A stretch of 64,000 nucleotides of DNA from Pareuzebyella sediminis (GTDB taxonomy: Bacteria > Bacteroidota > Bacteroidia > Flavobacteriales > Flavobacteriaceae), in NCBI RefSeq assembly GCF_008367235.1, contig NZ_VTZS01000003.1, forward strand, positions 496,001 to 560,000, given 5' to 3'. Positions 1-64,000 of this stretch are shown here, piece by piece. Numbering within the stretch: the first letter of the stretch is position 1; each line of letters starts with the position of its first letter. The translations under genes and the position numbers were made by a program. Under the pieces are notes generated by a model. That model was not told the origin of the DNA. It was given only the letters and a program-made list of their open reading frames with translations, and searched no databases.

Positions 1-691
1 ATAGTTCCCGGCCCATTAATAATGGTGAATTTGCGCAAATAGCCAAAATAGGACCGGAAATGGCCTGTGCCCAATTATAACTATTGGCAAAATCATTAAC
101 ATCAATTTGTAAATGGCCTTGAAAACTGGTATTACATCCTTCAAAAAGAATGGAATCGTGACGCAAATTAAGCTCATCCACCCCTTTGATATGCAGTTCA
201 AGATTATCACCGCGTACTTCACGAATGGTTTCATCAAGTACCTTATACCGTTCTATAGGCGTCATGTAATTCTTTTTCAAGTGCCGTGAATCGATACTTG
301 GCAAAATACCGGTGAGTACTACCTTTAGACCATATTTGGCCGCCTCTGTTCGGGCCTTGCCCATCAAATAGTCCAGATGGGCGTGCATTTTAGAGAAGCA
401 TTCTCCTGAAAGCGATAAGGGTTCCAGGTTTGCTTCCAAATTATAGCGTGCAAGCTCGGTGGTAAAAAACCGGCCATCAAGACCTTTTAAGACTTCAACC
501 GCTAGTTCAGCCGGCTCCCATGTCTCGTTAACAAGACAAAATTCCTGTTCCGCACCTATTCGAATAGGGGAACTCTCAAACATATTTTGGTCCGACATAC
601 GTTGTAAGGCCTCGAGATCATCTAATAAATGCTTTAGATATTCAGCCTTTGCAGTACTTCCCTTTAGCTTTTTTACACTATGTTCGCCCAC
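1..691 (-). CDS. GCS2-type carboxylate-amine/glutamate-cysteine ligase, N-terminal part (cut by window edge)
   Basis: The frame stays open to the window edge, so only the N-terminal ~230 residues are present. They read as a glutamate-cysteine ligase family 2 (GCS2/YbdK-like) domain: an early RIGAEQEFCLVNE segment, then FTTELARYNLEANLEP, LTGILPS, MTPIERY and HIKGVDELNL, and near the edge SFQGHLQI and NWAQAISGPILAICANSPLL. Proteins of this type form an amide bond between glutamate or another carboxylate and an amine using ATP; in flavobacteria they are often long and carry C-terminal CBS domains, which cannot be seen here. No ATG precedes the domain after the in-frame stop; I chose the GTG at 691, which gives a start similar to family members as I remember them. 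A TTG further up (about 756) is the alternative. The gene is divergent from rnpA. Family assignment is firm; the exact substrate is unknown. Confidence 0.8.
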   Translation of the reverse strand, partial: MGEHSVKKLKGSTAKAEYLKHLLDDLEALQRMSDQNMFESSPIRIGAEQEFCLVNETWEPAELAVEVLKGLDGRFFTTELARYNLEANLEPLSLSGECFSKMHAHLDYLMGKARTEAAKYGLKVVLTGILPSIDSRHLKKNYMTPIERYKVLDETIREVRGDNLELHIKGVDELNLRHDSILFEGCNTSFQGHLQIDVNDFANSYNWAQAISGPILAICANSPLLMGREL

Positions 692-942
692 ATTGAAGTT
701 CTTAGCCTCACACCAAAAACTCTTGGCATGAACGTCGAAGATAGCTCTGGACAACAAAAATAACTATGACAAAAATCATACGCTATACCCACTTGGCCAT
801 AATACCAAAATCTACCCCTACAGCTCCCATTTAAAGCATCTTAATAGGTCTATACTGGGCCAAAGCTCATTCAAACAAAGGAAATAGAAGCTTTAAGCAG
901 GATATTTGCGCATTATCAAAACGAACCAAGGCAATCATTAGC

Positions 943-950
943 TAAATTTG
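943..950 (+). promoter_or_regulatory. Bacteroidota -7 box candidate for rnpA
   Basis: TAAATTTG fits the TAnnTTTG -7 consensus and ends only 5 bases before the rnpA ATG, which would give a leaderless or almost leaderless transcript. No TTG lies 17-19 bases upstream, so the call rests on the -7 box alone. Confidence 0.35.
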
Positions 951-955
951 CCACC

Positions 956-1333
956 ATGCGGTATGCATTTCCAAAAAAAGAAAAACTTAAAAGCAAAAAG
1001 TTGATCGACCTTCTATTTGAAGAGGGAAAATCGGTGTCAGTCTACCCGATAAAGCTCATTTACCTTCGTACGGCTTTACCAGAAAACGTTAGAATTCAGG
1101 CAGGTGTGACTGTATCAAAAAAAAACTTTAAAAGTGCTGTAAGACGAAATCGTATCAAACGATTACTTCGAGAAAGTTACCGGCTTAACAAAGGTCAGGT
1201 TTTTAACAATAGTGATGATACTTTTGCGTTTCTATTTTTATATCTTGGGAAAGAGATGCCGAATTTCGGTGAAATAGCCCCGAAAATGGTAGAACTCCTC
1301 CATAAATTTTTAGTCAAAGAGAAAACTCATTAA
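956..1333 (+). CDS. rnpA: Ribonuclease P protein component
   Basis: A 125-residue basic protein that assists the catalytic RNA of RNase P in removing 5' leaders from pre-tRNAs. It begins with the family's FPKKEKLKSKK motif (residues 5-15) and has the RNR-type signature VSKKNFKSAVRRNRIKRLLRE (about residues 53-73), the RNA-binding arginine/lysine helix. The length is normal for RnpA. rpmH, its usual upstream neighbour in many phyla, is not present. The S41 protease gene follows 63 bases downstream in the same direction. The ATG at 956 gives the standard N-terminus. Confidence 0.95.
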   Translation: MRYAFPKKEKLKSKKLIDLLFEEGKSVSVYPIKLIYLRTALPENVRIQAGVTVSKKNFKSAVRRNRIKRLLRESYRLNKGQVFNNSDDTFAFLFLYLGKEMPNFGEIAPKMVELLHKFLVKEKTH

Positions 1334-1396
1334 GATTCCTTTTTATACTTTTTTTGAAAGACCAAAAAGGAAACCTATCAAACCTGTTCACTACAC

Positions 1397-3028
1397 ATGA
1401 AAAAAGTTTTAGGAAAGAAAATTATAGTCCCGGTCTTTGCTTTAGCAGTATTGATTATTGGGAGTGGTTTCGCCAAAAGTGATTTTTTCGAAATTGCCAA
1501 GCAAATAGAAATTTTTACCACTCTTTTCAAAGAGCTGAACATGAATTATGTAGACGAAACAAACCCAGCGGAGCTTATGGATACCGCCATCAAGAACATG
1601 CTCGATGATTTAGACCCCTACACGAAATTCCTGAACGAACAAGATGTAGAGAGCTATCGTATCAACAATGCAGGCGAATATTCAGGTATTGGTGCCCTCG
1701 TGCGCTCTTATGAAGATCGATTATTGATTGTGGAACCTTATAAGGGCTATCCGGCCGATAAAGCTGGACTTAAAGCCGGAGATGAGATTTTGAAAATTGG
1801 CACCATTGATATTGCCGATTTTGAAGATAATGCCAGCGAGCTTCTCAAGGGAGCTAATGACACCTCCATAGACGTTACTTATACAAGGCGTGGCGAAACA
1901 AAAAAAGCAACGATAACACGTGGTGCCGTTGAAGTAGATGCGGTACCCTTCTATAAAATGATAGACGAAAACACCGGTTATATTGTGCTTTCGAAATTCA
2001 ATGCCAAGGCCTCAAGCCAAACAAAAGAAGCCCTTATAGACCTGAAGGACAAAGGAGCGAAAAAAATAGTTTTAGATCTTCGGGACAATCCCGGTGGGCT
2101 ATTATCCGAAGCTATTAATGTTACCAATCTTTTTATAGACAAGGGAGAGCTTATCGTCACTACCAAGTCGAAGGTAAAAAAGTTCAATAGTGAGTACCGA
2201 ACTCGGAATAAACCCGTGGATACAGAGATTCCGTTGGTAGTTTTGATCAATGGGGGCAGCGCCTCTGCTAGCGAAATCGTTTCAGGTGGACTTCAAGATT
2301 TAGACCGGGCTGTGGTTATGGGAGCGCGTAGTTTCGGAAAAGGGCTGGTACAACGCCCTTTGAAATTGACCTATGGCACACAATTAAAGGTTACAATCAG
2401 TCGCTATTATACGCCATCCGGAAGGTGCATACAATCTTTGGATTACTGGAACCGCGACGAATTCGGCAATGCCGTCAAAAACACCGTATATAACGATTTT
2501 ACTACCCGAAACGGCCGCAAGGTGCAAGATGGGGGCGGGGTACTACCTGACGTTGAAATCACTACGGCCAAAGCAAACGAGTTTACAACAGCCCTCTTGA
2601 ACGATAATATTATTTTCGACTACGCGACAGACTATTACTACAATAATAAACTTCAAGATGTAGACAACTTCACCTTTTCCGATAGCGATTACCAAAATTT
2701 TAAGAGCTTCGTCTCAAAGAGTAATTTCTCTTTCGAAACTAAGACTGAAAAAGCTTTAAAAGCGGCTATGACAGACCGTGAAGAGGTCGTTTTAAATGAT
2801 GCCATAGAAAATGATTTCAAAACTCTTTTATTGGATATTGAAAAAAGTAAACAGGCTGCCTTGACTACATATCAAAGACAGATCCAAAATAAACTGGAAG
2901 ACGAGATTATTAAACGTTATTTTTATCGTGAAGGGTTGTACCTTTATTACTTACATCACGACGAAGCCATTTTAGCGGCTACCGAACTTTTAGGCAACAA
3001 TCAGAAATACAACAGTATTTTACAATAA
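1397..3028 (+). CDS. S41 family C-terminal processing peptidase (CtpA/Prc-like)
   Basis: 543 residues. An N-terminal hydrophobic segment (about 8-26) is a signal peptide or signal anchor, so the enzyme acts in the periplasm. A PDZ domain follows (about 95-175, with YPADKAGLKAGDEILKIG) and then the S41 catalytic domain: the VLDLRDNPGG strand (226-234), the serine-rich nucleophile motif GGSASASEI (286-294) and the general-base lysine in SFGKG (K315). After about 400 comes a flavobacterial extension rich in charged residues. Such proteases cut C-termini of periplasmic proteins and are widely conserved in Bacteroidota, where a copy beside rnpA is common. Substrates cannot be told from sequence. 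Confidence 0.93.
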   Translation: MKKVLGKKIIVPVFALAVLIIGSGFAKSDFFEIAKQIEIFTTLFKELNMNYVDETNPAELMDTAIKNMLDDLDPYTKFLNEQDVESYRINNAGEYSGIGALVRSYEDRLLIVEPYKGYPADKAGLKAGDEILKIGTIDIADFEDNASELLKGANDTSIDVTYTRRGETKKATITRGAVEVDAVPFYKMIDENTGYIVLSKFNAKASSQTKEALIDLKDKGAKKIVLDLRDNPGGLLSEAINVTNLFIDKGELIVTTKSKVKKFNSEYRTRNKPVDTEIPLVVLINGGSASASEIVSGGLQDLDRAVVMGARSFGKGLVQRPLKLTYGTQLKVTISRYYTPSGRCIQSLDYWNRDEFGNAVKNTVYNDFTTRNGRKVQDGGGVLPDVEITTAKANEFTTALLNDNIIFDYATDYYYNNKLQDVDNFTFSDSDYQNFKSFVSKSNFSFETKTEKALKAAMTDREEVVLNDAIENDFKTLLLDIEKSKQAALTTYQRQIQNKLEDEIIKRYFYREGLYLYYLHHDEAILAATELLGNNQKYNSILQ

Positions 3029-3230
3029 TTTTGATTTCTAAATCAGCCATTTTTGGTCAAAAAAATCCAAAGCATACGTATTACCTTTTTTTAGTTAGCC
3101 TTTAGGCCCGAGCCAAATATCGGACTGCAAAATTATGAACTCCACAACGGTATTTTAGCTATTGCCCAAGTGGACATTCATTGTAGTATACACAAAAGTT
3201 TGATCCACAATTTTAAAAATTCATATATTA

Positions 3231-3246
3231 ATCGTATTATTGCAAT
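3231..3246. promoter_or_regulatory. ArsR-type operator candidate upstream of arsR
   Basis: ATCGTATTATTGCAAT is an imperfect dyad 14 bases before the arsR start. A close relative, ATCGTAATATCGCAAT, lies before the next gene at 3609-3624. The spaced repetition before successive genes of an ArsR-controlled operon suggests a regulator-binding site (inference). Confidence 0.5.
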
Positions 3247-3260
3247 GAAACAATGAATGT

Positions 3261-3590
3261 ATGGGTCTATCCAAAACAGAAATTTTTACCGATCGACAAA
3301 ACCAAATCGCTTTGTTCGGAAAGGTCTTCGGTCACCCGGCCAGAGTAGCCATTATGGACTATTTGTTCAAGATCCAGGCCTGTGTTTGCGGTGACCTTGT
3401 CAACGAAATCGGATTGGCACAGCCCACAATTTCCCAACATCTAAAAGAATTGAAACATTTGGGTTTAATAAAAGGCAATGTTGAGGGTACCAGCGTCTGT
3501 TATTGTATCGATCACGAAAATTGGATGCATATGAAAAAATTAATGATTGGGTTTCTAGATCAGGACATACTTTCGGAAAGCTGTTGTTAA
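3261..3590 (+). CDS. arsR: ArsR/SmtB family arsenic-responsive repressor
   Basis: 109 residues with one winged helix-turn-helix. The FGHPARVAIMDYL segment (23-35) and recognition helix QPTISQHLKELKHLGLIKG (54-72) are typical of ArsR. The CVCGDLV motif (C41, C43) matches the classical ArsR As(III)/Sb(III) site; further pairs occur at C80/C82 and at the extreme C-terminus (C108, C109). By family knowledge the dimer represses its own operon until arsenite binds the cysteines. It heads a three-gene run with DUF6428 and an ArsC-like phosphatase, which supports the arsenic role. Operator-like dyads precede this gene and the next. Confidence 0.9.
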   Translation: MGLSKTEIFTDRQNQIALFGKVFGHPARVAIMDYLFKIQACVCGDLVNEIGLAQPTISQHLKELKHLGLIKGNVEGTSVCYCIDHENWMHMKKLMIGFLDQDILSESCC

Positions 3591-3608
3591 AAAAATTTAA
3601 TAAAATTA

Positions 3609-3624
3609 ATCGTAATATCGCAAT
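3609..3624. promoter_or_regulatory. Second ArsR-type operator candidate, before the DUF6428 gene
   Basis: ATCGTAATATCGCAAT differs from the site at 3231-3246 at only two positions and lies 12 bases before the DUF6428 start. The central AATAT and the flanking AT..G/C..AT are symmetric. This suggests an internal operator, possibly with its own promoter. Confidence 0.5.
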
Positions 3625-3636
3625 AAACAAATCAAT

Positions 3637-4104
3637 ATGAAATTATCAAAGGTAAAATCGGTACTTGGGCAACTGGAAACCATTTCTTTTAAACTACCAA
3701 ACGGAGATTTGGTGCCCGAACACTTTCATGTCACCGAAATTGGCAAAATAACAAAGCATTTTATTGACTGTGGAGGTAAAATTCGAAATGAAGAAGTTGT
3801 AAATTTTCAATTATGGGATGCCAATGATTATAATCATAGACTGCATCCGGAAAAACTAATCCATATTATTAATTTATCGGAGAGTGCACTGAACATCGAA
3901 GATTTAGATATCGAAGTTGAGTATCAAGGGCAGACTATTCAAAAGTTTGCGCTTGATTTCGATGGAGTGTATTTTTTGCTTACTCCGAAACAGACCGATT
4001 GCTTGGCCAAGGACCAATGTGGGGTTGACCCGGAAAAACCGAATTTAAAATTGGCTGAAGCCCAGAAAGCTTCTTATTGTGAGCCCAATAGCGGATGTTG
4101 CTAA
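3637..4104 (+). CDS. DUF6428 family protein of the arsenic operon
   Basis: 155 residues matching the DUF6428 family as I remember it (start SKVKSVLGQLETISFKLPNG; the HFHVTEIG segment at about 29-36). The function is unknown; homologues sit in ars operons of Bacteroidota between arsR and an ArsC-like gene, as here. The C-terminus is cysteine-rich (C in TDCLAKDQCGV, YCEPNSGCC) and ends in a vicinal CC pair, as ArsR does, which could bind As(III) (inference). No signal peptide or membrane segment, so probably cytoplasmic. The gene follows arsR by 46 bases, and that gap holds the second operator-like dyad. Confidence 0.8.
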   Translation: MKLSKVKSVLGQLETISFKLPNGDLVPEHFHVTEIGKITKHFIDCGGKIRNEEVVNFQLWDANDYNHRLHPEKLIHIINLSESALNIEDLDIEVEYQGQTIQKFALDFDGVYFLLTPKQTDCLAKDQCGVDPEKPNLKLAEAQKASYCEPNSGCC

Positions 4105-4125
4105 CATGAATACAAATCAAATATC

Positions 4126-4743
4126 ATGGTGTATCCCAAACTCGACAGATTGATTTCGACCCTAGCCGAAGCAACACTGTCTGCGCCAAGGAAAAAAGTA
4201 CTACAGCCTTTGGTCGAATTCATTCAAAAAAAAGTTGACCAGCAAGAAGAAATTCGCCTAAATTTCATTTGCACACACAATTCCCGTAGAAGCCATTTGG
4301 CTCAAGTGTGGGCGCAAACAATGGCGCACCATTTCTCCGTCCATAACTGCTTTTGTTACTCAGGAGGAACAGAAGCAACGGCACTATTTCCAACAGTTGT
4401 CGAGACCCTACAGCAATCCGGATTTGAAATATCTATGCTTTCGAATACTAACAATCCGATCTATGCAATAAAGTATTCGGGCAACAGTTCCCCTATAATT
4501 GGGTTTTCAAAAAAATGGGATGCTTTTTTTAATCCTCGATTGGCATTCGCGGCTATCATGACCTGCTCCCAAGCCGATGAAGGCTGCCCTTTTATTACGG
4601 GAGCCGAAAAACGGATTCCAATCACCTACGATGACCCCAAGGCATTTGACCACACCCCACAACAAGCAGCTAAATATAGGGAACGCAGTTTACAAATCGC
4701 CTTGGAAATGCACTATGTATTTAATCAAATTAAGTTAAAATAG
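4126..4743 (+). CDS. Arsenate reductase / low-molecular-weight protein-tyrosine-phosphatase-like
   Basis: 205 residues. The phosphatase P-loop C-x5-R-S is seen as CTHNSRRS (C49 to S56) after a hydrophobic strand, and YDDP (168-171) gives the usual acidic residue. C147 and C154 (TCSQADEGC) correspond to the extra cysteines that carry the disulfide cascade in thioredoxin-coupled ArsC. Such enzymes reduce As(V) to As(III). About 45 N-terminal residues precede the domain, as in the Bacteroidota subgroup. It is the third gene of the ars run. No ArsB or Acr3 arsenite pump follows, so the product would need an exporter encoded elsewhere. Confidence 0.88.
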   Translation: MVYPKLDRLISTLAEATLSAPRKKVLQPLVEFIQKKVDQQEEIRLNFICTHNSRRSHLAQVWAQTMAHHFSVHNCFCYSGGTEATALFPTVVETLQQSGFEISMLSNTNNPIYAIKYSGNSSPIIGFSKKWDAFFNPRLAFAAIMTCSQADEGCPFITGAEKRIPITYDDPKAFDHTPQQAAKYRERSLQIALEMHYVFNQIKLK

Positions 4744-5127
4744 TGGCTGCTAAAAAATAGTGGCGCAGGCGGAGGATATTGTCCTTCGACTTTTCCTGAG
4801 ACCATAAACGACCCGAATAGCGGAACCAATCGCCATCTGGGTCACTTACATGATATAACCCCCTTCAGTCTAGGTAAATTATGGCTTGATTCCGTACGTT
4901 TTCAGTAAGATAATGGTGCCCTCTTGAAAACAGGATTGTATGTGCAAATTCCAATGGGTATGGTTCTCAGCGCTATCCCCGTATATTTCTATTTCACCGT
5001 CATAATTGTCACCGGATTTTTGCGGCAAGGTCCGCAGCTGTGTCATATGATATGATAAGACGCCTTCGATAGCCTTGGCCGTAACTGGCAATAATTTTGA
5101 ATTGGCACAGCAGTCGGTATTCCTGTT
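4730..5127 (-). pseudogene. Possible frameshifted gene remnant in the 4744-5248 gap
   Basis: On the minus strand one frame, open from 5127 to a stop at 4879, reads as protein-like sequence (KLLPVTAKAIEGVLSYH, GEIEIYGDSAENHTHWNLHI). A second frame takes over around 4895-4865 and continues to 4730 (LKGLYHVSDPDGDWFRYSG, then WSQEKSKDNILRLRHYF). Joined by one frameshift these would make about 120 residues. I do not recognise the family, and no good start codon is visible. The end overlaps the arsC stop. The rest of the gap up to 5248 shows nothing else I can name. A remnant is a guess from composition only. Confidence 0.3.
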
Positions 5128-5248
5128 TTAAATTGAACTTAGGGAAGGTCTTCGATCTGGCTTATTGTTTAATACAAGAAAGTATCGCGCTGAATAATGA
5201 TTATATTTAAAAAGTAAGGAAGATCATAATTTTTGTCCAAAGGAATTT

Positions 5249-5989
5249 ATGAGAATTTGCATCGCACAAATCAAACCGCAGCAAGGTGATATTCAAAAAA
5301 ATATTGAACTCCATCGGAAATGGATCGAATCTGCGGTTTCCGAGCAAGCGGATTTCATTTGTTTCCCCGAGTTGTCTTTAACAGGTTACGAACCCACGCT
5401 GGCAAGGCAATTGGCAACCGATCAAAACGACACTAGACTAGAAATACTTCAACAAATAAGCCAACAAAAAAATATCGATATTGCCGTTGGTTTGCCCATA
5501 AAACGAGCGTCAAAAATCTACATTGGGATGGTTATCTTTCATGCAAACCGCCCTAAAGAGACCTATTTGAAGCAAAGACTACATGCCGACGAGCTGCCCT
5601 TCTTTATGGCCGGAAAAGAACAGCTGCTTTTGAGCATCAACGATACGTTAATAGCTCCCGCAATCTGTTATGAGTCTTTGTTGTTCGAGCATGCCGAAAA
5701 TGCAAAAAATCTTGGCGCACAAATGTACCTAGCTAGCGTAGCCAAATCTGAAAAAGGTATTAAAAAAGCGTATAGCCATTTCCCAAAAGTGGCGGCCAAA
5801 CACTCCTTGCCCATTCTAATGTCGAATTGTGTCGGGGCATGTGATAATTTTACAAGCGCTGGCCAAAGTGCAATTTGGGGTGCCGAAGGGTCTCTAAAGA
5901 AAAGCCTAGGAACCCATACCGAGGGTATTTTAATCTTTGACACCCAAACTTCTGCTGCGTTTAAAAAAGAGAAGGGTTTCAAGCTTTAA
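5249..5989 (+). CDS. Carbon-nitrogen hydrolase (nitrilase superfamily)
   Basis: 246 residues, one CN-hydrolase domain of normal length. The catalytic triad can be assigned: E41 in FPELSLTGYEP, K108 in YLKQRLHADE and C140 in PAICYESL. The superfamily hydrolyses amides or nitriles, for example N-carbamoyl or omega-amide substrates; the subgroup cannot be fixed. No signal peptide, so cytoplasmic. It stands alone, 143 bases before the SMP-30/SDR/VOC run in the same direction, and may or may not share a transcript with it. Confidence 0.88.
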   Translation: MRICIAQIKPQQGDIQKNIELHRKWIESAVSEQADFICFPELSLTGYEPTLARQLATDQNDTRLEILQQISQQKNIDIAVGLPIKRASKIYIGMVIFHANRPKETYLKQRLHADELPFFMAGKEQLLLSINDTLIAPAICYESLLFEHAENAKNLGAQMYLASVAKSEKGIKKAYSHFPKVAAKHSLPILMSNCVGACDNFTSAGQSAIWGAEGSLKKSLGTHTEGILIFDTQTSAAFKKEKGFKL

Positions 5990-6132
5990 CAGGTACGTAT
6001 TAAATCTTTTCGCCATCAGAAAAAGGATGCTTTGAATTTATAAAACAAAGGCTATAACCTGAATGCCCAAGAAAAGTGATCGGGGCATATCAATAAAAAC
6101 AATACGAATTCCGTATCTTCAGGCGAACTAAT

Positions 6133-7029
6133 TTGAATAAAGTGCCCTTACAAAAACACAAAGCAGAACTTGTACTTGATACAAAATCAATTCTTGGAGA
6201 AGGCCCCGTTTGGGATTGGAAAAAGCAAACACTTTTTTGGGTCGATATAGAAGGTCAAAAGCTACATCGACTATCTCCGACACCACAAAATCATACCGAA
6301 TGGGTTTTAGATGCAATGGTCGGAGCCGCTGTGCCTATGAAAGAAGGCAAGCTATTGTTGCCCATGGAATCGGGGTTGGTATCCTTTGATTTGGAATCCG
6401 AAGTATTAAGTACTTTACACGTGCTTGAAAACACCGACCAATCCATTCGTTTTAATGATGGAAAAGTAGGTCCCGATGGCGACTTTTGGGTAGGCACTAT
6501 GGATAAGGGTTGTGCCCCGAAAAGGGGAAATTTTTATCGGGTGGATACTGACTTCAATGCCACCTTACAAATACCGAAAACCTCCGTTTCTAATGGTATG
6601 GCTTGGTCTTCGGATAAGAAGACTCTATATTATATCGATAGTCCGACTTTTGAGGTAAGGGCTTTTGATTTTAAAAATGGCGGTATTTCGAATGCAAAAG
6701 TGGCCATACATGTGCCTAAGGATTATGGTAGCCCCGATGGAATGTGTATCGATGCCGAAGGTATGCTTTGGATTGCGCACTGGGGAGGCCTTTGTGTACG
6801 ATGTTGGAATCCTGAAACTGGTGAAGTTTTGGAAGTCGTAAAGGTAGACGCCCCACATGTGACCTCTTGTTGTTTTGGTGGTAAGGATTTAGATACACTA
6901 TATATTACTACGGCAAGAAGCGGTCTTAATGAAAAACAGCTTCTAAAATATCCATTAAGCGGGGGGCTGTTCTCTCATCGGCCGAAAGTAAAAGGCACTC
7001 CAATAACCTACTTTAAAGGCAAGTCATGA
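6133..7029 (+). CDS. SMP-30/gluconolaconase-like sugar lactonase
   Basis: 298 residues forming one six-bladed SMP-30/gluconolactonase/LRE beta-propeller. The divalent-metal ligands of the family can be placed at E23 (LGEGPVW), N154 (VSNGMAW) and D202 (GSPDGMCID). The family opens aldonolactones to aldonic acids; the sugar is unknown. The chosen start is TTG at 6133, because the next ATG is beyond residue 60, inside the fold; GTG at 6142 is an alternative. It overlaps the SDR gene by ATGA (translational coupling). A lactonase next to a sugar dehydrogenase fits an oxidative, non-phosphorylating sugar pathway. Confidence 0.9.
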   Translation: MNKVPLQKHKAELVLDTKSILGEGPVWDWKKQTLFWVDIEGQKLHRLSPTPQNHTEWVLDAMVGAAVPMKEGKLLLPMESGLVSFDLESEVLSTLHVLENTDQSIRFNDGKVGPDGDFWVGTMDKGCAPKRGNFYRVDTDFNATLQIPKTSVSNGMAWSSDKKTLYYIDSPTFEVRAFDFKNGGISNAKVAIHVPKDYGSPDGMCIDAEGMLWIAHWGGLCVRCWNPETGEVLEVVKVDAPHVTSCCFGGKDLDTLYITTARSGLNEKQLLKYPLSGGLFSHRPKVKGTPITYFKGKS

Positions 7030-7808
7030 AATATTCCGGAATTAAGAGCAAAACGGCTATCATTACTGGAGCCGGGGAAGGCATTGGTTATGCCATTGCA
7101 AAGGCATTGGCAGAAGCCGGCGCTAATGTGGTGCTCAACGACCTTGATAAACTAAAGGCGGCAAATGCAGCAAATGAAATTAGCAAATCGACCATGGGCA
7201 AATGCATTGCATTTCATGGGGATGCAGGAGATGTGGGCACCATCGAAAAAATGGTGGATTTTGCTATTGAAAAGTTCCACCAAGTCGATTTCGTAATACC
7301 CAATGCAGGAATCACCTTATTTGGTGAATTTTTAGAGTTCTCCCCAGAATCCTTTCAAAAAGTGACCCGCCTCAATATGCAGGGGGCATTTTTTTTGGTA
7401 CAATACGCGGCAAAGAAAATGATAGCACAGGGCAGTGGCGGCAAGGTCGTTCTGATGTCATCACAGGTAGGCATTCGCGCCTACCGCCACCTAACGACAT
7501 ATGCCATGACGAAAGCGGCCCTTCGTATGCTGGCCATCAACTTAGCGTACGAACTTGGTGCTTATCGAATCAATATAAATGTGGTAGCTCCAGGGGCCAC
7601 CCTAACCGAGCGCACCGAACAAGAGCAGCCCGACTATGCGGGAGTTTGGAGTAAATTAAACCCCAATGGAAGGGTTGGAAGTCCCGAAGACATCGCTAAT
7701 ACCTGTCTATTTTTGCTCTCCTCTGAAGCCGACCATATCAATGGTCAGACCATTCCAGTCGACGGGGGCTGGACTACGGCAGGAAAGTATCCGGAAGATT
7801 TGGCCTAG
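7026..7808 (+). CDS. SDR family NAD(P)-dependent oxidoreductase
   Basis: 260 residues, a classical short-chain dehydrogenase. The cofactor motif TGAGEGIG is at 14-21, PNAG at 92-95, and the catalytic residues are S145/S146, Y159 and K163 (YAMTK). The C-terminal PVDGGW is typical. It overlaps the lactonase stop by 4 bases and precedes the VOC gene by 11. A sugar or sugar-acid substrate is suggested by the lactonase, for example aldose to aldonolactone; this is inference, since SDR specificity cannot be read from these motifs. Confidence 0.92.
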   Translation: MKYSGIKSKTAIITGAGEGIGYAIAKALAEAGANVVLNDLDKLKAANAANEISKSTMGKCIAFHGDAGDVGTIEKMVDFAIEKFHQVDFVIPNAGITLFGEFLEFSPESFQKVTRLNMQGAFFLVQYAAKKMIAQGSGGKVVLMSSQVGIRAYRHLTTYAMTKAALRMLAINLAYELGAYRININVVAPGATLTERTEQEQPDYAGVWSKLNPNGRVGSPEDIANTCLFLLSSEADHINGQTIPVDGGWTTAGKYPEDLA

Positions 7809-7819
7809 TTTAAAATAAT

Positions 7820-8206
7820 ATGCTCCTCAACAAGATTCACCATATAGCGATCATTTCTTCCGATTATGAAAAATCAAAACGGTTCTTTGTCGATATCCTA
7901 GGCTTCGAAATTTTAAAAGAAACCTATAGGGAGACTCGAAAATCGTACAAGCTTGATCTGGCCTTGAACGGTGATTACCTCATCGAGCTCTTTTCTTTTC
8001 CCGAGCCTCCTAAGCGGCTTTCAAGGCCCGAGGCCCAAGGACTCCGACATCTCGCTTTTGAAGTAGATGATATTGAAGCCGTTGGTGAAAAATTGCTTGA
8101 AAAAGGTGTTGTAATAGAAGCTATAAGAACGGACGCTTCGAACGGTAAAAAATTCACCTTTTTACAAGATCCCGATGGACTTCCTCTTGAAATCTATGAG
8201 AAATAG
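7820..8206 (+). CDS. VOC family (glyoxalase I-like, YaeR/GloA2 type) protein
   Basis: 128 residues, a complete vicinal-oxygen-chelate domain. Four metal-ligand positions are kept: H8 (IHHIAI), E56 (LIELFSF), H77 (LRHLAFEVDD) and E124 (PLEIYE). The start MLLNKIHHIAII and the DPDGLPLEIYE end resemble the YaeR subgroup of E. coli, whose substrate is not firmly known. It closes the lactonase-SDR-VOC run and converges with the DUF1080 gene, 6 bases away. It might isomerise or detoxify a sugar-derived intermediate (inference). Confidence 0.88.
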   Translation: MLLNKIHHIAIISSDYEKSKRFFVDILGFEILKETYRETRKSYKLDLALNGDYLIELFSFPEPPKRLSRPEAQGLRHLAFEVDDIEAVGEKLLEKGVVIEAIRTDASNGKKFTFLQDPDGLPLEIYEK

Positions 8207-8212
8207 AAAGCC

Positions 8213-9028
8213 TTACTTTTTAAGGTTTTTAATTTTGATGTTTCTGAAGTCGATCGGTTGGCCTTCACTTTGCAAAGCGATCATGCCCTCCTTCAGTAAC
8301 GTACCATCTAGCTTGATTTTTGGGTCATAGCCCTCTGCCGTTCCCCCTCCAATTTGTGGCTTGGAATACTCCAGAACCTTATTGCCGTTGATAATATGGG
8401 TCACTAAGGAGTCGCCCAAAACAATGAGTTCTGCTTTTACCCACTGACTACCGTAGTAGGTCTCCGATGTAGAGTTCAAACAATGGCTCGGATACAATTC
8501 CCCTTGGAATACAATTTCCGTTCCCGGGGAGCACATATTTCCCGTCGGCCTATCGACACCCTCTTCAACACCCGCCAAGAACTGCATTTCTACCGAAATG
8601 GGCCAGTTCTGTTCCTTGAGCATGGTGCGTGGATCTTGGGAGTGAAACATAACGCCGCTGTTTAATATGGTATAACTCGGTGCGCCAGGGTGAAGCTCGC
8701 CTACAAAGCGATATTCCATGGAAAGATGAAAATAGGAAAAGGGCGTGTCATAATACAAATGGCCGAACCGATCATTGAAATCTCCTTCGTACTTATCGTA
8801 ACGAACCTTTATCATTCCATCTTCCGCGCGAAAGGTATCCCCATAATTGTCCCCGGTTTCATAATGATGGATTTTGGTGGTCCACCCGTCGAGATTCTCC
8901 CCGTTGAAAAGCATTTCCCATTCGTCAGTTCCTAAAACTGCAGTTTTCTTAGTAGTACCTCCGAAACATGAAAAAAAGATGGCGAAGGCCAAAATTAGTC
9001 CCGATATAGTTGTTTTGGCTATGCCCAT
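8213..9028 (-). CDS. DUF1080 / 3-keto-disaccharide hydrolase-domain lipoprotein
   Basis: About 271 residues. I chose the ATG at 9028 because it yields a lipoprotein signal peptide (MGIAKTTISG.., lipobox FFSC). The frame stays open to an ATG at 9133, which would add 35 charged residues before the signal. The rest is one DUF1080 beta-sandwich (WEMLFNGENLDGW near the start; SGVMFHSQDP, VEMQFLAG, EGMIALQSEGQPIDFRNIKIKNL at the end), the concanavalin-like fold called 3-keto-disaccharide hydrolase. The family acts on 3-oxidised glycosides or binds glycans at the surface. The partner oxidoreductase could be the Gfo/Idh/MocA protein encoded 12 kb away (inference). It is divergent from GH20. Confidence 0.88.
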   Translation of the reverse strand: MGIAKTTISGLILAFAIFFSCFGGTTKKTAVLGTDEWEMLFNGENLDGWTTKIHHYETGDNYGDTFRAEDGMIKVRYDKYEGDFNDRFGHLYYDTPFSYFHLSMEYRFVGELHPGAPSYTILNSGVMFHSQDPRTMLKEQNWPISVEMQFLAGVEEGVDRPTGNMCSPGTEIVFQGELYPSHCLNSTSETYYGSQWVKAELIVLGDSLVTHIINGNKVLEYSKPQIGGGTAEGYDPKIKLDGTLLKEGMIALQSEGQPIDFRNIKIKNLKK

Positions 9029-9140
9029 GTCATGTAGAATAGATGTGCCAATATACATAAGTTTTTTCAGTGTTTCTTTCCCCGATGGAAACTTATAGGG
9101 ATTCTTTATGCGAAACCGTCCGTTAAGTTTCATATTTCCT

Positions 9141-9148
9141 TATTTTTG
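9141..9148 (+). promoter_or_regulatory. -7 box candidate for the GH20 gene
   Basis: TATTTTTG matches TAnnTTTG and lies 28 bases before the GH20 start codon. No clear TTG element at the right distance. Confidence 0.35.
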
Positions 9149-9176
9149 GAGGTTTTACCGCTAAACCACCTTCTAA

Positions 9177-11279
9177 ATGTACCTAAGAACCCTTTTTACC
9201 GCGGCATTTGTGATCATACTCATAAGCTGTAATCCTTCAAAACCGCAAGCCGGTGATTTTAAGTTGTTGCCCATTCCACAGGAATATGAAATAAGCGGGG
9301 TGAGCGACATAGGCCCAAATGACCTTAAAAGTTTTTACAGTACATTGATGTTTGACCCCGCCACCCTAGGAAAAAATTTAAAGCATATTACACCTGTCGA
9401 TTCGCCTTCAAAAGCACAGCTAACCCTCATAATCGATACCGGGCTCGACATTCCTCAACAGGGGTACACCATGAAAATCACGGATGAAACAGTGGCAATT
9501 TCGGCAAAAGATGATGCCGGGCTTTTCTATGGTTGCATGACATTGGGCCAGCTGCTTGAAGATGCCGAGGAGCAAGGAGCAAATTTGCCCCGTTGTCAAA
9601 TTAAGGATTATCCCTTATTGGCTTATCGCGCCGTACACCTTGATGTAAAGCACCACCTTGAAAAGAAGGAGTATTATTATCAGTTGATTGACAAGCTCGC
9701 CAAGTATAAAGTCAACGCTATTATTCTTGAGACGGAAGACAAAATAAAATTTCAACGTAGGCCCTTAGTGGCCTCAGAAGACGCCCTGAGCATTGCAGAA
9801 TGGAAAGCGCTGAGCGATTACGCCCAAGCCAGACATATAGAAATAAGTCCTTTGGTCCAGGGTCTTGGCCACGCCTCTTATGTACTAAAACATCCGGAAT
9901 TCTACGAACTACGCGACGATCCCAATAGTGATTGGGCCTTTAATCCTTTAGACCCAGAAACCTATAAGGTTCAGTTCGACCTATATCTAGATGCCATGGA
10001 GGCCACCCCTCATGGTAAATACTTGCACGTCGGTGGCGATGAGGTGCATACAACAGGCCGAAACAGTGGAAAATCGGCTCTGGAGTTACAATTGCTTTGG
10101 CTTGAAAAGGTAAGTAGTTTTGCCGCCGCACATGACCGTATTCCTATTTTTTGGGATGATATGCCCTTAAAGCAGGCGGATGTATATGCCCCAATGTTCA
10201 AACCCGAGATGACCCAAAAAGAAGTGGATAGTGTCTGGCGTGAAAATGAACATAAATTGACCGCCTTTCTCGGTCAATTTCCAAAAAACTGTATATACAT
10301 GCGATGGAACTACAGCTCTCCAGAGGCCTTGGGTAATTTAAAAGCCATGGACTGGTTCAGAAATAATGGTCTAGAGGTCATGGGAGCGACCGCCGGTCAA
10401 ACCCGTTGGGTATTAATGCCCCAACAAGAAAGCAATATGGAGAACATAAAATCTTTCGCGTTAAATTCCATTGAAAGTGGCTCTCAAGGCCTATTGTTGA
10501 CCCTTTGGGATGATGATTCGCCCCATTTCGAACTGTACAACCGTGGAATTTTGTTCTTTTCAGAATATACTTGGGCCGGGGACAGGCGGGACAAAAAAAG
10601 TTTGAAATCTGCGTATAGGCAACGTGAATTTTCCCATGCGCTGGCTGATTCCTCAAGTGCTTTTATAGATCAACTTGAAACACCCGTAGCTTTTTGGAAA
10701 AATGCCCTTCTTAAGGGAAATAAGAGGAATTATCTAAAAAAAATGGAGAATCCTTTAGAAGACGGGGTCATCGATCTTCCTACGAAAAGCAGCGAAGGCT
10801 CGTGGAGCGAAACCTACGCGCCGCGACTCAAAGAAGCGGCCCTAATACTTCATAAGACCGATAGCATACGGTCTATACTTAAAGGGAATCGATCGAAAAC
10901 AATTCGCAATGCGTATACCCTAGAAGTATATGAACAAGTGAACGAGATGACTGCACTGCCGGCAAAGTTGTTGTTGGCATTAAGTGAGTACGATAGGGCA
11001 AAAGGAACAGAAACAAAGGTAGCGGCGCTAAAAAATCTTGATAGCCTGAGAATTGACTTTCAGGATCGCAGGGCCGAGCTGGAAAGGGTGTACGGACAAA
11101 CGCGTATTCTAATGAAACCGGAGAACTATATTTTAGATCAAGATCATCATGCCCATTTGGCCAACCAGTCGCTCAACTTCGATTGGCAGTTCTATGCCGA
11201 GATGTTATTTTTCGAAAAACTGGAAAAAAAGCTCGACAATGCCATTTATCTGGAAAATGAAGACGCCCTGAAAAAATAA
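9177..11279 (+). CDS. GH20 beta-N-acetylhexosaminidase-like lipoprotein
   Basis: 700 residues. The signal peptide ends in a lipobox (LISC, C18), so it is an outer-membrane or periplasmic lipoprotein. A GH20b-type domain spans about 25-145, and the catalytic TIM barrel starts at about 150 (YRAVHLDVKHHLEKKEYY). The active-site pair D288-E289 is seen in HVGGDEVH. The barrel ends near 490, followed by a helical region of about 200 residues I cannot assign. GH20 enzymes remove terminal GlcNAc or GalNAc by substrate-assisted catalysis. Near a sialidase-like and a sulfatase gene this fits trimming of an amino-sugar glycan. Confidence 0.9.
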   Translation: MYLRTLFTAAFVIILISCNPSKPQAGDFKLLPIPQEYEISGVSDIGPNDLKSFYSTLMFDPATLGKNLKHITPVDSPSKAQLTLIIDTGLDIPQQGYTMKITDETVAISAKDDAGLFYGCMTLGQLLEDAEEQGANLPRCQIKDYPLLAYRAVHLDVKHHLEKKEYYYQLIDKLAKYKVNAIILETEDKIKFQRRPLVASEDALSIAEWKALSDYAQARHIEISPLVQGLGHASYVLKHPEFYELRDDPNSDWAFNPLDPETYKVQFDLYLDAMEATPHGKYLHVGGDEVHTTGRNSGKSALELQLLWLEKVSSFAAAHDRIPIFWDDMPLKQADVYAPMFKPEMTQKEVDSVWRENEHKLTAFLGQFPKNCIYMRWNYSSPEALGNLKAMDWFRNNGLEVMGATAGQTRWVLMPQQESNMENIKSFALNSIESGSQGLLLTLWDDDSPHFELYNRGILFFSEYTWAGDRRDKKSLKSAYRQREFSHALADSSSAFIDQLETPVAFWKNALLKGNKRNYLKKMENPLEDGVIDLPTKSSEGSWSETYAPRLKEAALILHKTDSIRSILKGNRSKTIRNAYTLEVYEQVNEMTALPAKLLLALSEYDRAKGTETKVAALKNLDSLRIDFQDRRAELERVYGQTRILMKPENYILDQDHHAHLANQSLNFDWQFYAEMLFFEKLEKKLDNAIYLENEDALKK

Positions 11280-11366
11280 ACTTAAGAACTGTACCTGAGA
11301 CCTAATTACAGATAAAGGCCGTGGTTATTCCCGCAAAAAATATTCTTAAGGAAAATTAGTTTGTCA

Positions 11367-11413
11367 GAACCGCCAGAAGAAAAAATACCTTGCGGTCGGT
11401 ACATTGGCGGTTC
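11367..11413. repeat. Inverted repeat in the GH20-acyltransferase gap
   Basis: GAACCGCCA (11367-11375) and TGGCGGTTC (11405-11413) are perfect complements 29 bases apart, about 90 bases after the GH20 stop. No T-run follows directly. It could be an mRNA 3' hairpin or a protein-binding site. Confidence 0.4.
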
Positions 11414-11506
11414 CACTTCCGTAACGGTTATGTCATGGTTTTTTGCCGGTCTTTTAAGGATTTTGCCCTTCTGGTACTATGAATAACGGACTAGTTTATT
11501 CATGTA

Positions 11507-11528
11507 AAACCGACCCAAGGGTCGGTTT
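11507..11528. terminator. Hairpin between convergent GH20 and acyltransferase genes
   Basis: AAACCGACCC and GGGTCGGTTT form a perfect 10-bp stem around AA, so the innermost pairs will be open. A-rich on the left and T-rich on the right, so it can act as a terminator in both directions between the convergent genes. Confidence 0.6.
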
Positions 11529-11572
11529 GATTTGTAAAGCCTGTAACTACATAAATTAAGCAAAGATTACGG

Positions 11573-12679
11573 CTACACCTTGAAATATATTTTATGTTTA
11601 TCCAGAAAATAAGTGATATACCAGAAGATAAAAAGCACGAATAGGGCATTGATTACCATGATCACTTGTTCCGAAATTCCTAGGGGAGCCAACAAACCTT
11701 CGGTCCAGATTTTTCCAAACCCACGAAACCATTGTGCACCTACCGTTTCCGCGAACAAATAGATAAAAATGGAATTGGTACCCACCACTGAAAACACTTT
11801 TAGCCAATTCTTATGATTATTTTTTACGTCGATGGTCCAATAAAATAAAGCTAAGACCAATATGGCAATTCCGCCCGACGCCAAGGTAAACGAGCTCGTG
11901 GCGATCCGCTTAACGATAGGGGTAATATGCAGCAAATCCATGGCGAAACCCAGTACCAAAATGACGGTTCCCCAAATCAAAAAAGATTTCAATTTTTCAC
12001 TGGCAGGTGTTTGCGATAATAGCATTCTTCCGCAGACGACACCCCAAATAGTATGGGCCGCGGTAGGAATAAAATTGACGAAAACCCAATAGTCATCATT
12101 TATCTTGCCCATAACCAACATATCGATATAAGAGCCAAAACTATCATGCCCCTGCGCATAGGGGGCTTCTGGATTGTACGCCCGATATAAAATTTCGGTC
12201 AACACCAATAGACCAACCGAAATACCGATTTGTGTGTTGTTGGACAGGTTCATAATTGCATAGGCAATCAAGATGGTAAAAGCCAACTGCACCAATACAT
12301 TCCAAAGTTCCCAAACCAGCGCATGCGAATACACGCAATGCAATAAGACCCCAAACCAAAACAACAGAAAACAACGGCGGAGAATATGCTTGGTTACCTC
12401 ACTTCGACTTCCTCGGCTTAATCGCTTGCGCAAGGAGAAAGGCATGGCCACCCCCACAATAAACATGAAAAAGGGTTGAATCAGGTCCCAAAATCGGAGT
12501 CCATTCCATGGGTGATGATGCAATTGATGGGCAAGTCCAGAAAATAACGTTCCTTCAGCCAATTCCGAGAAATTGTGGTGGAACCCCGCGGCTTCCGCAA
12601 CGAGCAGAAACATAGTAAGGCCACGAAAAACATCCAAAGAAAAAAGACGCTTAGAGACATTTTCGGCGAATTGAGACAT
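11573..12679 (-). CDS. Heparan-alpha-glucosaminide acetyltransferase-like (DUF5009) membrane acyltransferase
   Basis: About 368 residues with roughly ten predicted membrane segments. The start LFSLDVFRGLTMFLLVAEAAG and the block HHHPWNGLRFWDLIQPFFMFIVG are signatures of the DUF5009/HGSNAT-type family, which moves acyl groups across the membrane onto sugars; the human lysosomal enzyme acetylates glucosamine ends of heparan sulfate. I chose ATG at 12679 (MSQFAENVSKRLFSLD); the frame extends to 12748 but the added residues do not fit the family. The substrate is unknown; the neighbouring GH20 makes an amino sugar plausible. It is transcribed away from the phyH operon. Confidence 0.88.
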   Translation of the reverse strand: MSQFAENVSKRLFSLDVFRGLTMFLLVAEAAGFHHNFSELAEGTLFSGLAHQLHHHPWNGLRFWDLIQPFFMFIVGVAMPFSLRKRLSRGSRSEVTKHILRRCFLLFWFGVLLHCVYSHALVWELWNVLVQLAFTILIAYAIMNLSNNTQIGISVGLLVLTEILYRAYNPEAPYAQGHDSFGSYIDMLVMGKINDDYWVFVNFIPTAAHTIWGVVCGRMLLSQTPASEKLKSFLIWGTVILVLGFAMDLLHITPIVKRIATSSFTLASGGIAILVLALFYWTIDVKNNHKNWLKVFSVVGTNSIFIYLFAETVGAQWFRGFGKIWTEGLLAPLGISEQVIMVINALFVLFIFWYITYFLDKHKIYFKV

Positions 12680-13015
12680 GCTTTTAAAGTTTTGGTGGTT
12701 AACCCCTCTAATGTAGAAAAAAATATCTCGAAAGCCAGTAAAGTGCAACGCTATTCTATGTGTGTCGTATTTATATTTATATTCGTTTTTTGATTGAACT
12801 TTATCATTTTATTTACCAATCATTTGAACCTTTCAAGTTTTTTATGGAAGCTAACTTCACCTTCATCAAGAAGAATATGCCTTGAAAAGTTAGAAAAAAG
12901 AATTTGTGGAAAACGCCTGCTAAACACCCAAACAGCATGAGGATATCAAGAAGTTCATTCACAAATGAAAACAAAGGGGTTTAATCTGATTTTAGAAAAA
13001 ACAAACAATTTTTTT

Positions 13016-13744
13016 ATGTGCGAACTGACCCAAAAACAAAAACATTTCTTCGCGGAAGAGGGGTACCTTGTCGTAGAAAATTTGCTGACGAAAAAAGAAA
13101 TCACCTATTACAGCGATCTTTACAATTCCTTTTTGAACAACGAGATTGATGCCTCAAAATTCCGGTCCGACCTATCGGGAAGTAATGACACAAAAGAAAA
13201 AATCACTCAAATCATGGTACCTAGCAAGCTGGTTCCAGAACTGTTAGAAAAATCTTTACATCAGAAATCACTGGCCATGGCCAAGGCGCTTATGGGCGAT
13301 GATATCGAACTTGATTTTGATATGTTGATCAATAAGGCGCCCTATACCGATACTATTACTCCATGGCATCAAGATGCCGCTTATTGGATCGATATGCCTG
13401 ACAAACGGGCTGCTAGTTGTTGGGTGGCCATAGATCCGGCATACAAAGAAAATGGGTGTATGTGGTATACTCCAAAATCACATCAGAATCCAGTGTTGCC
13501 ACACGTGCAAACTGGCAATAAAGGAGCTTTGAAATGTGAGGGTGGCGAAGAAAATTCCGTTTTTGTTGAGTTAAGCCCTGGTTCCTGCGTTTTTCACCAG
13601 GGAGGTACCCTTCACTACAGTCGTGGAAATTCAACCGCCGATAATCGAAGGGCTTTCATCACGAATTTTCGGCCCAAGGCTATGATTGAAATGGAGCGTA
13701 TGCAGGGAGTAGACCATACCGGAGAGCGTGAGGTAAAAGCATAA
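13016..13744 (+). CDS. Phytanoyl-CoA dioxygenase (PhyH) family Fe(II)/2-oxoglutarate oxygenase
   Basis: 242 residues from the ATG at 13016 (MCELTQKQKHFFAEEGYLVV), the usual PhyH N-terminus; an in-frame ATG at 12965 would add 17 residues. Iron ligands are H-x-D in PWHQDAAYW and a distal histidine in GTLHYSRGNS, followed by an arginine (NRRAF) for 2-oxoglutarate. The GCMWYTPKSH segment is typical of the ectoine-hydroxylase-like branch. These cytoplasmic enzymes hydroxylate small molecules. It is first in a tight run with a sialidase-like gene (8 bases), SGNH esterase (5), fructosamine kinase (12) and PQQ dehydrogenase (39). The substrate is unknown. Confidence 0.9.
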   Translation: MCELTQKQKHFFAEEGYLVVENLLTKKEITYYSDLYNSFLNNEIDASKFRSDLSGSNDTKEKITQIMVPSKLVPELLEKSLHQKSLAMAKALMGDDIELDFDMLINKAPYTDTITPWHQDAAYWIDMPDKRAASCWVAIDPAYKENGCMWYTPKSHQNPVLPHVQTGNKGALKCEGGEENSVFVELSPGSCVFHQGGTLHYSRGNSTADNRRAFITNFRPKAMIEMERMQGVDHTGEREVKA

Positions 13745-13752
13745 TATATATC

Positions 13753-14862
13753 ATGAAGAGTTTGTTCTTACTTTTAACGGTACTATTTTCTTTCGGTCTT
13801 TTTGGCCAAGAGAAGTTGGTGCTTCAAAATCTATTCGATGCTACTCTTTCAGAGGAGGTTTCCTGCTATCGTATTCCAGCTTTGACTACTGCGCCAAATG
13901 GCGACCTTTTGGCGGCCATAGATGAACGGGTTGCCTCTTGTAGCGATTTGGGCACTAATCCAAACATCAACATTGTACTTCGCCGTAGTACGGACCACGG
14001 AAAGACATGGTCGGAAATAGAAAAGGTCGCTGATTTTCCTGAAGGCCAGTCGGCCTCCGATCCTTCTTTTATAGTAGATATGCAGACCAAAAATATCTTA
14101 TTGTTTTACAATTATATGAATGTAAACGAAGAAAAGGGCGTGTATTACTTTCATGTAATGAAAAGTAATGACAATGGAAAATCTTGGTCGGCACCACAGG
14201 ATATTACTTCTCAAATCAGCGAAAAGGATTGGAGCCGTGATTTTAAATTTATAACTTCTGGAAGAGGTATTCAAAGGCGGTCCGGACAACTTTTGCATAC
14301 GTTGGTGAATTTAGAACATGGTCTCCATTTATTTGGAAGTGATGACCACGGAAAAACCTTTTTTGTAAGGGACAAACCCTTATTGCCCGGCGATGAATCG
14401 AAGGTCGTTGAGCGTGCCGACGGAAGTTTAATGGTGAACAGTCGTGTGAACAGTGGAGGGATGCGATATGCGCACTTTTCAGGAAAGAATGAAGCTACTT
14501 GGCATGCCGAGCCCCAGCCTGAACTGATAGACCCAAGTTGCAACGCCAGTATGATTCGTTACACCGAAAAAGCAGATGGTTTCTCAAAGAATCGAATTTT
14601 ATTTTCTAATGCCAAGAATAACCGGGAACGTAAAAATATGACGGTGCGTATCAGCTACGACGAAGGACAGAGTTGGGGCGAGGGCAAGACCATATATCAA
14701 GGATTAGCCGCCTACTCAACAATGACTATATTGGAAAACGGAAATATTGGCCTTCTTTTCGAGGGCGATGGGTATACCAAAAACTATTTCACTCAATTTT
14801 CATTAGAATGGCTTACTGATGGAAAAGATAGATTGAACAAACATTCGAAAAAGAAATATTAA
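13753..14862 (+). CDS. Secreted BNR-repeat sialidase-like glycosidase (GH33-type)
   Basis: 369 residues with a cleavable signal peptide (1-18, ending LFGQ). The CYRIPALTTAPNGDLLAA motif (38-55) contains the YRIP signature with the first arginine of the sialidase triad (R40). Asp-boxes occur at STDHGKTW (79-86), SNDNGKSW, SDDHGKTF and SYDEGQSW, as in a six-bladed sialidase propeller. ERADGSLMVNSRV carries a likely nucleophile-region glutamate. GH33 enzymes release terminal sialic acids. The full set of catalytic residues was not checked by alignment, so a related specificity is possible. No sialic acid catabolic genes (nanA, nanE) are in the window. Confidence 0.87.
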   Translation: MKSLFLLLTVLFSFGLFGQEKLVLQNLFDATLSEEVSCYRIPALTTAPNGDLLAAIDERVASCSDLGTNPNINIVLRRSTDHGKTWSEIEKVADFPEGQSASDPSFIVDMQTKNILLFYNYMNVNEEKGVYYFHVMKSNDNGKSWSAPQDITSQISEKDWSRDFKFITSGRGIQRRSGQLLHTLVNLEHGLHLFGSDDHGKTFFVRDKPLLPGDESKVVERADGSLMVNSRVNSGGMRYAHFSGKNEATWHAEPQPELIDPSCNASMIRYTEKADGFSKNRILFSNAKNNRERKNMTVRISYDEGQSWGEGKTIYQGLAAYSTMTILENGNIGLLFEGDGYTKNYFTQFSLEWLTDGKDRLNKHSKKKY

Positions 14863-14867
14863 AAACG

Positions 14868-15971
14868 ATGCAAGTGAGGCATATTGGGTTTTTAGGTTTG
14901 TTTTTAATATTGTGCGGAAAAGGCCTTTTCGCACAGGAAAATGAAAAATATCATTGGTACGACCCCGTGGAGACAATAGAACGTTTCGAGGGACAGGGCT
15001 GGAGCCACATTGGTTACCATCGCTTACCAAATCATGCAGAAGGCGTAGTGCGGGATGCCGTATGGTCACTCTCCCAACATGCGGCGGGTCTAGGCCTACA
15101 ATTTGAGTCCGATGCCGATTCCATTGCAATTGAATACCAGGTAGATGGTAATTTATTTATGCATCATATGCCAGCAACCGGTGTAAGTGGCATAGATTTA
15201 TACGTAAAGAGCAATAACGAATGGCTATGGTGTAGGGGAAAGTACAGCTTCAAAGATACTGTTCGGTATGATTTTGTGATGAATAATCTTTCTAAGGGTC
15301 TAAAAACCTATTCCATGTATTTTCCTCTTTACAATACTATAAAAAACTTGAAAATTGGGGTCCCCCACGGTAAAACATTTCTTTTCCGGGATGCTGTTAA
15401 AGAGAAACCTATAGTGGTATACGGAACGAGTATAGCCCAAGGAGCTTGTGCGTCAAGGCCAGGTATGGCGTGGACCCATATCCTTTCAAGAGCACTGAGT
15501 CGTCCTGTGGTCAATCTTGGGTTTTCCGGTAATGGAAGATTAGAGCCCGAAGTCATTGACCTCATAACGCAAATCGAAGCCTCGCTCTTTATACTTGACT
15601 GCCTACCAAATCTCTCACCAAATAAAGAAAACACTAAAAAAGAGGTTCAAAATCGTTTACGTAGCAGTGTTCGCAACCTAAGGGCCAAACATCCTAGAAC
15701 ACCCATTTTACTCACGCAGCACGCCGGCTATTCAGATGGGTTGGTAAACTCTGCCCGCGAAAAGGTGTACTTAACCCTCAACGAATGGCTTGAAGAATCG
15801 TTCAAAAGCTTAAAAGCTGAAGGCATTTCGAATATTTATATGCTCACAAAAAAAGATATCGGCCTCTCAAACGACGCCTTCGTAGATGGCACTCACCCTA
15901 CCGATTTAGGTATGCAACAATATGCCATGGCCTATGCTACAAAAATCAAGGCCATTCAAAGCGGCATGTAA
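14868..15971 (+). CDS. Secreted SGNH/GDSL-type esterase with N-terminal beta-sandwich
   Basis: 367 residues with a signal peptide (1-22, LFAQ). Residues about 30-175 form a beta-rich N-terminal domain common in this family; the SGNH hydrolase starts at about 180. The nucleophile is S188 in YGTSIAQG, the glycine/asparagine blocks are in NLGFSGNG (216-223) and DCLPN (244-248), and the D-x-x-H pair is D340/H343 in DGTHP. Such proteins deacylate glycans. Between a sialidase-like enzyme and a kinase it may remove O-acetyl groups that block a glycosidase (inference). Confidence 0.9.
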   Translation: MQVRHIGFLGLFLILCGKGLFAQENEKYHWYDPVETIERFEGQGWSHIGYHRLPNHAEGVVRDAVWSLSQHAAGLGLQFESDADSIAIEYQVDGNLFMHHMPATGVSGIDLYVKSNNEWLWCRGKYSFKDTVRYDFVMNNLSKGLKTYSMYFPLYNTIKNLKIGVPHGKTFLFRDAVKEKPIVVYGTSIAQGACASRPGMAWTHILSRALSRPVVNLGFSGNGRLEPEVIDLITQIEASLFILDCLPNLSPNKENTKKEVQNRLRSSVRNLRAKHPRTPILLTQHAGYSDGLVNSAREKVYLTLNEWLEESFKSLKAEGISNIYMLTKKDIGLSNDAFVDGTHPTDLGMQQYAMAYATKIKAIQSGM

Positions 15972-15983
15972 TATTTTAATCGA

Positions 15984-16871
15984 TTGACCCATACAAGAAT
16001 TAAGCGTTTGAAAAAACCTGTCGTCGACCATATTGAAAAACTACTATCGGTTCAAATTTCCGGAACACGTTCAATTTCGGGAGGGGATATCTCAGAGGCC
16101 TATCTGGTACAAACACAGAAAGGACATTTTTTCTGTAAGGTGAATAACGGGCCCCACGCATTTTCTATGTTTTTGGCCGAAAAAAAGGGGTTAGAGGCCA
16201 TTTCGCAAACAGCTACGGTGGCGAGTCCAAAAGTTTTGGGTTGTGAAAAGCTAGATTCATGTTCCCTTCTGGTATTGGAGTATATCGAATCTAAATCGCC
16301 CTCCCCAACTGACATGGAACGCTTCGGGCATCAATTGGCGGATTTGCATTCAAAATCAAGCCCTGACGGCTTTGGGTGGGAATCCGATAACTTTATTGGA
16401 AGCCTCCATCAATCCAACAAAAGGCATTTGGACTGGTCAGCCTTTTATGTAAGCGAACGTCTTGTGCCCCAACTTATGCTCGCTAGGGCCAGAAACCTCC
16501 TATCCCCTTCGGAACTTCCCTCTGAGGAATCCCTGTTAAAGCGATGTCAAGATACTTTTCCAAAGGTGAGACCCGCACTTTTACATGGCGATCTATGGGG
16601 CGGTAATTATCTTATCGCCCAAAATGGCACCCCTGTGCTGATCGATCCTGCTACCTATTATGGACATAGGGAAGTAGATATTGCCATGACCCGTTTGTTC
16701 GGGGGTTTTGAACCAACTTTCTACAGCGCATATGCCGAACACTTTCCGGAGGTCGGGGGAGAAAAGGAGCGAAGCGACCTATATCAACTATATTACCTGC
16801 TGGTTCATCTGAATTTATTCGGCCTCTCTTATAAGTCATCGGTCATGCCGATTTTGAAACGATATTTTTAA
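15984..16871 (+). CDS. Fructosamine kinase (FN3K) family protein
   Basis: 295 residues of the aminoglycoside phosphotransferase-like kinase fold. ATP-binding K52 is in HFFCKVN; the catalytic loop is HGDLWGGN (201-208, base D203) and the metal site DPATYYGHREVD (221-232) is characteristic of FN3K. The family phosphorylates ketoamines (Amadori products), which then break down. The first ATG is far inside the domain, so TTG at 15984, 12 bases after the esterase stop, is used. No signal peptide: cytoplasmic. It is the only kinase in the run, so a ketosamine-like breakdown product may be imported and phosphorylated (inference). Confidence 0.88.
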   Translation: MTHTRIKRLKKPVVDHIEKLLSVQISGTRSISGGDISEAYLVQTQKGHFFCKVNNGPHAFSMFLAEKKGLEAISQTATVASPKVLGCEKLDSCSLLVLEYIESKSPSPTDMERFGHQLADLHSKSSPDGFGWESDNFIGSLHQSNKRHLDWSAFYVSERLVPQLMLARARNLLSPSELPSEESLLKRCQDTFPKVRPALLHGDLWGGNYLIAQNGTPVLIDPATYYGHREVDIAMTRLFGGFEPTFYSAYAEHFPEVGGEKERSDLYQLYYLLVHLNLFGLSYKSSVMPILKRYF

Positions 16872-16910
16872 GTAATTTACCTACTTTTAAAAAACTGTTT
16901 CACCAAATCA

Positions 16911-19043
16911 ATGATTTATAAACAATATTTCCATTACGTGTTATGGTGCTTGCTGTACACCTTTCTGACGGTATCATGTGAACCGGAAAAAGAAAGGTCC
17001 CAAGACGTGGAATATCGCACGTGGTCTTCCTATTTAGGCGACGCCGGCCGAACTCATTATTCTACTTTATCACAAATAACCCCGGAAAATGTAGAAGGCC
17101 TGAAAATGGCTTGGTCTTATGAGGCACCCGACTGGGGGCAGATGCAAATGAGTCCGATAGTCGTTGACAGTATGCTTTTCGGAGTCACCGCCGCCCTCCG
17201 TGTGGTCGCTCTACATGCCGCTACCGGAAAGGAAATTTGGCAATTCGGGGATTCGGTCCAGGTCTGGCATTCAACAAGTCGGGGTGTTTCGTATTGGGAA
17301 GGTAGAAACGACAAACGCATTCTATGCACTCGTGGACCCCATCTTTTCGCTTTGGATGCTTTGACGGGTAAGCCTATTTCTTCTTTTGGAAACAACGGTA
17401 AGGTGGATATGCGAAAAGGAATGCACCCCGGCGCACGGGAAAAATTCGTGATTTCCAACACGCCCGGTACCATTTACAAAAATCTTATCATTATGCCCTT
17501 ACGCCTTTCCGAAGGAGCGGGTGCTGCGCCTGGCAATATTATGGCCTTCAATGTAATTACTGGGGTTTTGGAGTGGGTCTTTCATACCATTCCTCATCCC
17601 AAAGAAGAGGGGTACAACACTTGGGAAAACGGAGACGCCTATAAAAGTGATGTTGTAGGCGCTGCAAATAACTGGGCCGGCATGGCCGTGGACGAGGAAC
17701 GGGAAATTATCTATATTCCCACAGGTTCGGCCGCTCCTGATTTTTATGGAGGCGTTCGTAAAGGAAGTAATCTCTTTGCAAACTGCTTGTTAGCATTAGA
17801 CGCGAATACTGGAAAGCGACTTTGGCATTTCCAATTTACCCATCACGATATCTGGGATAGAGATCCTCCTGCTCCACCAAACTTATTGACCGTTGAAAGA
17901 AACGGTGAACAAATTGCGGCTGTAGCCCAAGTCACCAAACAGGGCTATGTGTTCGTTTTTAACAGGGAAACCGGTGAGCCTCTGTTCGACATTGAGGAGC
18001 TTTCGGCACCTGAATCGGAGCTCATGGGCGAAGCAACTTGGCCCACACAACCCAGGCCCCTAAGACCAAAGCCCTTTGCCCGTCAATCTATCGATTTGAC
18101 AGAAAGCAATATCAGTCCCTTTGCCCAAAATGCGGATTCACTGCGAGATATTCTTATGAAGGCCGACAAGCGACTATACGCACCGCCAAGCCTACATCCT
18201 GTGCTGTTGCTTCCTGGGTACGATGGGGCCGCTGAATGGGGCGGAGCCGCTGCAGATCCCTATAAGGGAATATTGTATGTCAATGCCAATGAAATGGCAT
18301 GGATATTACGAATGGGTAAGGCTGACGAAGATTTAAATAACCTTCCATTAGGGGAGGCTACCTATAAAAAATACTGTGTGTCTTGTCATCAAATAGATCG
18401 AAAAGGTTTGGCAGACAGTGGTTTTCCTTCCTTAATCGATATTGAATTGCGTAAAGGAAGCGATGAAATAAGGCAAATTATCACTAATGGTAAAGGGATG
18501 ATGACGGGGTTTCCCCAGCTTACGGACAAAGAGAAAACCGCATTGGTTCGCTTTTTATTCAACCAAGAAATCAAGCATAATGTTTCCGAGAATTCCGAGG
18601 GAAAAGAAATTTATCAATTGCCCTATAAACATTTGGGCTACATCAAATTTTTGGACAGTCAAGGGTTACCCGCAATAAACCCTCCTTGGGGTTCGTTACA
18701 TGCCATCGATCTAAATACCGGTGAGTATAATTGGTCCATTCCCTTGGGCAACACTCCCGAGCTCGGTGAAGAAGGGATTGGCACAGGCACCGAAAATTAT
18801 GGGGGACCCGTAGTTACCGAAAACGGATTGTTGTTTATCGCAGCAACACGAGATGGTTATTTTAGGGTGTTCGACAAAAAAAACGGCGCCCTGCTTTGGG
18901 AATACAAATTGCCCGCACCTGCCTTTTCTACACCTGCTATGTACGAGGTCAACGGCAAGCAGTATATTGCTCTTGCCTGTGGAGGCGAAAAACTGGGGAC
19001 GCCGAAGGGAAATCAAATCGTTGCTTTTGCTTTAGAGCCATGA
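16911..19043 (+). CDS. PQQ-dependent quinoprotein dehydrogenase with inserted cytochrome c domain
   Basis: 710 residues. The signal peptide has a lipobox (LTVSC, C23), so it is a periplasm-facing lipoprotein. PQQ-propeller repeats cover about 35-470 and 575-710 (AATGKEIW, ANTGKRLWHFQ, GALLWEYKLP). Between them lies a cytochrome c domain: CVSCH (489-493) binds heme and M530 or M531 (GKGMMTGFP) is the likely axial ligand. Related enzymes oxidise sugars or alcohols and pass electrons through their heme to the respiratory chain. PQQ synthesis genes are not in the window. It ends the five-gene run; the sulfatase converges with it. Confidence 0.92.
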   Translation: MIYKQYFHYVLWCLLYTFLTVSCEPEKERSQDVEYRTWSSYLGDAGRTHYSTLSQITPENVEGLKMAWSYEAPDWGQMQMSPIVVDSMLFGVTAALRVVALHAATGKEIWQFGDSVQVWHSTSRGVSYWEGRNDKRILCTRGPHLFALDALTGKPISSFGNNGKVDMRKGMHPGAREKFVISNTPGTIYKNLIIMPLRLSEGAGAAPGNIMAFNVITGVLEWVFHTIPHPKEEGYNTWENGDAYKSDVVGAANNWAGMAVDEEREIIYIPTGSAAPDFYGGVRKGSNLFANCLLALDANTGKRLWHFQFTHHDIWDRDPPAPPNLLTVERNGEQIAAVAQVTKQGYVFVFNRETGEPLFDIEELSAPESELMGEATWPTQPRPLRPKPFARQSIDLTESNISPFAQNADSLRDILMKADKRLYAPPSLHPVLLLPGYDGAAEWGGAAADPYKGILYVNANEMAWILRMGKADEDLNNLPLGEATYKKYCVSCHQIDRKGLADSGFPSLIDIELRKGSDEIRQIITNGKGMMTGFPQLTDKEKTALVRFLFNQEIKHNVSENSEGKEIYQLPYKHLGYIKFLDSQGLPAINPPWGSLHAIDLNTGEYNWSIPLGNTPELGEEGIGTGTENYGGPVVTENGLLFIAATRDGYFRVFDKKNGALLWEYKLPAPAFSTPAMYEVNGKQYIALACGGEKLGTPKGNQIVAFALEP

Positions 19044-19066
19044 TGTCATTTTGTATAGGCCCTAAA

Positions 19067-20623
19067 TTATTCTAGACAATTGGCACCTTCAAACAGGCCC
19101 CCTTTCCTTACCAACATATCGTACTCCTTTATTTTTTGATTCAAATCGTAATCATTAAACTGATAATCTGGGGTATACAATACGGTATCCCAATAGACGG
19201 TGTGAGGTGCTTTGGCCCGGAGATCATCGGTTGCTGACATCCATTCTTGTAGTTCTTTCCTAAGAGAAGCGATTTCTTTCCCATAGTTCTTGTTTTCGAT
19301 TTCATTCCGCAGATTGTAGGGATCACTGGCCAAGACATAAAATTCTTCCTTTGGTCTTTTGGCGAACGCAAGTTCGAAATAGTCTTTATCAGTAGGTTTG
19401 CCTTCTTGCTCCATAATCAGGAATTTGGAAATCGAATTGTCAATATCGCCATATTGGCCAACAGATTGGTGTACATGGGGGTCCCCGGCGGGCCACCTAT
19501 CCGGCTCAAAATTCTTGATATACAAATAATCTTTTGTGCGTATCGCCCTTACCGGATAGCTCAAGTCACCCTTACGCACGTTGGCATGGCGTTCACGCTC
19601 TAAGAAAACTTTGGTTCGATCTATTTTTACCCCTGGTTCTTCACTAAAAAGAGCCATTAAGCTATGGCCACTAAATGCTTTGGGTATCTCCACTCCAGCG
19701 GCTTCCAAAAATGTAGGTCCAAAATCGATGAAATTCATGAATTCGGTAATTCGTTGTCCACCTTCGATATGGCCTTTCCAATACATGGCCAATGGCATGC
19801 GCGTGCCGTAATCGTATAAATTGGCCTTAGCTCTGGGGAAAGGCATGCCGTTATCACTTGTCATAACAATTAATGTGTTGTCTAGAAGCCCCTTCCGCTC
19901 TAAGACATCGATAATATTTCCTGATTCGCGATCGAAACGTTCTGCCTCAAAAAAGTAATCCATAATATCATTACGCACACAAGGTGTATCGGGTAAAAAT
20001 TCCGGTACTACAACCGACTCCGCGTCCATACCTGTCTTTACGCCCGTATTAGTTTCGTAGGTGCGGTGTGGGTCTTGGCTTCCAAACCAGTAGGCAAAAG
20101 GCTGATCATCCGATTTATCGTCTAAAAAGGTTTCAAAATCAAGATATTCCTTACCGGCAGGATTGTGTTCGTAGCCTCCAGACTTGTAGTCGCCAGGTCC
20201 CCAGCCTTTTCTGCTTTTGCCCGTATGGTATCCAGATTGTTTCAACAAGCTCACCCAATTTGGAAATTTATCAGGTATAATCGACCAAAGGTTCCCGGCT
20301 GCCTCATTCTGATGAGGGTAGCGGCCCAGTAGGATGCTCGCCCTAGAAGGCGAACACGAAGGTGCCGCGCAGTAGGCATTCTCGAACACTGCCCCTTCGT
20401 TCGCCAATCGGTCAAATGTCGGTGTGCGAACCACAGGGTCGCCATACACCCCTGCGTGGGGGTACGACCAATCGTCGGCAATCATAAAAAGGATATTGGG
20501 CGCTGTTCTTAATTTAGTTGAATCCTTTTCTGGTTTTTTTTCTGAATTTGAGGGCGGTGACATGGCCAAAAGAAAGATTAGTAGGAACAAGTTCAACGCA
20601 GCAGTTGGTCTTATCGTTTTCAT
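19067..20623 (-). CDS. Family S1 sulfatase (formylglycine type)
   Basis: 518 residues with a signal peptide (about 1-21), so periplasmic or exported. The metal residues are in MIADDWSY (D50, D51) and the signature C-S-P-S-R is at 90-94 (SCSPSRASILLGRYP), with C90 the residue oxidised to formylglycine by an anaerobic or FGE-type maturase encoded elsewhere. VMTSDNGMPFPRAK contains the D-N calcium ligands. The enzyme removes sulfate esters, probably from a polysaccharide, consistent with nearby glycan genes and a marine habitat. The precise substrate (heparan, ulvan, fucan or other) cannot be named. It converges with the PQQ gene and is divergent from the oxidoreductase gene. Confidence 0.93.
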   Translation of the reverse strand: MKTIRPTAALNLFLLIFLLAMSPPSNSEKKPEKDSTKLRTAPNILFMIADDWSYPHAGVYGDPVVRTPTFDRLANEGAVFENAYCAAPSCSPSRASILLGRYPHQNEAAGNLWSIIPDKFPNWVSLLKQSGYHTGKSRKGWGPGDYKSGGYEHNPAGKEYLDFETFLDDKSDDQPFAYWFGSQDPHRTYETNTGVKTGMDAESVVVPEFLPDTPCVRNDIMDYFFEAERFDRESGNIIDVLERKGLLDNTLIVMTSDNGMPFPRAKANLYDYGTRMPLAMYWKGHIEGGQRITEFMNFIDFGPTFLEAAGVEIPKAFSGHSLMALFSEEPGVKIDRTKVFLERERHANVRKGDLSYPVRAIRTKDYLYIKNFEPDRWPAGDPHVHQSVGQYGDIDNSISKFLIMEQEGKPTDKDYFELAFAKRPKEEFYVLASDPYNLRNEIENKNYGKEIASLRKELQEWMSATDDLRAKAPHTVYWDTVLYTPDYQFNDYDLNQKIKEYDMLVRKGGLFEGANCLE

Positions 20624-20746
20624 TGTTTAATTTTCGTTGGAATACATTTCTATAAATATAGGACAAATCAATTAACACATTTTTGTTCGGCACTGTTTAT
20701 TGGCAGATAAGGTTAGAAGCAAAAATCGATAGAGAAAACGCACATT

Positions 20747-21805
20747 ATGAAAATAAAAGTATTGGTAGTTGGCTGTGGCAATATGGGTTCTTCACATGCC
20801 AAAGCCTATCATAAATTAGAAGATTTCGAAATTGTAGGTTTGGTGAGTAGAACGCCAGAAAGCCGTGAGCGACTTTCAAAAGAACTTGGAGGATATCCCA
20901 CTTTTTCCGATTATGACAATGCTCTAGAAAACACAAAGCCTGACGCAGTGTCGATCAACACCTACCCGGACACCCATGCGAACTACATTAGAAAGGCCCT
21001 CGAGGCCAATGCACATGTTTTTGTTGAAAAGCCCCTTGCCTTGACCGTTGAAGATGCCCAAGCATTAGTAGAAATGGCTCAAAAAAAAGACAAAAAAATG
21101 GTTGTGGGCTATATCCTAAGGGTTCACCCTGCTTGGGCTAAATTTGTCGAAGTGGCCAAAAGTCTCGGCAAGCCCTTGGTCATGCGCATGAACCTCAACC
21201 AACAAAGTTCCGGCGCCCATTGGCATACGCATAAGCAATTAATGAATTCGATGTCTCCGATCGTAGACTGTGGTGTTCATTATGTTGATGTTATGTGCCT
21301 TATGACGGGGTCGGTGCCATTAAGCGTAAGTGCGATAGGAGCGCGTCTTTCGGATGAGATTGATGAAAAAATGTACAACTACGGACAATTACAGGTCCGC
21401 TTTAAAGACGGTTCTGTTGGCTGGTACGAGGCGGGATGGGGACCCATGATGAGCGAAACCGCCTTTTTTGTGAAAGATGTGATCGGGCCTAAAGGTTGTG
21501 TCTCTATCATAGATGAAGCAAAAGGTGATTCAGATGACGTGGATAGCCACTCGAAAACAGGTGCGCTCAAACTGCACCATAGCATGACGGATGACCAAGG
21601 ACGATTTACGAAAAAGGACGAGCTGATCGACACGTCCGATGAACCGGACCATGATGGATTATGTCTTTTGGAACAGCACTATTTTCTGAAGGCAATTCAA
21701 AATGACCTCGATCTCAAGGACCATTTGCGCGATGCCGTAAACAGTCTCCGAATTGTACTGGCGGCCGATGCGTCTTTTCGCACGGGAAAAACCATTATGC
21801 TCTAA
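20747..21805 (+). CDS. Gfo/Idh/MocA family oxidoreductase
   Basis: 352 residues. An N-terminal Rossmann fold starts at once (VVGCGNMGSSHAKAYH, about 7-22) and the VEKPLAL motif (about 93-99) holds the conserved E-K-P of the family. The C-terminal alpha/beta domain contains DCGVHYVDVMC, with the H that takes part in catalysis in many members. The family oxidises or reduces sugars and cyclitols with bound NAD(P); some act at C3 of glycosides and work with DUF1080 hydrolases. No signal peptide. Standing next to a sulfatase and in a region with a DUF1080 gene, it may belong to such a pathway (inference). Confidence 0.92.
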   Translation: MKIKVLVVGCGNMGSSHAKAYHKLEDFEIVGLVSRTPESRERLSKELGGYPTFSDYDNALENTKPDAVSINTYPDTHANYIRKALEANAHVFVEKPLALTVEDAQALVEMAQKKDKKMVVGYILRVHPAWAKFVEVAKSLGKPLVMRMNLNQQSSGAHWHTHKQLMNSMSPIVDCGVHYVDVMCLMTGSVPLSVSAIGARLSDEIDEKMYNYGQLQVRFKDGSVGWYEAGWGPMMSETAFFVKDVIGPKGCVSIIDEAKGDSDDVDSHSKTGALKLHHSMTDDQGRFTKKDELIDTSDEPDHDGLCLLEQHYFLKAIQNDLDLKDHLRDAVNSLRIVLAADASFRTGKTIML

Positions 21806-21813
21806 AGGCTATT

Positions 21814-23004
21814 TCAATCCTTAAAAAGAGGGGTTTCCGATAGGCTAATAAGCGCCTCCCCTTTTTCCCTTAAGATTCGTTTGGTGCGCAAATAGCGTTG
21901 GCGGTTATAATCGTCATAGTTGTCGGCATTGGGATCCATGCTGCTGATTCTTACCCTATCGGATGAATGTATAAATTCATTATTGCCGATCCACATGCCC
22001 ACATGCACCACTTTTTCGTTGGTAGAGTCGGTGGCTTTCCTGCCAAAGAAGAGCAAATCACCTTTCTGCAGATTTTCAAAATGTTGTACCGAATCGATTG
22101 GTTTACCCGTGTGTACCTGCTGTGACGCGTCTCTCGGTATTATCATTCCGTTCAGAAAATAAATGGTTTTCGTAAAACCGCTACAATCAACTCCTTTACT
22201 GGAGGTCCCTCCCCATAAATACGGCACTCCCATGAGTGTTTTAGAAGTCGAAACCAGTCTCTCCGGTGTAGGGTTTAAGCTGTTCAACCATTCATCATAG
22301 TTTAGGGCCTCCTCTTTTCTTATATAGGCCTCTCGACCATCAGGAAATCGAACCTGATAATACTTTTCTGTCTCGGCCAAAAGTACCAAAACATCTCCTG
22401 CGACCAAGTCGGAAACGATGCTCTTCTCTTCAAAGTCGTTAAAAGCGTGGCCATAGGTTTTGGTAAATATAATTTTATTGGAGACCCTCCATTGTTCCAT
22501 TTCCTTTTTATTCATTAGAACTACCCCCCCATCATCTACCCACGATAAATATTTGTCGGGGGTTTGAATGTAGTACCATCCGCCATCTTGTTTTAGTACC
22601 CTTACGGGGGTTCCCAAAGTGGCTTGGGTTGCCAATTCTGCAGAATGTTTTGGGTTACTTCTCAAGTTGGCTACTGAATTAGTGATGACGCCCCAGGTCT
22701 TACCCCCTAATGATTTCGATGGTAGTTCTTTAATCTCTGAAATGAAAGAAATATTGGCTCTTTCTAGCCGCTCCCCTAAAGCGCTAACGGCTTCAGGCTT
22801 GTCCGTCTCTCCTTTTAAAATATATTTCGTCGCATCCGTAAAGACGTGCACATCGAAAAGCGCCGTTCTTTTATCGGGCGCGTACTGTTCTCTGACCTCC
22901 TTAATTTGTAGAAGTAGCTGCTTTTGTTTTGTTTTCGGTGAACATGAAAACAAAACGATGAATAATAATGCCAAAATGCTGATTTGTGTACCTTTTTTGT
23001 TCAT
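21814..23004 (-). CDS. NlpC/P60 (C40) peptidase lipoprotein with SH3 domains
   Basis: 396 residues. The lipobox is LFSC (C21). A region of about 80 residues precedes two SH3-like domains (about 105-165, VANLRSNP; and 180-235, LVAGDVLVLL). The NlpC/P60 domain follows, with C274 in VDCSGFTKT, H334 in VVHVGMW and H346 in FIHSS. The family cleaves cell-wall peptides, usually gamma-D-Glu-meso-DAP bonds. The layout matches YkfC-like murein peptidases of Bacteroidota. It ends 8 bases from the convergent oxidoreductase stop. Confidence 0.92.
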   Translation of the reverse strand: MNKKGTQISILALLFIVLFSCSPKTKQKQLLLQIKEVREQYAPDKRTALFDVHVFTDATKYILKGETDKPEAVSALGERLERANISFISEIKELPSKSLGGKTWGVITNSVANLRSNPKHSAELATQATLGTPVRVLKQDGGWYYIQTPDKYLSWVDDGGVVLMNKKEMEQWRVSNKIIFTKTYGHAFNDFEEKSIVSDLVAGDVLVLLAETEKYYQVRFPDGREAYIRKEEALNYDEWLNSLNPTPERLVSTSKTLMGVPYLWGGTSSKGVDCSGFTKTIYFLNGMIIPRDASQQVHTGKPIDSVQHFENLQKGDLLFFGRKATDSTNEKVVHVGMWIGNNEFIHSSDRVRISSMDPNADNYDDYNRQRYLRTKRILREKGEALISLSETPLFKD

Positions 23005-23055
23005 TGCAGTTATATTGTGAGCATCCCTTATTAATTGAATTTATATTGAGAACCT

Positions 23056-23063
23056 CAAAGTTA
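23056..23063 (-). promoter_or_regulatory. -7 box candidate for the NlpC/P60 gene
   Basis: Minus-strand TAACTTTG (plus strand CAAAGTTA) fits TAnnTTTG and lies 51 bases before the start. No convincing -33 element. Confidence 0.35.
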
Positions 23064-23510
23064 TAGAACTTTTTGCTGGAGTCGATGGTTTGCCTCGTCA
23101 AGATTATTACTATGGTAGTTCCATGTAGAGTCTAAAAGGGTTCATTGGCTAAACACAAGTTTTGTAGTGGAGTATTCATAGAATTCTAACCAAAAAAAGC
23201 CTTGATAACCTGAATTATACGGATCTGAATAAGCGCCCAAGATGTTTCAAAGACGTATCAAACCGACCATTTGGTCCCTACTATTGGGATTGGGAATTTC
23301 AAAGGCTTCAACCCTTACCCTTTAACGATAAAAAGTAATATTAGTCCGCATAAAATTGTTCGAGAGAATTGTTATTGAAAATAAAAACCGATCATATAGT
23401 CTTTTTTTATTTTTCTTTTGTAGCAACTACAAATTCGACTAAACTATTAAAAAACTGTTAATCAGTCCATAAAGTTTGGATTTTCATTATTTTATTTTAT
23501 ATTACCTGTT
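23064..23510. other. Intergenic region without recognised features
   Basis: An AT-rich gap between two divergent genes. I see no ORF with protein-like composition, no tRNA and no clear terminator. The last 120 bases before the next gene are very AT-rich and probably hold its promoter, but no TAnnTTTG box is present. Confidence 0.4.
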
Positions 23511-23885
23511 ATGGTAAAGGTAGAAAAGTCAGAAAATCAGGAGTTCTTAGAGAAGTCGATCAATCATTTGGAAGCAACGGGTTTTGAAGATATTAAAGCC
23601 GATTTAGAAGGATATGAAACTCCTAAATCATATATTCGAAAAGGAAGTGATTCCAAAATCACCCCCGACATTGTCGCCCTAAAAAATGGTAGAAAATATT
23701 ATTTTGAAATTAGTTTGAAGTCGGCTAAACCCAGACTTCTTAAAACTAAATGGCTCTTTTTGGATACCCTTAGTCGTATGAATTCAAACAGATTTAGAAT
23801 CATAACCACTCGAGGACATTACAAATTCACCGATACTATGTTAGAAGACATTAATCTAACGAATAAAGAACCGATTAAGATTTAA
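23511..23885 (+). CDS. Small PD-(D/E)XK nuclease-like protein
   Basis: 124 residues, cytoplasmic. ITPDIVALKNGRKYYFEISLKS (about 50-71) has the spacing of a PD-(D/E)XK active site: P52-D53, a short beta-hairpin, then E66-x-S68 with K70 nearby; the usual lysine is replaced by serine, or shifted to K70. A helix precedes it (EFLEKSINHLEATGFEDIKAD), and a final strand (NRFRIITTRGHYKF) follows, as in small Holliday-junction or restriction-like folds. I do not recognise a named family. It is a lone gene, divergent from the NlpC gene and followed by a strong bidirectional terminator. Nuclease activity is not proven. Confidence 0.7.
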   Translation: MVKVEKSENQEFLEKSINHLEATGFEDIKADLEGYETPKSYIRKGSDSKITPDIVALKNGRKYYFEISLKSAKPRLLKTKWLFLDTLSRMNSNRFRIITTRGHYKFTDTMLEDINLTNKEPIKI

Positions 23886-23910
23886 AATGACACATAATTG
23901 CTAGAATAAA

Positions 23911-23944
23911 AATAACGGGAGTGAAATACTCCCGTTATTTTTTT
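23911..23944. terminator. Strong bidirectional terminator
   Basis: AATAACGGGAGT (23911-23922) and its exact complement (23928-23939) form a 12-bp stem with a 5-base GAAAT loop, with T-rich sequence on the right and A-rich on the left. It separates the convergent nuclease-like and elaA genes and runs into the elaA stop codon. Confidence 0.85.
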
Positions 23945-24381
23945 AATATCATCGCAATATGGGGAATTCGGTCTTCAAGATATCCCTCTCCTATTTGTTC
24001 AAAACCCAAAGAATAATAAAATCGCTCTAAGTATAGCTGTGCAGAGACTTTCATTGTCGATTCGTTAAAATAAAATCGAATGGCCTCTATCGAGGCGTTC
24101 ATAATTTTCCTTCCATAGCCAAAACTGCGTTGCGTCTTTTTAACGGCAACCCGGCCTATGGAAGCTTCATCAAAATAATCACCAGACTTAAAAATCCTGG
24201 TATAAGCTACTATTTCACCATTTTTCTTTCCGATAACATGTAGAGCTTTTTTATCCTTTCCATCGATATCCTGATACACACAGTCTTGTTCGACCACAAA
24301 AATTTCACTTCTAAGCTTCATAATATCATAAAGCTCATGAATACTTAGTTTCTCGAACTTCTTAACCGTAATATGTATCAT
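23935..24381 (-). CDS. elaA: GNAT N-acetyltransferase, ElaA type
   Basis: 148 residues, one GNAT domain. The N-terminal LYDIMKLRSEIFVVEQDCVYQDIDGKD is the ElaA signature. The acetyl-CoA loop is IGRVAVKKTQRSFGYGRKIM, a Q/R-x-x-G-x-G/A variant. The final YLEDRIPHIAMILKK also matches ElaA, whose natural substrate is uncertain. The start codon overlaps the stop of the upstream CDF transporter gene (ATGA), so both are translated from one mRNA. Confidence 0.9.
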   Translation of the reverse strand: MIHITVKKFEKLSIHELYDIMKLRSEIFVVEQDCVYQDIDGKDKKALHVIGKKNGEIVAYTRIFKSGDYFDEASIGRVAVKKTQRSFGYGRKIMNASIEAIRFYFNESTMKVSAQLYLERFYYSLGFEQIGEGYLEDRIPHIAMILKK

Positions 24382-25307
24382 CGATCTTGAGCTATTACTA
24401 ATTTATCATCACACCTATCGAACTCTGGTTGTATACTCACATGGTTTATACCAAACTTATGGTATACTTCATCTTCAATTTTAGATAAAATGAGGTCAAA
24501 TTGAGAAAGCTTAATGTCTTCGTCAAAATCGATATGTGCCTCTAAATGAATATCATTTTCATTAAGTTGCCAAAGGTGTACATGGTGTACATTTTTAACT
24601 GGTTCTATTTGGCCAATTATCTCAACAATTTTTTGCACCTGAATTTTTTGGGGTGTAAACAACATTAGTACACGCGTCGAATCTTTTAACAAATTGTATC
24701 CCATGTATATCAAATAAAGGGCTATTGCCATAGTTAGCACGGCATCTACCCAATAAAGCTGATAGAATTTCATCAAGAGGCCTCCCACAAGAACTGCCAC
24801 CGAGGCCATCATATCCGTTAACAGATGAAGATAGGCTGATTTCATGTTCATGTTATGGGCAGCATCTCTTTTTATCAGAAGAACGCTAAACCCATTTGCC
24901 AGTATTCCCAATAGAGATAACCATATGACCAAATCGGACGCTATAGTTTGTGGATTGAAAAAGCGTTCTATGGCCTCTTTAATCAGGAAAATAGCTACCA
25001 CAACCAAGGTCGCGGCATTGACAAAAGCAGCTATTATTTCAGCCCGCTTATACCCAAAGGTCCGTTTTGGAGATGCTTCTTTTCTAGAAAGAACGGTAGC
25101 GATATAGCTAACTACAAGCGATAGTACGTCGCTAAAATTGTGAAGTGCATCCGAAAGAAGGGATAAACTACCAGAAATAACCCCTCCTATTACCTGTGAA
25201 GCCGTAATGACAATATTGAGAAAGATAGAGATTATAAGGTTCCTTCCTTTTAGGTCGGAATGGGCATGATTATGGCTGTGCGAATGATTATGATGGGTAT
25301 GGGACAT
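24378..25307 (-). CDS. Cation diffusion facilitator (CzcD/ZitB-type) metal exporter
   Basis: 309 residues, six membrane segments. The N-terminus is histidine-rich (MSHTHHNHSHSHNHAHSD), typical for Zn/Co/Cd transporters. Two HxxxD metal motifs are seen: DALHNFSDV in TM2 and HLLTDMMAS in TM5. The C-terminal cytoplasmic domain (NVHHVHLWQLNENDIHLEAHI) is the metal-sensing ferredoxin-like fold. It works as a proton/metal antiporter in the inner membrane, exporting Zn(II) or similar ions. It is the first gene of a two-gene unit with elaA. Confidence 0.93.
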   Translation of the reverse strand: MSHTHHNHSHSHNHAHSDLKGRNLIISIFLNIVITASQVIGGVISGSLSLLSDALHNFSDVLSLVVSYIATVLSRKEASPKRTFGYKRAEIIAAFVNAATLVVVAIFLIKEAIERFFNPQTIASDLVIWLSLLGILANGFSVLLIKRDAAHNMNMKSAYLHLLTDMMASVAVLVGGLLMKFYQLYWVDAVLTMAIALYLIYMGYNLLKDSTRVLMLFTPQKIQVQKIVEIIGQIEPVKNVHHVHLWQLNENDIHLEAHIDFDEDIKLSQFDLILSKIEDEVYHKFGINHVSIQPEFDRCDDKLVIAQDR

Positions 25308-25403
25308 ATCGATCTTAAAAGTTTCGATGTCTATCGACAGAAATAGAATACTTCATTTTAAACCCCATCTTGGATTTCAATTACAAGACCCTACGGGTTC
25401 AAT

Positions 25404-25835
25404 CTAAGAACAGGCTATTTTCTCAATGCGCCTCTCGTGGCGCCCTCCAGCAAAATCAGTTTTCAAAAACTCCTTCACCATATCTAAGGCTTGTGGTAAA
25501 GCAACAAACCGGGCTGGAATACTTAATATGTTTGCATCGTTGTGCTCTCTGGCCAATTGAACTATTTCTTTCGTCCAACAAAGGGCACATCTCACCTTTT
25601 GATGTTTGTTGGCCGTCATCGATGCGCCATTCCCACTTCCACAGACAATAATACCATAATCCACATTATTATCGTTCACATCGATTGCTACGGGATGTAT
25701 AAAATCAGGATAATCCACACTATCAGTGCCATCTGTCCCATAATTTATAACCTCGACATCCATAGATTTAAGTAGCCCGAGAATGGCTAATTTATATTCT
25801 GTACCTGCATGGTCATTTCCTATAGCTATTTTCAT
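25404..25835 (-). CDS. rpiB: Ribose-5-phosphate isomerase B
   Basis: 143 residues. The start MKIAIGNDHAGTEYK has the conserved D8-H9, and the active-site cysteine C65 is in VCGSGNGASMTANK (64-77). The length is that of RpiB. It interconverts ribose 5-phosphate and ribulose 5-phosphate in the pentose phosphate pathway; RpiB-type isomerases can also act on allose 6-phosphate. It is divergent from rnr across a long AT-rich gap and is followed 97 bases later by the CDF transporter gene on the same strand. Confidence 0.95.
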   Translation of the reverse strand: MKIAIGNDHAGTEYKLAILGLLKSMDVEVINYGTDGTDSVDYPDFIHPVAIDVNDNNVDYGIIVCGSGNGASMTANKHQKVRCALCWTKEIVQLAREHNDANILSIPARFVALPQALDMVKEFLKTDFAGGRHERRIEKIACS

Positions 25836-25877
25836 GGGTATTATTTTAATATATCTTAACCACTTTTGCCTCTATAT

Positions 25878-25885
25878 CAAAGGTA
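25878..25885 (-). promoter_or_regulatory. -7 box candidate for rpiB
   Basis: Minus-strand TACCTTTG (plus strand CAAAGGTA) is a perfect TAnnTTTG match, 42 bases before the rpiB start. The -33 element is not obvious. Confidence 0.45.
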
Positions 25886-25955
25886 CAAAATTGAAATGCT
25901 TTACCACATACTATGATCACTTCACAACATTCATTTTTTAACTTCTAAAAATAGC

Positions 25956-26376
25956 TGTTGATTTGTGTCTCTTAATTGTGGTTGGGTTGTTAATAAACTT
26001 CTAAAATAAAATCATTACTAAATTTTGATTTTTGGTTTCGAATGTTCTTTACAAAAACACTTTAAAAGAACATAACTATTTTTTTGAAACTTAATACCCA
26101 CATATTATCACAGACTATCTTCTAATTAACATTCTATTAAAGTTCACTTATCAATATTTTAATGTTGATATGGGTTATCAACCTATTTTGATAACTAATT
26201 TAATCTGTTGATTAAGAGATATATCGACTTGGTACAAGTTGTCAATAAATACTACAATTGGTTAGAAGCAAGTTTTTATCTTTTTTTTTGTTAGCATTAT
26301 TAACAGAGTATCATAACCATCATTTTTTATTTAAATTTTAAAAAGAAAAAATAATACTTATACTAATTGTTGATAA
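25956..26376. other. Candidate replication origin: AT-rich gap with DnaA-box-like 9-mers
   Basis: The 622-base gap between divergent rpiB and rnr has no ORF or RNA gene that I can see. It contains at least eight 9-mers close to TGTTGATAA/TTATCAACA, one or two changes from the DnaA box TTATCCACA: 25956, 25988, 26148, 26163, 26175, 26186, 26206 and 26368 (start positions, both orientations). Five of these fall in 67 bases (26148-26214), next to long A/T tracts at 26270-26350 that could unwind. parS sites lie 32-34 kb away. oriC is an inference; dnaA itself is not in the window. Confidence 0.4.
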
Positions 26377-26457
26377 CCTTTGGGTTTGTAAGAAAATAGA
26401 ACTTACAAGGCCTGATGGAATTATAATTCGTAATTTTCGAACTTAATAATATGATGA

Positions 26458-28650
26458 ATGTCGAAGAATAAGAAAAAGGCTAGAAACCATAGAAATAATG
26501 AGATTACCAAAGGTATCTTTACGGTACTAGAGAAAGAACCCAAAAAAAGTTTTAATTATAAACAAATAGCTTCAAAGCTCACTTTAACAAATACCCAAGA
26601 CCGGAACCAATTAATAAAAAGATTGGGCCAACTAAAGGATAAAAAAAGAATAGTTGAAGAAGAACCTGGTAAATATCGTGCATTGGGTACTAATAAAAAC
26701 CATCTTGAAGGGCGTGTTGACCTAACCGGTCGAGGGAACGCATATATTGTTGTAGAAGGAATTGAAGACGATATATTTGTGCCTTTCAATAAACTAAATA
26801 AGGCCTTTCACGGTGATATTGTAGAAGTTCAGGTATACACACGCAAGAAAGGTAAGAAACAAGAGGGCGAGATCATTAAAATAATCGAGAGGAAGAAAAA
26901 GGAATTCGTAGGAATTTTGGATATGCAGAAAACATTTGCTTTCGTAAGGCCTACCGATTTTAGAATGTATACCGATTTTTTTATTCCTAAGGAGAAAATA
27001 AGGGGTGCCAATAATGGCGATAAAGTTGTTGTTACCTACGAAAGTTGGCCAGAGAGCGGCGATTCCCCTATCGGAGCGGTAAAGGAGGTATTAGGAAGGC
27101 CTGGGGAGCACAATACGGAAATACATGCCATTCTTGCGGAATATGGACTTCCCTATGAATTTCCAGCTGAAGTCGAACGTTTTGCAGATACAATCGACAC
27201 GACCATTAAAGAAGAAGAAATTGCGGTAAGAAGAGATATGCGTAGGGTATTGACGTTTACCATAGACCCGAAAGACGCAAAAGATTTTGATGATGCCCTT
27301 TCCTTTGAAATATTGGAAAATGGCAATTTTGAAATCGGAATACATATCGCCGATGTCTCGCATTATGTGATACCAGACACCTTGTTAGACGATGAAGCTT
27401 ACGAAAGGGCGACCTCGGTATATCTTGTAGATAGGGTTGTTCCCATGCTTCCTGAAATACTCTCAAACAAAGCTTGTTCTTTGCGGCCCAATGAAGAAAA
27501 GTATACATTTTCTGCGATTTTTGAATTGAACAGGAAGGCTGAGGTTAAAAAACAATGGTTCGGAAAAACGGTAATTGATTCGAATGAACGTCTTGCCTAT
27601 GAAGAAGCCCAACATATTATTGAGACAGAAAAGTCCTATATTCCAGAAGAAGTATCCATAAGGGATACGTCCTATTCACTTTCGGAAGATATCGTTGAAG
27701 CGATCCTAGAACTAAATAAATTAGCGAAGATAATGCGTAAACGACGCATGCAGCAAGGAGCGATTTCTTTTGATAAGGTTGAAGTTAGGTTTAACCTTGA
27801 TAAAAATAACGAGCCGGAAGGAGTTTATTTCAAAGAGTCAAAAGAGGCCAACAAGCTCATTGAGGAGTTCATGTTATTGGCCAATAGAAAGGTGGCTGAG
27901 TATATTGGCAAACAGAAACCTGAGAAAACGTTTGTCTATCGTATTCACGATGATCCAGACGAAGATAAATTAATGGCTCTCAACGGAATTATTTCCCGTT
28001 TTGGCCATAGGTTGGATTTTAAGGATAAAAAATCGATAAGCGCATCATTAAATCAACTTTTAGCGGATGTACAGGGCAAGAAAGAACAAAATCTTGTCGA
28101 TACGTTAACCATACGAAGTATGAGCAAAGCTATTTATACCACTGAAAATATTGGACATTATGGTTTGGCTTTTGATTATTATACCCATTTTACTTCACCT
28201 ATCCGGCGATATCCCGATGTCATGGTACATCGCCTCTTGCTACACTATCTCAACGGAGGAAATTCAGTAAAATCAGAAGTATACGAACAGAAATGTAAAC
28301 ATTCCTCCGATATGGAATATTTGGCGTCAAGTGCCGAGCGTGATTCAATTAAGTATATGCAAATTAAGTTTATGCAAGATCATCAAGATCAAGAATTTGT
28401 GGGTGTAATTAGCGGCGTAACTGAATGGGGTATTTATGTAGAGATTATTGAGAACAAGTGCGAGGGCATGGTTCGAATAAGTGATATAAAGGGTGATTAT
28501 TATATCTTTGATGAGAAACAATATGCAATCGTTGGGGAACGCACCAACAAAACCTATCAACTTGGTGATGAAGTTATTGTTATGGTAAAAAATACCGATT
28601 TGATAAAGCGCCATCTAGATTTTGCCCTGTTGGGAAAACCAGAGGAATAG
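26458..28650 (+). CDS. rnr: Ribonuclease R
   Basis: 730 residues. Order of domains: N-terminal winged helix (about 10-65), two cold-shock OB domains (about 75-230), the RNB catalytic domain (about 255-590) with TIDPKDAKDFDDALS holding the metal aspartates, and FTSPIRRYPDVMVHR near its end, then a C-terminal S1 domain (about 640-725, FVGVISGVTEWGIYVE). It is a processive 3'-to-5' exoribonuclease that degrades structured RNA. The start ATG at 26458 is followed by a lysine-rich stretch. The gene is divergent from rpiB across the long AT-rich gap. Confidence 0.96.
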   Translation: MSKNKKKARNHRNNEITKGIFTVLEKEPKKSFNYKQIASKLTLTNTQDRNQLIKRLGQLKDKKRIVEEEPGKYRALGTNKNHLEGRVDLTGRGNAYIVVEGIEDDIFVPFNKLNKAFHGDIVEVQVYTRKKGKKQEGEIIKIIERKKKEFVGILDMQKTFAFVRPTDFRMYTDFFIPKEKIRGANNGDKVVVTYESWPESGDSPIGAVKEVLGRPGEHNTEIHAILAEYGLPYEFPAEVERFADTIDTTIKEEEIAVRRDMRRVLTFTIDPKDAKDFDDALSFEILENGNFEIGIHIADVSHYVIPDTLLDDEAYERATSVYLVDRVVPMLPEILSNKACSLRPNEEKYTFSAIFELNRKAEVKKQWFGKTVIDSNERLAYEEAQHIIETEKSYIPEEVSIRDTSYSLSEDIVEAILELNKLAKIMRKRRMQQGAISFDKVEVRFNLDKNNEPEGVYFKESKEANKLIEEFMLLANRKVAEYIGKQKPEKTFVYRIHDDPDEDKLMALNGIISRFGHRLDFKDKKSISASLNQLLADVQGKKEQNLVDTLTIRSMSKAIYTTENIGHYGLAFDYYTHFTSPIRRYPDVMVHRLLLHYLNGGNSVKSEVYEQKCKHSSDMEYLASSAERDSIKYMQIKFMQDHQDQEFVGVISGVTEWGIYVEIIENKCEGMVRISDIKGDYYIFDEKQYAIVGERTNKTYQLGDEVIVMVKNTDLIKRHLDFALLGKPEE

Positions 28651-28741
28651 ACAATTTTTTGGAATTGATTTTGTTTATAGAATAGGGAATCGATCAAAAA
28701 GAACCTTAGGGCCTAAACGGTCTGTCTTATAAAACGAATAC

Positions 28742-29425
28742 ATGAAACAGTTCGTGTTGCTTGTGATATTATGTACTGGGTTTTTAAAGTTGTTGTCAGC
28801 CCAGAATACAGAGGTAACTAAAGATCTTACTCGGTTTACAGAGGTAAAGGCCTATGATGGGCTGTCTGTAAATTTGGTTAAATCTGATGTGAACAAGGCT
28901 GTAATTACGGGAGACAATATTCAGAAGGTTGCTATTGTAAACAATGATGGCGTACTAAAAATACGCATGCAAATAGATAAGATTTTTAGTGGATATCACA
29001 CTTTTGTGGATCTTTATTACACGGAAAAACTGGTTATTATAGACGTAAACGAAGATGCCAGAATTTCATCCCAAGAGACTTTTAAACAAGATATTCTCGA
29101 GCTGAAGGCACAAGAGGGGGGAGAACTGTCGATACATGCCGAGGTAGAACAATTATTGATAAAAACGGTTACAGGAGGGGTTATTACTACTACAGGTTCC
29201 TCAGACTTGCAAGATGTTGCTATAAACACTGGAGGAGTCTACGAAGGAAAGGAATTGAAGACCAAGTTTTCTACGGTCAATGTCAACGCAGGGTCAAGGG
29301 CTGAAATTTTTGCCTCAGATTATGTGAAGGCCACAGTTAAAGCCGGAGGTGAAGTCTTAGTTTATGGGGATCCGGACAAAATGGACGAAAAAACGGTTTT
29401 CGGCGGAAAAGTCATTCGTATGTGA
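28742..29425 (+). CDS. Secreted GIN-domain (DUF2807) protein
   Basis: 227 residues with a signal peptide (1-20, LLSAQ). The remainder is a right-handed beta-helix-like putative auto-transporter adhesin head GIN domain: FTEVKAYDGLSVNLVKSD near the start and repeated short strands with glycine turns (VITGDN, INTGGVYEGKEL, VNAGSRAEIFASDYVKATVKAGGEVLVYG). Proteins of this kind are common in Bacteroidota and their role is unknown. It follows rnr by 91 bases in the same direction. Confidence 0.85.
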   Translation: MKQFVLLVILCTGFLKLLSAQNTEVTKDLTRFTEVKAYDGLSVNLVKSDVNKAVITGDNIQKVAIVNNDGVLKIRMQIDKIFSGYHTFVDLYYTEKLVIIDVNEDARISSQETFKQDILELKAQEGGELSIHAEVEQLLIKTVTGGVITTTGSSDLQDVAINTGGVYEGKELKTKFSTVNVNAGSRAEIFASDYVKATVKAGGEVLVYGDPDKMDEKTVFGGKVIRM

Positions 29426-29551
29426 TAGGTAATCCGCTATAGTTTTACATACTCCTCTTTCCAGTTTTTTGAACGGTAAGTAAATGTTGGGTTGTTACAA
29501 AGGTGTTTTATAGAACAAACCTAAAGGATCAACCCTCTATTGATTAAACAA

Positions 29552-30232
29552 ATGTTAGACAATATACAGGCAGCGATTCCATTGGGCTTTTTTTTGAGCT
29601 TTATGATCGGGCCTGTTTTTTTTGTACTACTAGAAACAAGTGCCATAAAGGGCTTCAGAGCTGCTATCATTTTTGATTTAGGCGTTATTATAGCGGACGC
29701 CTTTTTCTTGGTTATCGCTTATTTCAGTAGTTTTCAGCTCTTGGAAAATCTTAGCAATCAGCCAGGACTATATGTGTTCGGGGGCGTTATACTTTTTGTG
29801 TATGGTCTCACTACTTTTTTCAAAAAACCACCAATAAATAATTCCGCTAATATAAAAACGAGCAAAAGCGATTATTTAAGTCTTTTTATAAAGGGCTTTT
29901 TATTGAACTTTATCAATATTGGTGTTCTTGTCTTTTGGCTAGGACTAATAATTGTGGTTGGCCCTAGTCTAGAAAATGATGCCACTAGTATCACGGTTTT
30001 CTTTTCCTCCATGCTGGGGGCTTATTTTGTCACTGATATTTTCAAGATTTTATTGGCGAAACAGTTGAAAAAAAAATTGACCCCGAGAAGAATCCACAGG
30101 ATTAAAAAAGGACTGGGAATCATTTTATTGATTTGTGGTCTGATACTTATCGTAAAGGGTTTTTTACCGAAGGATAGCCTCAATATCGAAGAAGGTATTG
30201 AGCAAATAGAACGAAGTGTTTATGATCAATAA
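29552..30232 (+). CDS. LysE-type amino acid exporter family protein
   Basis: About 226 residues with five to six membrane segments; the start MLDNIQAAIPLGFFLSFMIGPVFFVLLETS carries the family's glycine/proline-rich first helix. A TTG at 29540 would add four residues; I prefer the ATG at 29552. LysE/RhtB proteins export amino acids or similar molecules. This subgroup is typical of flavobacteria, and its substrate is unknown. A terminator follows immediately. Confidence 0.88.
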   Translation: MLDNIQAAIPLGFFLSFMIGPVFFVLLETSAIKGFRAAIIFDLGVIIADAFFLVIAYFSSFQLLENLSNQPGLYVFGGVILFVYGLTTFFKKPPINNSANIKTSKSDYLSLFIKGFLLNFINIGVLVFWLGLIIVVGPSLENDATSITVFFSSMLGAYFVTDIFKILLAKQLKKKLTPRRIHRIKKGLGIILLICGLILIVKGFLPKDSLNIEEGIEQIERSVYDQ

Positions 30233-30238
30233 GAAATA

Positions 30239-30269
30239 AAAATCCCGCATTCTATGCGGGATTTTATTG
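30239..30269. terminator. Terminator between the LysE-type gene and tRNA-Cys
   Basis: AAAATCCCGCAT (30239-30250) pairs perfectly with 30254-30265 around a TCT loop: a 12-bp stem, A-rich on the left and T-rich on the right. It can end both the exporter transcript and the convergent tRNA transcript. Confidence 0.85.
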
Positions 30270-30340
30270 AGGCATCGAGCGGATTCGAACCGCTGTACAA
30301 GCTTTTGCAGAGCTCTGCCTAGCCACTCGGCCACGATGCC
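30270..30340 (-). tRNA. tRNA-Cys (anticodon GCA)
   Basis: 71 bases. The acceptor stem GGCATCG pairs with CGATGCC; the anticodon arm is GAGCT - CTGCAAA - AGCTT with anticodon GCA; the T arm GCGG-TTCGAAT-CCGC is standard. The discriminator base is U, as required for cysteinyl-tRNA synthetase. CCA is not encoded, as is usual in this group. Confidence 0.95.
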
Positions 30341-30422
30341 AGATATTTAAATGGTCAAACCTTTAAGGTGGCACTAGTTATAATTCTGAATTCCGTTAGT
30401 AGCTGAAATACGAACGAAGTTG

Positions 30423-30430
30423 CAAAGTTA
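30423..30430 (-). promoter_or_regulatory. -7 box candidate for tRNA-Cys
   Basis: Minus-strand TAACTTTG (plus CAAAGTTA) fits TAnnTTTG, followed by CAAC, about 80 bases before the tRNA. T-rich sequence sits at the -33 distance but no exact TTG. Confidence 0.45.
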
Positions 30431-30454
30431 AGTGGTTTTTAATGATTTGAAAAC

Positions 30455-30877
30455 TTAACCCTCTCTTTTTTCTTTAAGCACTACAGTGACCTTTTCAACA
30501 TCTCCACCTATAGGTGGATTTATTTTGGACACGGAAACCTTAGCTCTTTTTACTATAGGTATTTCTTTAAAAATTCTACCAATTATTTTTTTAGCCACAT
30601 ATTCCAAAAGTTTTGAGGGTTTCCCCATTTCTTCTTTTACAATGTGGTTAATGTGTACATAATCTACAGTATCTGATAACCGGTCGGAAAGAGAAGCCTT
30701 CGAAAGATTGGCCGCAACCGTAACGTCGACGAGGTATTCACTGCCAATAGCTGTTTCTTCCTTCAAACATCCGTGATGGGCATAGACCCTTATATTTTTG
30801 ACTTTAACCCTACCCACTGTCCACAATCTTTTTGCAAACTTAAGGGAATCTAATGAAAAAAAAGCATCTGCTTTCAC
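30455..30877 (-). CDS. folB: Dihydroneopterin aldolase
   Basis: Up to 140 residues; the conserved domain begins at VKVKNIRVYAHHGCLKEETAIG, the substrate-binding start of FolB, with the catalytic lysine expected in ...KINPP near the end (SVSKINPPIGGDVEKVTV). The ATG at 30877 adds about 20 residues; a GTG at 30817 (VGRVKVKN) gives the N-terminus I would expect for the family and may be the real start. FolB makes 6-hydroxymethyl-dihydropterin in folate synthesis. It lies 28 bases after sprF on the same strand, so the adhesin transcript may run into it. Confidence 0.92.
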   Translation of the reverse strand: MKADAFFSLDSLKFAKRLWTVGRVKVKNIRVYAHHGCLKEETAIGSEYLVDVTVAANLSKASLSDRLSDTVDYVHINHIVKEEMGKPSKLLEYVAKKIIGRIFKEIPIVKRAKVSVSKINPPIGGDVEKVTVVLKEKREG

Positions 30878-30905
30878 GATTAGTTCTCGTAAAACATATG
30901 GCTTA

Positions 30906-31859
30906 TTAGTAGGTGCATCGACAATTGCTAAGCCCTTGGAAAAGATCTACCCCAATGGTTACTACGTGGGTTCCTGTACTGTAGGAAATAATCTCGTTCA
31001 ATATTATTTGATAGGAGTAGCCAAAATAAAAATTGCTTTTTTTTAGACCCGCAAAGGGCGCGATGTAAAGAGGATCACCTATTTGGTCGTTCAAAAAACG
31101 ATAATTTATACCAGCATAATAATAGTCTTCAAAATCATACCATCGAAATTTTAGGTTCAAATCTGTTTCCGAACGGCCATCACTTTCAAATATTTTAAAC
31201 AAAAGTGAGGGTTCAATCTCGAGGTCTGAATTCTTGTTTTTTCTATATCGATAACCAGTGTAAACGTAATAATTTCTTAGCTCATTGGGTTCATCAGCGT
31301 TGAAAGTAAATTTTGTCGGGTCTTTACCCAAAAGATTAGAGGCATTGGCACTAAAATAAAATTTACCATAACGATACATGGCACCCACATCGAAATTATT
31401 GTTAGTCGTTTGGCGATTGTTGATAACCCCTGGATCTAAATTGGCATCTATAAACTGGTCGATGTCTATCCTGAATTGGTTGAAGTTGTACGATATACCA
31501 AAAGACAAGAATTCATCGTCGTATCGGTCTAATGTTAGGTGATGGGCAAAGGAAACACGAGCTCCCTGTTGTTTGGTGTATCCATTTTTATCATTGTATA
31601 AAAAGAGTCCAATACCTGACTTTTCACCCAAACGCATATCAGCGGCCAACGATTGGGTTTGGGGGGCATCTTTAATTCCAACCCATTGGGCAAGTCCATT
31701 GAGCCTTATCTTGACATGGTCACCGATGCCCGCATACACGGGAGATAAGACAAAAGGGTTATCTGCGAGATATTGCGATAATTGGGGGGAATTGAGCTCT
31801 TGGCCCCATGAGGTTATAGAGCTTGACAAGAGCAGTAAGGTCCATAGTAATTTACGCAT
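30906..31859 (-). CDS. sprF: PorP/SprF family type IX secretion outer-membrane protein
   Basis: 317 residues with a signal peptide (1-19, SITSWG-Q). QLSQYLADNPFVLSPVYAGIGDHVKIRLNGLAQWVG is the diagnostic PorP/SprF N-terminus, followed by amphipathic beta-strands of an outer-membrane barrel ending in an aromatic-rich hairpin region. In Flavobacterium johnsoniae SprF is needed to display SprB at the surface and is encoded just after sprB; the same order is seen here, 20 bases after the giant adhesin gene. The symbol is given on family plus order. Confidence 0.9.
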   Translation of the reverse strand: MRKLLWTLLLLSSSITSWGQELNSPQLSQYLADNPFVLSPVYAGIGDHVKIRLNGLAQWVGIKDAPQTQSLAADMRLGEKSGIGLFLYNDKNGYTKQQGARVSFAHHLTLDRYDDEFLSFGISYNFNQFRIDIDQFIDANLDPGVINNRQTTNNNFDVGAMYRYGKFYFSANASNLLGKDPTKFTFNADEPNELRNYYVYTGYRYRKNKNSDLEIEPSLLFKIFESDGRSETDLNLKFRWYDFEDYYYAGINYRFLNDQIGDPLYIAPFAGLKKSNFYFGYSYQIILNEIISYSTGTHVVTIGVDLFQGLSNCRCTY

Positions 31860-31879
31860 GGTGCATTGTAGGTTAAGTT

Positions 31880-34800
31880 TTATCGATATAGGGTAAAGTG
31901 GCCAAAAAATTCTCGTTCATCATTTTCACCGTTTAGCTGAATGACGTACCAGTAATCTCCCGAGGGCAGTTCTTTTTCGTTGTATTTACCATCCCATCCG
32001 GTATGATCCTGTGAAATGTGAGCCACCACCCTACCATAACGGTCATAAATTTTTATTAGTATCTCAGGGAACTGCTGTATATTCCTTGGTTTCCAAAAAT
32101 CATTTTCATTATCCCCATTTGGGGTAAAGAAATTAGGAATTTCGATATCTATAAATTCTATATAGATGCTGGCCAGGGCTTCACATCCATTTTCGTCGAC
32201 CACGGTAACTTCATAAGTATCTGTTCTGTTGATAACGAAGGTGTTATCGGGGCCATTATCAATATCTCCAAAATAAAAGGTATATGCCTCTCGGCCGCCT
32301 TGAGCTATAGCAGTGATTTCGTTGATGTTATTTTGCTGTAAGGTCAAGGTTAAGGGTTCAAAATCCATGATTTCAAAGTCATAGGTCTTGATACAACCCG
32401 ACGATGATGCCACGGTAACGAAATGTGCTCCGGGAGTCATATCCCTGAAATAAGGGTTGAGCTGCATGTCAAGCGGATCGGTAGAATCTAAGGCATACAT
32501 TACGTCTCCAGCGATAGTTTCATCCTCAAGGATAATATTGACGTAGTTATTTGGAATGGTATCGTTACAACCGTACACAGGAGTCACTTCTGCGTTGAGA
32601 TTTACACCTTGATCAACAACGGCCGGCACTACGTATTCACAATCATTGGCATCCCGCACGTATACGAAGTAAGCGCCCGGGGCAAGTCCGGTGTATATCA
32701 ATCTGTCTTGCTCAAAATCATCTAAATTGTTCAAGCTAGTTCTGAATGGGGCCGTGCCTCCTGTAATTTCTATGGTAATAGTACCGTCTAAATCTTCTTC
32801 ACAAGTTTCAGGCGTAGTGACTACAGTAGCCACCAAAGGTTCTGGTTCAAAAATGGTGTACTGTAATTCAATAAAACAGCCATTTTGGTCTTGGGCTATT
32901 ACGGTATAGGTAATTCCTGTTGGGGATCCTGGTAGTTCATCAAAAACGTTTTCGGTATCGAATTTATCCAAACGAGGTGAAATGGCGTATTGGTATCCGC
33001 CAGAACCTCCTTCAAGGGTTACCGAAATGCTACCGTCGTTCTCGCCAACACAGGTTACATTCGACACACTATCCGTATAAGTGAGCGGCAAGGGCTCGGT
33101 TATAATAACCTCTTGAGGAGGTGCCATACAATCGCCACTTGTCACGTTTACGTAATAGGTCCCGGCAGTAAGGTCTGCAAAGGTTCCCGAAGTCTGAGGA
33201 CCCGCTATTCGATCGGCCGCATTAAGTGCGGTTCCGTTGTAAGCGTTATAAAGCTCATAGTTGTAATTACCTAATCCTCCTTCCGCGTCGGCGTAAATGA
33301 TAGCTGTATTTTCACCTGTACAGTTTATTACCGCCGAGCTATTATCGACATACAATATCAGTTCCGGGATTGCTTCAATGCTAACGCTATTTGAAACATT
33401 GGCCGCGCAACCTTGAGCGTCTATGACATAATATTGATAGGTGCCTTCATTTCCGGCAGCTATATTGAAGGTGTGGGTATTGCCGCCGCTCATGGGCACA
33501 AAGTTCAAATTGTCGGTACTGTACTGATAGGGGCCCGTTCCACCACTGGCAGTAAGCAGCAGTTCGGCCTCGGTTGCACAGGTCATAGCGCTAGTTTGAG
33601 TTAGCGAACTGGTCACTTCGGATGGCTCGTTGATGCGCACTTGATTGGTCTCTACATCACAGTTCCAGCCATCAACGACGGTTACACTGTATACACCTTC
33701 ACCTAAGCCTGTAAAAGTAGACGATGATTGTTGGCCAGAAGAGAATTCAATTGTCGCCCCTGCGGCATCGTAATAGTTCAGGCGATATTCATAGGAGCCG
33801 CTTCCTCCGCCGGTTACCACGGCGGTAACAGTACCATCCGTGTTATCATAGCACGACAAGTCGGTGACTAAGGGAATGGCATTTGCTGTTATGGGGGTAG
33901 GAGTTGCTAGCACTTCGGTATCCGTTGCAACACAACCACCGCTATCGGTTACCGTAACATCATAGTTACCCGAGGAAAGACCAGTAAACAACATGGCTTG
34001 TACATTGTTCGCGGTATAAGTCTGGCCCGAAGTCGTATTGTTCAATACGATATCGTAGGGCCCATAACCACCAGTTACGTCCACTAAAATTTCTCCTTGG
34101 TCATCGGTACAAGTAGCACTTCCTACAGGAGTTGCATCGGCGACAAGCGGCATGTCTGGAGATGCTATGGTTATTGTGTTCGAATCTTCAAAACATCCTG
34201 GAGCCGTGGTTTCCGTGACCCTTACGAAATAGTTTCCGCCAGATAGCCCTGTAATGGCCATTGGATTGGTGGACGTGTTACCAGATCCCGTCTGAACACT
34301 TGCGCCCGCTTGTGTGAGTACTTCGTAATCATAGGAGCCAGAATAACCGGTTATATTTATTTCAACGATGCCATTGCTATCCCCAAAGCAGGTGACCGAT
34401 GATGTCGGCGTAGCGACGACGTCGATAAGGTCATAAGGCAAAATTTCATAAGGGGCAGTATCAACATAACATCCCGTGGCAGTATCCGTAATTCTAAAAG
34501 TATAACTTCCCACCGCAGTCAAGTTATAATTTGCCGTTGTATTGGTGGAAGCCGTTTGTACGCCGTTCGGATTTCCGATAGGTAGCAATTCGAAGGTGTA
34601 AACATGTGGGTTTCCATCGTCGGCTACGGTAATTAGCACCTCTTCCGGCCCAGCACATGTAATCGATGCAACTTGGGACACCGTAGGCACAAAAGAATTG
34701 ATCGGGTCAATGGTTTGGGTCGGCAAGAGAAATGTACATCCGTTGGCATCACGAATCTCAAAGTCGTAAGTCCCTGCGTTTAGCACGTCATAGGTAAATA

Positions 34801-37800
34801 CTGTTCCACCGGTAGGCAGGAAGCTACCGCCATTAACCCTGTAAAAATAATCGGGTGTTCCTGTTCCAGGTGTAATAGTGATCTCAATCTGGGCTACTTG
34901 TTCCGCATTATTCATATCACAGGCAAACGGTACCACATTGGTCACATTGGCGTCTAGGGCAATTGGCTCAATAATGGTAACCTGATCAGTGGCGATACAG
35001 TTTCTGTTTGAGGTTACCGTAATATCATATACACCCGCTGCAAGACCCGTAAACAGGTTTGAAAGTTGTGTAATGGTAGTGGAACCATCCGTAATTTCAA
35101 AAGTATAGGGAGGGTTGTCGTTTACACCAACACTGGGTGGTGCCAAGTTCACGGTAATTGTGCCGTCGGAGGCACCTGGACAACTCACATCCGTCTTGTC
35201 GGAGGCAAGTAACGTTACCGGCGTCGGCTCTTCTAAAGACACTGGAGCATCTGCTGTACAGGATGTCGCTGTTATGGGTGTATCCGTAACACGAACAATG
35301 TAATTGCCAAAAGGAACCCCTGTAAACTGGTTTCCTGTAGGTGTCAGACCTGTATCGGCCATGGTCGAGGCATTGAGCAATGAAACAGCGTTGCTTGCAT
35401 CACCTCCGATAACAGTATACTGAATTATACCATCGTTGGTGTTACAGGAGGGTTGACTGACCACGTCGGCCGTAATTCGCAATTCGGGATCGATTGTTAT
35501 ATTTTCAACTTCTCCACATCCGTTGGCATCCCTAATTTCAATAGCATATATCCCTGAAGTCAGGTTGGTGTAAGTGTATGGAAAACCGAGGATACTTTGA
35601 AAGGCGGATCCATTGATGCTCATGGTATAAGGGCTAATTCCGTTATTTGTTGCGTCTAGGGAAACAGTAATCGAGAAACTACCTTCGTCTGCGCATTTAT
35701 CGTCGAGCGCAAGTGTAATATCAGGTAAGGTATCCGCGCCAACCGTAACGGCCAAAGGCGCTGCAATGATACACCCATTACTGTCCCTGGCATAAATATC
35801 CCAATCGAGACTCACCGCAGGGTCCAATTCTACAGTAGCATCGAACGGAAAACTTCCGGGTATTCCGGCTCCGCTTATTGTGGCGCCATAGGTATAGGGT
35901 GCAGTACCTCCTGTCGCCTGTACGGTAACGATGGCGTTGGCTTCGTTACAATTGGCATTTACATTGTCTACTAATTGAAGGCTTATCGGTTCGGGTGCGT
36001 CAACGGTAACGGTATTTGTCTCGGCTACACACTGAGGATATGCTGTCTCGGTGATTTGAACGGTATAGGTGCCTGCGGGCAAAGATGTTGGCACACCGAA
36101 AGTGTAAGGGTCGCTGGTGGCGTTGTCGGCACCTGAAGCTCCGGCAATAAACCCTCCGAAATTATCCAAAACCTGATAGTTAAAGGTCCCGGTGTACCCC
36201 GTTATTGTCACTTCAATCGTTCCGTCAGCACTTTCACTACATGTTGCATCGCTGATTACCGTGGCTGTGGCGTCAATTAGGTCAAACGGGGCAACAACGT
36301 GTTCGACCGTGACCGAACAGTTGGTAACCGTATCCGTTATCTCATAAGCATAGGTGCCAGGCTGATTAATAGTGATGTTTGTGGGATCGGCAATAACGGC
36401 ACCGCTTGGAAGCTCGGTATATATGTACGAGCCTGATCCGTTCGCCGCCACTATTTCAATAATTTCAGCACCATTGTTACAATCAATGGCTTGAATCTGA
36501 TTGATTGAAGCGGTAACTTGCTGGACAACCGGAATAGGTACTGTTTCAGAATCCGTACAACCGTTGGCATCCCTTACGACCACATTGATGTCCGGTGACC
36601 CGAACGGTACCTGATATGAATTGCTGGCCTGATAATTGGCACCGTTGTCAAAGCTATATACGTAAGGGCCAGTACCTGAAGGGTTGCCCAAACCATCATT
36701 ATTTACAGTCACCGTGATTGTACTTGCGGAATCGTCGCAACTGAAAGCAGAGGCTGAAGCCGATATGTCCAGTTGGGAAGGCTCGGCGATATCTATGCTT
36801 TGAGTATCGTCGCAGCCTTTGCTCGAAACGACCGTTACATTGTATGTACCTTGGGTGAGCCCAGTAAACACATTGGACGCCTGAGTAGTTGTTCCTCCAT
36901 CCAAACTATAGAGATAGGGAACATCTATGTTACCAGGGGCGAGTGTAACCGTTATGGTTCCATCGCTTCCTCCAAAGCAGCTCACGTCTGTTGCTTCTAG
37001 GCTGAAGGCGGGTACAGAGGGTGCTGGAAGCGTTATCGATACTTGGGCCGTACAATTTGTAACGGTATCTTCAACCTCAAAAGTATAGTTTATAGAGTGG
37101 GTCAGGCCTATGAATATTCCCGAAGCATTCGTCGGACCTGCAGGAGTAATTTGGGTATAACTGTAGGTGCCCGAGCCTCCGTTTGCCGTGACGGTTACTT
37201 CACCAGAATTGGCCGGATTACAAAATTCGTCAGCCGTAAGGTTGGCCAAAACGGTCAACGGGGCAAAAAGAGTGATGTTTTCAAGCTCACCACAACCATT
37301 GGCATCCAAAATTTCAAATGTGTGGGCCCCGGAGGAAAGTCCCGTGACTATCATCGTATCGCCGGCATTCGCTAAAGCCGGGGCTGCCTGGGGTGCAGCC
37401 CCATCGACACGAATGGAATAAGGCGCAATACCCCCTACGTCCAGTGTTATCGTTGCGGAGAAAGTCCCTTCGTCCGCCGTGCATTGATCAGCGGCCACCA
37501 CACTAATTTCAGAAGAAGGATCGGTTGGAACTACCACCCCGTCGGATTGTATACAATTGTTGGCATCTTTGATATACACGGTGTAATTGCCTCCTTCGAC
37601 GTTAAAGACATTGGTGGAACCACCAGACCATGTTGCCGCCGTCGGAGCCGGATCGGTAGCCAAGGCTATCTGATATTCGTAGGGAGCGGTTCCAAACTGA
37701 CCTACGGCCGACACTTGTCCGGCGTTCGTATAACAGTTATCATTTCTTTCAAGGGCGGCCGTAACTTGCAACAAATTGGTCGATTCGGTAATCGTAAATT

Positions 37801-40800
37801 GTGCGGAAGCGGATGTACATCCGGCAAAGGTTCCACCAACTTCGGTAAACAAGATGTAATACACCCCATAGGGCAGAGGACCAAGGTTCGACACACTGAC
37901 GCCTGTTCCTACGCCGGGAGGGTTTACGGCAGAGGAACCGGTAATACCGGTAGTCAGGTTTGACTGTGAATTAAAGATTTCATAATCTACACTCGTGGCA
38001 TCTCCGGCATAATTATCAAAGGTAAAGCTTACGTTGCCATCGGCACTTCCCGTACACGTAATATTGTTCACCGCATCGAGGGTGGCGGTTAGATTGGAGG
38101 GCGAGTCAATAGGGGCCGCCGCGGTTTCAAAATAATAACAATTAGTCGTAATGTCATGTACCACAAAGGTGTAGGTAATACCCGGGGTTAGACCTGTGAA
38201 CGTGCGAGTGGGCCCATTTGAAACGTCTGGCGGGAAATAGGTGGAGGCATAGGGCACCCCAAAACTATCAAGAATGCCGAATTCGTAATTGGTGCCTAGA
38301 ATCGCGGTTGTTACGGTAACCACAGCGGTACCCCCTGTGACACAGTCCGCTGTTGCCGTAGAAACATCGATGTCAAGGTCGTCTGGCGGTGAAGCGATAA
38401 TGTTGGTGGTTACAACGGAGCAACCGTTTGCGTCAACCACATCTACTTCATAGATTCCGAACTCAAGAATGGTAAAGGTATAGTCACCACCCGTTGGCTC
38501 GACTTGCGAGGCACTATAACCGTTGTTTCCGGTGAGGTAATAGGTAAACCCAAGGGTACCGCCCGTAACGTTTTCAACCGTGATCGATCCTGGGTTGGTG
38601 CCAGATGACGTATCACAAGTAATTGGCATCAAATTGATGTTATAGGTTATGGGATCGGGCTCTCCGATTACAATAACTTCCATGTCAGAACACGACTTCG
38701 CATCGGTGACTGTCACTTCGTAGGTGCCTGCGGGCAAACCAGAAGTTTGACTACCGTAGTTTGTACTAGTGGTGGTGTTAACCACAGATATAGCGTATGG
38801 GGCCACTCCCCTTGTATTGTCTAGATTGATCTGAATCGAAGCCCCTGCATCACCGTTACATAAGATATCGGCGGTCTGAACTATAGAAGTAATATCCGGG
38901 GAATCAATAGGTTCGATTACGGCTTGTGCACTCACGGCACAGCCCCTATTGTCTGTAACCCTGAATAGGTAGGTGCCTGCAGATGGTGTCGTGTAGGAAA
39001 ACCCACTACCAACGATTGCTGTTGGTAAAGACCACGAAGCTCCCGCGTCAGAACTCACTTCATAGGCGGCATAGGGTGTGTAACCATTTGCTATGGCAAC
39101 ATCGATAATGGCGTCTGGGGAAGCCGTACAGTCCAAGGCCTTGCTGACTATTGCACTTGCAGTTAATTGAGGTTCTATGGTTCCGGTGATGACGTTGGAA
39201 ACGCATCCGTAAGCATCGGTAACCTGAATGTTATAAGTACCAGGTATTAGGTTTGAAATCGAAATCGGACTTCCACCGGACGAGGTTAGCGCCCCTCCGT
39301 TGATGCTATAGGAATAAGGGGCCACACCGTCCGTAACATCAATTAATAACATTGCTTGATCAGTGCCATCAAAACAATAATCGGAAGAGGCACTAACGGC
39401 AATTGTAGGAGTTTCCGCCGGGTCAATGATTATTGGCCGGTCAACAACACACCCACCTGCATCACGAACATAAATGGTATAAGAACCTGAAGGCACGTTG
39501 GTAAATGTGCTAGACCCCTGATAAGGATATACAATGGCGGGGCCGACCGTATTCTCCAATTGGTATTCGTAGCTGCCCCACCCTCCCGTGGCAGAGACAG
39601 AAATTGTGGCATTTTCGATACAGGTTACCGGAGTATTGGTAAAGGAGAAACCCAAAGCCGCTGCAGGACCGTCAACGGTGACAACCGAGGTGTCCGTACA
39701 GTTCGTGGTATCGTCCGTGATGGTTACTGTATAGGTGTCTGCCACCAATCCGGTGACGGCAACGGGTACGGTCAGGTTAATATTGGTTTGACTCTGAACG
39801 ATGGTCGCCGAGCTGTTTTCTACCGTATAACTATAGGTTGATACAAAGTCGGTGACGGTAAAGGTAAATTCGCCATCCGAGAGGCCAAAGCAGCTCACAT
39901 TACCGGTCAACTGGGAAAGTACGCTTACCCTTGGAATGTCAGCTACTGTATAGTTCTCTAGTATCGTACAACCCCTATCATCTGTTACTTGAAATGTATA
40001 GGTTCCTGGGGTTAGACCTGAGAACAGGTTGTTGCCGCCATTGTTTACGACGCTGGCTGCCGGAGCGATAATTTCGTACATCAAAGGGGCGGTACCACCG
40101 GTTACCGTAACGGTAACGTCGGAGACCACGGCCGGGCAAACCGGAGAAGTCTGTGCAAAATTTAAATCCGTTGGAGGATCTAAAGAATCGATGGTTACAG
40201 CTGGGGTTTGGGCGATACAGCCGTTGGAATCCCTTACGGTTATCGTGTAGGTGCCGGCCGTTATGTTCGTATTAAAAGTGTCGGAGGCTTGAAAATTTAT
40301 GCCATCGATACTAAAGGTATATCCTGGGGTTCCTCCGCCATAGTTAATGACCTGAAGTACTGCAGAGGTATTGTCACAGCGATAGTCTTGAACTACATCA
40401 ATGGTGCCAGGAAGCAATACCGGCGGGGCATTTAAGGTAATATCATCCGTAACGACACATCCCTTGGCATCGGTTACCGAATAGGCATATGTTCCCGCAG
40501 AAAGGCCGGTGTAAGTGGCTTGGGCTGAAGGGGCGCTACCATCGAATACAATTTGGTAGGGAGGGGTGCCTCCCGAAATTTGTAATTCGGCGATTCCGTC
40601 AGTACTGCTATTACACAGGGGATCTGTGGATATTTCGTTGACCGTTGGAGGAGTATTGGCCGTTACCGCTACCTGGTTGGTGGTTACGGTGCAGCTTTCA
40701 CTATCGGTAATTACAAATTCATAGGTTCCGGCGGTCGTGGTGAAGTATGAAAAGGGATTACTAGGAGCGGCAACAGCGGCTTGTATCGAGCTGCCGTCAC

Positions 40801-43800
40801 GGAAAACCTCATAAGTGAAACTAGGATTTCCCCCTGTAATAGTGACATTTATTTCCGCATCGGGCGTTGCGCTACAGTCAAGGTCTTTGATAAGGCTGGC
40901 CGAGGCGGCTAACGTTGGAAACACGTCGATACTGGCCGAGCCCGTACAATTTTTGCCGTCTATAACCTCAACGGTATAGCTTCCAGGTCCTAAACCTGTA
41001 AAACTGGTATTGCTTTGATAGGACCCTCCATTTAGCCGGTACTGAAATGGAGCAACCCCACCGGAAACAACATTGGCCGTCAAAGTAAGGCCTGTCGTAC
41101 TATCGTAACAAAGGCTATTGGCCGACACATCTAGATTGGGAGATACCAAAGGTGTCAAAGCGAAGGTCTGGGTGACCTCACATCCTCCGGCATCCCTGAC
41201 CGTAACGATATAGTTTCCTGAAGTGTCCGTCAGCCCCGTAAAAGAGTTGGTAGGTTGGGGTCCGGTAACAGCGCCACTTGGGTCTTCAAGCTCATATTCA
41301 AAGCCGCCCCACCCATCTGAAGCTGTAATCACGACCGAACCGGGGTTAGTTCCTGTTGCTGAACAAGTAATATCGGTAACATCCAGATTTGAAATGACCA
41401 AGGCCGATGGCGGTGCGGAAACCGTAATGCTCGTTGTGTCCGTACAGTTGGTGTCGTTATCGGTTACCGTTATGCTGTAGGTTCCTGCTGACAGGCCCGA
41501 TAAGGGTATGGTGTTCGAGGTTTCGGCATTCACCGAAACGGTGGTTGGCCCCGTAATTTCATAGTCATAAGACATGGTGAAATCTGATACGGTAAAGGTA
41601 ATGGCCCCATCGGAAAGGCCGAAACAAGTTACATTGTTGTCTAATTGCCCGTTGACCGTTAAGGGTATGGTTGGGGCTATGGTATAGCTTTCAGAAATGG
41701 AACAGCCTTTTGCATCGCTTACCCTAAAGGTATAAGTGCCCGCCGAAAGTCCCGAAAACACGGCGTTGTTCCCATTGTTTACCACATTTGCAGCTGGAGC
41801 GGTTATTTCATAGGTGAAGGGAGCGTTTCCGTCAAGTACCGAAACCGTGACATCTGAAGTCAGTGCCGGACAGAGAGGCTGTGTAGCCATAAAGGTTAAG
41901 TCGCTAGGCTCATTTAGCGGCGCTATCGTAATCGGGTCGGTAAGGAAAGTACAACCGGCGTTGTCACGTACGGTAATGGTGTACGTTCCATCGATTAAAT
42001 TTTCAAAACGATTTGCATTTGGAGTGCTATCGGGAGTAAAGTTAATACCATCTATGCTATATGAATAAGGAGCCGTTCCTCCTGTAACATTTTGTGCTTC
42101 GATGATAGCGTCTTGGGTACAGGTATACTCTTGAATCAGCACCGAGGTCGCGTCCAACCCAGTAGAGGGAGTGCTAATTGTATGGTATTCAAAATAATCG
42201 CATGAGGCACTGCCCTTACGCTGGTTAATGACCACCGCATAGTCGCCTGCAGGAAGTCCTGGAAAATTTCCAGAAGCATTGGTCGCAATGGCATTGGTAT
42301 AATCATAATTATCTTCGTCAAAAGTGGTTCCGTCGAAGAGATAATAGGTAAGTTGATAGCCATTATCATCTACCAAATTGAACTGAATCGCTCCCGTGGC
42401 ATCCCCAAAGCAAAGTACATCAGTCACCGAGGTCGGGTCGTATTCTGCCGCGGGCCTAAATTCAATTTCTACCGTATTCGAAAAGGCAACACAGTTATTT
42501 CGATCGACGACAATAAAGGTGTAGAAACCGGGGTCGTAAATATCGAAAATTTGACTCGTTTGATATTCAGAAGCGGGGATTTCACTTGGATTGTTATATG
42601 AAGTGACTGATACCCCGTTATCGTCTGTATATGACCAAATAGCATAGGTGTGCGGCGTCTTTCCGCCATCGGAACTCATGAGAATATTGCCCTCTTTACA
42701 CGTAATGTGTTGTGAGACCCTGGCTTCGATAGCCAGATCGGTATTGTCAATAATCTCAACTTGACCTGTTTCAGCGCAACCATCGTCGGTGGTCACCATA
42801 TAGTCATATATTCCAGGGTTTAGGTTGGTGAACGTATAGGTGTTGTCGTCTGACGGGCCAAAGGTGTCGACCGTGTTTCCGCCCTGCGATACCTCATAGT
42901 AATATTGGCCTACCGCATTCAAGGCAGAAAGCGTTATCGAACCGAAACCTGTACAGGAGGCATCGGTTTTTTCGACATCAACATTGAATATACGGTTCAA
43001 GATACCGATATCTGGTGTGCTGAAAATACAGGCACCATCGATTGGGTTGCCCGACCCATCTAATTGTACGACATCAACGCGATACGAACCGTTGCCTGCA
43101 ATATCAAAACTAGGGCCGCCATTGGCGCTAAAGGGAACGATGATTGAATTGGTCGATACATTGACCAACTGATAGCCATAATTACTTCCTAAATTTGTGA
43201 TAGTAATGTTGCCATCATTTCCGCATAGCATATCGGTCTTGTTATATTGAATGTCAAGGGTGTTCTGAAAGACATCGAAATAATACCGGTTAAAACATCC
43301 GTTCTGGTAGTTAATTACCAATCGGTATTTTCCTGCAGTATTGGCTGTATAGTCGCTACCGGTAGCGACTTGGTTCCAGACACAAGTGAGATTTTTATTG
43401 GCGCAATCATCCGGAGCTGCATCACAGCTCGCCTCATCCAACTTTTCCCAAGACATACTCTGTGCGTCGAGAATATTTATTTGAATAGGCTGTTCATCGT
43501 TGGAACCACAGAGGAATATTTTTGGCAGTAAATCACCGTCAACTGAACATTGCACGATTTCCCCCTGAATGTCGTTTGTTGGATCGGCATCGTTATTAAT
43601 GGTGTTGTAGTACTCAATGATGGGGTTGGTTCGATCGCTTCCGAAGCGCTCGACTACCATTATTTCCTTAAAGCCCTTACAAGGGTCGGCTACAATTTTA
43701 TCGACGATATAAGTACCCTCTTGGGAAACGGTCATCGTACTGGGATCATTATCGGGATCGCCGTCGGTTATCGTGGTGTCGGTCGCATCGAAAACGCCAT

Positions 43801-45574
43801 TTCCGTTATCATCACGTTTCCAGATATAATCATCAAAATTGTCACCGGCATCTAGTACAACGCTGTCGCCGCACAGTTGAACCGTGCGCGAAAAACTACA
43901 ATCGGAAAGATCATCCAATAAAAAGTTGGTGGCGCCTGGAACGATGAAACCGCAGTTGTCGAAATCTGTAACGCTAGGATCATCCGTAATTTGATTGCTG
44001 TTTATGGCACCACGATAGGTAGAATAGGCCAAATTTTGAATAAGATCCGAACAGGCATCGATAAAGTCAAAGCAGTTTTCTGCCACTTGAACCCGCATGC
44101 GGATTTGGGCAATTGGATCACCCTGATTTACGAGGTAATCGGGTATGGTAAAGATGACCTCTCTTAAGGCCTCGTTATAGACATACGTAGTGCCAGGCGG
44201 CATGGTAATATTCGATTCGTCCAAGGTCACATTTATTGGCAACACATCTCGAATAGTATAATTTGTAGCATCGTCGTTGCCGATGTTTTCAAAGGATAGG
44301 ACGTAGTCCAGCAATTGTCCCAAGTGAACACCTTGTCCTGTAATGTCGTTACCCGAAATGTCTTCTACCTTCTTTTCCAAGACGATATTGGGTTCGATAA
44401 TTTCAACGGCAAATACCGCCAGAAAAGAGCCATATCCATCCCCGGTAGATGTAAACCGTAAGATGGCACCGCTTTCGCTATTGGGCAAAACCGAATTTAA
44501 GGGGTTGTTGAGGGTGAACAAATCGATATCGGTACCGAGGGTGTTTGTGCCATAGGGCGTTCTCGTCGGTACCTCGTTCCCATCATTGGTAATGGTGGAA
44601 TTGAAAAAGTTATTTGCCGGATTGAGCCCGGTTGATAAATTGGTAAAGCTTCCGCTGGAATTCGCCCTTAAAAAAAAACGATCATTAGTTATTCCGCGAT
44701 CTCCTTCCAGTGCCGCTACCCCTATTCTTGCGCGTACGGGGAACGGGTTTGGTAATGTCCGGAAGCCGTTTACTGCAACATCGACATTTCCGGCTGCGCT
44801 CGACATACCCGCATATCCGTCGAATGTTGATATGAATTTACCGGATTCATTAGGGTTTTCGTAGATAATGACCATTACCCATCCTGCCGAACTAGACCCC
44901 TGTCGGCGTCCCTTAGTGGCCCTTACATTGGCAACGGTATATTCACCGTTCGGATTGGTGTTGGAACGTACCAGGTCCGTGACATTTTTATAACATATAT
45001 AAGGAGAGTCCTTGAATGAATTATTGATGTTGGTGTAATCATAGCCATCATAGATAATGTCGTCTTCCTGACCCACAGGATCCGCAGCAGTATCGGCAGT
45101 CAAGTCGACATAACTGCCACCTGGCACACGAAATTTTATGTTGAACCAATCTTCTATTCTAGGGGTGCCACTAAACGGGGCGCCTCCGTTCGTACTGCGT
45201 TCATTTGGATATGTTGCTGCCCAATAAAGCCCAGCATATCGTACTTGGGAACAAGAGGGGTCACTTATATTAAGTTCTGCGCTACTGGAGCTAAAGGTTG
45301 AAGGGTCCCCGTCGATATCGATATATTCCATCCATAGCGAATTATTATTCGCTGTCCCGTTATAGGGGTCGTTTGCTTGGGCGGGATTTGATTCTGAAGC
45401 ACGGTTCAGAATATTGTTTCCGACGAATTCAATATCACCCCTTATCTCGATATTGCCCCCATTTAATCGTGGAGTAAAGGGAGCTACTTCTTGGGAGTAG
45501 GAATTGTAAAAAGCACACAAAAACCCAAATAATAGTAAGTACTTGTAATATGATGGAATATTCTTCTTGTTCAT
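31880..45574 (-). CDS. sprB: Giant SprB-like gliding-motility adhesin with type B T9SS sorting domain
   Basis: About 4,564 residues. I chose ATG 45574 (MNKKNIPSYYKYLLLFGF.., signal peptide ending SYSQ), one base after the sprD stop; the frame extends to 45601. About 30-400 is an N-terminal domain (NIEIRGDIEFVGNNIL), then a DUF11-like domain (about 400-510) and Ig-like parts to about 770. From there to about 4,470 I count about 42 SprB-type units of about 80-90 residues, each with a cysteine near the start (xxCFGxSDGxI) and GxYTVTVxDxxGC near the end. The C-terminus is a CHU_C domain (IPNFFTPNGDNENDFW..GDYWYVIQL) for type IX export. SprB is moved along the cell surface to drive gliding. Confidence 0.93.
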   Translation of the reverse strand: MNKKNIPSYYKYLLLFGFLCAFYNSYSQEVAPFTPRLNGGNIEIRGDIEFVGNNILNRASESNPAQANDPYNGTANNNSLWMEYIDIDGDPSTFSSSSAELNISDPSCSQVRYAGLYWAATYPNERSTNGGAPFSGTPRIEDWFNIKFRVPGGSYVDLTADTAADPVGQEDDIIYDGYDYTNINNSFKDSPYICYKNVTDLVRSNTNPNGEYTVANVRATKGRRQGSSSAGWVMVIIYENPNESGKFISTFDGYAGMSSAAGNVDVAVNGFRTLPNPFPVRARIGVAALEGDRGITNDRFFLRANSSGSFTNLSTGLNPANNFFNSTITNDGNEVPTRTPYGTNTLGTDIDLFTLNNPLNSVLPNSESGAILRFTSTGDGYGSFLAVFAVEIIEPNIVLEKKVEDISGNDITGQGVHLGQLLDYVLSFENIGNDDATNYTIRDVLPINVTLDESNITMPPGTTYVYNEALREVIFTIPDYLVNQGDPIAQIRMRVQVAENCFDFIDACSDLIQNLAYSTYRGAINSNQITDDPSVTDFDNCGFIVPGATNFLLDDLSDCSFSRTVQLCGDSVVLDAGDNFDDYIWKRDDNGNGVFDATDTTITDGDPDNDPSTMTVSQEGTYIVDKIVADPCKGFKEIMVVERFGSDRTNPIIEYYNTINNDADPTNDIQGEIVQCSVDGDLLPKIFLCGSNDEQPIQINILDAQSMSWEKLDEASCDAAPDDCANKNLTCVWNQVATGSDYTANTAGKYRLVINYQNGCFNRYYFDVFQNTLDIQYNKTDMLCGNDGNITITNLGSNYGYQLVNVSTNSIIVPFSANGGPSFDIAGNGSYRVDVVQLDGSGNPIDGACIFSTPDIGILNRIFNVDVEKTDASCTGFGSITLSALNAVGQYYYEVSQGGNTVDTFGPSDDNTYTFTNLNPGIYDYMVTTDDGCAETGQVEIIDNTDLAIEARVSQHITCKEGNILMSSDGGKTPHTYAIWSYTDDNGVSVTSYNNPSEIPASEYQTSQIFDIYDPGFYTFIVVDRNNCVAFSNTVEIEFRPAAEYDPTSVTDVLCFGDATGAIQFNLVDDNGYQLTYYLFDGTTFDEDNYDYTNAIATNASGNFPGLPAGDYAVVINQRKGSASCDYFEYHTISTPSTGLDATSVLIQEYTCTQDAIIEAQNVTGGTAPYSYSIDGINFTPDSTPNANRFENLIDGTYTITVRDNAGCTFLTDPITIAPLNEPSDLTFMATQPLCPALTSDVTVSVLDGNAPFTYEITAPAANVVNNGNNAVFSGLSAGTYTFRVSDAKGCSISESYTIAPTIPLTVNGQLDNNVTCFGLSDGAITFTVSDFTMSYDYEITGPTTVSVNAETSNTIPLSGLSAGTYSITVTDNDTNCTDTTSITVSAPPSALVISNLDVTDITCSATGTNPGSVVITASDGWGGFEYELEDPSGAVTGPQPTNSFTGLTDTSGNYIVTVRDAGGCEVTQTFALTPLVSPNLDVSANSLCYDSTTGLTLTANVVSGGVAPFQYRLNGGSYQSNTSFTGLGPGSYTVEVIDGKNCTGSASIDVFPTLAASASLIKDLDCSATPDAEINVTITGGNPSFTYEVFRDGSSIQAAVAAPSNPFSYFTTTAGTYEFVITDSESCTVTTNQVAVTANTPPTVNEISTDPLCNSSTDGIAELQISGGTPPYQIVFDGSAPSAQATYTGLSAGTYAYSVTDAKGCVVTDDITLNAPPVLLPGTIDVVQDYRCDNTSAVLQVINYGGGTPGYTFSIDGINFQASDTFNTNITAGTYTITVRDSNGCIAQTPAVTIDSLDPPTDLNFAQTSPVCPAVVSDVTVTVTGGTAPLMYEIIAPAASVVNNGGNNLFSGLTPGTYTFQVTDDRGCTILENYTVADIPRVSVLSQLTGNVSCFGLSDGEFTFTVTDFVSTYSYTVENSSATIVQSQTNINLTVPVAVTGLVADTYTVTITDDTTNCTDTSVVTVDGPAAALGFSFTNTPVTCIENATISVSATGGWGSYEYQLENTVGPAIVYPYQGSSTFTNVPSGSYTIYVRDAGGCVVDRPIIIDPAETPTIAVSASSDYCFDGTDQAMLLIDVTDGVAPYSYSINGGALTSSGGSPISISNLIPGTYNIQVTDAYGCVSNVITGTIEPQLTASAIVSKALDCTASPDAIIDVAIANGYTPYAAYEVSSDAGASWSLPTAIVGSGFSYTTPSAGTYLFRVTDNRGCAVSAQAVIEPIDSPDITSIVQTADILCNGDAGASIQINLDNTRGVAPYAISVVNTTTSTNYGSQTSGLPAGTYEVTVTDAKSCSDMEVIVIGEPDPITYNINLMPITCDTSSGTNPGSITVENVTGGTLGFTYYLTGNNGYSASQVEPTGGDYTFTILEFGIYEVDVVDANGCSVVTTNIIASPPDDLDIDVSTATADCVTGGTAVVTVTTAILGTNYEFGILDSFGVPYASTYFPPDVSNGPTRTFTGLTPGITYTFVVHDITTNCYYFETAAAPIDSPSNLTATLDAVNNITCTGSADGNVSFTFDNYAGDATSVDYEIFNSQSNLTTGITGSSAVNPPGVGTGVSVSNLGPLPYGVYYILFTEVGGTFAGCTSASAQFTITESTNLLQVTAALERNDNCYTNAGQVSAVGQFGTAPYEYQIALATDPAPTAATWSGGSTNVFNVEGGNYTVYIKDANNCIQSDGVVVPTDPSSEISVVAADQCTADEGTFSATITLDVGGIAPYSIRVDGAAPQAAPALANAGDTMIVTGLSSGAHTFEILDANGCGELENITLFAPLTVLANLTADEFCNPANSGEVTVTANGGSGTYSYTQITPAGPTNASGIFIGLTHSINYTFEVEDTVTNCTAQVSITLPAPSVPAFSLEATDVSCFGGSDGTITVTLAPGNIDVPYLYSLDGGTTTQASNVFTGLTQGTYNVTVVSSKGCDDTQSIDIAEPSQLDISASASAFSCDDSASTITVTVNNDGLGNPSGTGPYVYSFDNGANYQASNSYQVPFGSPDINVVVRDANGCTDSETVPIPVVQQVTASINQIQAIDCNNGAEIIEIVAANGSGSYIYTELPSGAVIADPTNITINQPGTYAYEITDTVTNCSVTVEHVVAPFDLIDATATVISDATCSESADGTIEVTITGYTGTFNYQVLDNFGGFIAGASGADNATSDPYTFGVPTSLPAGTYTVQITETAYPQCVAETNTVTVDAPEPISLQLVDNVNANCNEANAIVTVQATGGTAPYTYGATISGAGIPGSFPFDATVELDPAVSLDWDIYARDSNGCIIAAPLAVTVGADTLPDITLALDDKCADEGSFSITVSLDATNNGISPYTMSINGSAFQSILGFPYTYTNLTSGIYAIEIRDANGCGEVENITIDPELRITADVVSQPSCNTNDGIIQYTVIGGDASNAVSLLNASTMADTGLTPTGNQFTGVPFGNYIVRVTDTPITATSCTADAPVSLEEPTPVTLLASDKTDVSCPGASDGTITVNLAPPSVGVNDNPPYTFEITDGSTTITQLSNLFTGLAAGVYDITVTSNRNCIATDQVTIIEPIALDANVTNVVPFACDMNNAEQVAQIEITITPGTGTPDYFYRVNGGSFLPTGGTVFTYDVLNAGTYDFEIRDANGCTFLLPTQTIDPINSFVPTVSQVASITCAGPEEVLITVADDGNPHVYTFELLPIGNPNGVQTASTNTTANYNLTAVGSYTFRITDTATGCYVDTAPYEILPYDLIDVVATPTSSVTCFGDSNGIVEINITGYSGSYDYEVLTQAGASVQTGSGNTSTNPMAITGLSGGNYFVRVTETTAPGCFEDSNTITIASPDMPLVADATPVGSATCTDDQGEILVDVTGGYGPYDIVLNNTTSGQTYTANNVQAMLFTGLSSGNYDVTVTDSGGCVATDTEVLATPTPITANAIPLVTDLSCYDNTDGTVTAVVTGGGSGSYEYRLNYYDAAGATIEFSSGQQSSSTFTGLGEGVYSVTVVDGWNCDVETNQVRINEPSEVTSSLTQTSAMTCATEAELLLTASGGTGPYQYSTDNLNFVPMSGGNTHTFNIAAGNEGTYQYYVIDAQGCAANVSNSVSIEAIPELILYVDNSSAVINCTGENTAIIYADAEGGLGNYNYELYNAYNGTALNAADRIAGPQTSGTFADLTAGTYYVNVTSGDCMAPPQEVIITEPLPLTYTDSVSNVTCVGENDGSISVTLEGGSGGYQYAISPRLDKFDTENVFDELPGSPTGITYTVIAQDQNGCFIELQYTIFEPEPLVATVVTTPETCEEDLDGTITIEITGGTAPFRTSLNNLDDFEQDRLIYTGLAPGAYFVYVRDANDCEYVVPAVVDQGVNLNAEVTPVYGCNDTIPNNYVNIILEDETIAGDVMYALDSTDPLDMQLNPYFRDMTPGAHFVTVASSSGCIKTYDFEIMDFEPLTLTLQQNNINEITAIAQGGREAYTFYFGDIDNGPDNTFVINRTDTYEVTVVDENGCEALASIYIEFIDIEIPNFFTPNGDNENDFWKPRNIQQFPEILIKIYDRYGRVVAHISQDHTGWDGKYNEKELPSGDYWYVIQLNGENDEREFFGHFTLYR
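34155..35985 (-). repeat. Super-repeat D in sprB (seven units)
   Basis: Protein-level copy of the segment at 35985-37785, unit for unit: both include a KCADEGSF/QCTADEGTF unit, a DANGCGE(V/L)ENIT join, a DVSC(P/F)G.SDGTITV unit and an (A/L)P(F/Y)DLID..AT segment followed by ITGY(T/S)G and an ET...C ending. DNA identity is visibly lower than protein similarity. Confidence 0.7.
35985..37785 (-). repeat. Super-repeat C in sprB (seven units)
   Basis: Partner of the repeat at 34155-35985. The period is about 1,800-1,830 bases (about 605 residues). Boundaries are taken from matching protein motifs and are good to about 50 bases. Confidence 0.7.
38670..40405 (-). repeat. Super-repeat B in sprB (seven units)
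   Basis: Copy of 40405-42140. Shared markers in the same order are SIDGINF, CPA(V/L).SDVTV, APAA(S/N)VVNNG, NV(S/T)CFGLSDG, a GGWG/DGWG unit, LDC(T/S)A(S/T)PDA and LCN.(S/G)..G. Confidence 0.75.
40405..42140 (-). repeat. Super-repeat A in sprB (seven units)
   Basis: Partner of 38670-40405, tandem with it. The period is about 1,735 bases (about 578 residues). Markers such as the APAANVVNNG loop and NVTCFGLSDG occur once per copy, so the period is well defined. Confidence 0.75.
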
Positions 45575-45575
45575 T

Positions 45576-47681
45576 TTAGGCCAAGTGATTTGGTTTGACA
45601 CGCATAATCCACATTTTGTCGTTATACGTATCGTTCAGGTTGGTATAGTAAGAAAGAAGGGCATTGTTCCACGATTCGTGCCTTTTTAAATACACGTATC
45701 TCCAGTTGTTTTCCGGGTTTATAAAGTAACTGGCACTAAGCCCATAGGAGTTTAAGAGCTTAACAAAGCGATTCGCATTCTTGGGGTTGGCGAAAACATT
45801 GGCTATAATGTAGAAGCCTGAACCTATACCTTCAATTTTATAGGTTTTTGGATTTAGTTCGTTCGCCGACACACGATCTTTTACGATGACATTGGCCTGA
45901 AGAACATCACCTTCATATTTGGCGGATTTTTCTTTGATTTTGTCCACATTGCTGGCATACGACTCGTTGCTGTATTTATTGTCGACGTTCATAATCCACA
46001 GGTCACCGGTATAGGCGCCGTTCATGTTTGTCTTGTGCGCCTCCAAAGCCTCTTGCCAAGTATCGAATCTTTTAAGGTACACATACTTTAGACCGTTATC
46101 TGGATTCGATATGTAATCGGCCGAGACACCTTTTCTATCGAGGTCGTTGATGAATTTTTCCATATAGCGCCCGCCTTTGTATACATTTGCTACCACATAA
46201 TACCCGTCTTCGACGCCATCGAGATTTTTGAACTTGCGGCTTTTGACCGAGGTAGTCGTTGGTTTAACGGTTTTAAATGTGTTTCGTGTTTTGTCTTGCA
46301 CCGAAACAGGTCTATGCATGTTCTGCCCTTTTTGCGCCAACGCATCTTTTGAAAGAGCCCTATTATGTGTAGCAGTTGGTTTTTCAGCATCCGTATAGGC
46401 GGTCTGTGTTTGTGGGGCAGAGCGCTCTTGGCCTTTTAGAAACAAGTTTTCGGCACGCTTTTCAAGATCGGGTCTTTGACCGTTGGTTTCGTTACGAACC
46501 ATGTTCATGACCATGTTAAAACGTCTTTCCAAGTCCTTTTGGCGACTATTTTCCAAAGAGTCTTGACGAAACATTAGTTCTTCGATGATGGCATCGTTCT
46601 CTGCGAGCTTTCGTTTTAGCTCTTCTATTTCTTCGTTGGATGCCATTGTATTCTGATCAACCTTTTGTTTGTCTACAAGGTCGTCTTCATAATCTTCTTC
46701 CAGCATGACCCTGTCTTCGGTTAGGTTGGGTGTAAATGAGTAGGCAAATGAGATTTCATGGGTCACTCCCAGGTTGTCAAAATCACCCCCCAGACCTTTT
46801 TCCATGGTATACCCTAGGGAAAGTCTTCGGTTAATATTAAAGCCGGCTCCGGCAGATGCGCCGTAGAAGCTGTCATAGCCTCCCTGTAACCAGCCCAGTT
46901 TCGGCAAATCAAGAATAAGACTCCCTCCGAACGAAAGGTCTTGGGCTTGTGTTTCGGTAGTAGCAAAACGGTTTTGGCCGTTCATGCGCACTCGTGCCAA
47001 AGGCATAAGGCGAGCACTTTCCATGATACCCGAGGCATTATTAAACCGATGGGTATATTGAAGGTGGCTCGAGTAGGTTTTATCAGCGAAATCGGTTAAT
47101 GATTTACTGGTTTTGAGATTGTAATCAAAGAGATTTTCGGCAAACATACCGAAGTCAAAATTTCCAAATGATATATTGAACCCAGGTTGAAAGGATAGGA
47201 CGTTGCTGTCTTCTGTACCGTTGAGGCGAAAATCATTGGGGTCTACAACGTCGATATTATTTCTATTAAGACCGGTACTGTAATAGGCTAGGTTTGCCCC
47301 AAAAGTAAAGTTGCTTTTTTCGCTGAGTTTGACTCCGTAAGCATAGTTCGCTAAAACCCCTGTATTGGAAACGGGGCCGATCTTTTGATTGTAAAGACTG
47401 AGTCCTAATCCGCTTCTATCACCTATTCGACCGCTATAACTCAAAAAATAGGTTTGATCATTATCTTTGAATTCTACTGATTGGTTTCTGTGTAGAAGGT
47501 TGATATAGGACTTATCTTCCTGAACTGTAGAAAAGGTAGGATTGATCAAAAACCTATTGAATTTCAACAGGTTTTGGGAGGCGGGACTGTACAATAGTAC
47601 CGGGTCATCTTCTTGTGCTTGTATTTGTGAAAATGACAGCATGGCAAAAAGAGCCACGGCTATATGCTTAACAAATTTCAT
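45576..47681 (-). CDS. sprD: SprD-like PorP/SprF barrel fused to coiled coil and two SPOR-like domains
   Basis: 701 residues with a signal peptide (1-22, IQAQ). Residues about 25-320 are a PorP/SprF barrel (QNLLKFNRFLINPTFSTV..., GRIGDRSGLGLSLYNQKIGPVSNTG). An acidic linker leads to a coiled coil (about 345-400, EEIEELKRKLAENDAIIEEL). Two similar domains at about 500-585 and 625-701 (YYVVANVYKGGRYMEKFI; FYIIANVFANPKNANRFV; each with YVYLKR and LWIMNV/MWIMRV) look like SPOR modules, which bind denuded peptidoglycan. The barrel would sit in the outer membrane with the tail in the periplasm. The position matches sprD of F. johnsoniae; the symbol is given on synteny. Confidence 0.82.
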   Translation of the reverse strand: MKFVKHIAVALFAMLSFSQIQAQEDDPVLLYSPASQNLLKFNRFLINPTFSTVQEDKSYINLLHRNQSVEFKDNDQTYFLSYSGRIGDRSGLGLSLYNQKIGPVSNTGVLANYAYGVKLSEKSNFTFGANLAYYSTGLNRNNIDVVDPNDFRLNGTEDSNVLSFQPGFNISFGNFDFGMFAENLFDYNLKTSKSLTDFADKTYSSHLQYTHRFNNASGIMESARLMPLARVRMNGQNRFATTETQAQDLSFGGSLILDLPKLGWLQGGYDSFYGASAGAGFNINRRLSLGYTMEKGLGGDFDNLGVTHEISFAYSFTPNLTEDRVMLEEDYEDDLVDKQKVDQNTMASNEEIEELKRKLAENDAIIEELMFRQDSLENSRQKDLERRFNMVMNMVRNETNGQRPDLEKRAENLFLKGQERSAPQTQTAYTDAEKPTATHNRALSKDALAQKGQNMHRPVSVQDKTRNTFKTVKPTTTSVKSRKFKNLDGVEDGYYVVANVYKGGRYMEKFINDLDRKGVSADYISNPDNGLKYVYLKRFDTWQEALEAHKTNMNGAYTGDLWIMNVDNKYSNESYASNVDKIKEKSAKYEGDVLQANVIVKDRVSANELNPKTYKIEGIGSGFYIIANVFANPKNANRFVKLLNSYGLSASYFINPENNWRYVYLKRHESWNNALLSYYTNLNDTYNDKMWIMRVKPNHLA

Positions 47682-47687
47682 GGTGGG

Positions 47688-49961
47688 TTATCTGATAACG
47701 GTTATGGTACCTTGTTTTAAAGTTTCTGTGGCGTTTTTGATGACATAATAGAAGACCATGTTCTGTTTTGGGAAAACCATTGAAGATTCTGGCCAGTTGT
47801 TTTGATAATTGGTAGAATTCAGAACTTCTACTCCTTTAGCATTATATATGACAACATTAACATCTGATTTATTGGAATATGAATTCGGAATCACCCATTG
47901 ATCATTGGCTCCATCGGCATTCGGGGTAATAACGTTAGGTATATTAAATAGGTCTAGATAAGAAACCGTAATGGGTCTGCTTATTTCACAGTTGTCGATA
48001 TTTGCGATAAGTAAATAGCTGCCTTCTTCTGAAAAGGTTACTGAAGCAGAGCTACTTATCTCAATGTTGTCGGCGTTTAACCAACGGTAAGACGTTCCAC
48101 CGCTAGCGGTTACGGTCTTAGAGCTTCCTTCAGGAAAAACTACGTCACCGGTAACATCCAAAGCAATGAGGTCTGGATTTAATGGTTGAATATCGATTTC
48201 ATTCGATAGCACTGGGCAGTCCCCCCTTAAGATTACCAATCGATATGTTCCTGGCTGGGTGGCATTGATCTGTGGGTCCGATGTGTTTATGGATGAACCA
48301 TTTCGCTGCCAGGCGAAAGTCTCTCCATTAAGATCTGCCGCGGTGTTTATAGTAATAACGTCTGATGTACTACAGTATACGGTGCTCGAACTATTGATCG
48401 TAAGCGTTTCGCTACTGCTTAGCTGAACAGGCAGCGTATTTGAAGTGGTGGTGAGGCCGCCCAAAGCGCCATCTAATTCATACGTGCCGTTTTCTGTACT
48501 GGCGGTCAGACTTATAGAAGGTGATGTTTCTGCTGAAACTATTGTTCCATCCTTTTTCCATTGAAAGGTGAACGACGAGCTTGTATCGGCGGTAACGTCT
48601 AGTTCTGACATATCGGCCAATACGGCATAGATTTTATCGATTTCGAGCACAATGCTAGAATTGGCACAAGATTCGTAGCTAGTTCCATAATCTATTTCAA
48701 GGCGGAATGCTGTAGGGGTTACGACTTCGGTCGGTTCGGAGTTTATTGTGGTTGACGAACAAGCGCCCCCCGTTTGTGTTACAGCGGCGTAATACGTTCC
48801 GGGTTGGGTGATATTCAATACCGCAGAATTGGAGCTAGGTATAGCAGCCCCGTTTAAGAACCATTCATAGGTTGGAACGCTGGCGTCGGTGGTAACCGTC
48901 AGTGCTTGGGTCTGGCCTGGTAAAACAACTATATTGGCTCCATTGTCCCGCGAAACGGTAAATGCCCCTGAATTGCTTATTGTAACCGGCTCCGATCTTT
49001 CGGTACAAAGTCCTGTGCCTTTTATTTCAACAGTATAATCACCGATAAAATCCGGATTATTCGTGTCTATGGTATAGGAGAATCCGCCTATCTGTGCGGG
49101 TTGTACGGTGACCCCATCCTTGAACCAAGTATAGATATAATTCGCATCTTGCACATTCGCCTCTAATGGAGGAGCCGGATCTCCCGCACAAAGCGAAGTT
49201 GAAGTGGGCGTGTTGATGGCTATTCCTGAGCTTGTTCCTGTATTTATTATGATATGGTTAGACTCTGTGTTTGCATTGAAGGTACAATCTCCGTAGTCTA
49301 TATATACAAAGTATTCTCCTGAGCCATCTGTCTCGATGGAGGGTCCTGTTTCTGGAAGTTGAGTGCCACTCCTGAACCAAGAATACTGATAGGTATTTAA
49401 ATCGGCTGAAGGTACATTGTCAACGCTCAAGGTAATGGAGTTTCCTCCACAAGCTTGAAGAGTTCCTGGCGTTGTACCGTCACCATCAGGGCTGATATGT
49501 AGATTAGAGGTATACCCTAAATAATACATAGAATAGGCCGGTGAAGCTTGGCCAGTAGATGCTGGGTTGGTACTTCGAACCCTTAATTTGTATCCGTCTC
49601 CTTGGGTGTCGATGGGTATGGAAAATTCAAAACCCGGATCTTGTACGACACTATTGCTCGATTCACGGGCAAGTTCGACAGCGTTTGTAAAATCACCATT
49701 AAAGTCGGATAGTTCTAAAATCCATTCATTGCCACTGTTGGGGCTACCTGCCCAGTCTACGGTGGCATAGTATTGGTTGAACCCTCCGTTGTTACCTGCG
49801 CATATTCTGTTCCATTGACAGTTTCCGCTGTTGCAGGTAATGTTTGGGTTGTTTGCAGGTTTGGGAGCGTTGATAGCCACAGCTTGGGCCGATAGCTCGG
49901 TTACGGCCATGAATAGAAGGGCCATGAAGAATAGATGTGATGTATTGAATTTTGTGCGCAT
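47688..49961 (-). CDS. sprC: SprC-like secreted protein with Ig-like domains and type B T9SS sorting domain
   Basis: 757 residues with a signal peptide (about 1-26, TELSAQA). After an N-terminal domain (NPNITCNSGNCQWNRICAGNNGGFNQYY) come several Ig/PKD-like beta-sandwich segments with the pattern YxYxWFRxGxxLPxTGPSIxTxxSGEYxVxI. The C-terminus is a CHU_C/gliding-associated sorting domain (IPNVITPNADGANDQWVIPN...VVIYNAKGVEVLNS). It is exported by the type IX system. It heads the operon on the strand shared with sprD (6 bases away), sprB and sprF, the order described for F. johnsoniae. remF and remG are not upstream; glnS lies there on the other strand. Confidence 0.85.
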   Translation of the reverse strand: MRTKFNTSHLFFMALLFMAVTELSAQAVAINAPKPANNPNITCNSGNCQWNRICAGNNGGFNQYYATVDWAGSPNSGNEWILELSDFNGDFTNAVELARESSNSVVQDPGFEFSIPIDTQGDGYKLRVRSTNPASTGQASPAYSMYYLGYTSNLHISPDGDGTTPGTLQACGGNSITLSVDNVPSADLNTYQYSWFRSGTQLPETGPSIETDGSGEYFVYIDYGDCTFNANTESNHIIINTGTSSGIAINTPTSTSLCAGDPAPPLEANVQDANYIYTWFKDGVTVQPAQIGGFSYTIDTNNPDFIGDYTVEIKGTGLCTERSEPVTISNSGAFTVSRDNGANIVVLPGQTQALTVTTDASVPTYEWFLNGAAIPSSNSAVLNITQPGTYYAAVTQTGGACSSTTINSEPTEVVTPTAFRLEIDYGTSYESCANSSIVLEIDKIYAVLADMSELDVTADTSSSFTFQWKKDGTIVSAETSPSISLTASTENGTYELDGALGGLTTTSNTLPVQLSSSETLTINSSSTVYCSTSDVITINTAADLNGETFAWQRNGSSINTSDPQINATQPGTYRLVILRGDCPVLSNEIDIQPLNPDLIALDVTGDVVFPEGSSKTVTASGGTSYRWLNADNIEISSSASVTFSEEGSYLLIANIDNCEISRPITVSYLDLFNIPNVITPNADGANDQWVIPNSYSNKSDVNVVIYNAKGVEVLNSTNYQNNWPESSMVFPKQNMVFYYVIKNATETLKQGTITVIR

Positions 49962-50186
49962 AAGTAGGTGTAGTTTTGGGGGTTACTACGAGTGTGCCGT
50001 GTCTGATTTGGGATGAAACGTGCACTATATACTATAACAAATATGGTGCATATTCCGAGGGTAGTGAATTTAATGTTGTATTAAGGAAGAAAAGTGTTGT
50101 GAAATGATGGTATTTGTATGAAAGGTCATTCAAAGTGGGACTATTTATGCATTTTGACTACCTTTAGGGCCTTAAAAAACTACCTT

Positions 50187-51869
50187 ATGAGCGAGGCTGC
50201 GGAATCGTTAAATTTTATTGAACATATTATTGAGGAAGACCTGAGAAATGGGTATTCAAGGCAGGATTTACGCTTTCGGTTTCCACCCGAGCCCAATGGC
50301 TATTTACATATTGGCCACGCCAGTTCAATATGTCTAAATTTTGGATTAGGAATTCGATATGACGCACCGGTTAATTTGAGATTCGACGACACAAATCCCG
50401 CCAAGGAAGAACAAGAGTATGTGGACGCTATAAAGCGGGACGTGGAATGGTTAGGCTTTTCATGGGATACCGAACGGTATGCTTCCGATTATTTCCAACA
50501 ACTGTATGATTGGGCTTTACAGCTCATCAAGAATGGAAGGGCTTACGTAGATAGTCAAAGCTCAGAAGAAATGGCAAAGCAAAAAGGCACTCCTACGGAG
50601 TCAGGCACGGAGAGTCCCTTCCGTAATCGTTCCATTGACGAAAATATTGAGTTGTTCGAGGGGATGAAAAACGGTAAATTTGAGGAGGGCTCGCATGTGC
50701 TTCGCGCTAAAATCGACATGAACTCTTCGAACATGTTGATGCGAGACCCAATAATGTACCGAGTGTTACATAAAGCGCATCATCGCACAAATACCGATTG
50801 GTGTATTTACCCCATGTATGATTGGACTCATGGCGAAAGTGATTATATAGAACAGATTTCACATTCCCTATGTACCTTGGAGTTTGCTATGCATCGTGAA
50901 CTATATGACTGGTTTTTAGATCAAGTGGTCGAACCAAGAAAGCTACGCCCGAAGCAACGAGAGTTCGCTCGGAGAAATCTTAGCCATACGGTGGTGAGTA
51001 AACGAAAGTTATTACAGTTGGTTGAGCAAGGCGTTGTCACGGGATGGAATGACCCACGTATGCCCACGATTTCTGGACTCCGAAGACGGGGATATACCCC
51101 CGAATCTATACGTAATTTTGCGGAGACCATAGGAATTGCCAAGAGGGAGAACTTGATTGACGTGAGTTTGTTGGAATTTCATGTGCGGGAGCATCTCAAC
51201 AAAGTGGCTCCCAGGGTTATGGGAGTTCTGAACCCCATTAAGGTTGTCATTACCAATTATCCCGAAGGAAAGGTAGAGTGGTTGGAGACCGAGAATAATC
51301 CGGAAGACCATACGGCAGGAATTCGAAACATACCCTTTTCCCGTGAGATTTATATTGAACGAGATGATTTTAAAGAGGAAGCAAATCGAAAGTTTTTCAG
51401 ATTGAAATTAGGCGGAGAAGTGCGTTTGAAGTCGGCCTATATTATTAAAGCTGAAAGCTGCACCAAAGATACCGATGGGAATATTACTGAGGTGCATTGC
51501 ACGTATGATCCAAAAAGTAAGAGTGGAAGCGGTTCGGAAGAAAGCCTGAGAAAGGTTAAGGGAACACTGCACTGGGTATCCATAGCACACGCTATCGAAG
51601 CGGAGGTGCGCTTATATGATCGCCTTTTTATAGATGAAAGCCCCGATACACATAAGGACAAAGATTTTATGGAGTTTATCAATCCGAATTCGCTACAAGT
51701 TATAAAGGGATTCCTAGAGCCTAGCCTCAAAGACGTGGAGGCTGGGAAACGGGTACAATTCCAAAGGTTGGGTTACTTTTGTGTGGATTCTGATTCTTCG
51801 AATGAAAAGTTAGTCTTTAATCGAACAGTGGGACTTCGGGATACTTGGGCCAAAATTCAGAACCGATAG
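50187..51869 (+). CDS. glnS: Glutaminyl-tRNA synthetase
   Basis: 560 residues from ATG 50187 (MSEAAESLNFIEHIIEEDL), the normal GlnRS N-terminus; the frame stays open to 50118. The class I HIGH motif is PEPNGYLHIGHA, and the KMSKS equivalent is VVSKRKLL. DTNPAKEEQEYVDAIKRDVEWLG is specific for GlnRS. The C-terminal anticodon-binding beta-barrels are complete. It charges tRNA-Gln directly. It is divergent from the sprC operon. Confidence 0.96.
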   Translation: MSEAAESLNFIEHIIEEDLRNGYSRQDLRFRFPPEPNGYLHIGHASSICLNFGLGIRYDAPVNLRFDDTNPAKEEQEYVDAIKRDVEWLGFSWDTERYASDYFQQLYDWALQLIKNGRAYVDSQSSEEMAKQKGTPTESGTESPFRNRSIDENIELFEGMKNGKFEEGSHVLRAKIDMNSSNMLMRDPIMYRVLHKAHHRTNTDWCIYPMYDWTHGESDYIEQISHSLCTLEFAMHRELYDWFLDQVVEPRKLRPKQREFARRNLSHTVVSKRKLLQLVEQGVVTGWNDPRMPTISGLRRRGYTPESIRNFAETIGIAKRENLIDVSLLEFHVREHLNKVAPRVMGVLNPIKVVITNYPEGKVEWLETENNPEDHTAGIRNIPFSREIYIERDDFKEEANRKFFRLKLGGEVRLKSAYIIKAESCTKDTDGNITEVHCTYDPKSKSGSGSEESLRKVKGTLHWVSIAHAIEAEVRLYDRLFIDESPDTHKDKDFMEFINPNSLQVIKGFLEPSLKDVEAGKRVQFQRLGYFCVDSDSSNEKLVFNRTVGLRDTWAKIQNR

Positions 51870-51925
51870 CTTTACTAGGCAGAAAAAAATCTAGTTACCG
51901 CTTAAGGGAAGGCTCATTCCGTAAC

Positions 51926-51955
51926 ATCCTTTTTCTGAACCATAAGGATTTTTTA
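51926..51955 (+). terminator. Terminator candidate after glnS
   Basis: ATCCTT (51926-51931) pairs with AAGGAT (51944-51949), followed by a run of six T. The stem is short (6 bp) with a 12-base loop. A second hairpin, ATACCTTT-CC-AAAGGTAT, lies at 52044-52061 and could serve the convergent SPFH gene. Confidence 0.45.
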
Positions 51956-52110
51956 TGAAAACCCCTTGAAAAATCGGCAAAAACTATAAAAAACCAATTG
52001 TTTTAAAAGGGTTTAAGCGACTTTGGGCTTATGGCCGAACTCTATACCTTTCCAAAGGTATTTAGCGCTTTAAAATGTCTTCTATTGAGGTTATAACGAC
52101 CAAATATTTT

Positions 52111-53055
52111 TTAGTCCTTGTTTTGATCCTTATTTCCGAGAGATTTTTTGTTCTTTTTCATTTGTTCGCCAATCATATTGCTGGCGGTGAATGAAGCAAC
52201 CATATTGTTAAGCATATCACTACCTGCCTGGGGAGAGTTGGGTAATAAGATTAGGTTCGTGTTCGTTTCCTCCCCGATAGATTGTAGGGTGTCATAATGT
52301 TGGGTAACCACGATTAAGGCAGAAGCCTCTTGTGAGTTAATGCCTACTTTGTTCAATACCTCAACGGACTCTTCAAGACCTCTGGCAATTTCGCGACGCT
52401 GGTCGGCGATGCCCTGACCTTGAAGTCTTTTGCTTTCCGCTTCGGCTTTTGCCTTTTCAACAATCAGAATTCGAGCCGCGTCCCCCTCAAATTGGGCTGC
52501 AATTTTTTCTCGCTCCGAGGCGTTTATCCTATTCATGGCCGCCTTAACCTGAGCATCTGGGTCAATATCGGTAACTAAGGTCTTAATGATATCGTACCCA
52601 TACTCTAACATGGCGTCTTGTAGTTCTGCTTTAACAGCTATGGCAATGTCGTCTTTCTTAACAAACACATCGTCAAGTTTCATTTTGGGAACCTCTGCCC
52701 TCACCACGTCAAATACATAGGAAGTAATTTGGTCATGGGGGTATTCCAATTTATAGAAGGCTTCGTACACTTTTTCTTTAATTACGACGTACTGTACCGA
52801 AACTTTGAGTTTGACAAAAACGTCATCTAAAGTTTTCGTTTCGACGATAACATCCAATTGTTGAATTTTAAGACTCAACCGCCCAGAAATACGGTCTACC
52901 AGAGGAATTTTCATTTGTAGACCGGAATTTCGTATACTTTGAAATTTACCAAATCGCTCTATGATTACAGCCCTTTGCTGTTTGACCACAAAAAATGAGG
53001 AAAGCAGTATAACTACCGCAATAAAAAGGATCGGAATTAGAAAGAAGGAGCCCAT
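52111..53055 (-). CDS. SPFH/Band 7 domain membrane protein (slipin/QmcA-like)
   Basis: 314 residues. An N-terminal membrane segment (about 3-24) is followed by the SPFH domain (about 25-185: QQRAVIIERFGKFQSIRNSGLQMKIP..) and an alanine/glutamate-rich coiled coil with INASEREKIAAQFEGDAARI and KAEAESKRLQGQGIADQR. The C-terminus is charged. Members form large ring-like oligomers in the inner membrane and influence proteases and membrane microdomains. No NfeD partner gene is adjacent. It is a single gene, convergent with glnS. Confidence 0.92.
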   Translation of the reverse strand: MGSFFLIPILFIAVVILLSSFFVVKQQRAVIIERFGKFQSIRNSGLQMKIPLVDRISGRLSLKIQQLDVIVETKTLDDVFVKLKVSVQYVVIKEKVYEAFYKLEYPHDQITSYVFDVVRAEVPKMKLDDVFVKKDDIAIAVKAELQDAMLEYGYDIIKTLVTDIDPDAQVKAAMNRINASEREKIAAQFEGDAARILIVEKAKAEAESKRLQGQGIADQRREIARGLEESVEVLNKVGINSQEASALIVVTQHYDTLQSIGEETNTNLILLPNSPQAGSDMLNNMVASFTASNMIGEQMKKNKKSLGNKDQNKD

Positions 53056-53191
53056 ATGTGTTGATTTTAGTGAATGATTGAAATTACGAAAACACTTTGG
53101 TATATGAGTCTTTCGTTTTATCGAATTGTTACATATTCAAGATATTTGGGAAATGTGGGCAACTAAAAAAGGAAAAAGAAATTCAAAGTCA

Positions 53192-54715
53192 TTATTTATT
53201 ACTAAGCTTGCCCAATAAGACAGCTGCCCTCTGAATTCTTTCAATACTATCCGATTGGCCGATCAGCGACATAATTGTGAAGAGATGAGGTCCTTTCATG
53301 TCGCCGACTATGGCTAAACGTAGTGGCGGTAATACTTTACCGAACGAGAGTTTCATTTCTCCTATCCAACCTTTTACTTTTTGCTCTAATATATCTTCTG
53401 AGAAATCAGATAGCCCTTCTAGAAAGGACACTAATTGGCCCATAATTTCCGAGGTATTATCTTTCCATTGCTTTTGAAAGGCTTTTTCATTATAAGATTC
53501 AGGGGGTCTAAAGAAATATTCTGATAGTTCCCAAAAGTCACTCACAAAAGTAGCTCGGTCTTTTAACAGTGCCACGATTTTTTCAACATAGGTAGGGTTT
53601 CGCTTGGTATCTGGAAGATCGTGGGCTTCCAGAATAGGCTGAAAAAGCGATGCAAGTTGAGCATCGGTCTTTTTTTGTAGGTACTGTTGATTATACCATT
53701 TGGTTTTGTCAGGATCGAATCTCGCCCCTGATTTGTTGACCCTCGATATATCAAAGGCTTTAATAAGCTCTTGCAAATTGAATATTTCCTGTTCGGTCCC
53801 AGGATTCCAACCTAAAAGGGCTAAAAAGTTTACTACGGCCTCGGGGAAATATCCGGTTTCTCGATAGCCGATGGAATCTTTCCACTGCAATGGAAATACT
53901 GGAAAACCAAGCTTCTCACCATCGCGCTTGCTTAATTTGCCCTTTCCTGTGGGTTTCATTATTAAGGGAAGATGGGCGAATGATGGGGCTTGCCATTCAA
54001 AGGCGTCGTACAGCTGTTGATGTAGCGCCAGAGACGGCAGCCATTCTTCGCCACGAATGACATGTGAGATTTTCATGAGATGATCGTCGACGATATTGGC
54101 GAGATGGTAGGTGGGCATTCCATCGCTTTTAAAAAGCACTTTATCGTCTAGGGTATTAGTGTCAATTGTTATAGAACCCCGTATCATATCTATTAATTGG
54201 AGTTTTTCATCGGGTGGGGTCAAGAAACGAACTACATATTCTTCGCCATTAGCTATACGTTCTTGAGCCGTTTCGGGCATCAGTGACAAAGAGTTGTCCA
54301 ATTTCAGTCGGTTGTGCCAGTTATAAATAAAAGTTTTGCCCTGTGCTTCGTGGTTCTTTCTATGGTAGTCTAATTTTTCGGCAGTATCAAAGGCGTAATA
54401 AGCTTTTCCCTTTTTAATGAGTTCGTCGGCGTATTTACGATATAGCATTTTACGTTCGCTCTGGCGATAGGGGCCGTAAGGCCCTTGCACCCTTGGTCCT
54501 TCGTCGAAAGGCAGGCCACACCATTGCAATGCATTAATAATATAATCCTCGGCACCTTCAATATAACGACTCCGATCGGTGTCTTCAATACGGAGAATAA
54601 AGTCACCGTCGTATTTTTTAGCAAACAAGTAGTTAAATAGGGCAGTACGAACTCCTCCGATATGCAGGGGGCCCGTAGGGCTTGGCGCAAAGCGGACACG
54701 AACTTTTTGGCTCAT
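53192..54715 (-). CDS. gltX: Glutamyl-tRNA synthetase
   Basis: 507 residues from ATG 54715 (MSQKVRVRFAPSPTGPLHIGG); the frame extends to 54754 but the added residues do not fit. The HIGH-type motif is TGPLHIGGV, LRIEDTDRSRY follows, and the KMSKS loop is GKGKLSKRDGEKLGFP. The C-terminal anticodon-binding domain is full length. It charges tRNA-Glu; since glnS is present nearby, it is probably a discriminating enzyme. Divergent from the DUF4175 gene. Confidence 0.96.
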   Translation of the reverse strand: MSQKVRVRFAPSPTGPLHIGGVRTALFNYLFAKKYDGDFILRIEDTDRSRYIEGAEDYIINALQWCGLPFDEGPRVQGPYGPYRQSERKMLYRKYADELIKKGKAYYAFDTAEKLDYHRKNHEAQGKTFIYNWHNRLKLDNSLSLMPETAQERIANGEEYVVRFLTPPDEKLQLIDMIRGSITIDTNTLDDKVLFKSDGMPTYHLANIVDDHLMKISHVIRGEEWLPSLALHQQLYDAFEWQAPSFAHLPLIMKPTGKGKLSKRDGEKLGFPVFPLQWKDSIGYRETGYFPEAVVNFLALLGWNPGTEQEIFNLQELIKAFDISRVNKSGARFDPDKTKWYNQQYLQKKTDAQLASLFQPILEAHDLPDTKRNPTYVEKIVALLKDRATFVSDFWELSEYFFRPPESYNEKAFQKQWKDNTSEIMGQLVSFLEGLSDFSEDILEQKVKGWIGEMKLSFGKVLPPLRLAIVGDMKGPHLFTIMSLIGQSDSIERIQRAAVLLGKLSNK

Positions 54716-54734
54716 ATTAGGAAATATTATGGGA

Positions 54735-54742
54735 CAAAGGTA
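54735..54742 (-). promoter_or_regulatory. -7 box candidate for gltX
   Basis: Minus-strand TACCTTTG (plus CAAAGGTA) matches TAnnTTTG, 19 bases before the gltX start. Confidence 0.45.
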
Positions 54743-54810
54743 TAAAAAGTACATGAAGCTTTTGCCCCGATTAAAGTAAATCTAACAATACTTTAGTATG
54801 CGCGTTAACG

Positions 54811-54839
54811 TTTGGGTTAAAGGGCATTACGTATCTTTG
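54811..54839 (+). promoter_or_regulatory. Promoter of the DUF4175 gene, probably leaderless
   Basis: TTTG (54811-54814), 17 bases, then TATCTTTG (54832-54839) matches the Bacteroidota -33/-7 promoter. The -7 box ends 6 bases before the ATG at 54846, so transcription should begin at or beside the start codon. Confidence 0.6.
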
Positions 54840-54845
54840 CGCTTT

Positions 54846-57800
54846 ATGAGTAGTTATACCGACATTTTAGATAAACTCAAAGGCTTTATAAGAAAGTATT
54901 ATACCAAGATGCTCATTAGGGGCGGGTTGCTTTTTGTTAGTCTTGGCTTTCTCTTTATGCTGGCTGTTTTAGGCATAGAATATTTCCTTTGGTTACCGCC
55001 CACAGGAAGACTTATTTTATTGTTGGCCTTTGTTTTGGTGGAGGCCGTACTTCTTTTTAGGTACATTCTAACCCCTATTTTCTACCTTTTTCATTTAAAA
55101 AGTGGCATAGACAACAAGAAGGCCTCCTTGTTGATCGGAAAGTATTTTCCTCAGGTGGGTGACAAGCTCTATAATCTATTGGATTTGGCAGAAGATAGAG
55201 TTAAAACAGAATTGTTGTTGGCAAGTATTGAGCAGCGCTCCCAGAACTTGAAGCCAGTTCCTTTTACAAAGGCCGTAGATTTAAGGGAGAATTTAAAATA
55301 TGCCAAGTATTTAATCATTCCTCTACTGATTGTTGCTCTAGTCTGGTTTTCTGGCAATTTGTCCTCTTTTTTTGGGTCTGCTGATAGAGTAGTGCACTAC
55401 AGAGCTATGTACGAACCGCCTGCTCCTTTCGTTTTTCAACTTTTAACCAATGAACTGAACGTTTTGGAGTCTAAATCGTATACGATTGAAGTTGAAACGT
55501 TGGGCGAAGTTCAGCCAGAGACCGTTTATATTGTTATTGGAGAAAGGGAGTATTTAATGCAAAATAAAGGCGGTAAGTTTAAATATACATTATCACCACC
55601 TTTGCAGCGTACGGAGTTTTATTTCCGAGCCAATGAGGTGTCGTCACGTAACTATGTATTGAATGCTTTAAAAACTCCCAGCATACAGAACTTCGTAATG
55701 GAACTCGATTATCCTCGATATACAGGTCGATCACCTGAAGTGTTGAAAGGTACGGGAAACGCAACTGTTCCTGAGGGAACAAGAGTACGGTGGGAGATTA
55801 CGGGCAGGAATACGGATCGCGTCAAAATGATTAGCAGAGATACATTTCTCATATTTTCAAAGGCAAATGATGGTGAAAGTTTTACCCTGGATAAGAAGGT
55901 CTATTCAGATATGTCTTATGAATTGGCAACCTCAAATCAGAACGTATCTGATTACGAGAAATTGGCATATCGATTCAATGTAGTAAAGGATGCCTACCCC
56001 ACTATCAAAATGGAACAGGTGATCGATTCGGTAAACTCAAACGCAGCCTACTATATGGGGGAAGCCACCGACGATTATAAACTAAAAGGTATAAAATTGG
56101 TCTATTATCCAGAAAACAGTCCCGAAACGGTTAAAAGCTTGATGCTAGAGGAGCCCAACACGAACTATAATAGGTTCTTTTATACGTTTCCCTCCGGTCT
56201 GGAGCTCGAGACTGGAATAAAATACCTGTATTATTTTGAGGCCACGGATAATGACGCTATACATGGTGGAAAATCTACGAAAAGTCGGGTCTTCTCCATG
56301 GCTGTACTAGATGATGACGAATTGAGAAATGAGGCACTGAAATCCCAGCAGTCAATAATTGATAATCTGAACCAGTCCCTTAGCAATCTTAGAGAGCAGA
56401 AAAAAGGCCTTAAGGAAATTAATCAAAGTCAAAAAGAGCGCAAGCAATTAAGTTTCAATGACCAAAGGGAAATAAGGGATTTTTTAAGAAAGCAGAAGGA
56501 TCAGGAGAATCTGATGCAGAAGTTCAGCAAACAGTTGAAGGAAAACCTTGAGATTGGGGGAGATGACGATGAAAGTTCACAACTTCTGCAAGAGCGTCTA
56601 GAACGGCAAGAGTTAGAAGCCAAGAAGAATGCCAGACTACTCGAAGAGCTCGAAAAAGTGGCAGATAAGATCAAAAAAGAGGATTTTTCACAAAGACTAG
56701 AGGAATTGGGAAAGAAACAACAGAATAGTGAAAGAAATTTAGAACAGCTGTTGGAACTTACCAAACGGTACTACGTTTCTGAAAAGGCCAACCAATTGGC
56801 CAAAGATTTGGAAAATGAGGCCAGTCTACAAGAGGCACTGTCGAAGCAAAAAATCGGGCAAGATTTTGAAAAAGAAACGCAAAAGAAATTGAATGAACGA
56901 TTTGAGGAACTTGCCAAGGAGATGGAAGAATTGGACCAAGATAATCGGGCCCTTAAAAAACCACTGGAACTGAAAATAGATAAGAAGAAAGAGGAAGCCG
57001 TCAAAAAGGATCAAAAGGAAGTGCTCGAAGAGATTAATAAGTATTTAGACTATCAGAAATCTTCGTCACCCCTCGAGAAGTCAAAGGCGGAAGAAGAGGC
57101 CTCAAAAAAGCAAAAATCCGCATCCCAGAAAATGAAAGAAATGAGTGAAAGCCTTAGGCAGGCTTCTTCTTCAAGTTCAGAGGCCACCGAAACTGAAGAT
57201 GCTGAGATGCTTCGACAGATACTTGACAACCTGGTCACATTTTCGTTTAAACAAGAGGACTTGTTCGATACCCTTCAGGAGGTAGATGTTGAAAACCCAA
57301 GGTTCTCGTCCATCGTTAGGGAACAACAGGTACTACGTGATTTGTTTCAGCATGTAGATGATAGCCTATTTACGCTATCGATGCGCCGTGCCGAGCTATC
57401 TGAGTTCGTTAACGAACAGGTTACAGAGGTATATTATAATATTGACAAGACCTTGGAGAGCTTGGCAGAAAGCCAACTGTATCAAGGAGCATCCTACCAA
57501 AAGTATGTATTGACTGCTTCTAATGAGCTGGCTGATTTTTTGGCCCATGTACTTGATAATATGCAGCAAAGTATGATGCCCGGCCAGGGGGCGGGTCAAG
57601 GTCTAGATTTTCAATTACCTGATATCATTAAGCAACAGAGCAAGATTCAACAACAAATGGAAGGCATGGGTCAATCTGGCAAGGGAAATCCACAGGAGGG
57701 TCGTGGTAATGGAGAGAAAGGAAAGGGATCCGAAGGCGAGATAGGTCAAAGGGGTTCTGGAAGTGGTAATAAGGAAGGCCAAGATGGAAATTCAGGAAAT

Positions 57801-58286
57801 AAAAGTAATGCTGGAAATTCTGGGGAAAATGGAAATCAAGGACAAGGTCAGAATGAGCTCAGCGAGGGCGAATTGGCAGAGATTTATGAGATATACAAGG
57901 CACAACAGCTCATACGGCAAAGGTTAGAAGAGCAACTGAACGACATGATCAAGACCAGTGATAGAAAATTGGCGGAAAAGTTGAGCAAACAAATGGAAGA
58001 CTTTGAAAATGATTTGTTAGAGAACGGTCTGACGCAGCGTAGTATGAATAAAATGAACAATATTCAGCATGAATTACTCAAGCTGGAAAATGCCGCCATG
58101 GAACAGGGAAGGAAATCCGAGCGGGAGAGTTCTTCCAATACAAAAAGCTTTGAAACCCCGATCAGAACCAGGCCAGAAGTGCTAAAGAATTATCGCAGAG
58201 AGACCGAAATTTTGAATAGACAAGCCTTACCTTTGCGCCAAAATTTTCAGAACAAAGTGAAGGCGTATTTCAAAAACGATGATTGA
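54846..58286 (+). CDS. DUF4175 family large membrane-anchored coiled-coil protein
   Basis: 1,146 residues from ATG 54846 (MSSYTDILDKLKGFIRKYY); the frame opens at 54798 but the promoter lies inside that stretch. Two or three membrane segments lie near the N-terminus (about 25-80 and 155-175). A periplasmic region of beta-sandwich type follows (about 190-500), then long charged coiled coils (about 505-780) and a Gly/Asn/Gln-rich stretch (about 950-1030) before a last helical part. DUF4175 proteins are found in Bacteroidota and some alphaproteobacteria; their function is unknown. It overlaps ybeY by 8 bases, so the two are co-translated. Confidence 0.88.
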   Translation: MSSYTDILDKLKGFIRKYYTKMLIRGGLLFVSLGFLFMLAVLGIEYFLWLPPTGRLILLLAFVLVEAVLLFRYILTPIFYLFHLKSGIDNKKASLLIGKYFPQVGDKLYNLLDLAEDRVKTELLLASIEQRSQNLKPVPFTKAVDLRENLKYAKYLIIPLLIVALVWFSGNLSSFFGSADRVVHYRAMYEPPAPFVFQLLTNELNVLESKSYTIEVETLGEVQPETVYIVIGEREYLMQNKGGKFKYTLSPPLQRTEFYFRANEVSSRNYVLNALKTPSIQNFVMELDYPRYTGRSPEVLKGTGNATVPEGTRVRWEITGRNTDRVKMISRDTFLIFSKANDGESFTLDKKVYSDMSYELATSNQNVSDYEKLAYRFNVVKDAYPTIKMEQVIDSVNSNAAYYMGEATDDYKLKGIKLVYYPENSPETVKSLMLEEPNTNYNRFFYTFPSGLELETGIKYLYYFEATDNDAIHGGKSTKSRVFSMAVLDDDELRNEALKSQQSIIDNLNQSLSNLREQKKGLKEINQSQKERKQLSFNDQREIRDFLRKQKDQENLMQKFSKQLKENLEIGGDDDESSQLLQERLERQELEAKKNARLLEELEKVADKIKKEDFSQRLEELGKKQQNSERNLEQLLELTKRYYVSEKANQLAKDLENEASLQEALSKQKIGQDFEKETQKKLNERFEELAKEMEELDQDNRALKKPLELKIDKKKEEAVKKDQKEVLEEINKYLDYQKSSSPLEKSKAEEEASKKQKSASQKMKEMSESLRQASSSSSEATETEDAEMLRQILDNLVTFSFKQEDLFDTLQEVDVENPRFSSIVREQQVLRDLFQHVDDSLFTLSMRRAELSEFVNEQVTEVYYNIDKTLESLAESQLYQGASYQKYVLTASNELADFLAHVLDNMQQSMMPGQGAGQGLDFQLPDIIKQQSKIQQQMEGMGQSGKGNPQEGRGNGEKGKGSEGEIGQRGSGSGNKEGQDGNSGNKSNAGNSGENGNQGQGQNELSEGELAEIYEIYKAQQLIRQRLEEQLNDMIKTSDRKLAEKLSKQMEDFENDLLENGLTQRSMNKMNNIQHELLKLENAAMEQGRKSERESSSNTKSFETPIRTRPEVLKNYRRETEILNRQALPLRQNFQNKVKAYFKNDD

Positions 58287-58698
58287 GTTTTTTTATGAAA
58301 CTGATTTTAAGTTGTCAAATGAACCCCAGTATTCCGACTGGATAGGTAGGGTTGTGATTTCTGAAGAGGCGAGTTTAGGGGCGCTGAACTATATCTTTTG
58401 CGATGATGTTTATTTGTTGGACATTAATAAAAAATTTTTGTCCCACGATACATATACGGATATCATCTCTTTTGATTACACCGAAAATGAATTGATAGCC
58501 GGAGATGTATTCATATCCGTGCAAAGGGTAAAGGCGAACAGCATAAAGTTCAAGACAGGGTTTCATCAGGAGTTGTTGCGGGTAATGTCACACGGGGTGC
58601 TCCATCTTCTGGGGTACAATGATAAATCTGAAAAAGAATGTATGGCAATGAGGGAAAAGGAAAATGAAAAGATAAAAATGTTCCACGTGGAACATTGA
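58279..58698 (+). CDS. ybeY: Endoribonuclease YbeY (rRNA maturation)
   Basis: 139 residues. SHGVLHLLGYNDKSEKE corresponds to the H-x3-H-x5-H metal site; the last histidine is replaced here by aspartate (GYND), the variant I know from Bacteroidota, so the enzyme is probably active. SHDTYTDIISFDY and AGDVFISVQRV are also conserved. YbeY takes part in 16S rRNA 3' maturation and ribosome quality control. The C-terminal MFHVEH is encoded by a parS palindrome. It overlaps the DUF4175 gene and precedes mnmG by 113 bases. Confidence 0.93.
   Translation: MIEFFYETDFKLSNEPQYSDWIGRVVISEEASLGALNYIFCDDVYLLDINKKFLSHDTYTDIISFDYTENELIAGDVFISVQRVKANSIKFKTGFHQELLRVMSHGVLHLLGYNDKSEKECMAMREKENEKIKMFHVEH
58679..58694. 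other. parS chromosome-partition site (copy 1), inside the end of ybeY
   Basis: TGTTCCACGTGGAACA is a perfect 16-base palindrome and matches the bacterial parS consensus TGTTNCACGTGNAACA bound by ParB. It supplies the final MFHVEH codons of ybeY. The extended palindrome is AATGTTCCACGTGGAACATT. Confidence 0.88.
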
Positions 58699-58811
58699 AC
58701 TAACACCGGGCACGGATGTCCTATGGAGAAGGATTGCACTTTATTTGTGCTTGAAACACAGGCTTGTTTTATTGCGCATTCTCTTCATAGATCAAAAAAG
58801 GAATAATTGGT

Positions 58812-60680
58812 ATGTTTTCAGAAGAATATGATGTGATTGTGGTTGGGGGTGGCCATGCAGGTGCGGAGGCCGCGGCGGCTGCCGGGAGTATGGGCTCTTC
58901 AACCCTTTTGGTGACTATGAACTTACAAACCATTGGTCAGATGTCTTGCAATCCGGCCATGGGAGGTATCGCAAAGGGTCAAATAATCAGGGAAATTGAC
59001 GCCCTTGGCGGCTATAGTGGAATTGTTTCTGACAAGTCATCGATTCAGTTTAAAATGCTAAACAAGTCAAAGGGTCCTGCTATGTGGAGCCCAAGGACTC
59101 AAAATGATAGAATGCGGTTTGCCGAAGAATGGCGGTTGGCACTTGAAAAGAATCCCAATGTCGACTTCTATCAAGAAATGGTGAGTGGCCTTTTGATAGA
59201 GGGGGATAGGGCCGTAGGGGTTAGAACATCCCTTGGTATTGAAATAAGGTCCAAAGCGGTGGTGTTGACAAACGGAACCTTCTTGAATGGGTTGATTCAC
59301 ATTGGAGAAAAACAGTTTGGGGGCGGTCGCGCAGGCGAACGAGCTGCTACGGGTATTACGGAACAATTGATTGATTTAGGCTTTTCAAGTGGAAGGATGA
59401 AGACAGGAACTCCACCTAGGGTAGACGGACGTTCATTGAATTATGACGTTATGATTCCGCAACCAGGTGATGAACAACCCTCACGTTTTTCATATCTAGA
59501 AACCCCGATTTTAAAAGAACAAAGAGATTGTCACATGACGCATACCAGCGAAATGGTACATGATCTTTTAAGGGAAGGGTTTGATAGGTCTCCAATGTTC
59601 AATGGCAGAATAAAGAGTGTTGGACCAAGATACTGCCCTTCAATTGAAGACAAGATAAATCGGTTTGCTGATAAAAGTAGTCATCAAATATTTGTAGAGC
59701 CCGAAGGATGGAAAACGGTTGAGGTGTACGTTAATGGCTTTTCAACTTCGCTTCCTGAAGAAGTGCAGTTTAATGCACTGCGCTCCGTAAAAGGTTTTGA
59801 AAAGGTCAAATTCTTTAGACCTGGATATGCCATTGAGTATGATTATTTTCCTCCCACACAGTTGAGACATACGCTGGAGACTAAAATTGTTCAAAATTTG
59901 TATTTCGCCGGTCAGATTAACGGTACAACGGGCTATGAGGAGGCAGCATCACAGGGTCTTATGGCCGGTATTAACGCCCACTTAAAAATACATGAAAGAG
60001 AGGCGTTCACGTTAAATAGGGACGAGGCTTATATCGGTGTCCTGATAGATGACCTTATTACAAAAGGAACCGAGGAGCCTTATCGCATGTTCACTTCTAG
60101 AGCAGAGTATAGAACCTTGCTAAGACAAGATAATGCTGACTTGAGACTAACGCCCAAAGGGTATGCCATTGGACTTGCCAGTAGTGAAAGACTTAAACGT
60201 ATGGAAGAGAAGCAGAGCCAATCCAATTCTTTTGTGAATTTTTTCAAGAAAACCAGCGTACAACCTGAGGATATCAATCCTATTCTGAAGGCTGTAGGAT
60301 CTTCCCCTGTAAGACAGTCCGATAAAATGTTCAAAGTTTTCTCTAGACCAAAGATGACAATGCACCACATGCTTCAACTCGATCATGTGTTGGATTTCGC
60401 CGAAGCCAATGGGTTCGATAGTGAAGTGCTTGAACAGACCGAAATTCAGGTTAAGTATTCTGGATATATCGAGAAAGAAAAAAACAATGCCGACAAGTTG
60501 CAGCGGCTTGAAAATGTGAAAATTCCTGATGGTTTTGACTATTCAAAACTAAAGTCCCTTTCATTTGAAGCGCGAGAAAAACTAAATGGGATCAAACCCG
60601 TTACCATAGCTCAAGCGTCCAGAATAAGCGGGGTCAACCCTTCTGACATAAGTGTATTGTTGGTATATTTGGGAAGATAA
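58812..60680 (+). CDS. mnmG: tRNA uridine-5-carboxymethylaminomethyl modification enzyme MnmG (GidA)
   Basis: 622 residues. The FAD-binding motif [12 protein letters not shown] lies at about 10-21; [35 protein letters not shown] and [11 protein letters not shown] are MnmG signatures, and [17 protein letters not shown] is its second FAD motif. The C-terminal helical domain that binds MnmE is complete ([13 protein letters not shown]). With MnmE it installs the cmnm5 group at U34 of certain tRNAs. In many bacteria gidA lies near oriC. Here it is bracketed by two parS sites. Confidence 0.97.
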
Positions 60681-60687
60681 GTGCTCA

Positions 60688-60703
60688 TGTTCCACGTGGA
60701 ACA
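60688..60703. other. parS chromosome-partition site (copy 2), after mnmG
   Basis: A second perfect TGTTCCACGTGGAACA, 2,009 bases from the first and 8 bases after the mnmG stop. The flanking bases (CA on the left, TC on the right) differ from copy 1, so it is not part of a longer duplication. Confidence 0.88.
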
Positions 60704-60871
60704 TCTCCTAAGATAAGATTCATAATCAAGCTCAACGCCCATTTCTTTATAAGGGCAGTGGCAACGCTACTGTTGAATTAAATAAGTTCCCAGAAATAGG
60801 ATTAGAAGATTAAAATACTCAGGTTGGCCTCAATTTTGATATTGCTTTTGGAATAAAATAAAGCGAGCGAG

Positions 60872-61432
60872 ATGAAAAAATCCCCCTTCCTTTTTCTAGC
60901 ATTACTGCTCTTCTTAGGTTCTTGCATACCTATTAGAATCGCACCTAATATTGAGGATTATCGCGTGACAAAAGGGAAGAAGTTTAAGAGAGGATTGCCG
61001 AAACGTGAGATGTTTGTCTTTGAAGATCCAAAGGCAGCGAATGAGTTCTACAACTATGTTAATATAAAATACGGTCTAGATAATAATAATGTGGACGACG
61101 ACGTTCCCTTCATGCTTGAGAATAGGTTGTATTTTTTCTCGTTTTATGAGGTGGAAATTGAAGATAAAGCGATTCCAATACTGGGAGTTTTTGCAGACGC
61201 CTTGATAAGCAGGGCGCTTGATAGTGATGAGTACCAGCCTATTTTTACGCCCAACGACGGTGTCTATAGACGTGGAAATTGGTATATTGCGATTGAGGTA
61301 TATAGTGACCTTGAGAATGATTGCTTAGCGGAAGATTCTTTTTCAAGAAAACGGCTTCTACAATACCTTACCAGCATTAAAAATGAATACCTGACCACCC
61401 ATAATTATAATGAGACCGTATTTAAAAACTAA
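60872..61432 (+). CDS. Hypothetical lipoprotein
   Basis: 186 residues. The signal peptide ends in a lipobox (LLFLGSC, C18). The rest (PIRIAPNIEDYRVTKGKKFKRGLPKREMFVFEDPKAANEFYNYVN...) has no family I can name; the pattern of strands and the final DCLAEDSFSRKRLLQYLTSIKNEY helix suggest a single globular domain. Similar short lipoproteins stand after mnmG in flavobacteria, as far as I recall. Its end overlaps the methyltransferase start by 23 bases, so they are coupled. Confidence 0.8.
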   Translation: MKKSPFLFLALLLFLGSCIPIRIAPNIEDYRVTKGKKFKRGLPKREMFVFEDPKAANEFYNYVNIKYGLDNNNVDDDVPFMLENRLYFFSFYEVEIEDKAIPILGVFADALISRALDSDEYQPIFTPNDGVYRRGNWYIAIEVYSDLENDCLAEDSFSRKRLLQYLTSIKNEYLTTHNYNETVFKN

Positions 61433-62258
61433 AGACTTTTCCGTTACCGGCGAAGATTTCCAATTGCTCTACGACAAAGACCTAGACCTCTTGGTCACGG
61501 AGCCCCAGCCAAAGGAGTTGGAGATTTATTATCGCAGCGAGAACTACATTTCACATACCGATTCGAAAGACACATTTATGGACAGGGTCTATCATACTGT
61601 GAAACAATTCAATCTATGGTTAAAAACTAACATGATTCATAAGTATGGCGCTGAACGCAAAACATTATTGGATTTTGGCGCGGGCACTGGAGATTTTCTT
61701 ATAACGGCGAAGGGCAAGGGATGGTCGGTCGCCGGGGTCGAGCCTAATCCAGATGCGAGGATGCGATCTCGTGAAAAAAGAATGGAATTATACCAGAGTA
61801 TAAACGATTTAGGCGATTCAAAATTTCAGGTCATTACACTTTGGCACGTACTTGAACATGTGCCGGATCTAGAGAATCAAATAGAACTATTAAAAAAGCA
61901 TCTGGAAGAAGATGGGATAATGCTTGTAGCCGTTCCAAATTATAAATCCTATGACGCCTCCTACTACAAAGAATTTTGGGCCGCCTTCGACACGCCAAGA
62001 CATTTATGGCACTTTTCAAGAAGCTCTATACATAAAATTTTTTCCAAGCACTCTATGAAAGTAATTAACACAAAGCCGATGTGGTTCGACGCTTTTTATG
62101 TGGCATTACTTTCCGAAAAATATAAAAATGGGAGGCAACGTCTTTTTCCAGCTTTAGCTGTCGGACTACTTTCTAATATTAAAGCTTTAATAAATAAAGA
62201 GTTTTCTTCACTGATTTATATCATACAAAACGATACTTTGAGTGGGCGCAAAGACTAA
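61410..62258 (+). CDS. Class I SAM-dependent methyltransferase
   Basis: 282 residues. An N-terminal part (about 1-75, YLKTKDFSVTGEDFQLLYDKDLDLLVT) leads into the Rossmann-like methyltransferase domain. SAM motif I is LLDFGAGTGDFL, the acidic residue after strand 2 is in VAGVEPNPDA, and ITLWHVLEHVPDLENQ is the post-II motif of Methyltransf_23/UbiG-like enzymes. The segment DTPRHLWHFSRSSIHKIF is usual in this subgroup. Substrate unknown (lipid, sugar or small molecule). Confidence 0.9.
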   Translation: MRPYLKTKDFSVTGEDFQLLYDKDLDLLVTEPQPKELEIYYRSENYISHTDSKDTFMDRVYHTVKQFNLWLKTNMIHKYGAERKTLLDFGAGTGDFLITAKGKGWSVAGVEPNPDARMRSREKRMELYQSINDLGDSKFQVITLWHVLEHVPDLENQIELLKKHLEEDGIMLVAVPNYKSYDASYYKEFWAAFDTPRHLWHFSRSSIHKIFSKHSMKVINTKPMWFDAFYVALLSEKYKNGRQRLFPALAVGLLSNIKALINKEFSSLIYIIQNDTLSGRKD

Positions 62259-62497
62259 TACGTGGTTTTAAGCGGCTTTAAGAGGCCATCTAAGGCTTGG
62301 TCAACGAATACCTTTGCCCCACATAGATCGTTAAAAAAAAGCTCTTTATAGCATCTATTTACAATAGTTTTGAATGATGAATTTGTATGCTACGCATAAA
62401 TATTACTTATTATAAGGGGTGAGGGTTACTTTTTCTAAATAGAATTATATCTATTGAAAAAAATCAAGTAAGCATAGAATTACATAAATAGATACGA
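62259..62497. other. Intergenic region without recognised features
   Basis: The gap between the methyltransferase and OmpH genes runs 62259-62613. This first part is AT-rich. I see no ORF with protein-like composition, no RNA gene and no strong hairpin. Confidence 0.4.
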
Positions 62498-62525
62498 TTG
62501 ATTTCAAAAAGCTTTCCTATTTTTG
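62498..62525 (+). promoter_or_regulatory. Promoter of the OmpH/Skp-like gene
   Basis: TTG (62498-62500), 17 bases, TATTTTTG (62518-62525) matches the Bacteroidota -33/-7 promoter with the same spacing as the DUF4175 promoter. It leaves a leader of about 80 bases. Confidence 0.6.
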
Positions 62526-62613
62526 CGCAGCTTGAAAAACGGCATGGTGAATTGTATAGGTAAAAGCTGTACGAATACGTACTAGCTTCAGCAGAAAAAC
62601 CAAAACTTAAAAA

Positions 62614-63123
62614 ATGATGAAAAATATTGTAACACTCTTTTTACTTTTAGGATTGACTTCGTGTCAACAAGAAAAAATCGGCTTTGTAAATAATACAAGG
62701 CTTATGAACGAGTATCAAGAAAAAATCGATGTAGAAGCTTCATTTCAAACCAAGGTTGAGGCTTTGGGTAAGAAAAGGGATAGTATTTCACAAGCTTTCC
62801 AAAAAGAGGCACAAGCTTTTCAGGAAAAGGCCCAGAAGATGTCTCAGCAAAAGGCACAAGAAGAGTATGGCATCATGCAGCAGAAAGGTCAAATGATTGG
62901 CCAGCAATTGCAGCAAGAAGATCAACAACTTCAATTAAGTGGTCAAACTGAAATGGATAGCATTGTTAGTAAGGTCAAGCGAGAAGTGAAGGCCTATGGG
63001 GAGGCTCATGGCTATTCCTATATTCTCGGAGGTGGAGATGGCGGAAGCGTACTTTATGGAAAAGAATCCAACGATCTTACAGATGAAATCGTTAAAATTT
63101 TGAACGATAAATATAACGAATAA
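62614..63123 (+). CDS. OmpH/Skp family periplasmic chaperone-like lipoprotein
   Basis: 169 residues. The signal peptide ends in a lipobox (LGLTSC, C17), unlike classical soluble Skp. IGFVNNTRLMNEYQEKIDVEASF is the OmpH N-terminal strand and helix; a glutamine-rich coiled coil (about 40-120) forms the arms, and YSYILGGGDGGSVLYGKESNDLTDEIVKILNDKY is the closing domain typical of OmpH. Skp-like trimers carry unfolded outer-membrane proteins through the periplasm. It has its own promoter. Confidence 0.9.
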   Translation: MMKNIVTLFLLLGLTSCQQEKIGFVNNTRLMNEYQEKIDVEASFQTKVEALGKKRDSISQAFQKEAQAFQEKAQKMSQQKAQEEYGIMQQKGQMIGQQLQQEDQQLQLSGQTEMDSIVSKVKREVKAYGEAHGYSYILGGGDGGSVLYGKESNDLTDEIVKILNDKYNE

Positions 63124-63164
63124 ATCCCTTTATAAGGAATCGTTAGTCCTTGGTAGGTAATACC

Positions 63165-63566
63165 TTACTGAAGTAGATAGACAAGAAAGGCAGCAGGCAT
63201 AAAATAGACTGCAATGGTTTTGGCTCCTTCGTAATCTTTAGCAACACGTTGGCCAAACAACAGCATTAAAAGTGATAAACACGATAGTAGGGCCCCATAG
63301 AATGCTAAAGTATTTTCATTAAAAAAAGCAATTTGATATAGGCCGATAGTGCAAAGAACACTTGATACCATTTCGGTTAAGAGCACAATCATCAAAAGAA
63401 TAGGAACAATATTGCTAAGCGGCGTTCCTGAAAAATGCTCCTTAAGCCAAGATAAGTTTCCCGCCCAGTCGAAGACTTTGTCAATACTACTCTGAAGAAA
63501 CACGATGATCAAAAAGAGTAACAATAGTATTTCCGCAGCATTTTCCAAAATTTTTTCCATTGCCAT
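63165..63566 (-). CDS. DoxX-like small membrane protein
   Basis: 133 residues with four predicted membrane segments (about 10-28, 50-72, 78-105 and 115-133). The layout ENAAEILLLLFLIIVFLQSSIDKVFDWAGNLSWLKEHF - LTEMVSSVLCTIGLY resembles the DoxX/MauE family, in which the motif after TM1 contains a glycine or aspartate-lysine pair. Function unknown; some members work in redox processes. It lies 44 bases downstream of holB on the same strand and may be co-transcribed. Confidence 0.75.
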   Translation of the reverse strand: MAMEKILENAAEILLLLFLIIVFLQSSIDKVFDWAGNLSWLKEHFSGTPLSNIVPILLMIVLLTEMVSSVLCTIGLYQIAFFNENTLAFYGALLSCLSLLMLLFGQRVAKDYEGAKTIAVYFMPAAFLVYLLQ

Positions 63567-63610
63567 AAACTTGGTCGTTTTGTGATTTATCGGGATAGTC
63601 GATTTATTTT

Positions 63611-64000
63611 TTAAGCGATTATAGCCTTTCGATGCAGTAATCGGGTCAATTTTATGGACAGGTCGGTCAGTATTATTTTCGAATTACCATTGCGCTCGAC
63701 ATGATAGATGGCATCTTCAAGTTCATGAACAATGCTCAGCACATTATTTTCATGTATGAAAGGCGCAAACTTTTCCAACTGAAAACCATCGACATGAATA
63801 CGCATAAAAGCAAGATCTTCTGCTTTATAATTGATTAGCATGGCTTGCCGAATTACCGCAACACAATAGTGCAGAAACTTTTTTTGTGTCTCCCTTCCCG
63901 TTTTTGAAACCTCTTCGCTCCAAAGAATCAATTCGTGTATAGCTGCTTTGTTGCCCTTTGCCTTAAAGGCACTGCGAACCCATTGTACAAACCATTTTTC
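63611..64000 (-). CDS. holB: DNA polymerase III subunit delta' (C-terminal part, cut by window edge)
   Basis: The frame is open to the window edge; the last ~129 residues are present (WFVQWVRSAFKAKGNKAAIHEL, LILWSEEVSKTGRETQKKFLHYC, then KFAPFIHENNVLSIVHELEDAIYHVERNGNSKIILTDLSIKLTRLL). This matches the C-terminal helical collar domain of flavobacterial HolB, a part of the clamp loader. The ATPase-like N-terminal domain lies outside. The assignment rests on my memory of the family without a search. Confidence 0.8.
   Translation of the reverse strand, partial: EKWFVQWVRSAFKAKGNKAAIHELILWSEEVSKTGRETQKKFLHYCVAVIRQAMLINYKAEDLAFMRIHVDGFQLEKFAPFIHENNVLSIVHELEDAIYHVERNGNSKIILTDLSIKLTRLLHRKAIIA

Follow-up and report, generated by a model that had tools for sequence, protein, structure and literature searches.

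The 64,000-nucleotide stretch of the Pareuzebyella sediminis genome analyzed here (the window) contains five co-directional open reading frames on the plus strand at 13016-19043, separated by 8, 5, 12 and 39 bp. The description of a tight five-gene row in the original prediction was thus confirmed in its coordinates and gaps, and the family names proposed there agree with the Pfam matches for all five genes. The row and its neighbors are:

6133..7808, plus strand: SMP-30/gluconolactonase-like and SDR gene pair, conserved neighbors (synteny)
8213..9133, minus strand: DUF1080/3-keto-disaccharide hydrolase-type lipoprotein, conserved neighbor (PF06439, 1e-39; synteny)
9177..11279, plus strand: GH20-type lipoprotein hexosaminidase, accessory neighbor (profile matches, synteny)
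11573..12679, minus strand: NagX/HGSNAT-like transmembrane N-acetyltransferase, divergent from the row (NCBIfam NagX, 1.5e-35, under the cut-off)
13016..13744, plus strand: cytoplasmic PhyH-type Fe(II)/2-oxoglutarate oxygenase of 242 aa (Pfam PhyH, 1.4e-30)
13753..14862, plus strand: predicted exported GH33-type exo-sialidase, BNR/Asp-box (Pfam BNR_2, 4e-25; PDB sialidase matches)
14868..15971, plus strand: exported SGNH esterase (Lipase_GDSL_3, 5e-71; N-domain GxDLY, 8e-43)
15984..16871, plus strand: fructosamine/ketosamine-3-kinase family protein (FN3K), TTG start (Fructosamin_kin, about 2e-84 to 1.7e-83)
16911..19043, plus strand: PQQ dehydrogenase, a lipoprotein whose mGDH-like propeller carries a c-type cytochrome insertion (Pfam PQQ, 1e-175)
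19067..20623, minus strand: exported sulfatase with an SGSH-like C-domain, accessory neighbor (profile matches, synteny)
20747..21805, plus strand: Gfo/Idh/MocA oxidoreductase, conserved neighbor (profile matches, synteny)

An alternative in-frame ATG lies upstream of the PhyH frame, at 12965; PhyH orthologs of 240-245 aa (for example, in locus L056) begin at the position equivalent to 13016. Scans for promoters and motifs were uninformative: the Bacteroidetes-type promoter pattern TTG-N17-23-TAnnTTTG was found neither before the row nor in its intergenic gaps. Expression of the five genes as one transcript is plausible and probable.

The catalytic residues of all five proteins are intact and invariant across the aligned orthologs. 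The sialidase (PDB matches 7lbu, 5e-45, and 1eur, 1e-41) contains the full GH33 catalytic set, R40, D65, E215, R231, R293, Y321 and E337, which is invariant in 21 aligned sequences; it comprises the arginine triad (R40, R231 and R293), the Asp, the Glu, the Tyr nucleophile and the helper Glu of a BNR propeller, and aligns with the two structures, except that D65, aligned in 7lbu, is one column off in 1eur. The roles of these residues, which we assigned from the Micromonospora enzyme, are presumably the same here, and the residues place the protein among the predicted GH33 exo-sialidases. In the SGNH protein (PDB 4lhs, 1.5e-49), Ser188, Asp340 and His343 are invariant in 14 sequences, and this gene recurs with GH109, DUF1080 and Gfo/Idh genes in four other genomes. 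The exported proteins hence appear to be true glycan enzymes, as originally proposed. The PhyH protein is an Fe/2OG oxygenase by its HxD...H iron triad and the 2-oxoglutarate arginine, invariant in 23 sequences; its nearest solved structure is EvdO2, a sugar-tailoring oxygenase (PDB 4xab, 2e-26). Its orthologs (50-82%) adjoin SusC/SusD-like pairs in several genomes and none was seen next to the sialidase in other genomes, so that a general link between this PhyH and sialic acid can be rejected.

The PQQ protein combines a propeller with the catalytic Asp and Lys, a CxxCH motif and a Met ligand, as expected of a PQQ/heme dehydrogenase: D316, K343, C489, C492, H493 and M531 are invariant in 26 sequences. 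An AlphaFold2 model (pLDDT 83) used as a Foldseek query retrieves quinoprotein dehydrogenases, which confirms the fold and leaves the substrate undecided. The protein shares the PQQ propeller, the HHDxWD and TKQG catalytic-type positions and a heme c domain with mGDH (TIGR03074) and the quinohemoprotein alcohol dehydrogenases (8gy2, 1kv9, 1kb0). Unlike these enzymes, it is a lipoprotein in which a lipoprotein-type signal takes the place of the N-terminal membrane domain (the TIGR03074 match starts at profile position 146 and scores 437 bits against a cut-off of 833); its cytochrome c domain (CVSCH, residues ~480-549), moreover, is not C-terminal but is inserted between propeller blades. The best PqqE match in the host genome scores 59 bits against a cut-off of 381, and the search for PqqC gave no match, with an equally empty control search; PQQ is probably scavenged.

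We used whole-genome searches in 300 genomes of Flavobacteriaceae (this one and 299 others) in place of a contig scan with the BNR protein alone, which had returned one locus. The complete five-gene set is found in this genome only, and none of the 299 others has the sialidase next to FN3K or PQQ. The original prediction had named a lack of co-occurrence in other genomes as a refutation, and the five families are not together in any of these 299 genomes. The last two genes behave differently: FN3K and the PQQ/cytochrome c dehydrogenase lie next to each other, or almost so, on one strand in 15 of 17 genomes carrying both (12 genera), and mere chance neighborhood was rejected on this ground. The linkage is retained with the order swapped in one locus (L041), and in two others (L058 and L059) genes are inserted between the two with the orientation kept. 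In the tree, the PQQ-linked FN3Ks form one clade (support 0.75), suggesting that the linkage probably arose once; its persistence may therefore partly reflect shared ancestry in a stable region. The pair sits in a stable chromosomal stretch with S41 protease, DUF1080, GH20, NagX, Gfo/Idh and NlpC genes, in which ribonuclease R and CDF genes are retained as well. Our survey of the literature on FN3K with PQQ, or on PQQ sugar dehydrogenases in marine Bacteroidetes, yielded no paper on this linkage, which is apparently undescribed despite its conservation in about a dozen genera. It provides a concrete way of testing whether the fructosamine kinases of bacteria act in protein repair or in sugar catabolism, and whether Flavobacteriaceae with no detected PQQ genes need scavenged PQQ for sugar oxidation.

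The interval beside the pair holds same-strand cargo that varies by genus: PhyH, SGNH, sialidase, PqqB-like MBL, S10, GH3, GH95 and GH28. Sialidase, SGNH and PhyH each also occur away from the pair, and a relative (G081) retains the GH20-DUF1080-SDR-SMP30 and NagX-SGNH-Gfo groups with no detected FN3K or PQQ match. A single dedicated pathway of five genes is accordingly not supported, and tight spacing in one genome is poor ground for inferring pathways. Sialidase, esterase and oxygenase were added locally and are not steps of a shared new pathway.

The sialidase subfamily lies within nan (sialic-acid) clusters in 17 of the 23 loci examined and beside FN3K/PQQ only here. NanA and sialidases have been described in Flaviramulus (PMC4324048). 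The row resembles the nan clusters of Flavobacteriaceae in the sialidase subfamily (51-66% identity) and the nearby esterase, and that of Flaviramulus also in a PhyH protein near the sialidase; however, it lacks NanA, the N-acylglucosamine 2-epimerase (AGE), NanM/SSF and SusC/D, its esterase is a GxDLY-SGNH protein rather than SASA, and the Flaviramulus PhyH is only 31% identical. The pairing of NanA with the epimerase that marks a nan catabolic cluster was not found in this genome: the best NanA match has only 25% identity (E 1e-13), compared to 50-78% in true clusters, and the AGE query, although it marks nan clusters in loci of relatives, found no match in a search that included no positive-control genome. 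Because neither a close NanA nor the epimerase was found, the organism probably can uncap glycans but not consume sialic acid. Capture of the sialidase from a nan cluster is rejected, given its placement outside the main nan-cluster group in the BNR tree and a GC content (0.416) close to that of its neighbors.

The wider surroundings, namely GH20, NagX, DUF1080 and sulfatase, favor amino-sugar glycans, and to this extent the original idea survives, although not as one five-gene pathway for such a glycan. The NagX-like gene is kept in 13 of the 26 PQQ-ortholog loci. The grouping of glycan hydrolases, sulfatase and esterase resembles polysaccharide utilization loci but differs in that no SusC-sized frame and no SusD match were found among the ORFs scanned at 1-31 kb of the window. 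The NagX-like and DUF1080 neighbors, which belong to a conserved gene context, recall NagX/DUF1080 sugar pathways of Bacteroidetes, where a periplasmic DUF1080 protein is paired with a 3-dehydrogenase (PMC9007349); here, by contrast, no LacABC or known 3-dehydrogenase partner was seen, and the NagX score is below the NCBIfam cut-off.

FN3K matches the Pfam family over its full length and has the kinase motifs HGDxWxGN and DP, as do the repair enzymes, that is, plant protein-ribulosamine 3-kinase 6oid (the best PDB match, 2e-49) and the bacterial homologs (Gemayel 2007, as cited in PMC13223202); it differs from these in its linkage to a periplasmic quinoprotein. Active-site residues do not settle the ribulosamine versus fructosamine substrate class (PMC13223202). 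Because this is the sole copy in the genome and the sister clade of the PQQ-linked kinases includes genes adjoining RsmB and PurL, a housekeeping protein deglycation kinase appears to fit better than a catabolic kinase that phosphorylates an imported glycan ketosamine.

Taken together, these observations make it reasonably likely that the row represents a mosaic operon, with all genes on one strand, around the conserved FN3K-PQQ pair, in a stable stretch that gathers sugar-processing genes, rather than one linear pathway. With the substrates of all five enzymes as we infer them, the sialidase would remove terminal sialic acid outside the cytoplasm and the esterase acyl groups, making amino-sugar glycans accessible to GH20 and the sulfatase; in the periplasm, the PQQ lipoprotein, as its fold and residues suggest, would oxidize a released aldose or glycoside and pass electrons through the inserted heme domain. 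In the cytoplasm, FN3K, by family and ancestry, would clear ketosamine damage from proteins, and PhyH would hydroxylate a small or sugar substrate.

That the interval is simply an insertion spot, where the five genes share only position and perhaps a promoter, is less likely: the flanking S41, NlpC, CDF and ribonuclease R genes are as conserved as the linkage, and the cargo genes are of diverse kinds (GH28, GH3, alginate lyase, phosphorylase, peptidase), but the cargo between NagX and PQQ shares the strand of the pair, the pair outlasts reordering and insertions, and a diverged PQQ paralog at an unrelated place (locus L080 of G262) again has GH20, DUF1080, SGNH and Gfo as companions, the SGNH-GH109-DUF1080-Gfo grouping being found in three further loci. 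It is unlikely, too, that FN3K and the dehydrogenase form a functional pair, be it a two-compartment defense against reactive sugars (aldoses oxidized outside, ketosamine damage removed inside) or a kinase with a new substrate derived from the quinoprotein product, fed by exchangeable glycan-trimming genes and helped with PQQ in some genera by an exported PqqB-like protein. The original scheme, in which an acylated, sialic-acid-like or amino-sugar glycan is attacked, its ketosamine phosphorylated by FN3K and a sugar oxidized by the PQQ enzyme, is quite improbable: the tight spacing, true sialidase residues, GH20-NagX neighborhood and the Flaviramulus sialidase adjoining PhyH and SASA proteins speak for it, but the set is confined to one genome in which sialic-acid catabolism was not found, FN3K is a single housekeeping-type copy, and G081 has the glycan genes with neither FN3K nor PQQ match. 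Least probable is a periplasmic 3-keto route in which the PQQ enzyme, in the role that LacABC or Gfo/Idh dehydrogenases have in known 3-keto pathways, oxidizes glycosides at C3 for hydrolysis by DUF1080, given that the protein resembles C1-oxidizing glucose dehydrogenases (TIGR03074), that we know of no C3 activity for its fold, and that DUF1080 is missing from several PQQ loci and present in G081, where no PQQ match was found, even though the pairing has the precedent cited above and DUF1080, exported like the PQQ enzyme, adjoins its ortholog in about half of the loci and clusters again with the paralog in L080. The comparative picture that replaces the one-genome guess is thus that of an FN3K-quinoprotein linkage with exchangeable glycan-enzyme cargo.

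The five ORFs lie on the forward strand where they had been predicted, with measured gaps of 8, 5, 12 and 39 bases, and domain-profile matches bear out all five family names:

13016-13744, plus strand, PhyH protein
13753-14862, plus strand, sialidase (BNR)
14868-15971, plus strand, SGNH protein
15984-16871, plus strand, fructosamine/ketosamine-3-kinase family protein (FN3K)
16911-19043, plus strand, PQQ dehydrogenase with an inserted cytochrome c domain

Alignments show catalytic residues present in all five proteins and invariant across orthologues; the PhyH start at 13016 matches the start in orthologues. For FN3K, the longest frame has a TTG start at 15984, 12 bases past the SGNH stop.

The original prediction suggested one transcript for the five genes and, as a possible reading, one pathway acting on an acylated, sialic-acid-like or amino-sugar glycan; it would be refuted if the families did not co-occur. 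We searched 300 Flavobacteriaceae genomes with each of the five proteins and the neighbouring GH20. P. sediminis (genome G000, 4.9 Mb) shares this family with an uncultured Flaviramulus: region L104 of genome G271 carries the L040 genes at 100% identity. Among the 26 loci with a PQQ dehydrogenase orthologue (full-length, at least 60% identity), PhyH is present in 6, SGNH in 4 and GH20 in 3; the sialidase is confined to the window, so that the complete set is unique to P. sediminis in this sample, and the single pathway fails the co-occurrence test. The most interesting remainder is the conserved linkage of FN3K and the PQQ dehydrogenase, of which we found no description in the literature: the two genes are adjacent or nearly so on the same strand in 15 of the 17 genomes that have both, spanning 12 genera. 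Their order is swapped in locus L041, and a GH3 gene (L059) or a small ORF (L058) can intervene. A stop codon breaks the PhyH gene beside FN3K in L058 (G258:C1:2281209-2281706), which suggests that PhyH is dispensable there.

FN3K is single-copy in the P. sediminis genome; among solved structures, its best match is the protein-ribulosamine 3-kinase of a plant. All PQQ-linked FN3Ks group in one clade (support 0.75) of a 47-sequence tree in which some loci are entered twice, and its sister clade (support 0.98) includes genes adjoining RsmB and PurL. Among bacterial homologues, many are ribulosamine/erythrulosamine kinases with a presumed role in the repair of glycated protein (Gemayel 2007, as cited in PMC13223202). 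The simplest reading of FN3K is as a repair enzyme; possibly, it is functionally coupled to the PQQ dehydrogenase.

The latter combines a lipoprotein-type signal and an mGDH-like propeller with an inserted haem domain (about residues 480-549); its structure model (mean pLDDT 83) matches quinoprotein dehydrogenases. The best PqqE match in the genome scores 59 bits, below the family cut-off of 381, and PQQ is therefore probably taken up from outside; the PqqC search gave no match, though its control was empty too. The genome also encodes a second PQQ-cytochrome dehydrogenase (G000:C13:28366-30480, locus L081; 47% identity) and several weaker candidates.

Across the loci compared, a stable stretch encodes S41 protease, SMP-30, SDR, glyoxalase, DUF1080, sometimes GH20, and a NagX-like protein, followed by a variable interval, and resumes with FN3K, the PQQ dehydrogenase, sometimes a sulfatase, Gfo/Idh, NlpC and housekeeping genes as far as ribonuclease R. 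Depending on the genus, the interval holds PhyH, SGNH, sialidase, S10 peptidase, GH3, GH95 or GH28, or an exported PqqB-like metallo-hydrolase (TIGR02108, E = 1.5e-30, under the cut-off):

L044:9323-10294, minus strand, exported metallo-beta-lactamase-fold PqqB relative (TIGR02108), immediately upstream of FN3K-PQQ
L056:7192-8154, plus strand, exported metallo-beta-lactamase-fold PqqB relative (TIGR02108), immediately upstream of FN3K-PQQ

The arrangement is a putative mosaic operon whose cargo can be exchanged, rather than a fixed pathway. A relative of the PqqB-like protein lies near the PQQ gene in L070. The NlpC gene has a C5 cytosine DNA methylase gene as its neighbour in 16 related loci, frequently accompanied by a further gene of roughly 204 aa; the methylase gene is absent between NlpC and a 124-aa ORF in the window (21814-23885).

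Block recurrences and the loci of genome G081 make it more likely that SGNH, GH20, DUF1080 and NagX act on amino-sugar glycans, and do so independently of FN3K, so that this theme of the original prediction survives for part of the set but not as a five-gene pathway. A block made up of an SGNH relative, a GH109-type Gfo/Idh protein, DUF1080 and Gfo/Idh recurs in L080, L143, L145 and L147; L080, the only block case with a PQQ dehydrogenase, adds a PQQ paralogue and GH20 (60% identity), and in L139 GH20 replaces SGNH. One contig of G081, a genome with no match to FN3K or the PQQ dehydrogenase, carries GH20-DUF1080-SDR-SMP30 (L128) and NagX-SGNH-Gfo (L140) about 120 kb apart. NagX proteins have been linked to the use of glucosamine, and DUF1080 proteins of the periplasm to the hydrolysis of 3-keto sugars (PMC9007349).

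The window sialidase matches GH33 enzymes 7lbu and 1eur at all seven catalytic positions, which are invariant in 21 aligned sequences. Sialic-acid catabolism (nan) clusters with NanA and N-acylglucosamine 2-epimerase house 17 of the 23 orthologous sialidase loci read, often together with GntR, SASA esterase, creatininase and NanM/SSF. Searches of the P. sediminis genome found no close NanA (best match 25% identity) and no epimerase; here the sialidase likely uncaps glycans without sialic acid use. Capture from a nan cluster was considered and dropped, since in the sialidase tree the main nan group does not include the window sequence, which branches off outside it. Locus L096 (G243:C66) groups sialidase, creatininase and a PhyH of the nan type (78% to that of Flaviramulus) without NanA; thus, PhyH-sialidase pairs also occur outside nan clusters.

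Elsewhere in the window, the region 31880-49961 encodes a giant protein of 4573 aa, with SprB repeats and a type IX secretion signal, next to PorP/SprF and a further CHU_C protein; together they look like an SprB-type gliding adhesin unit.
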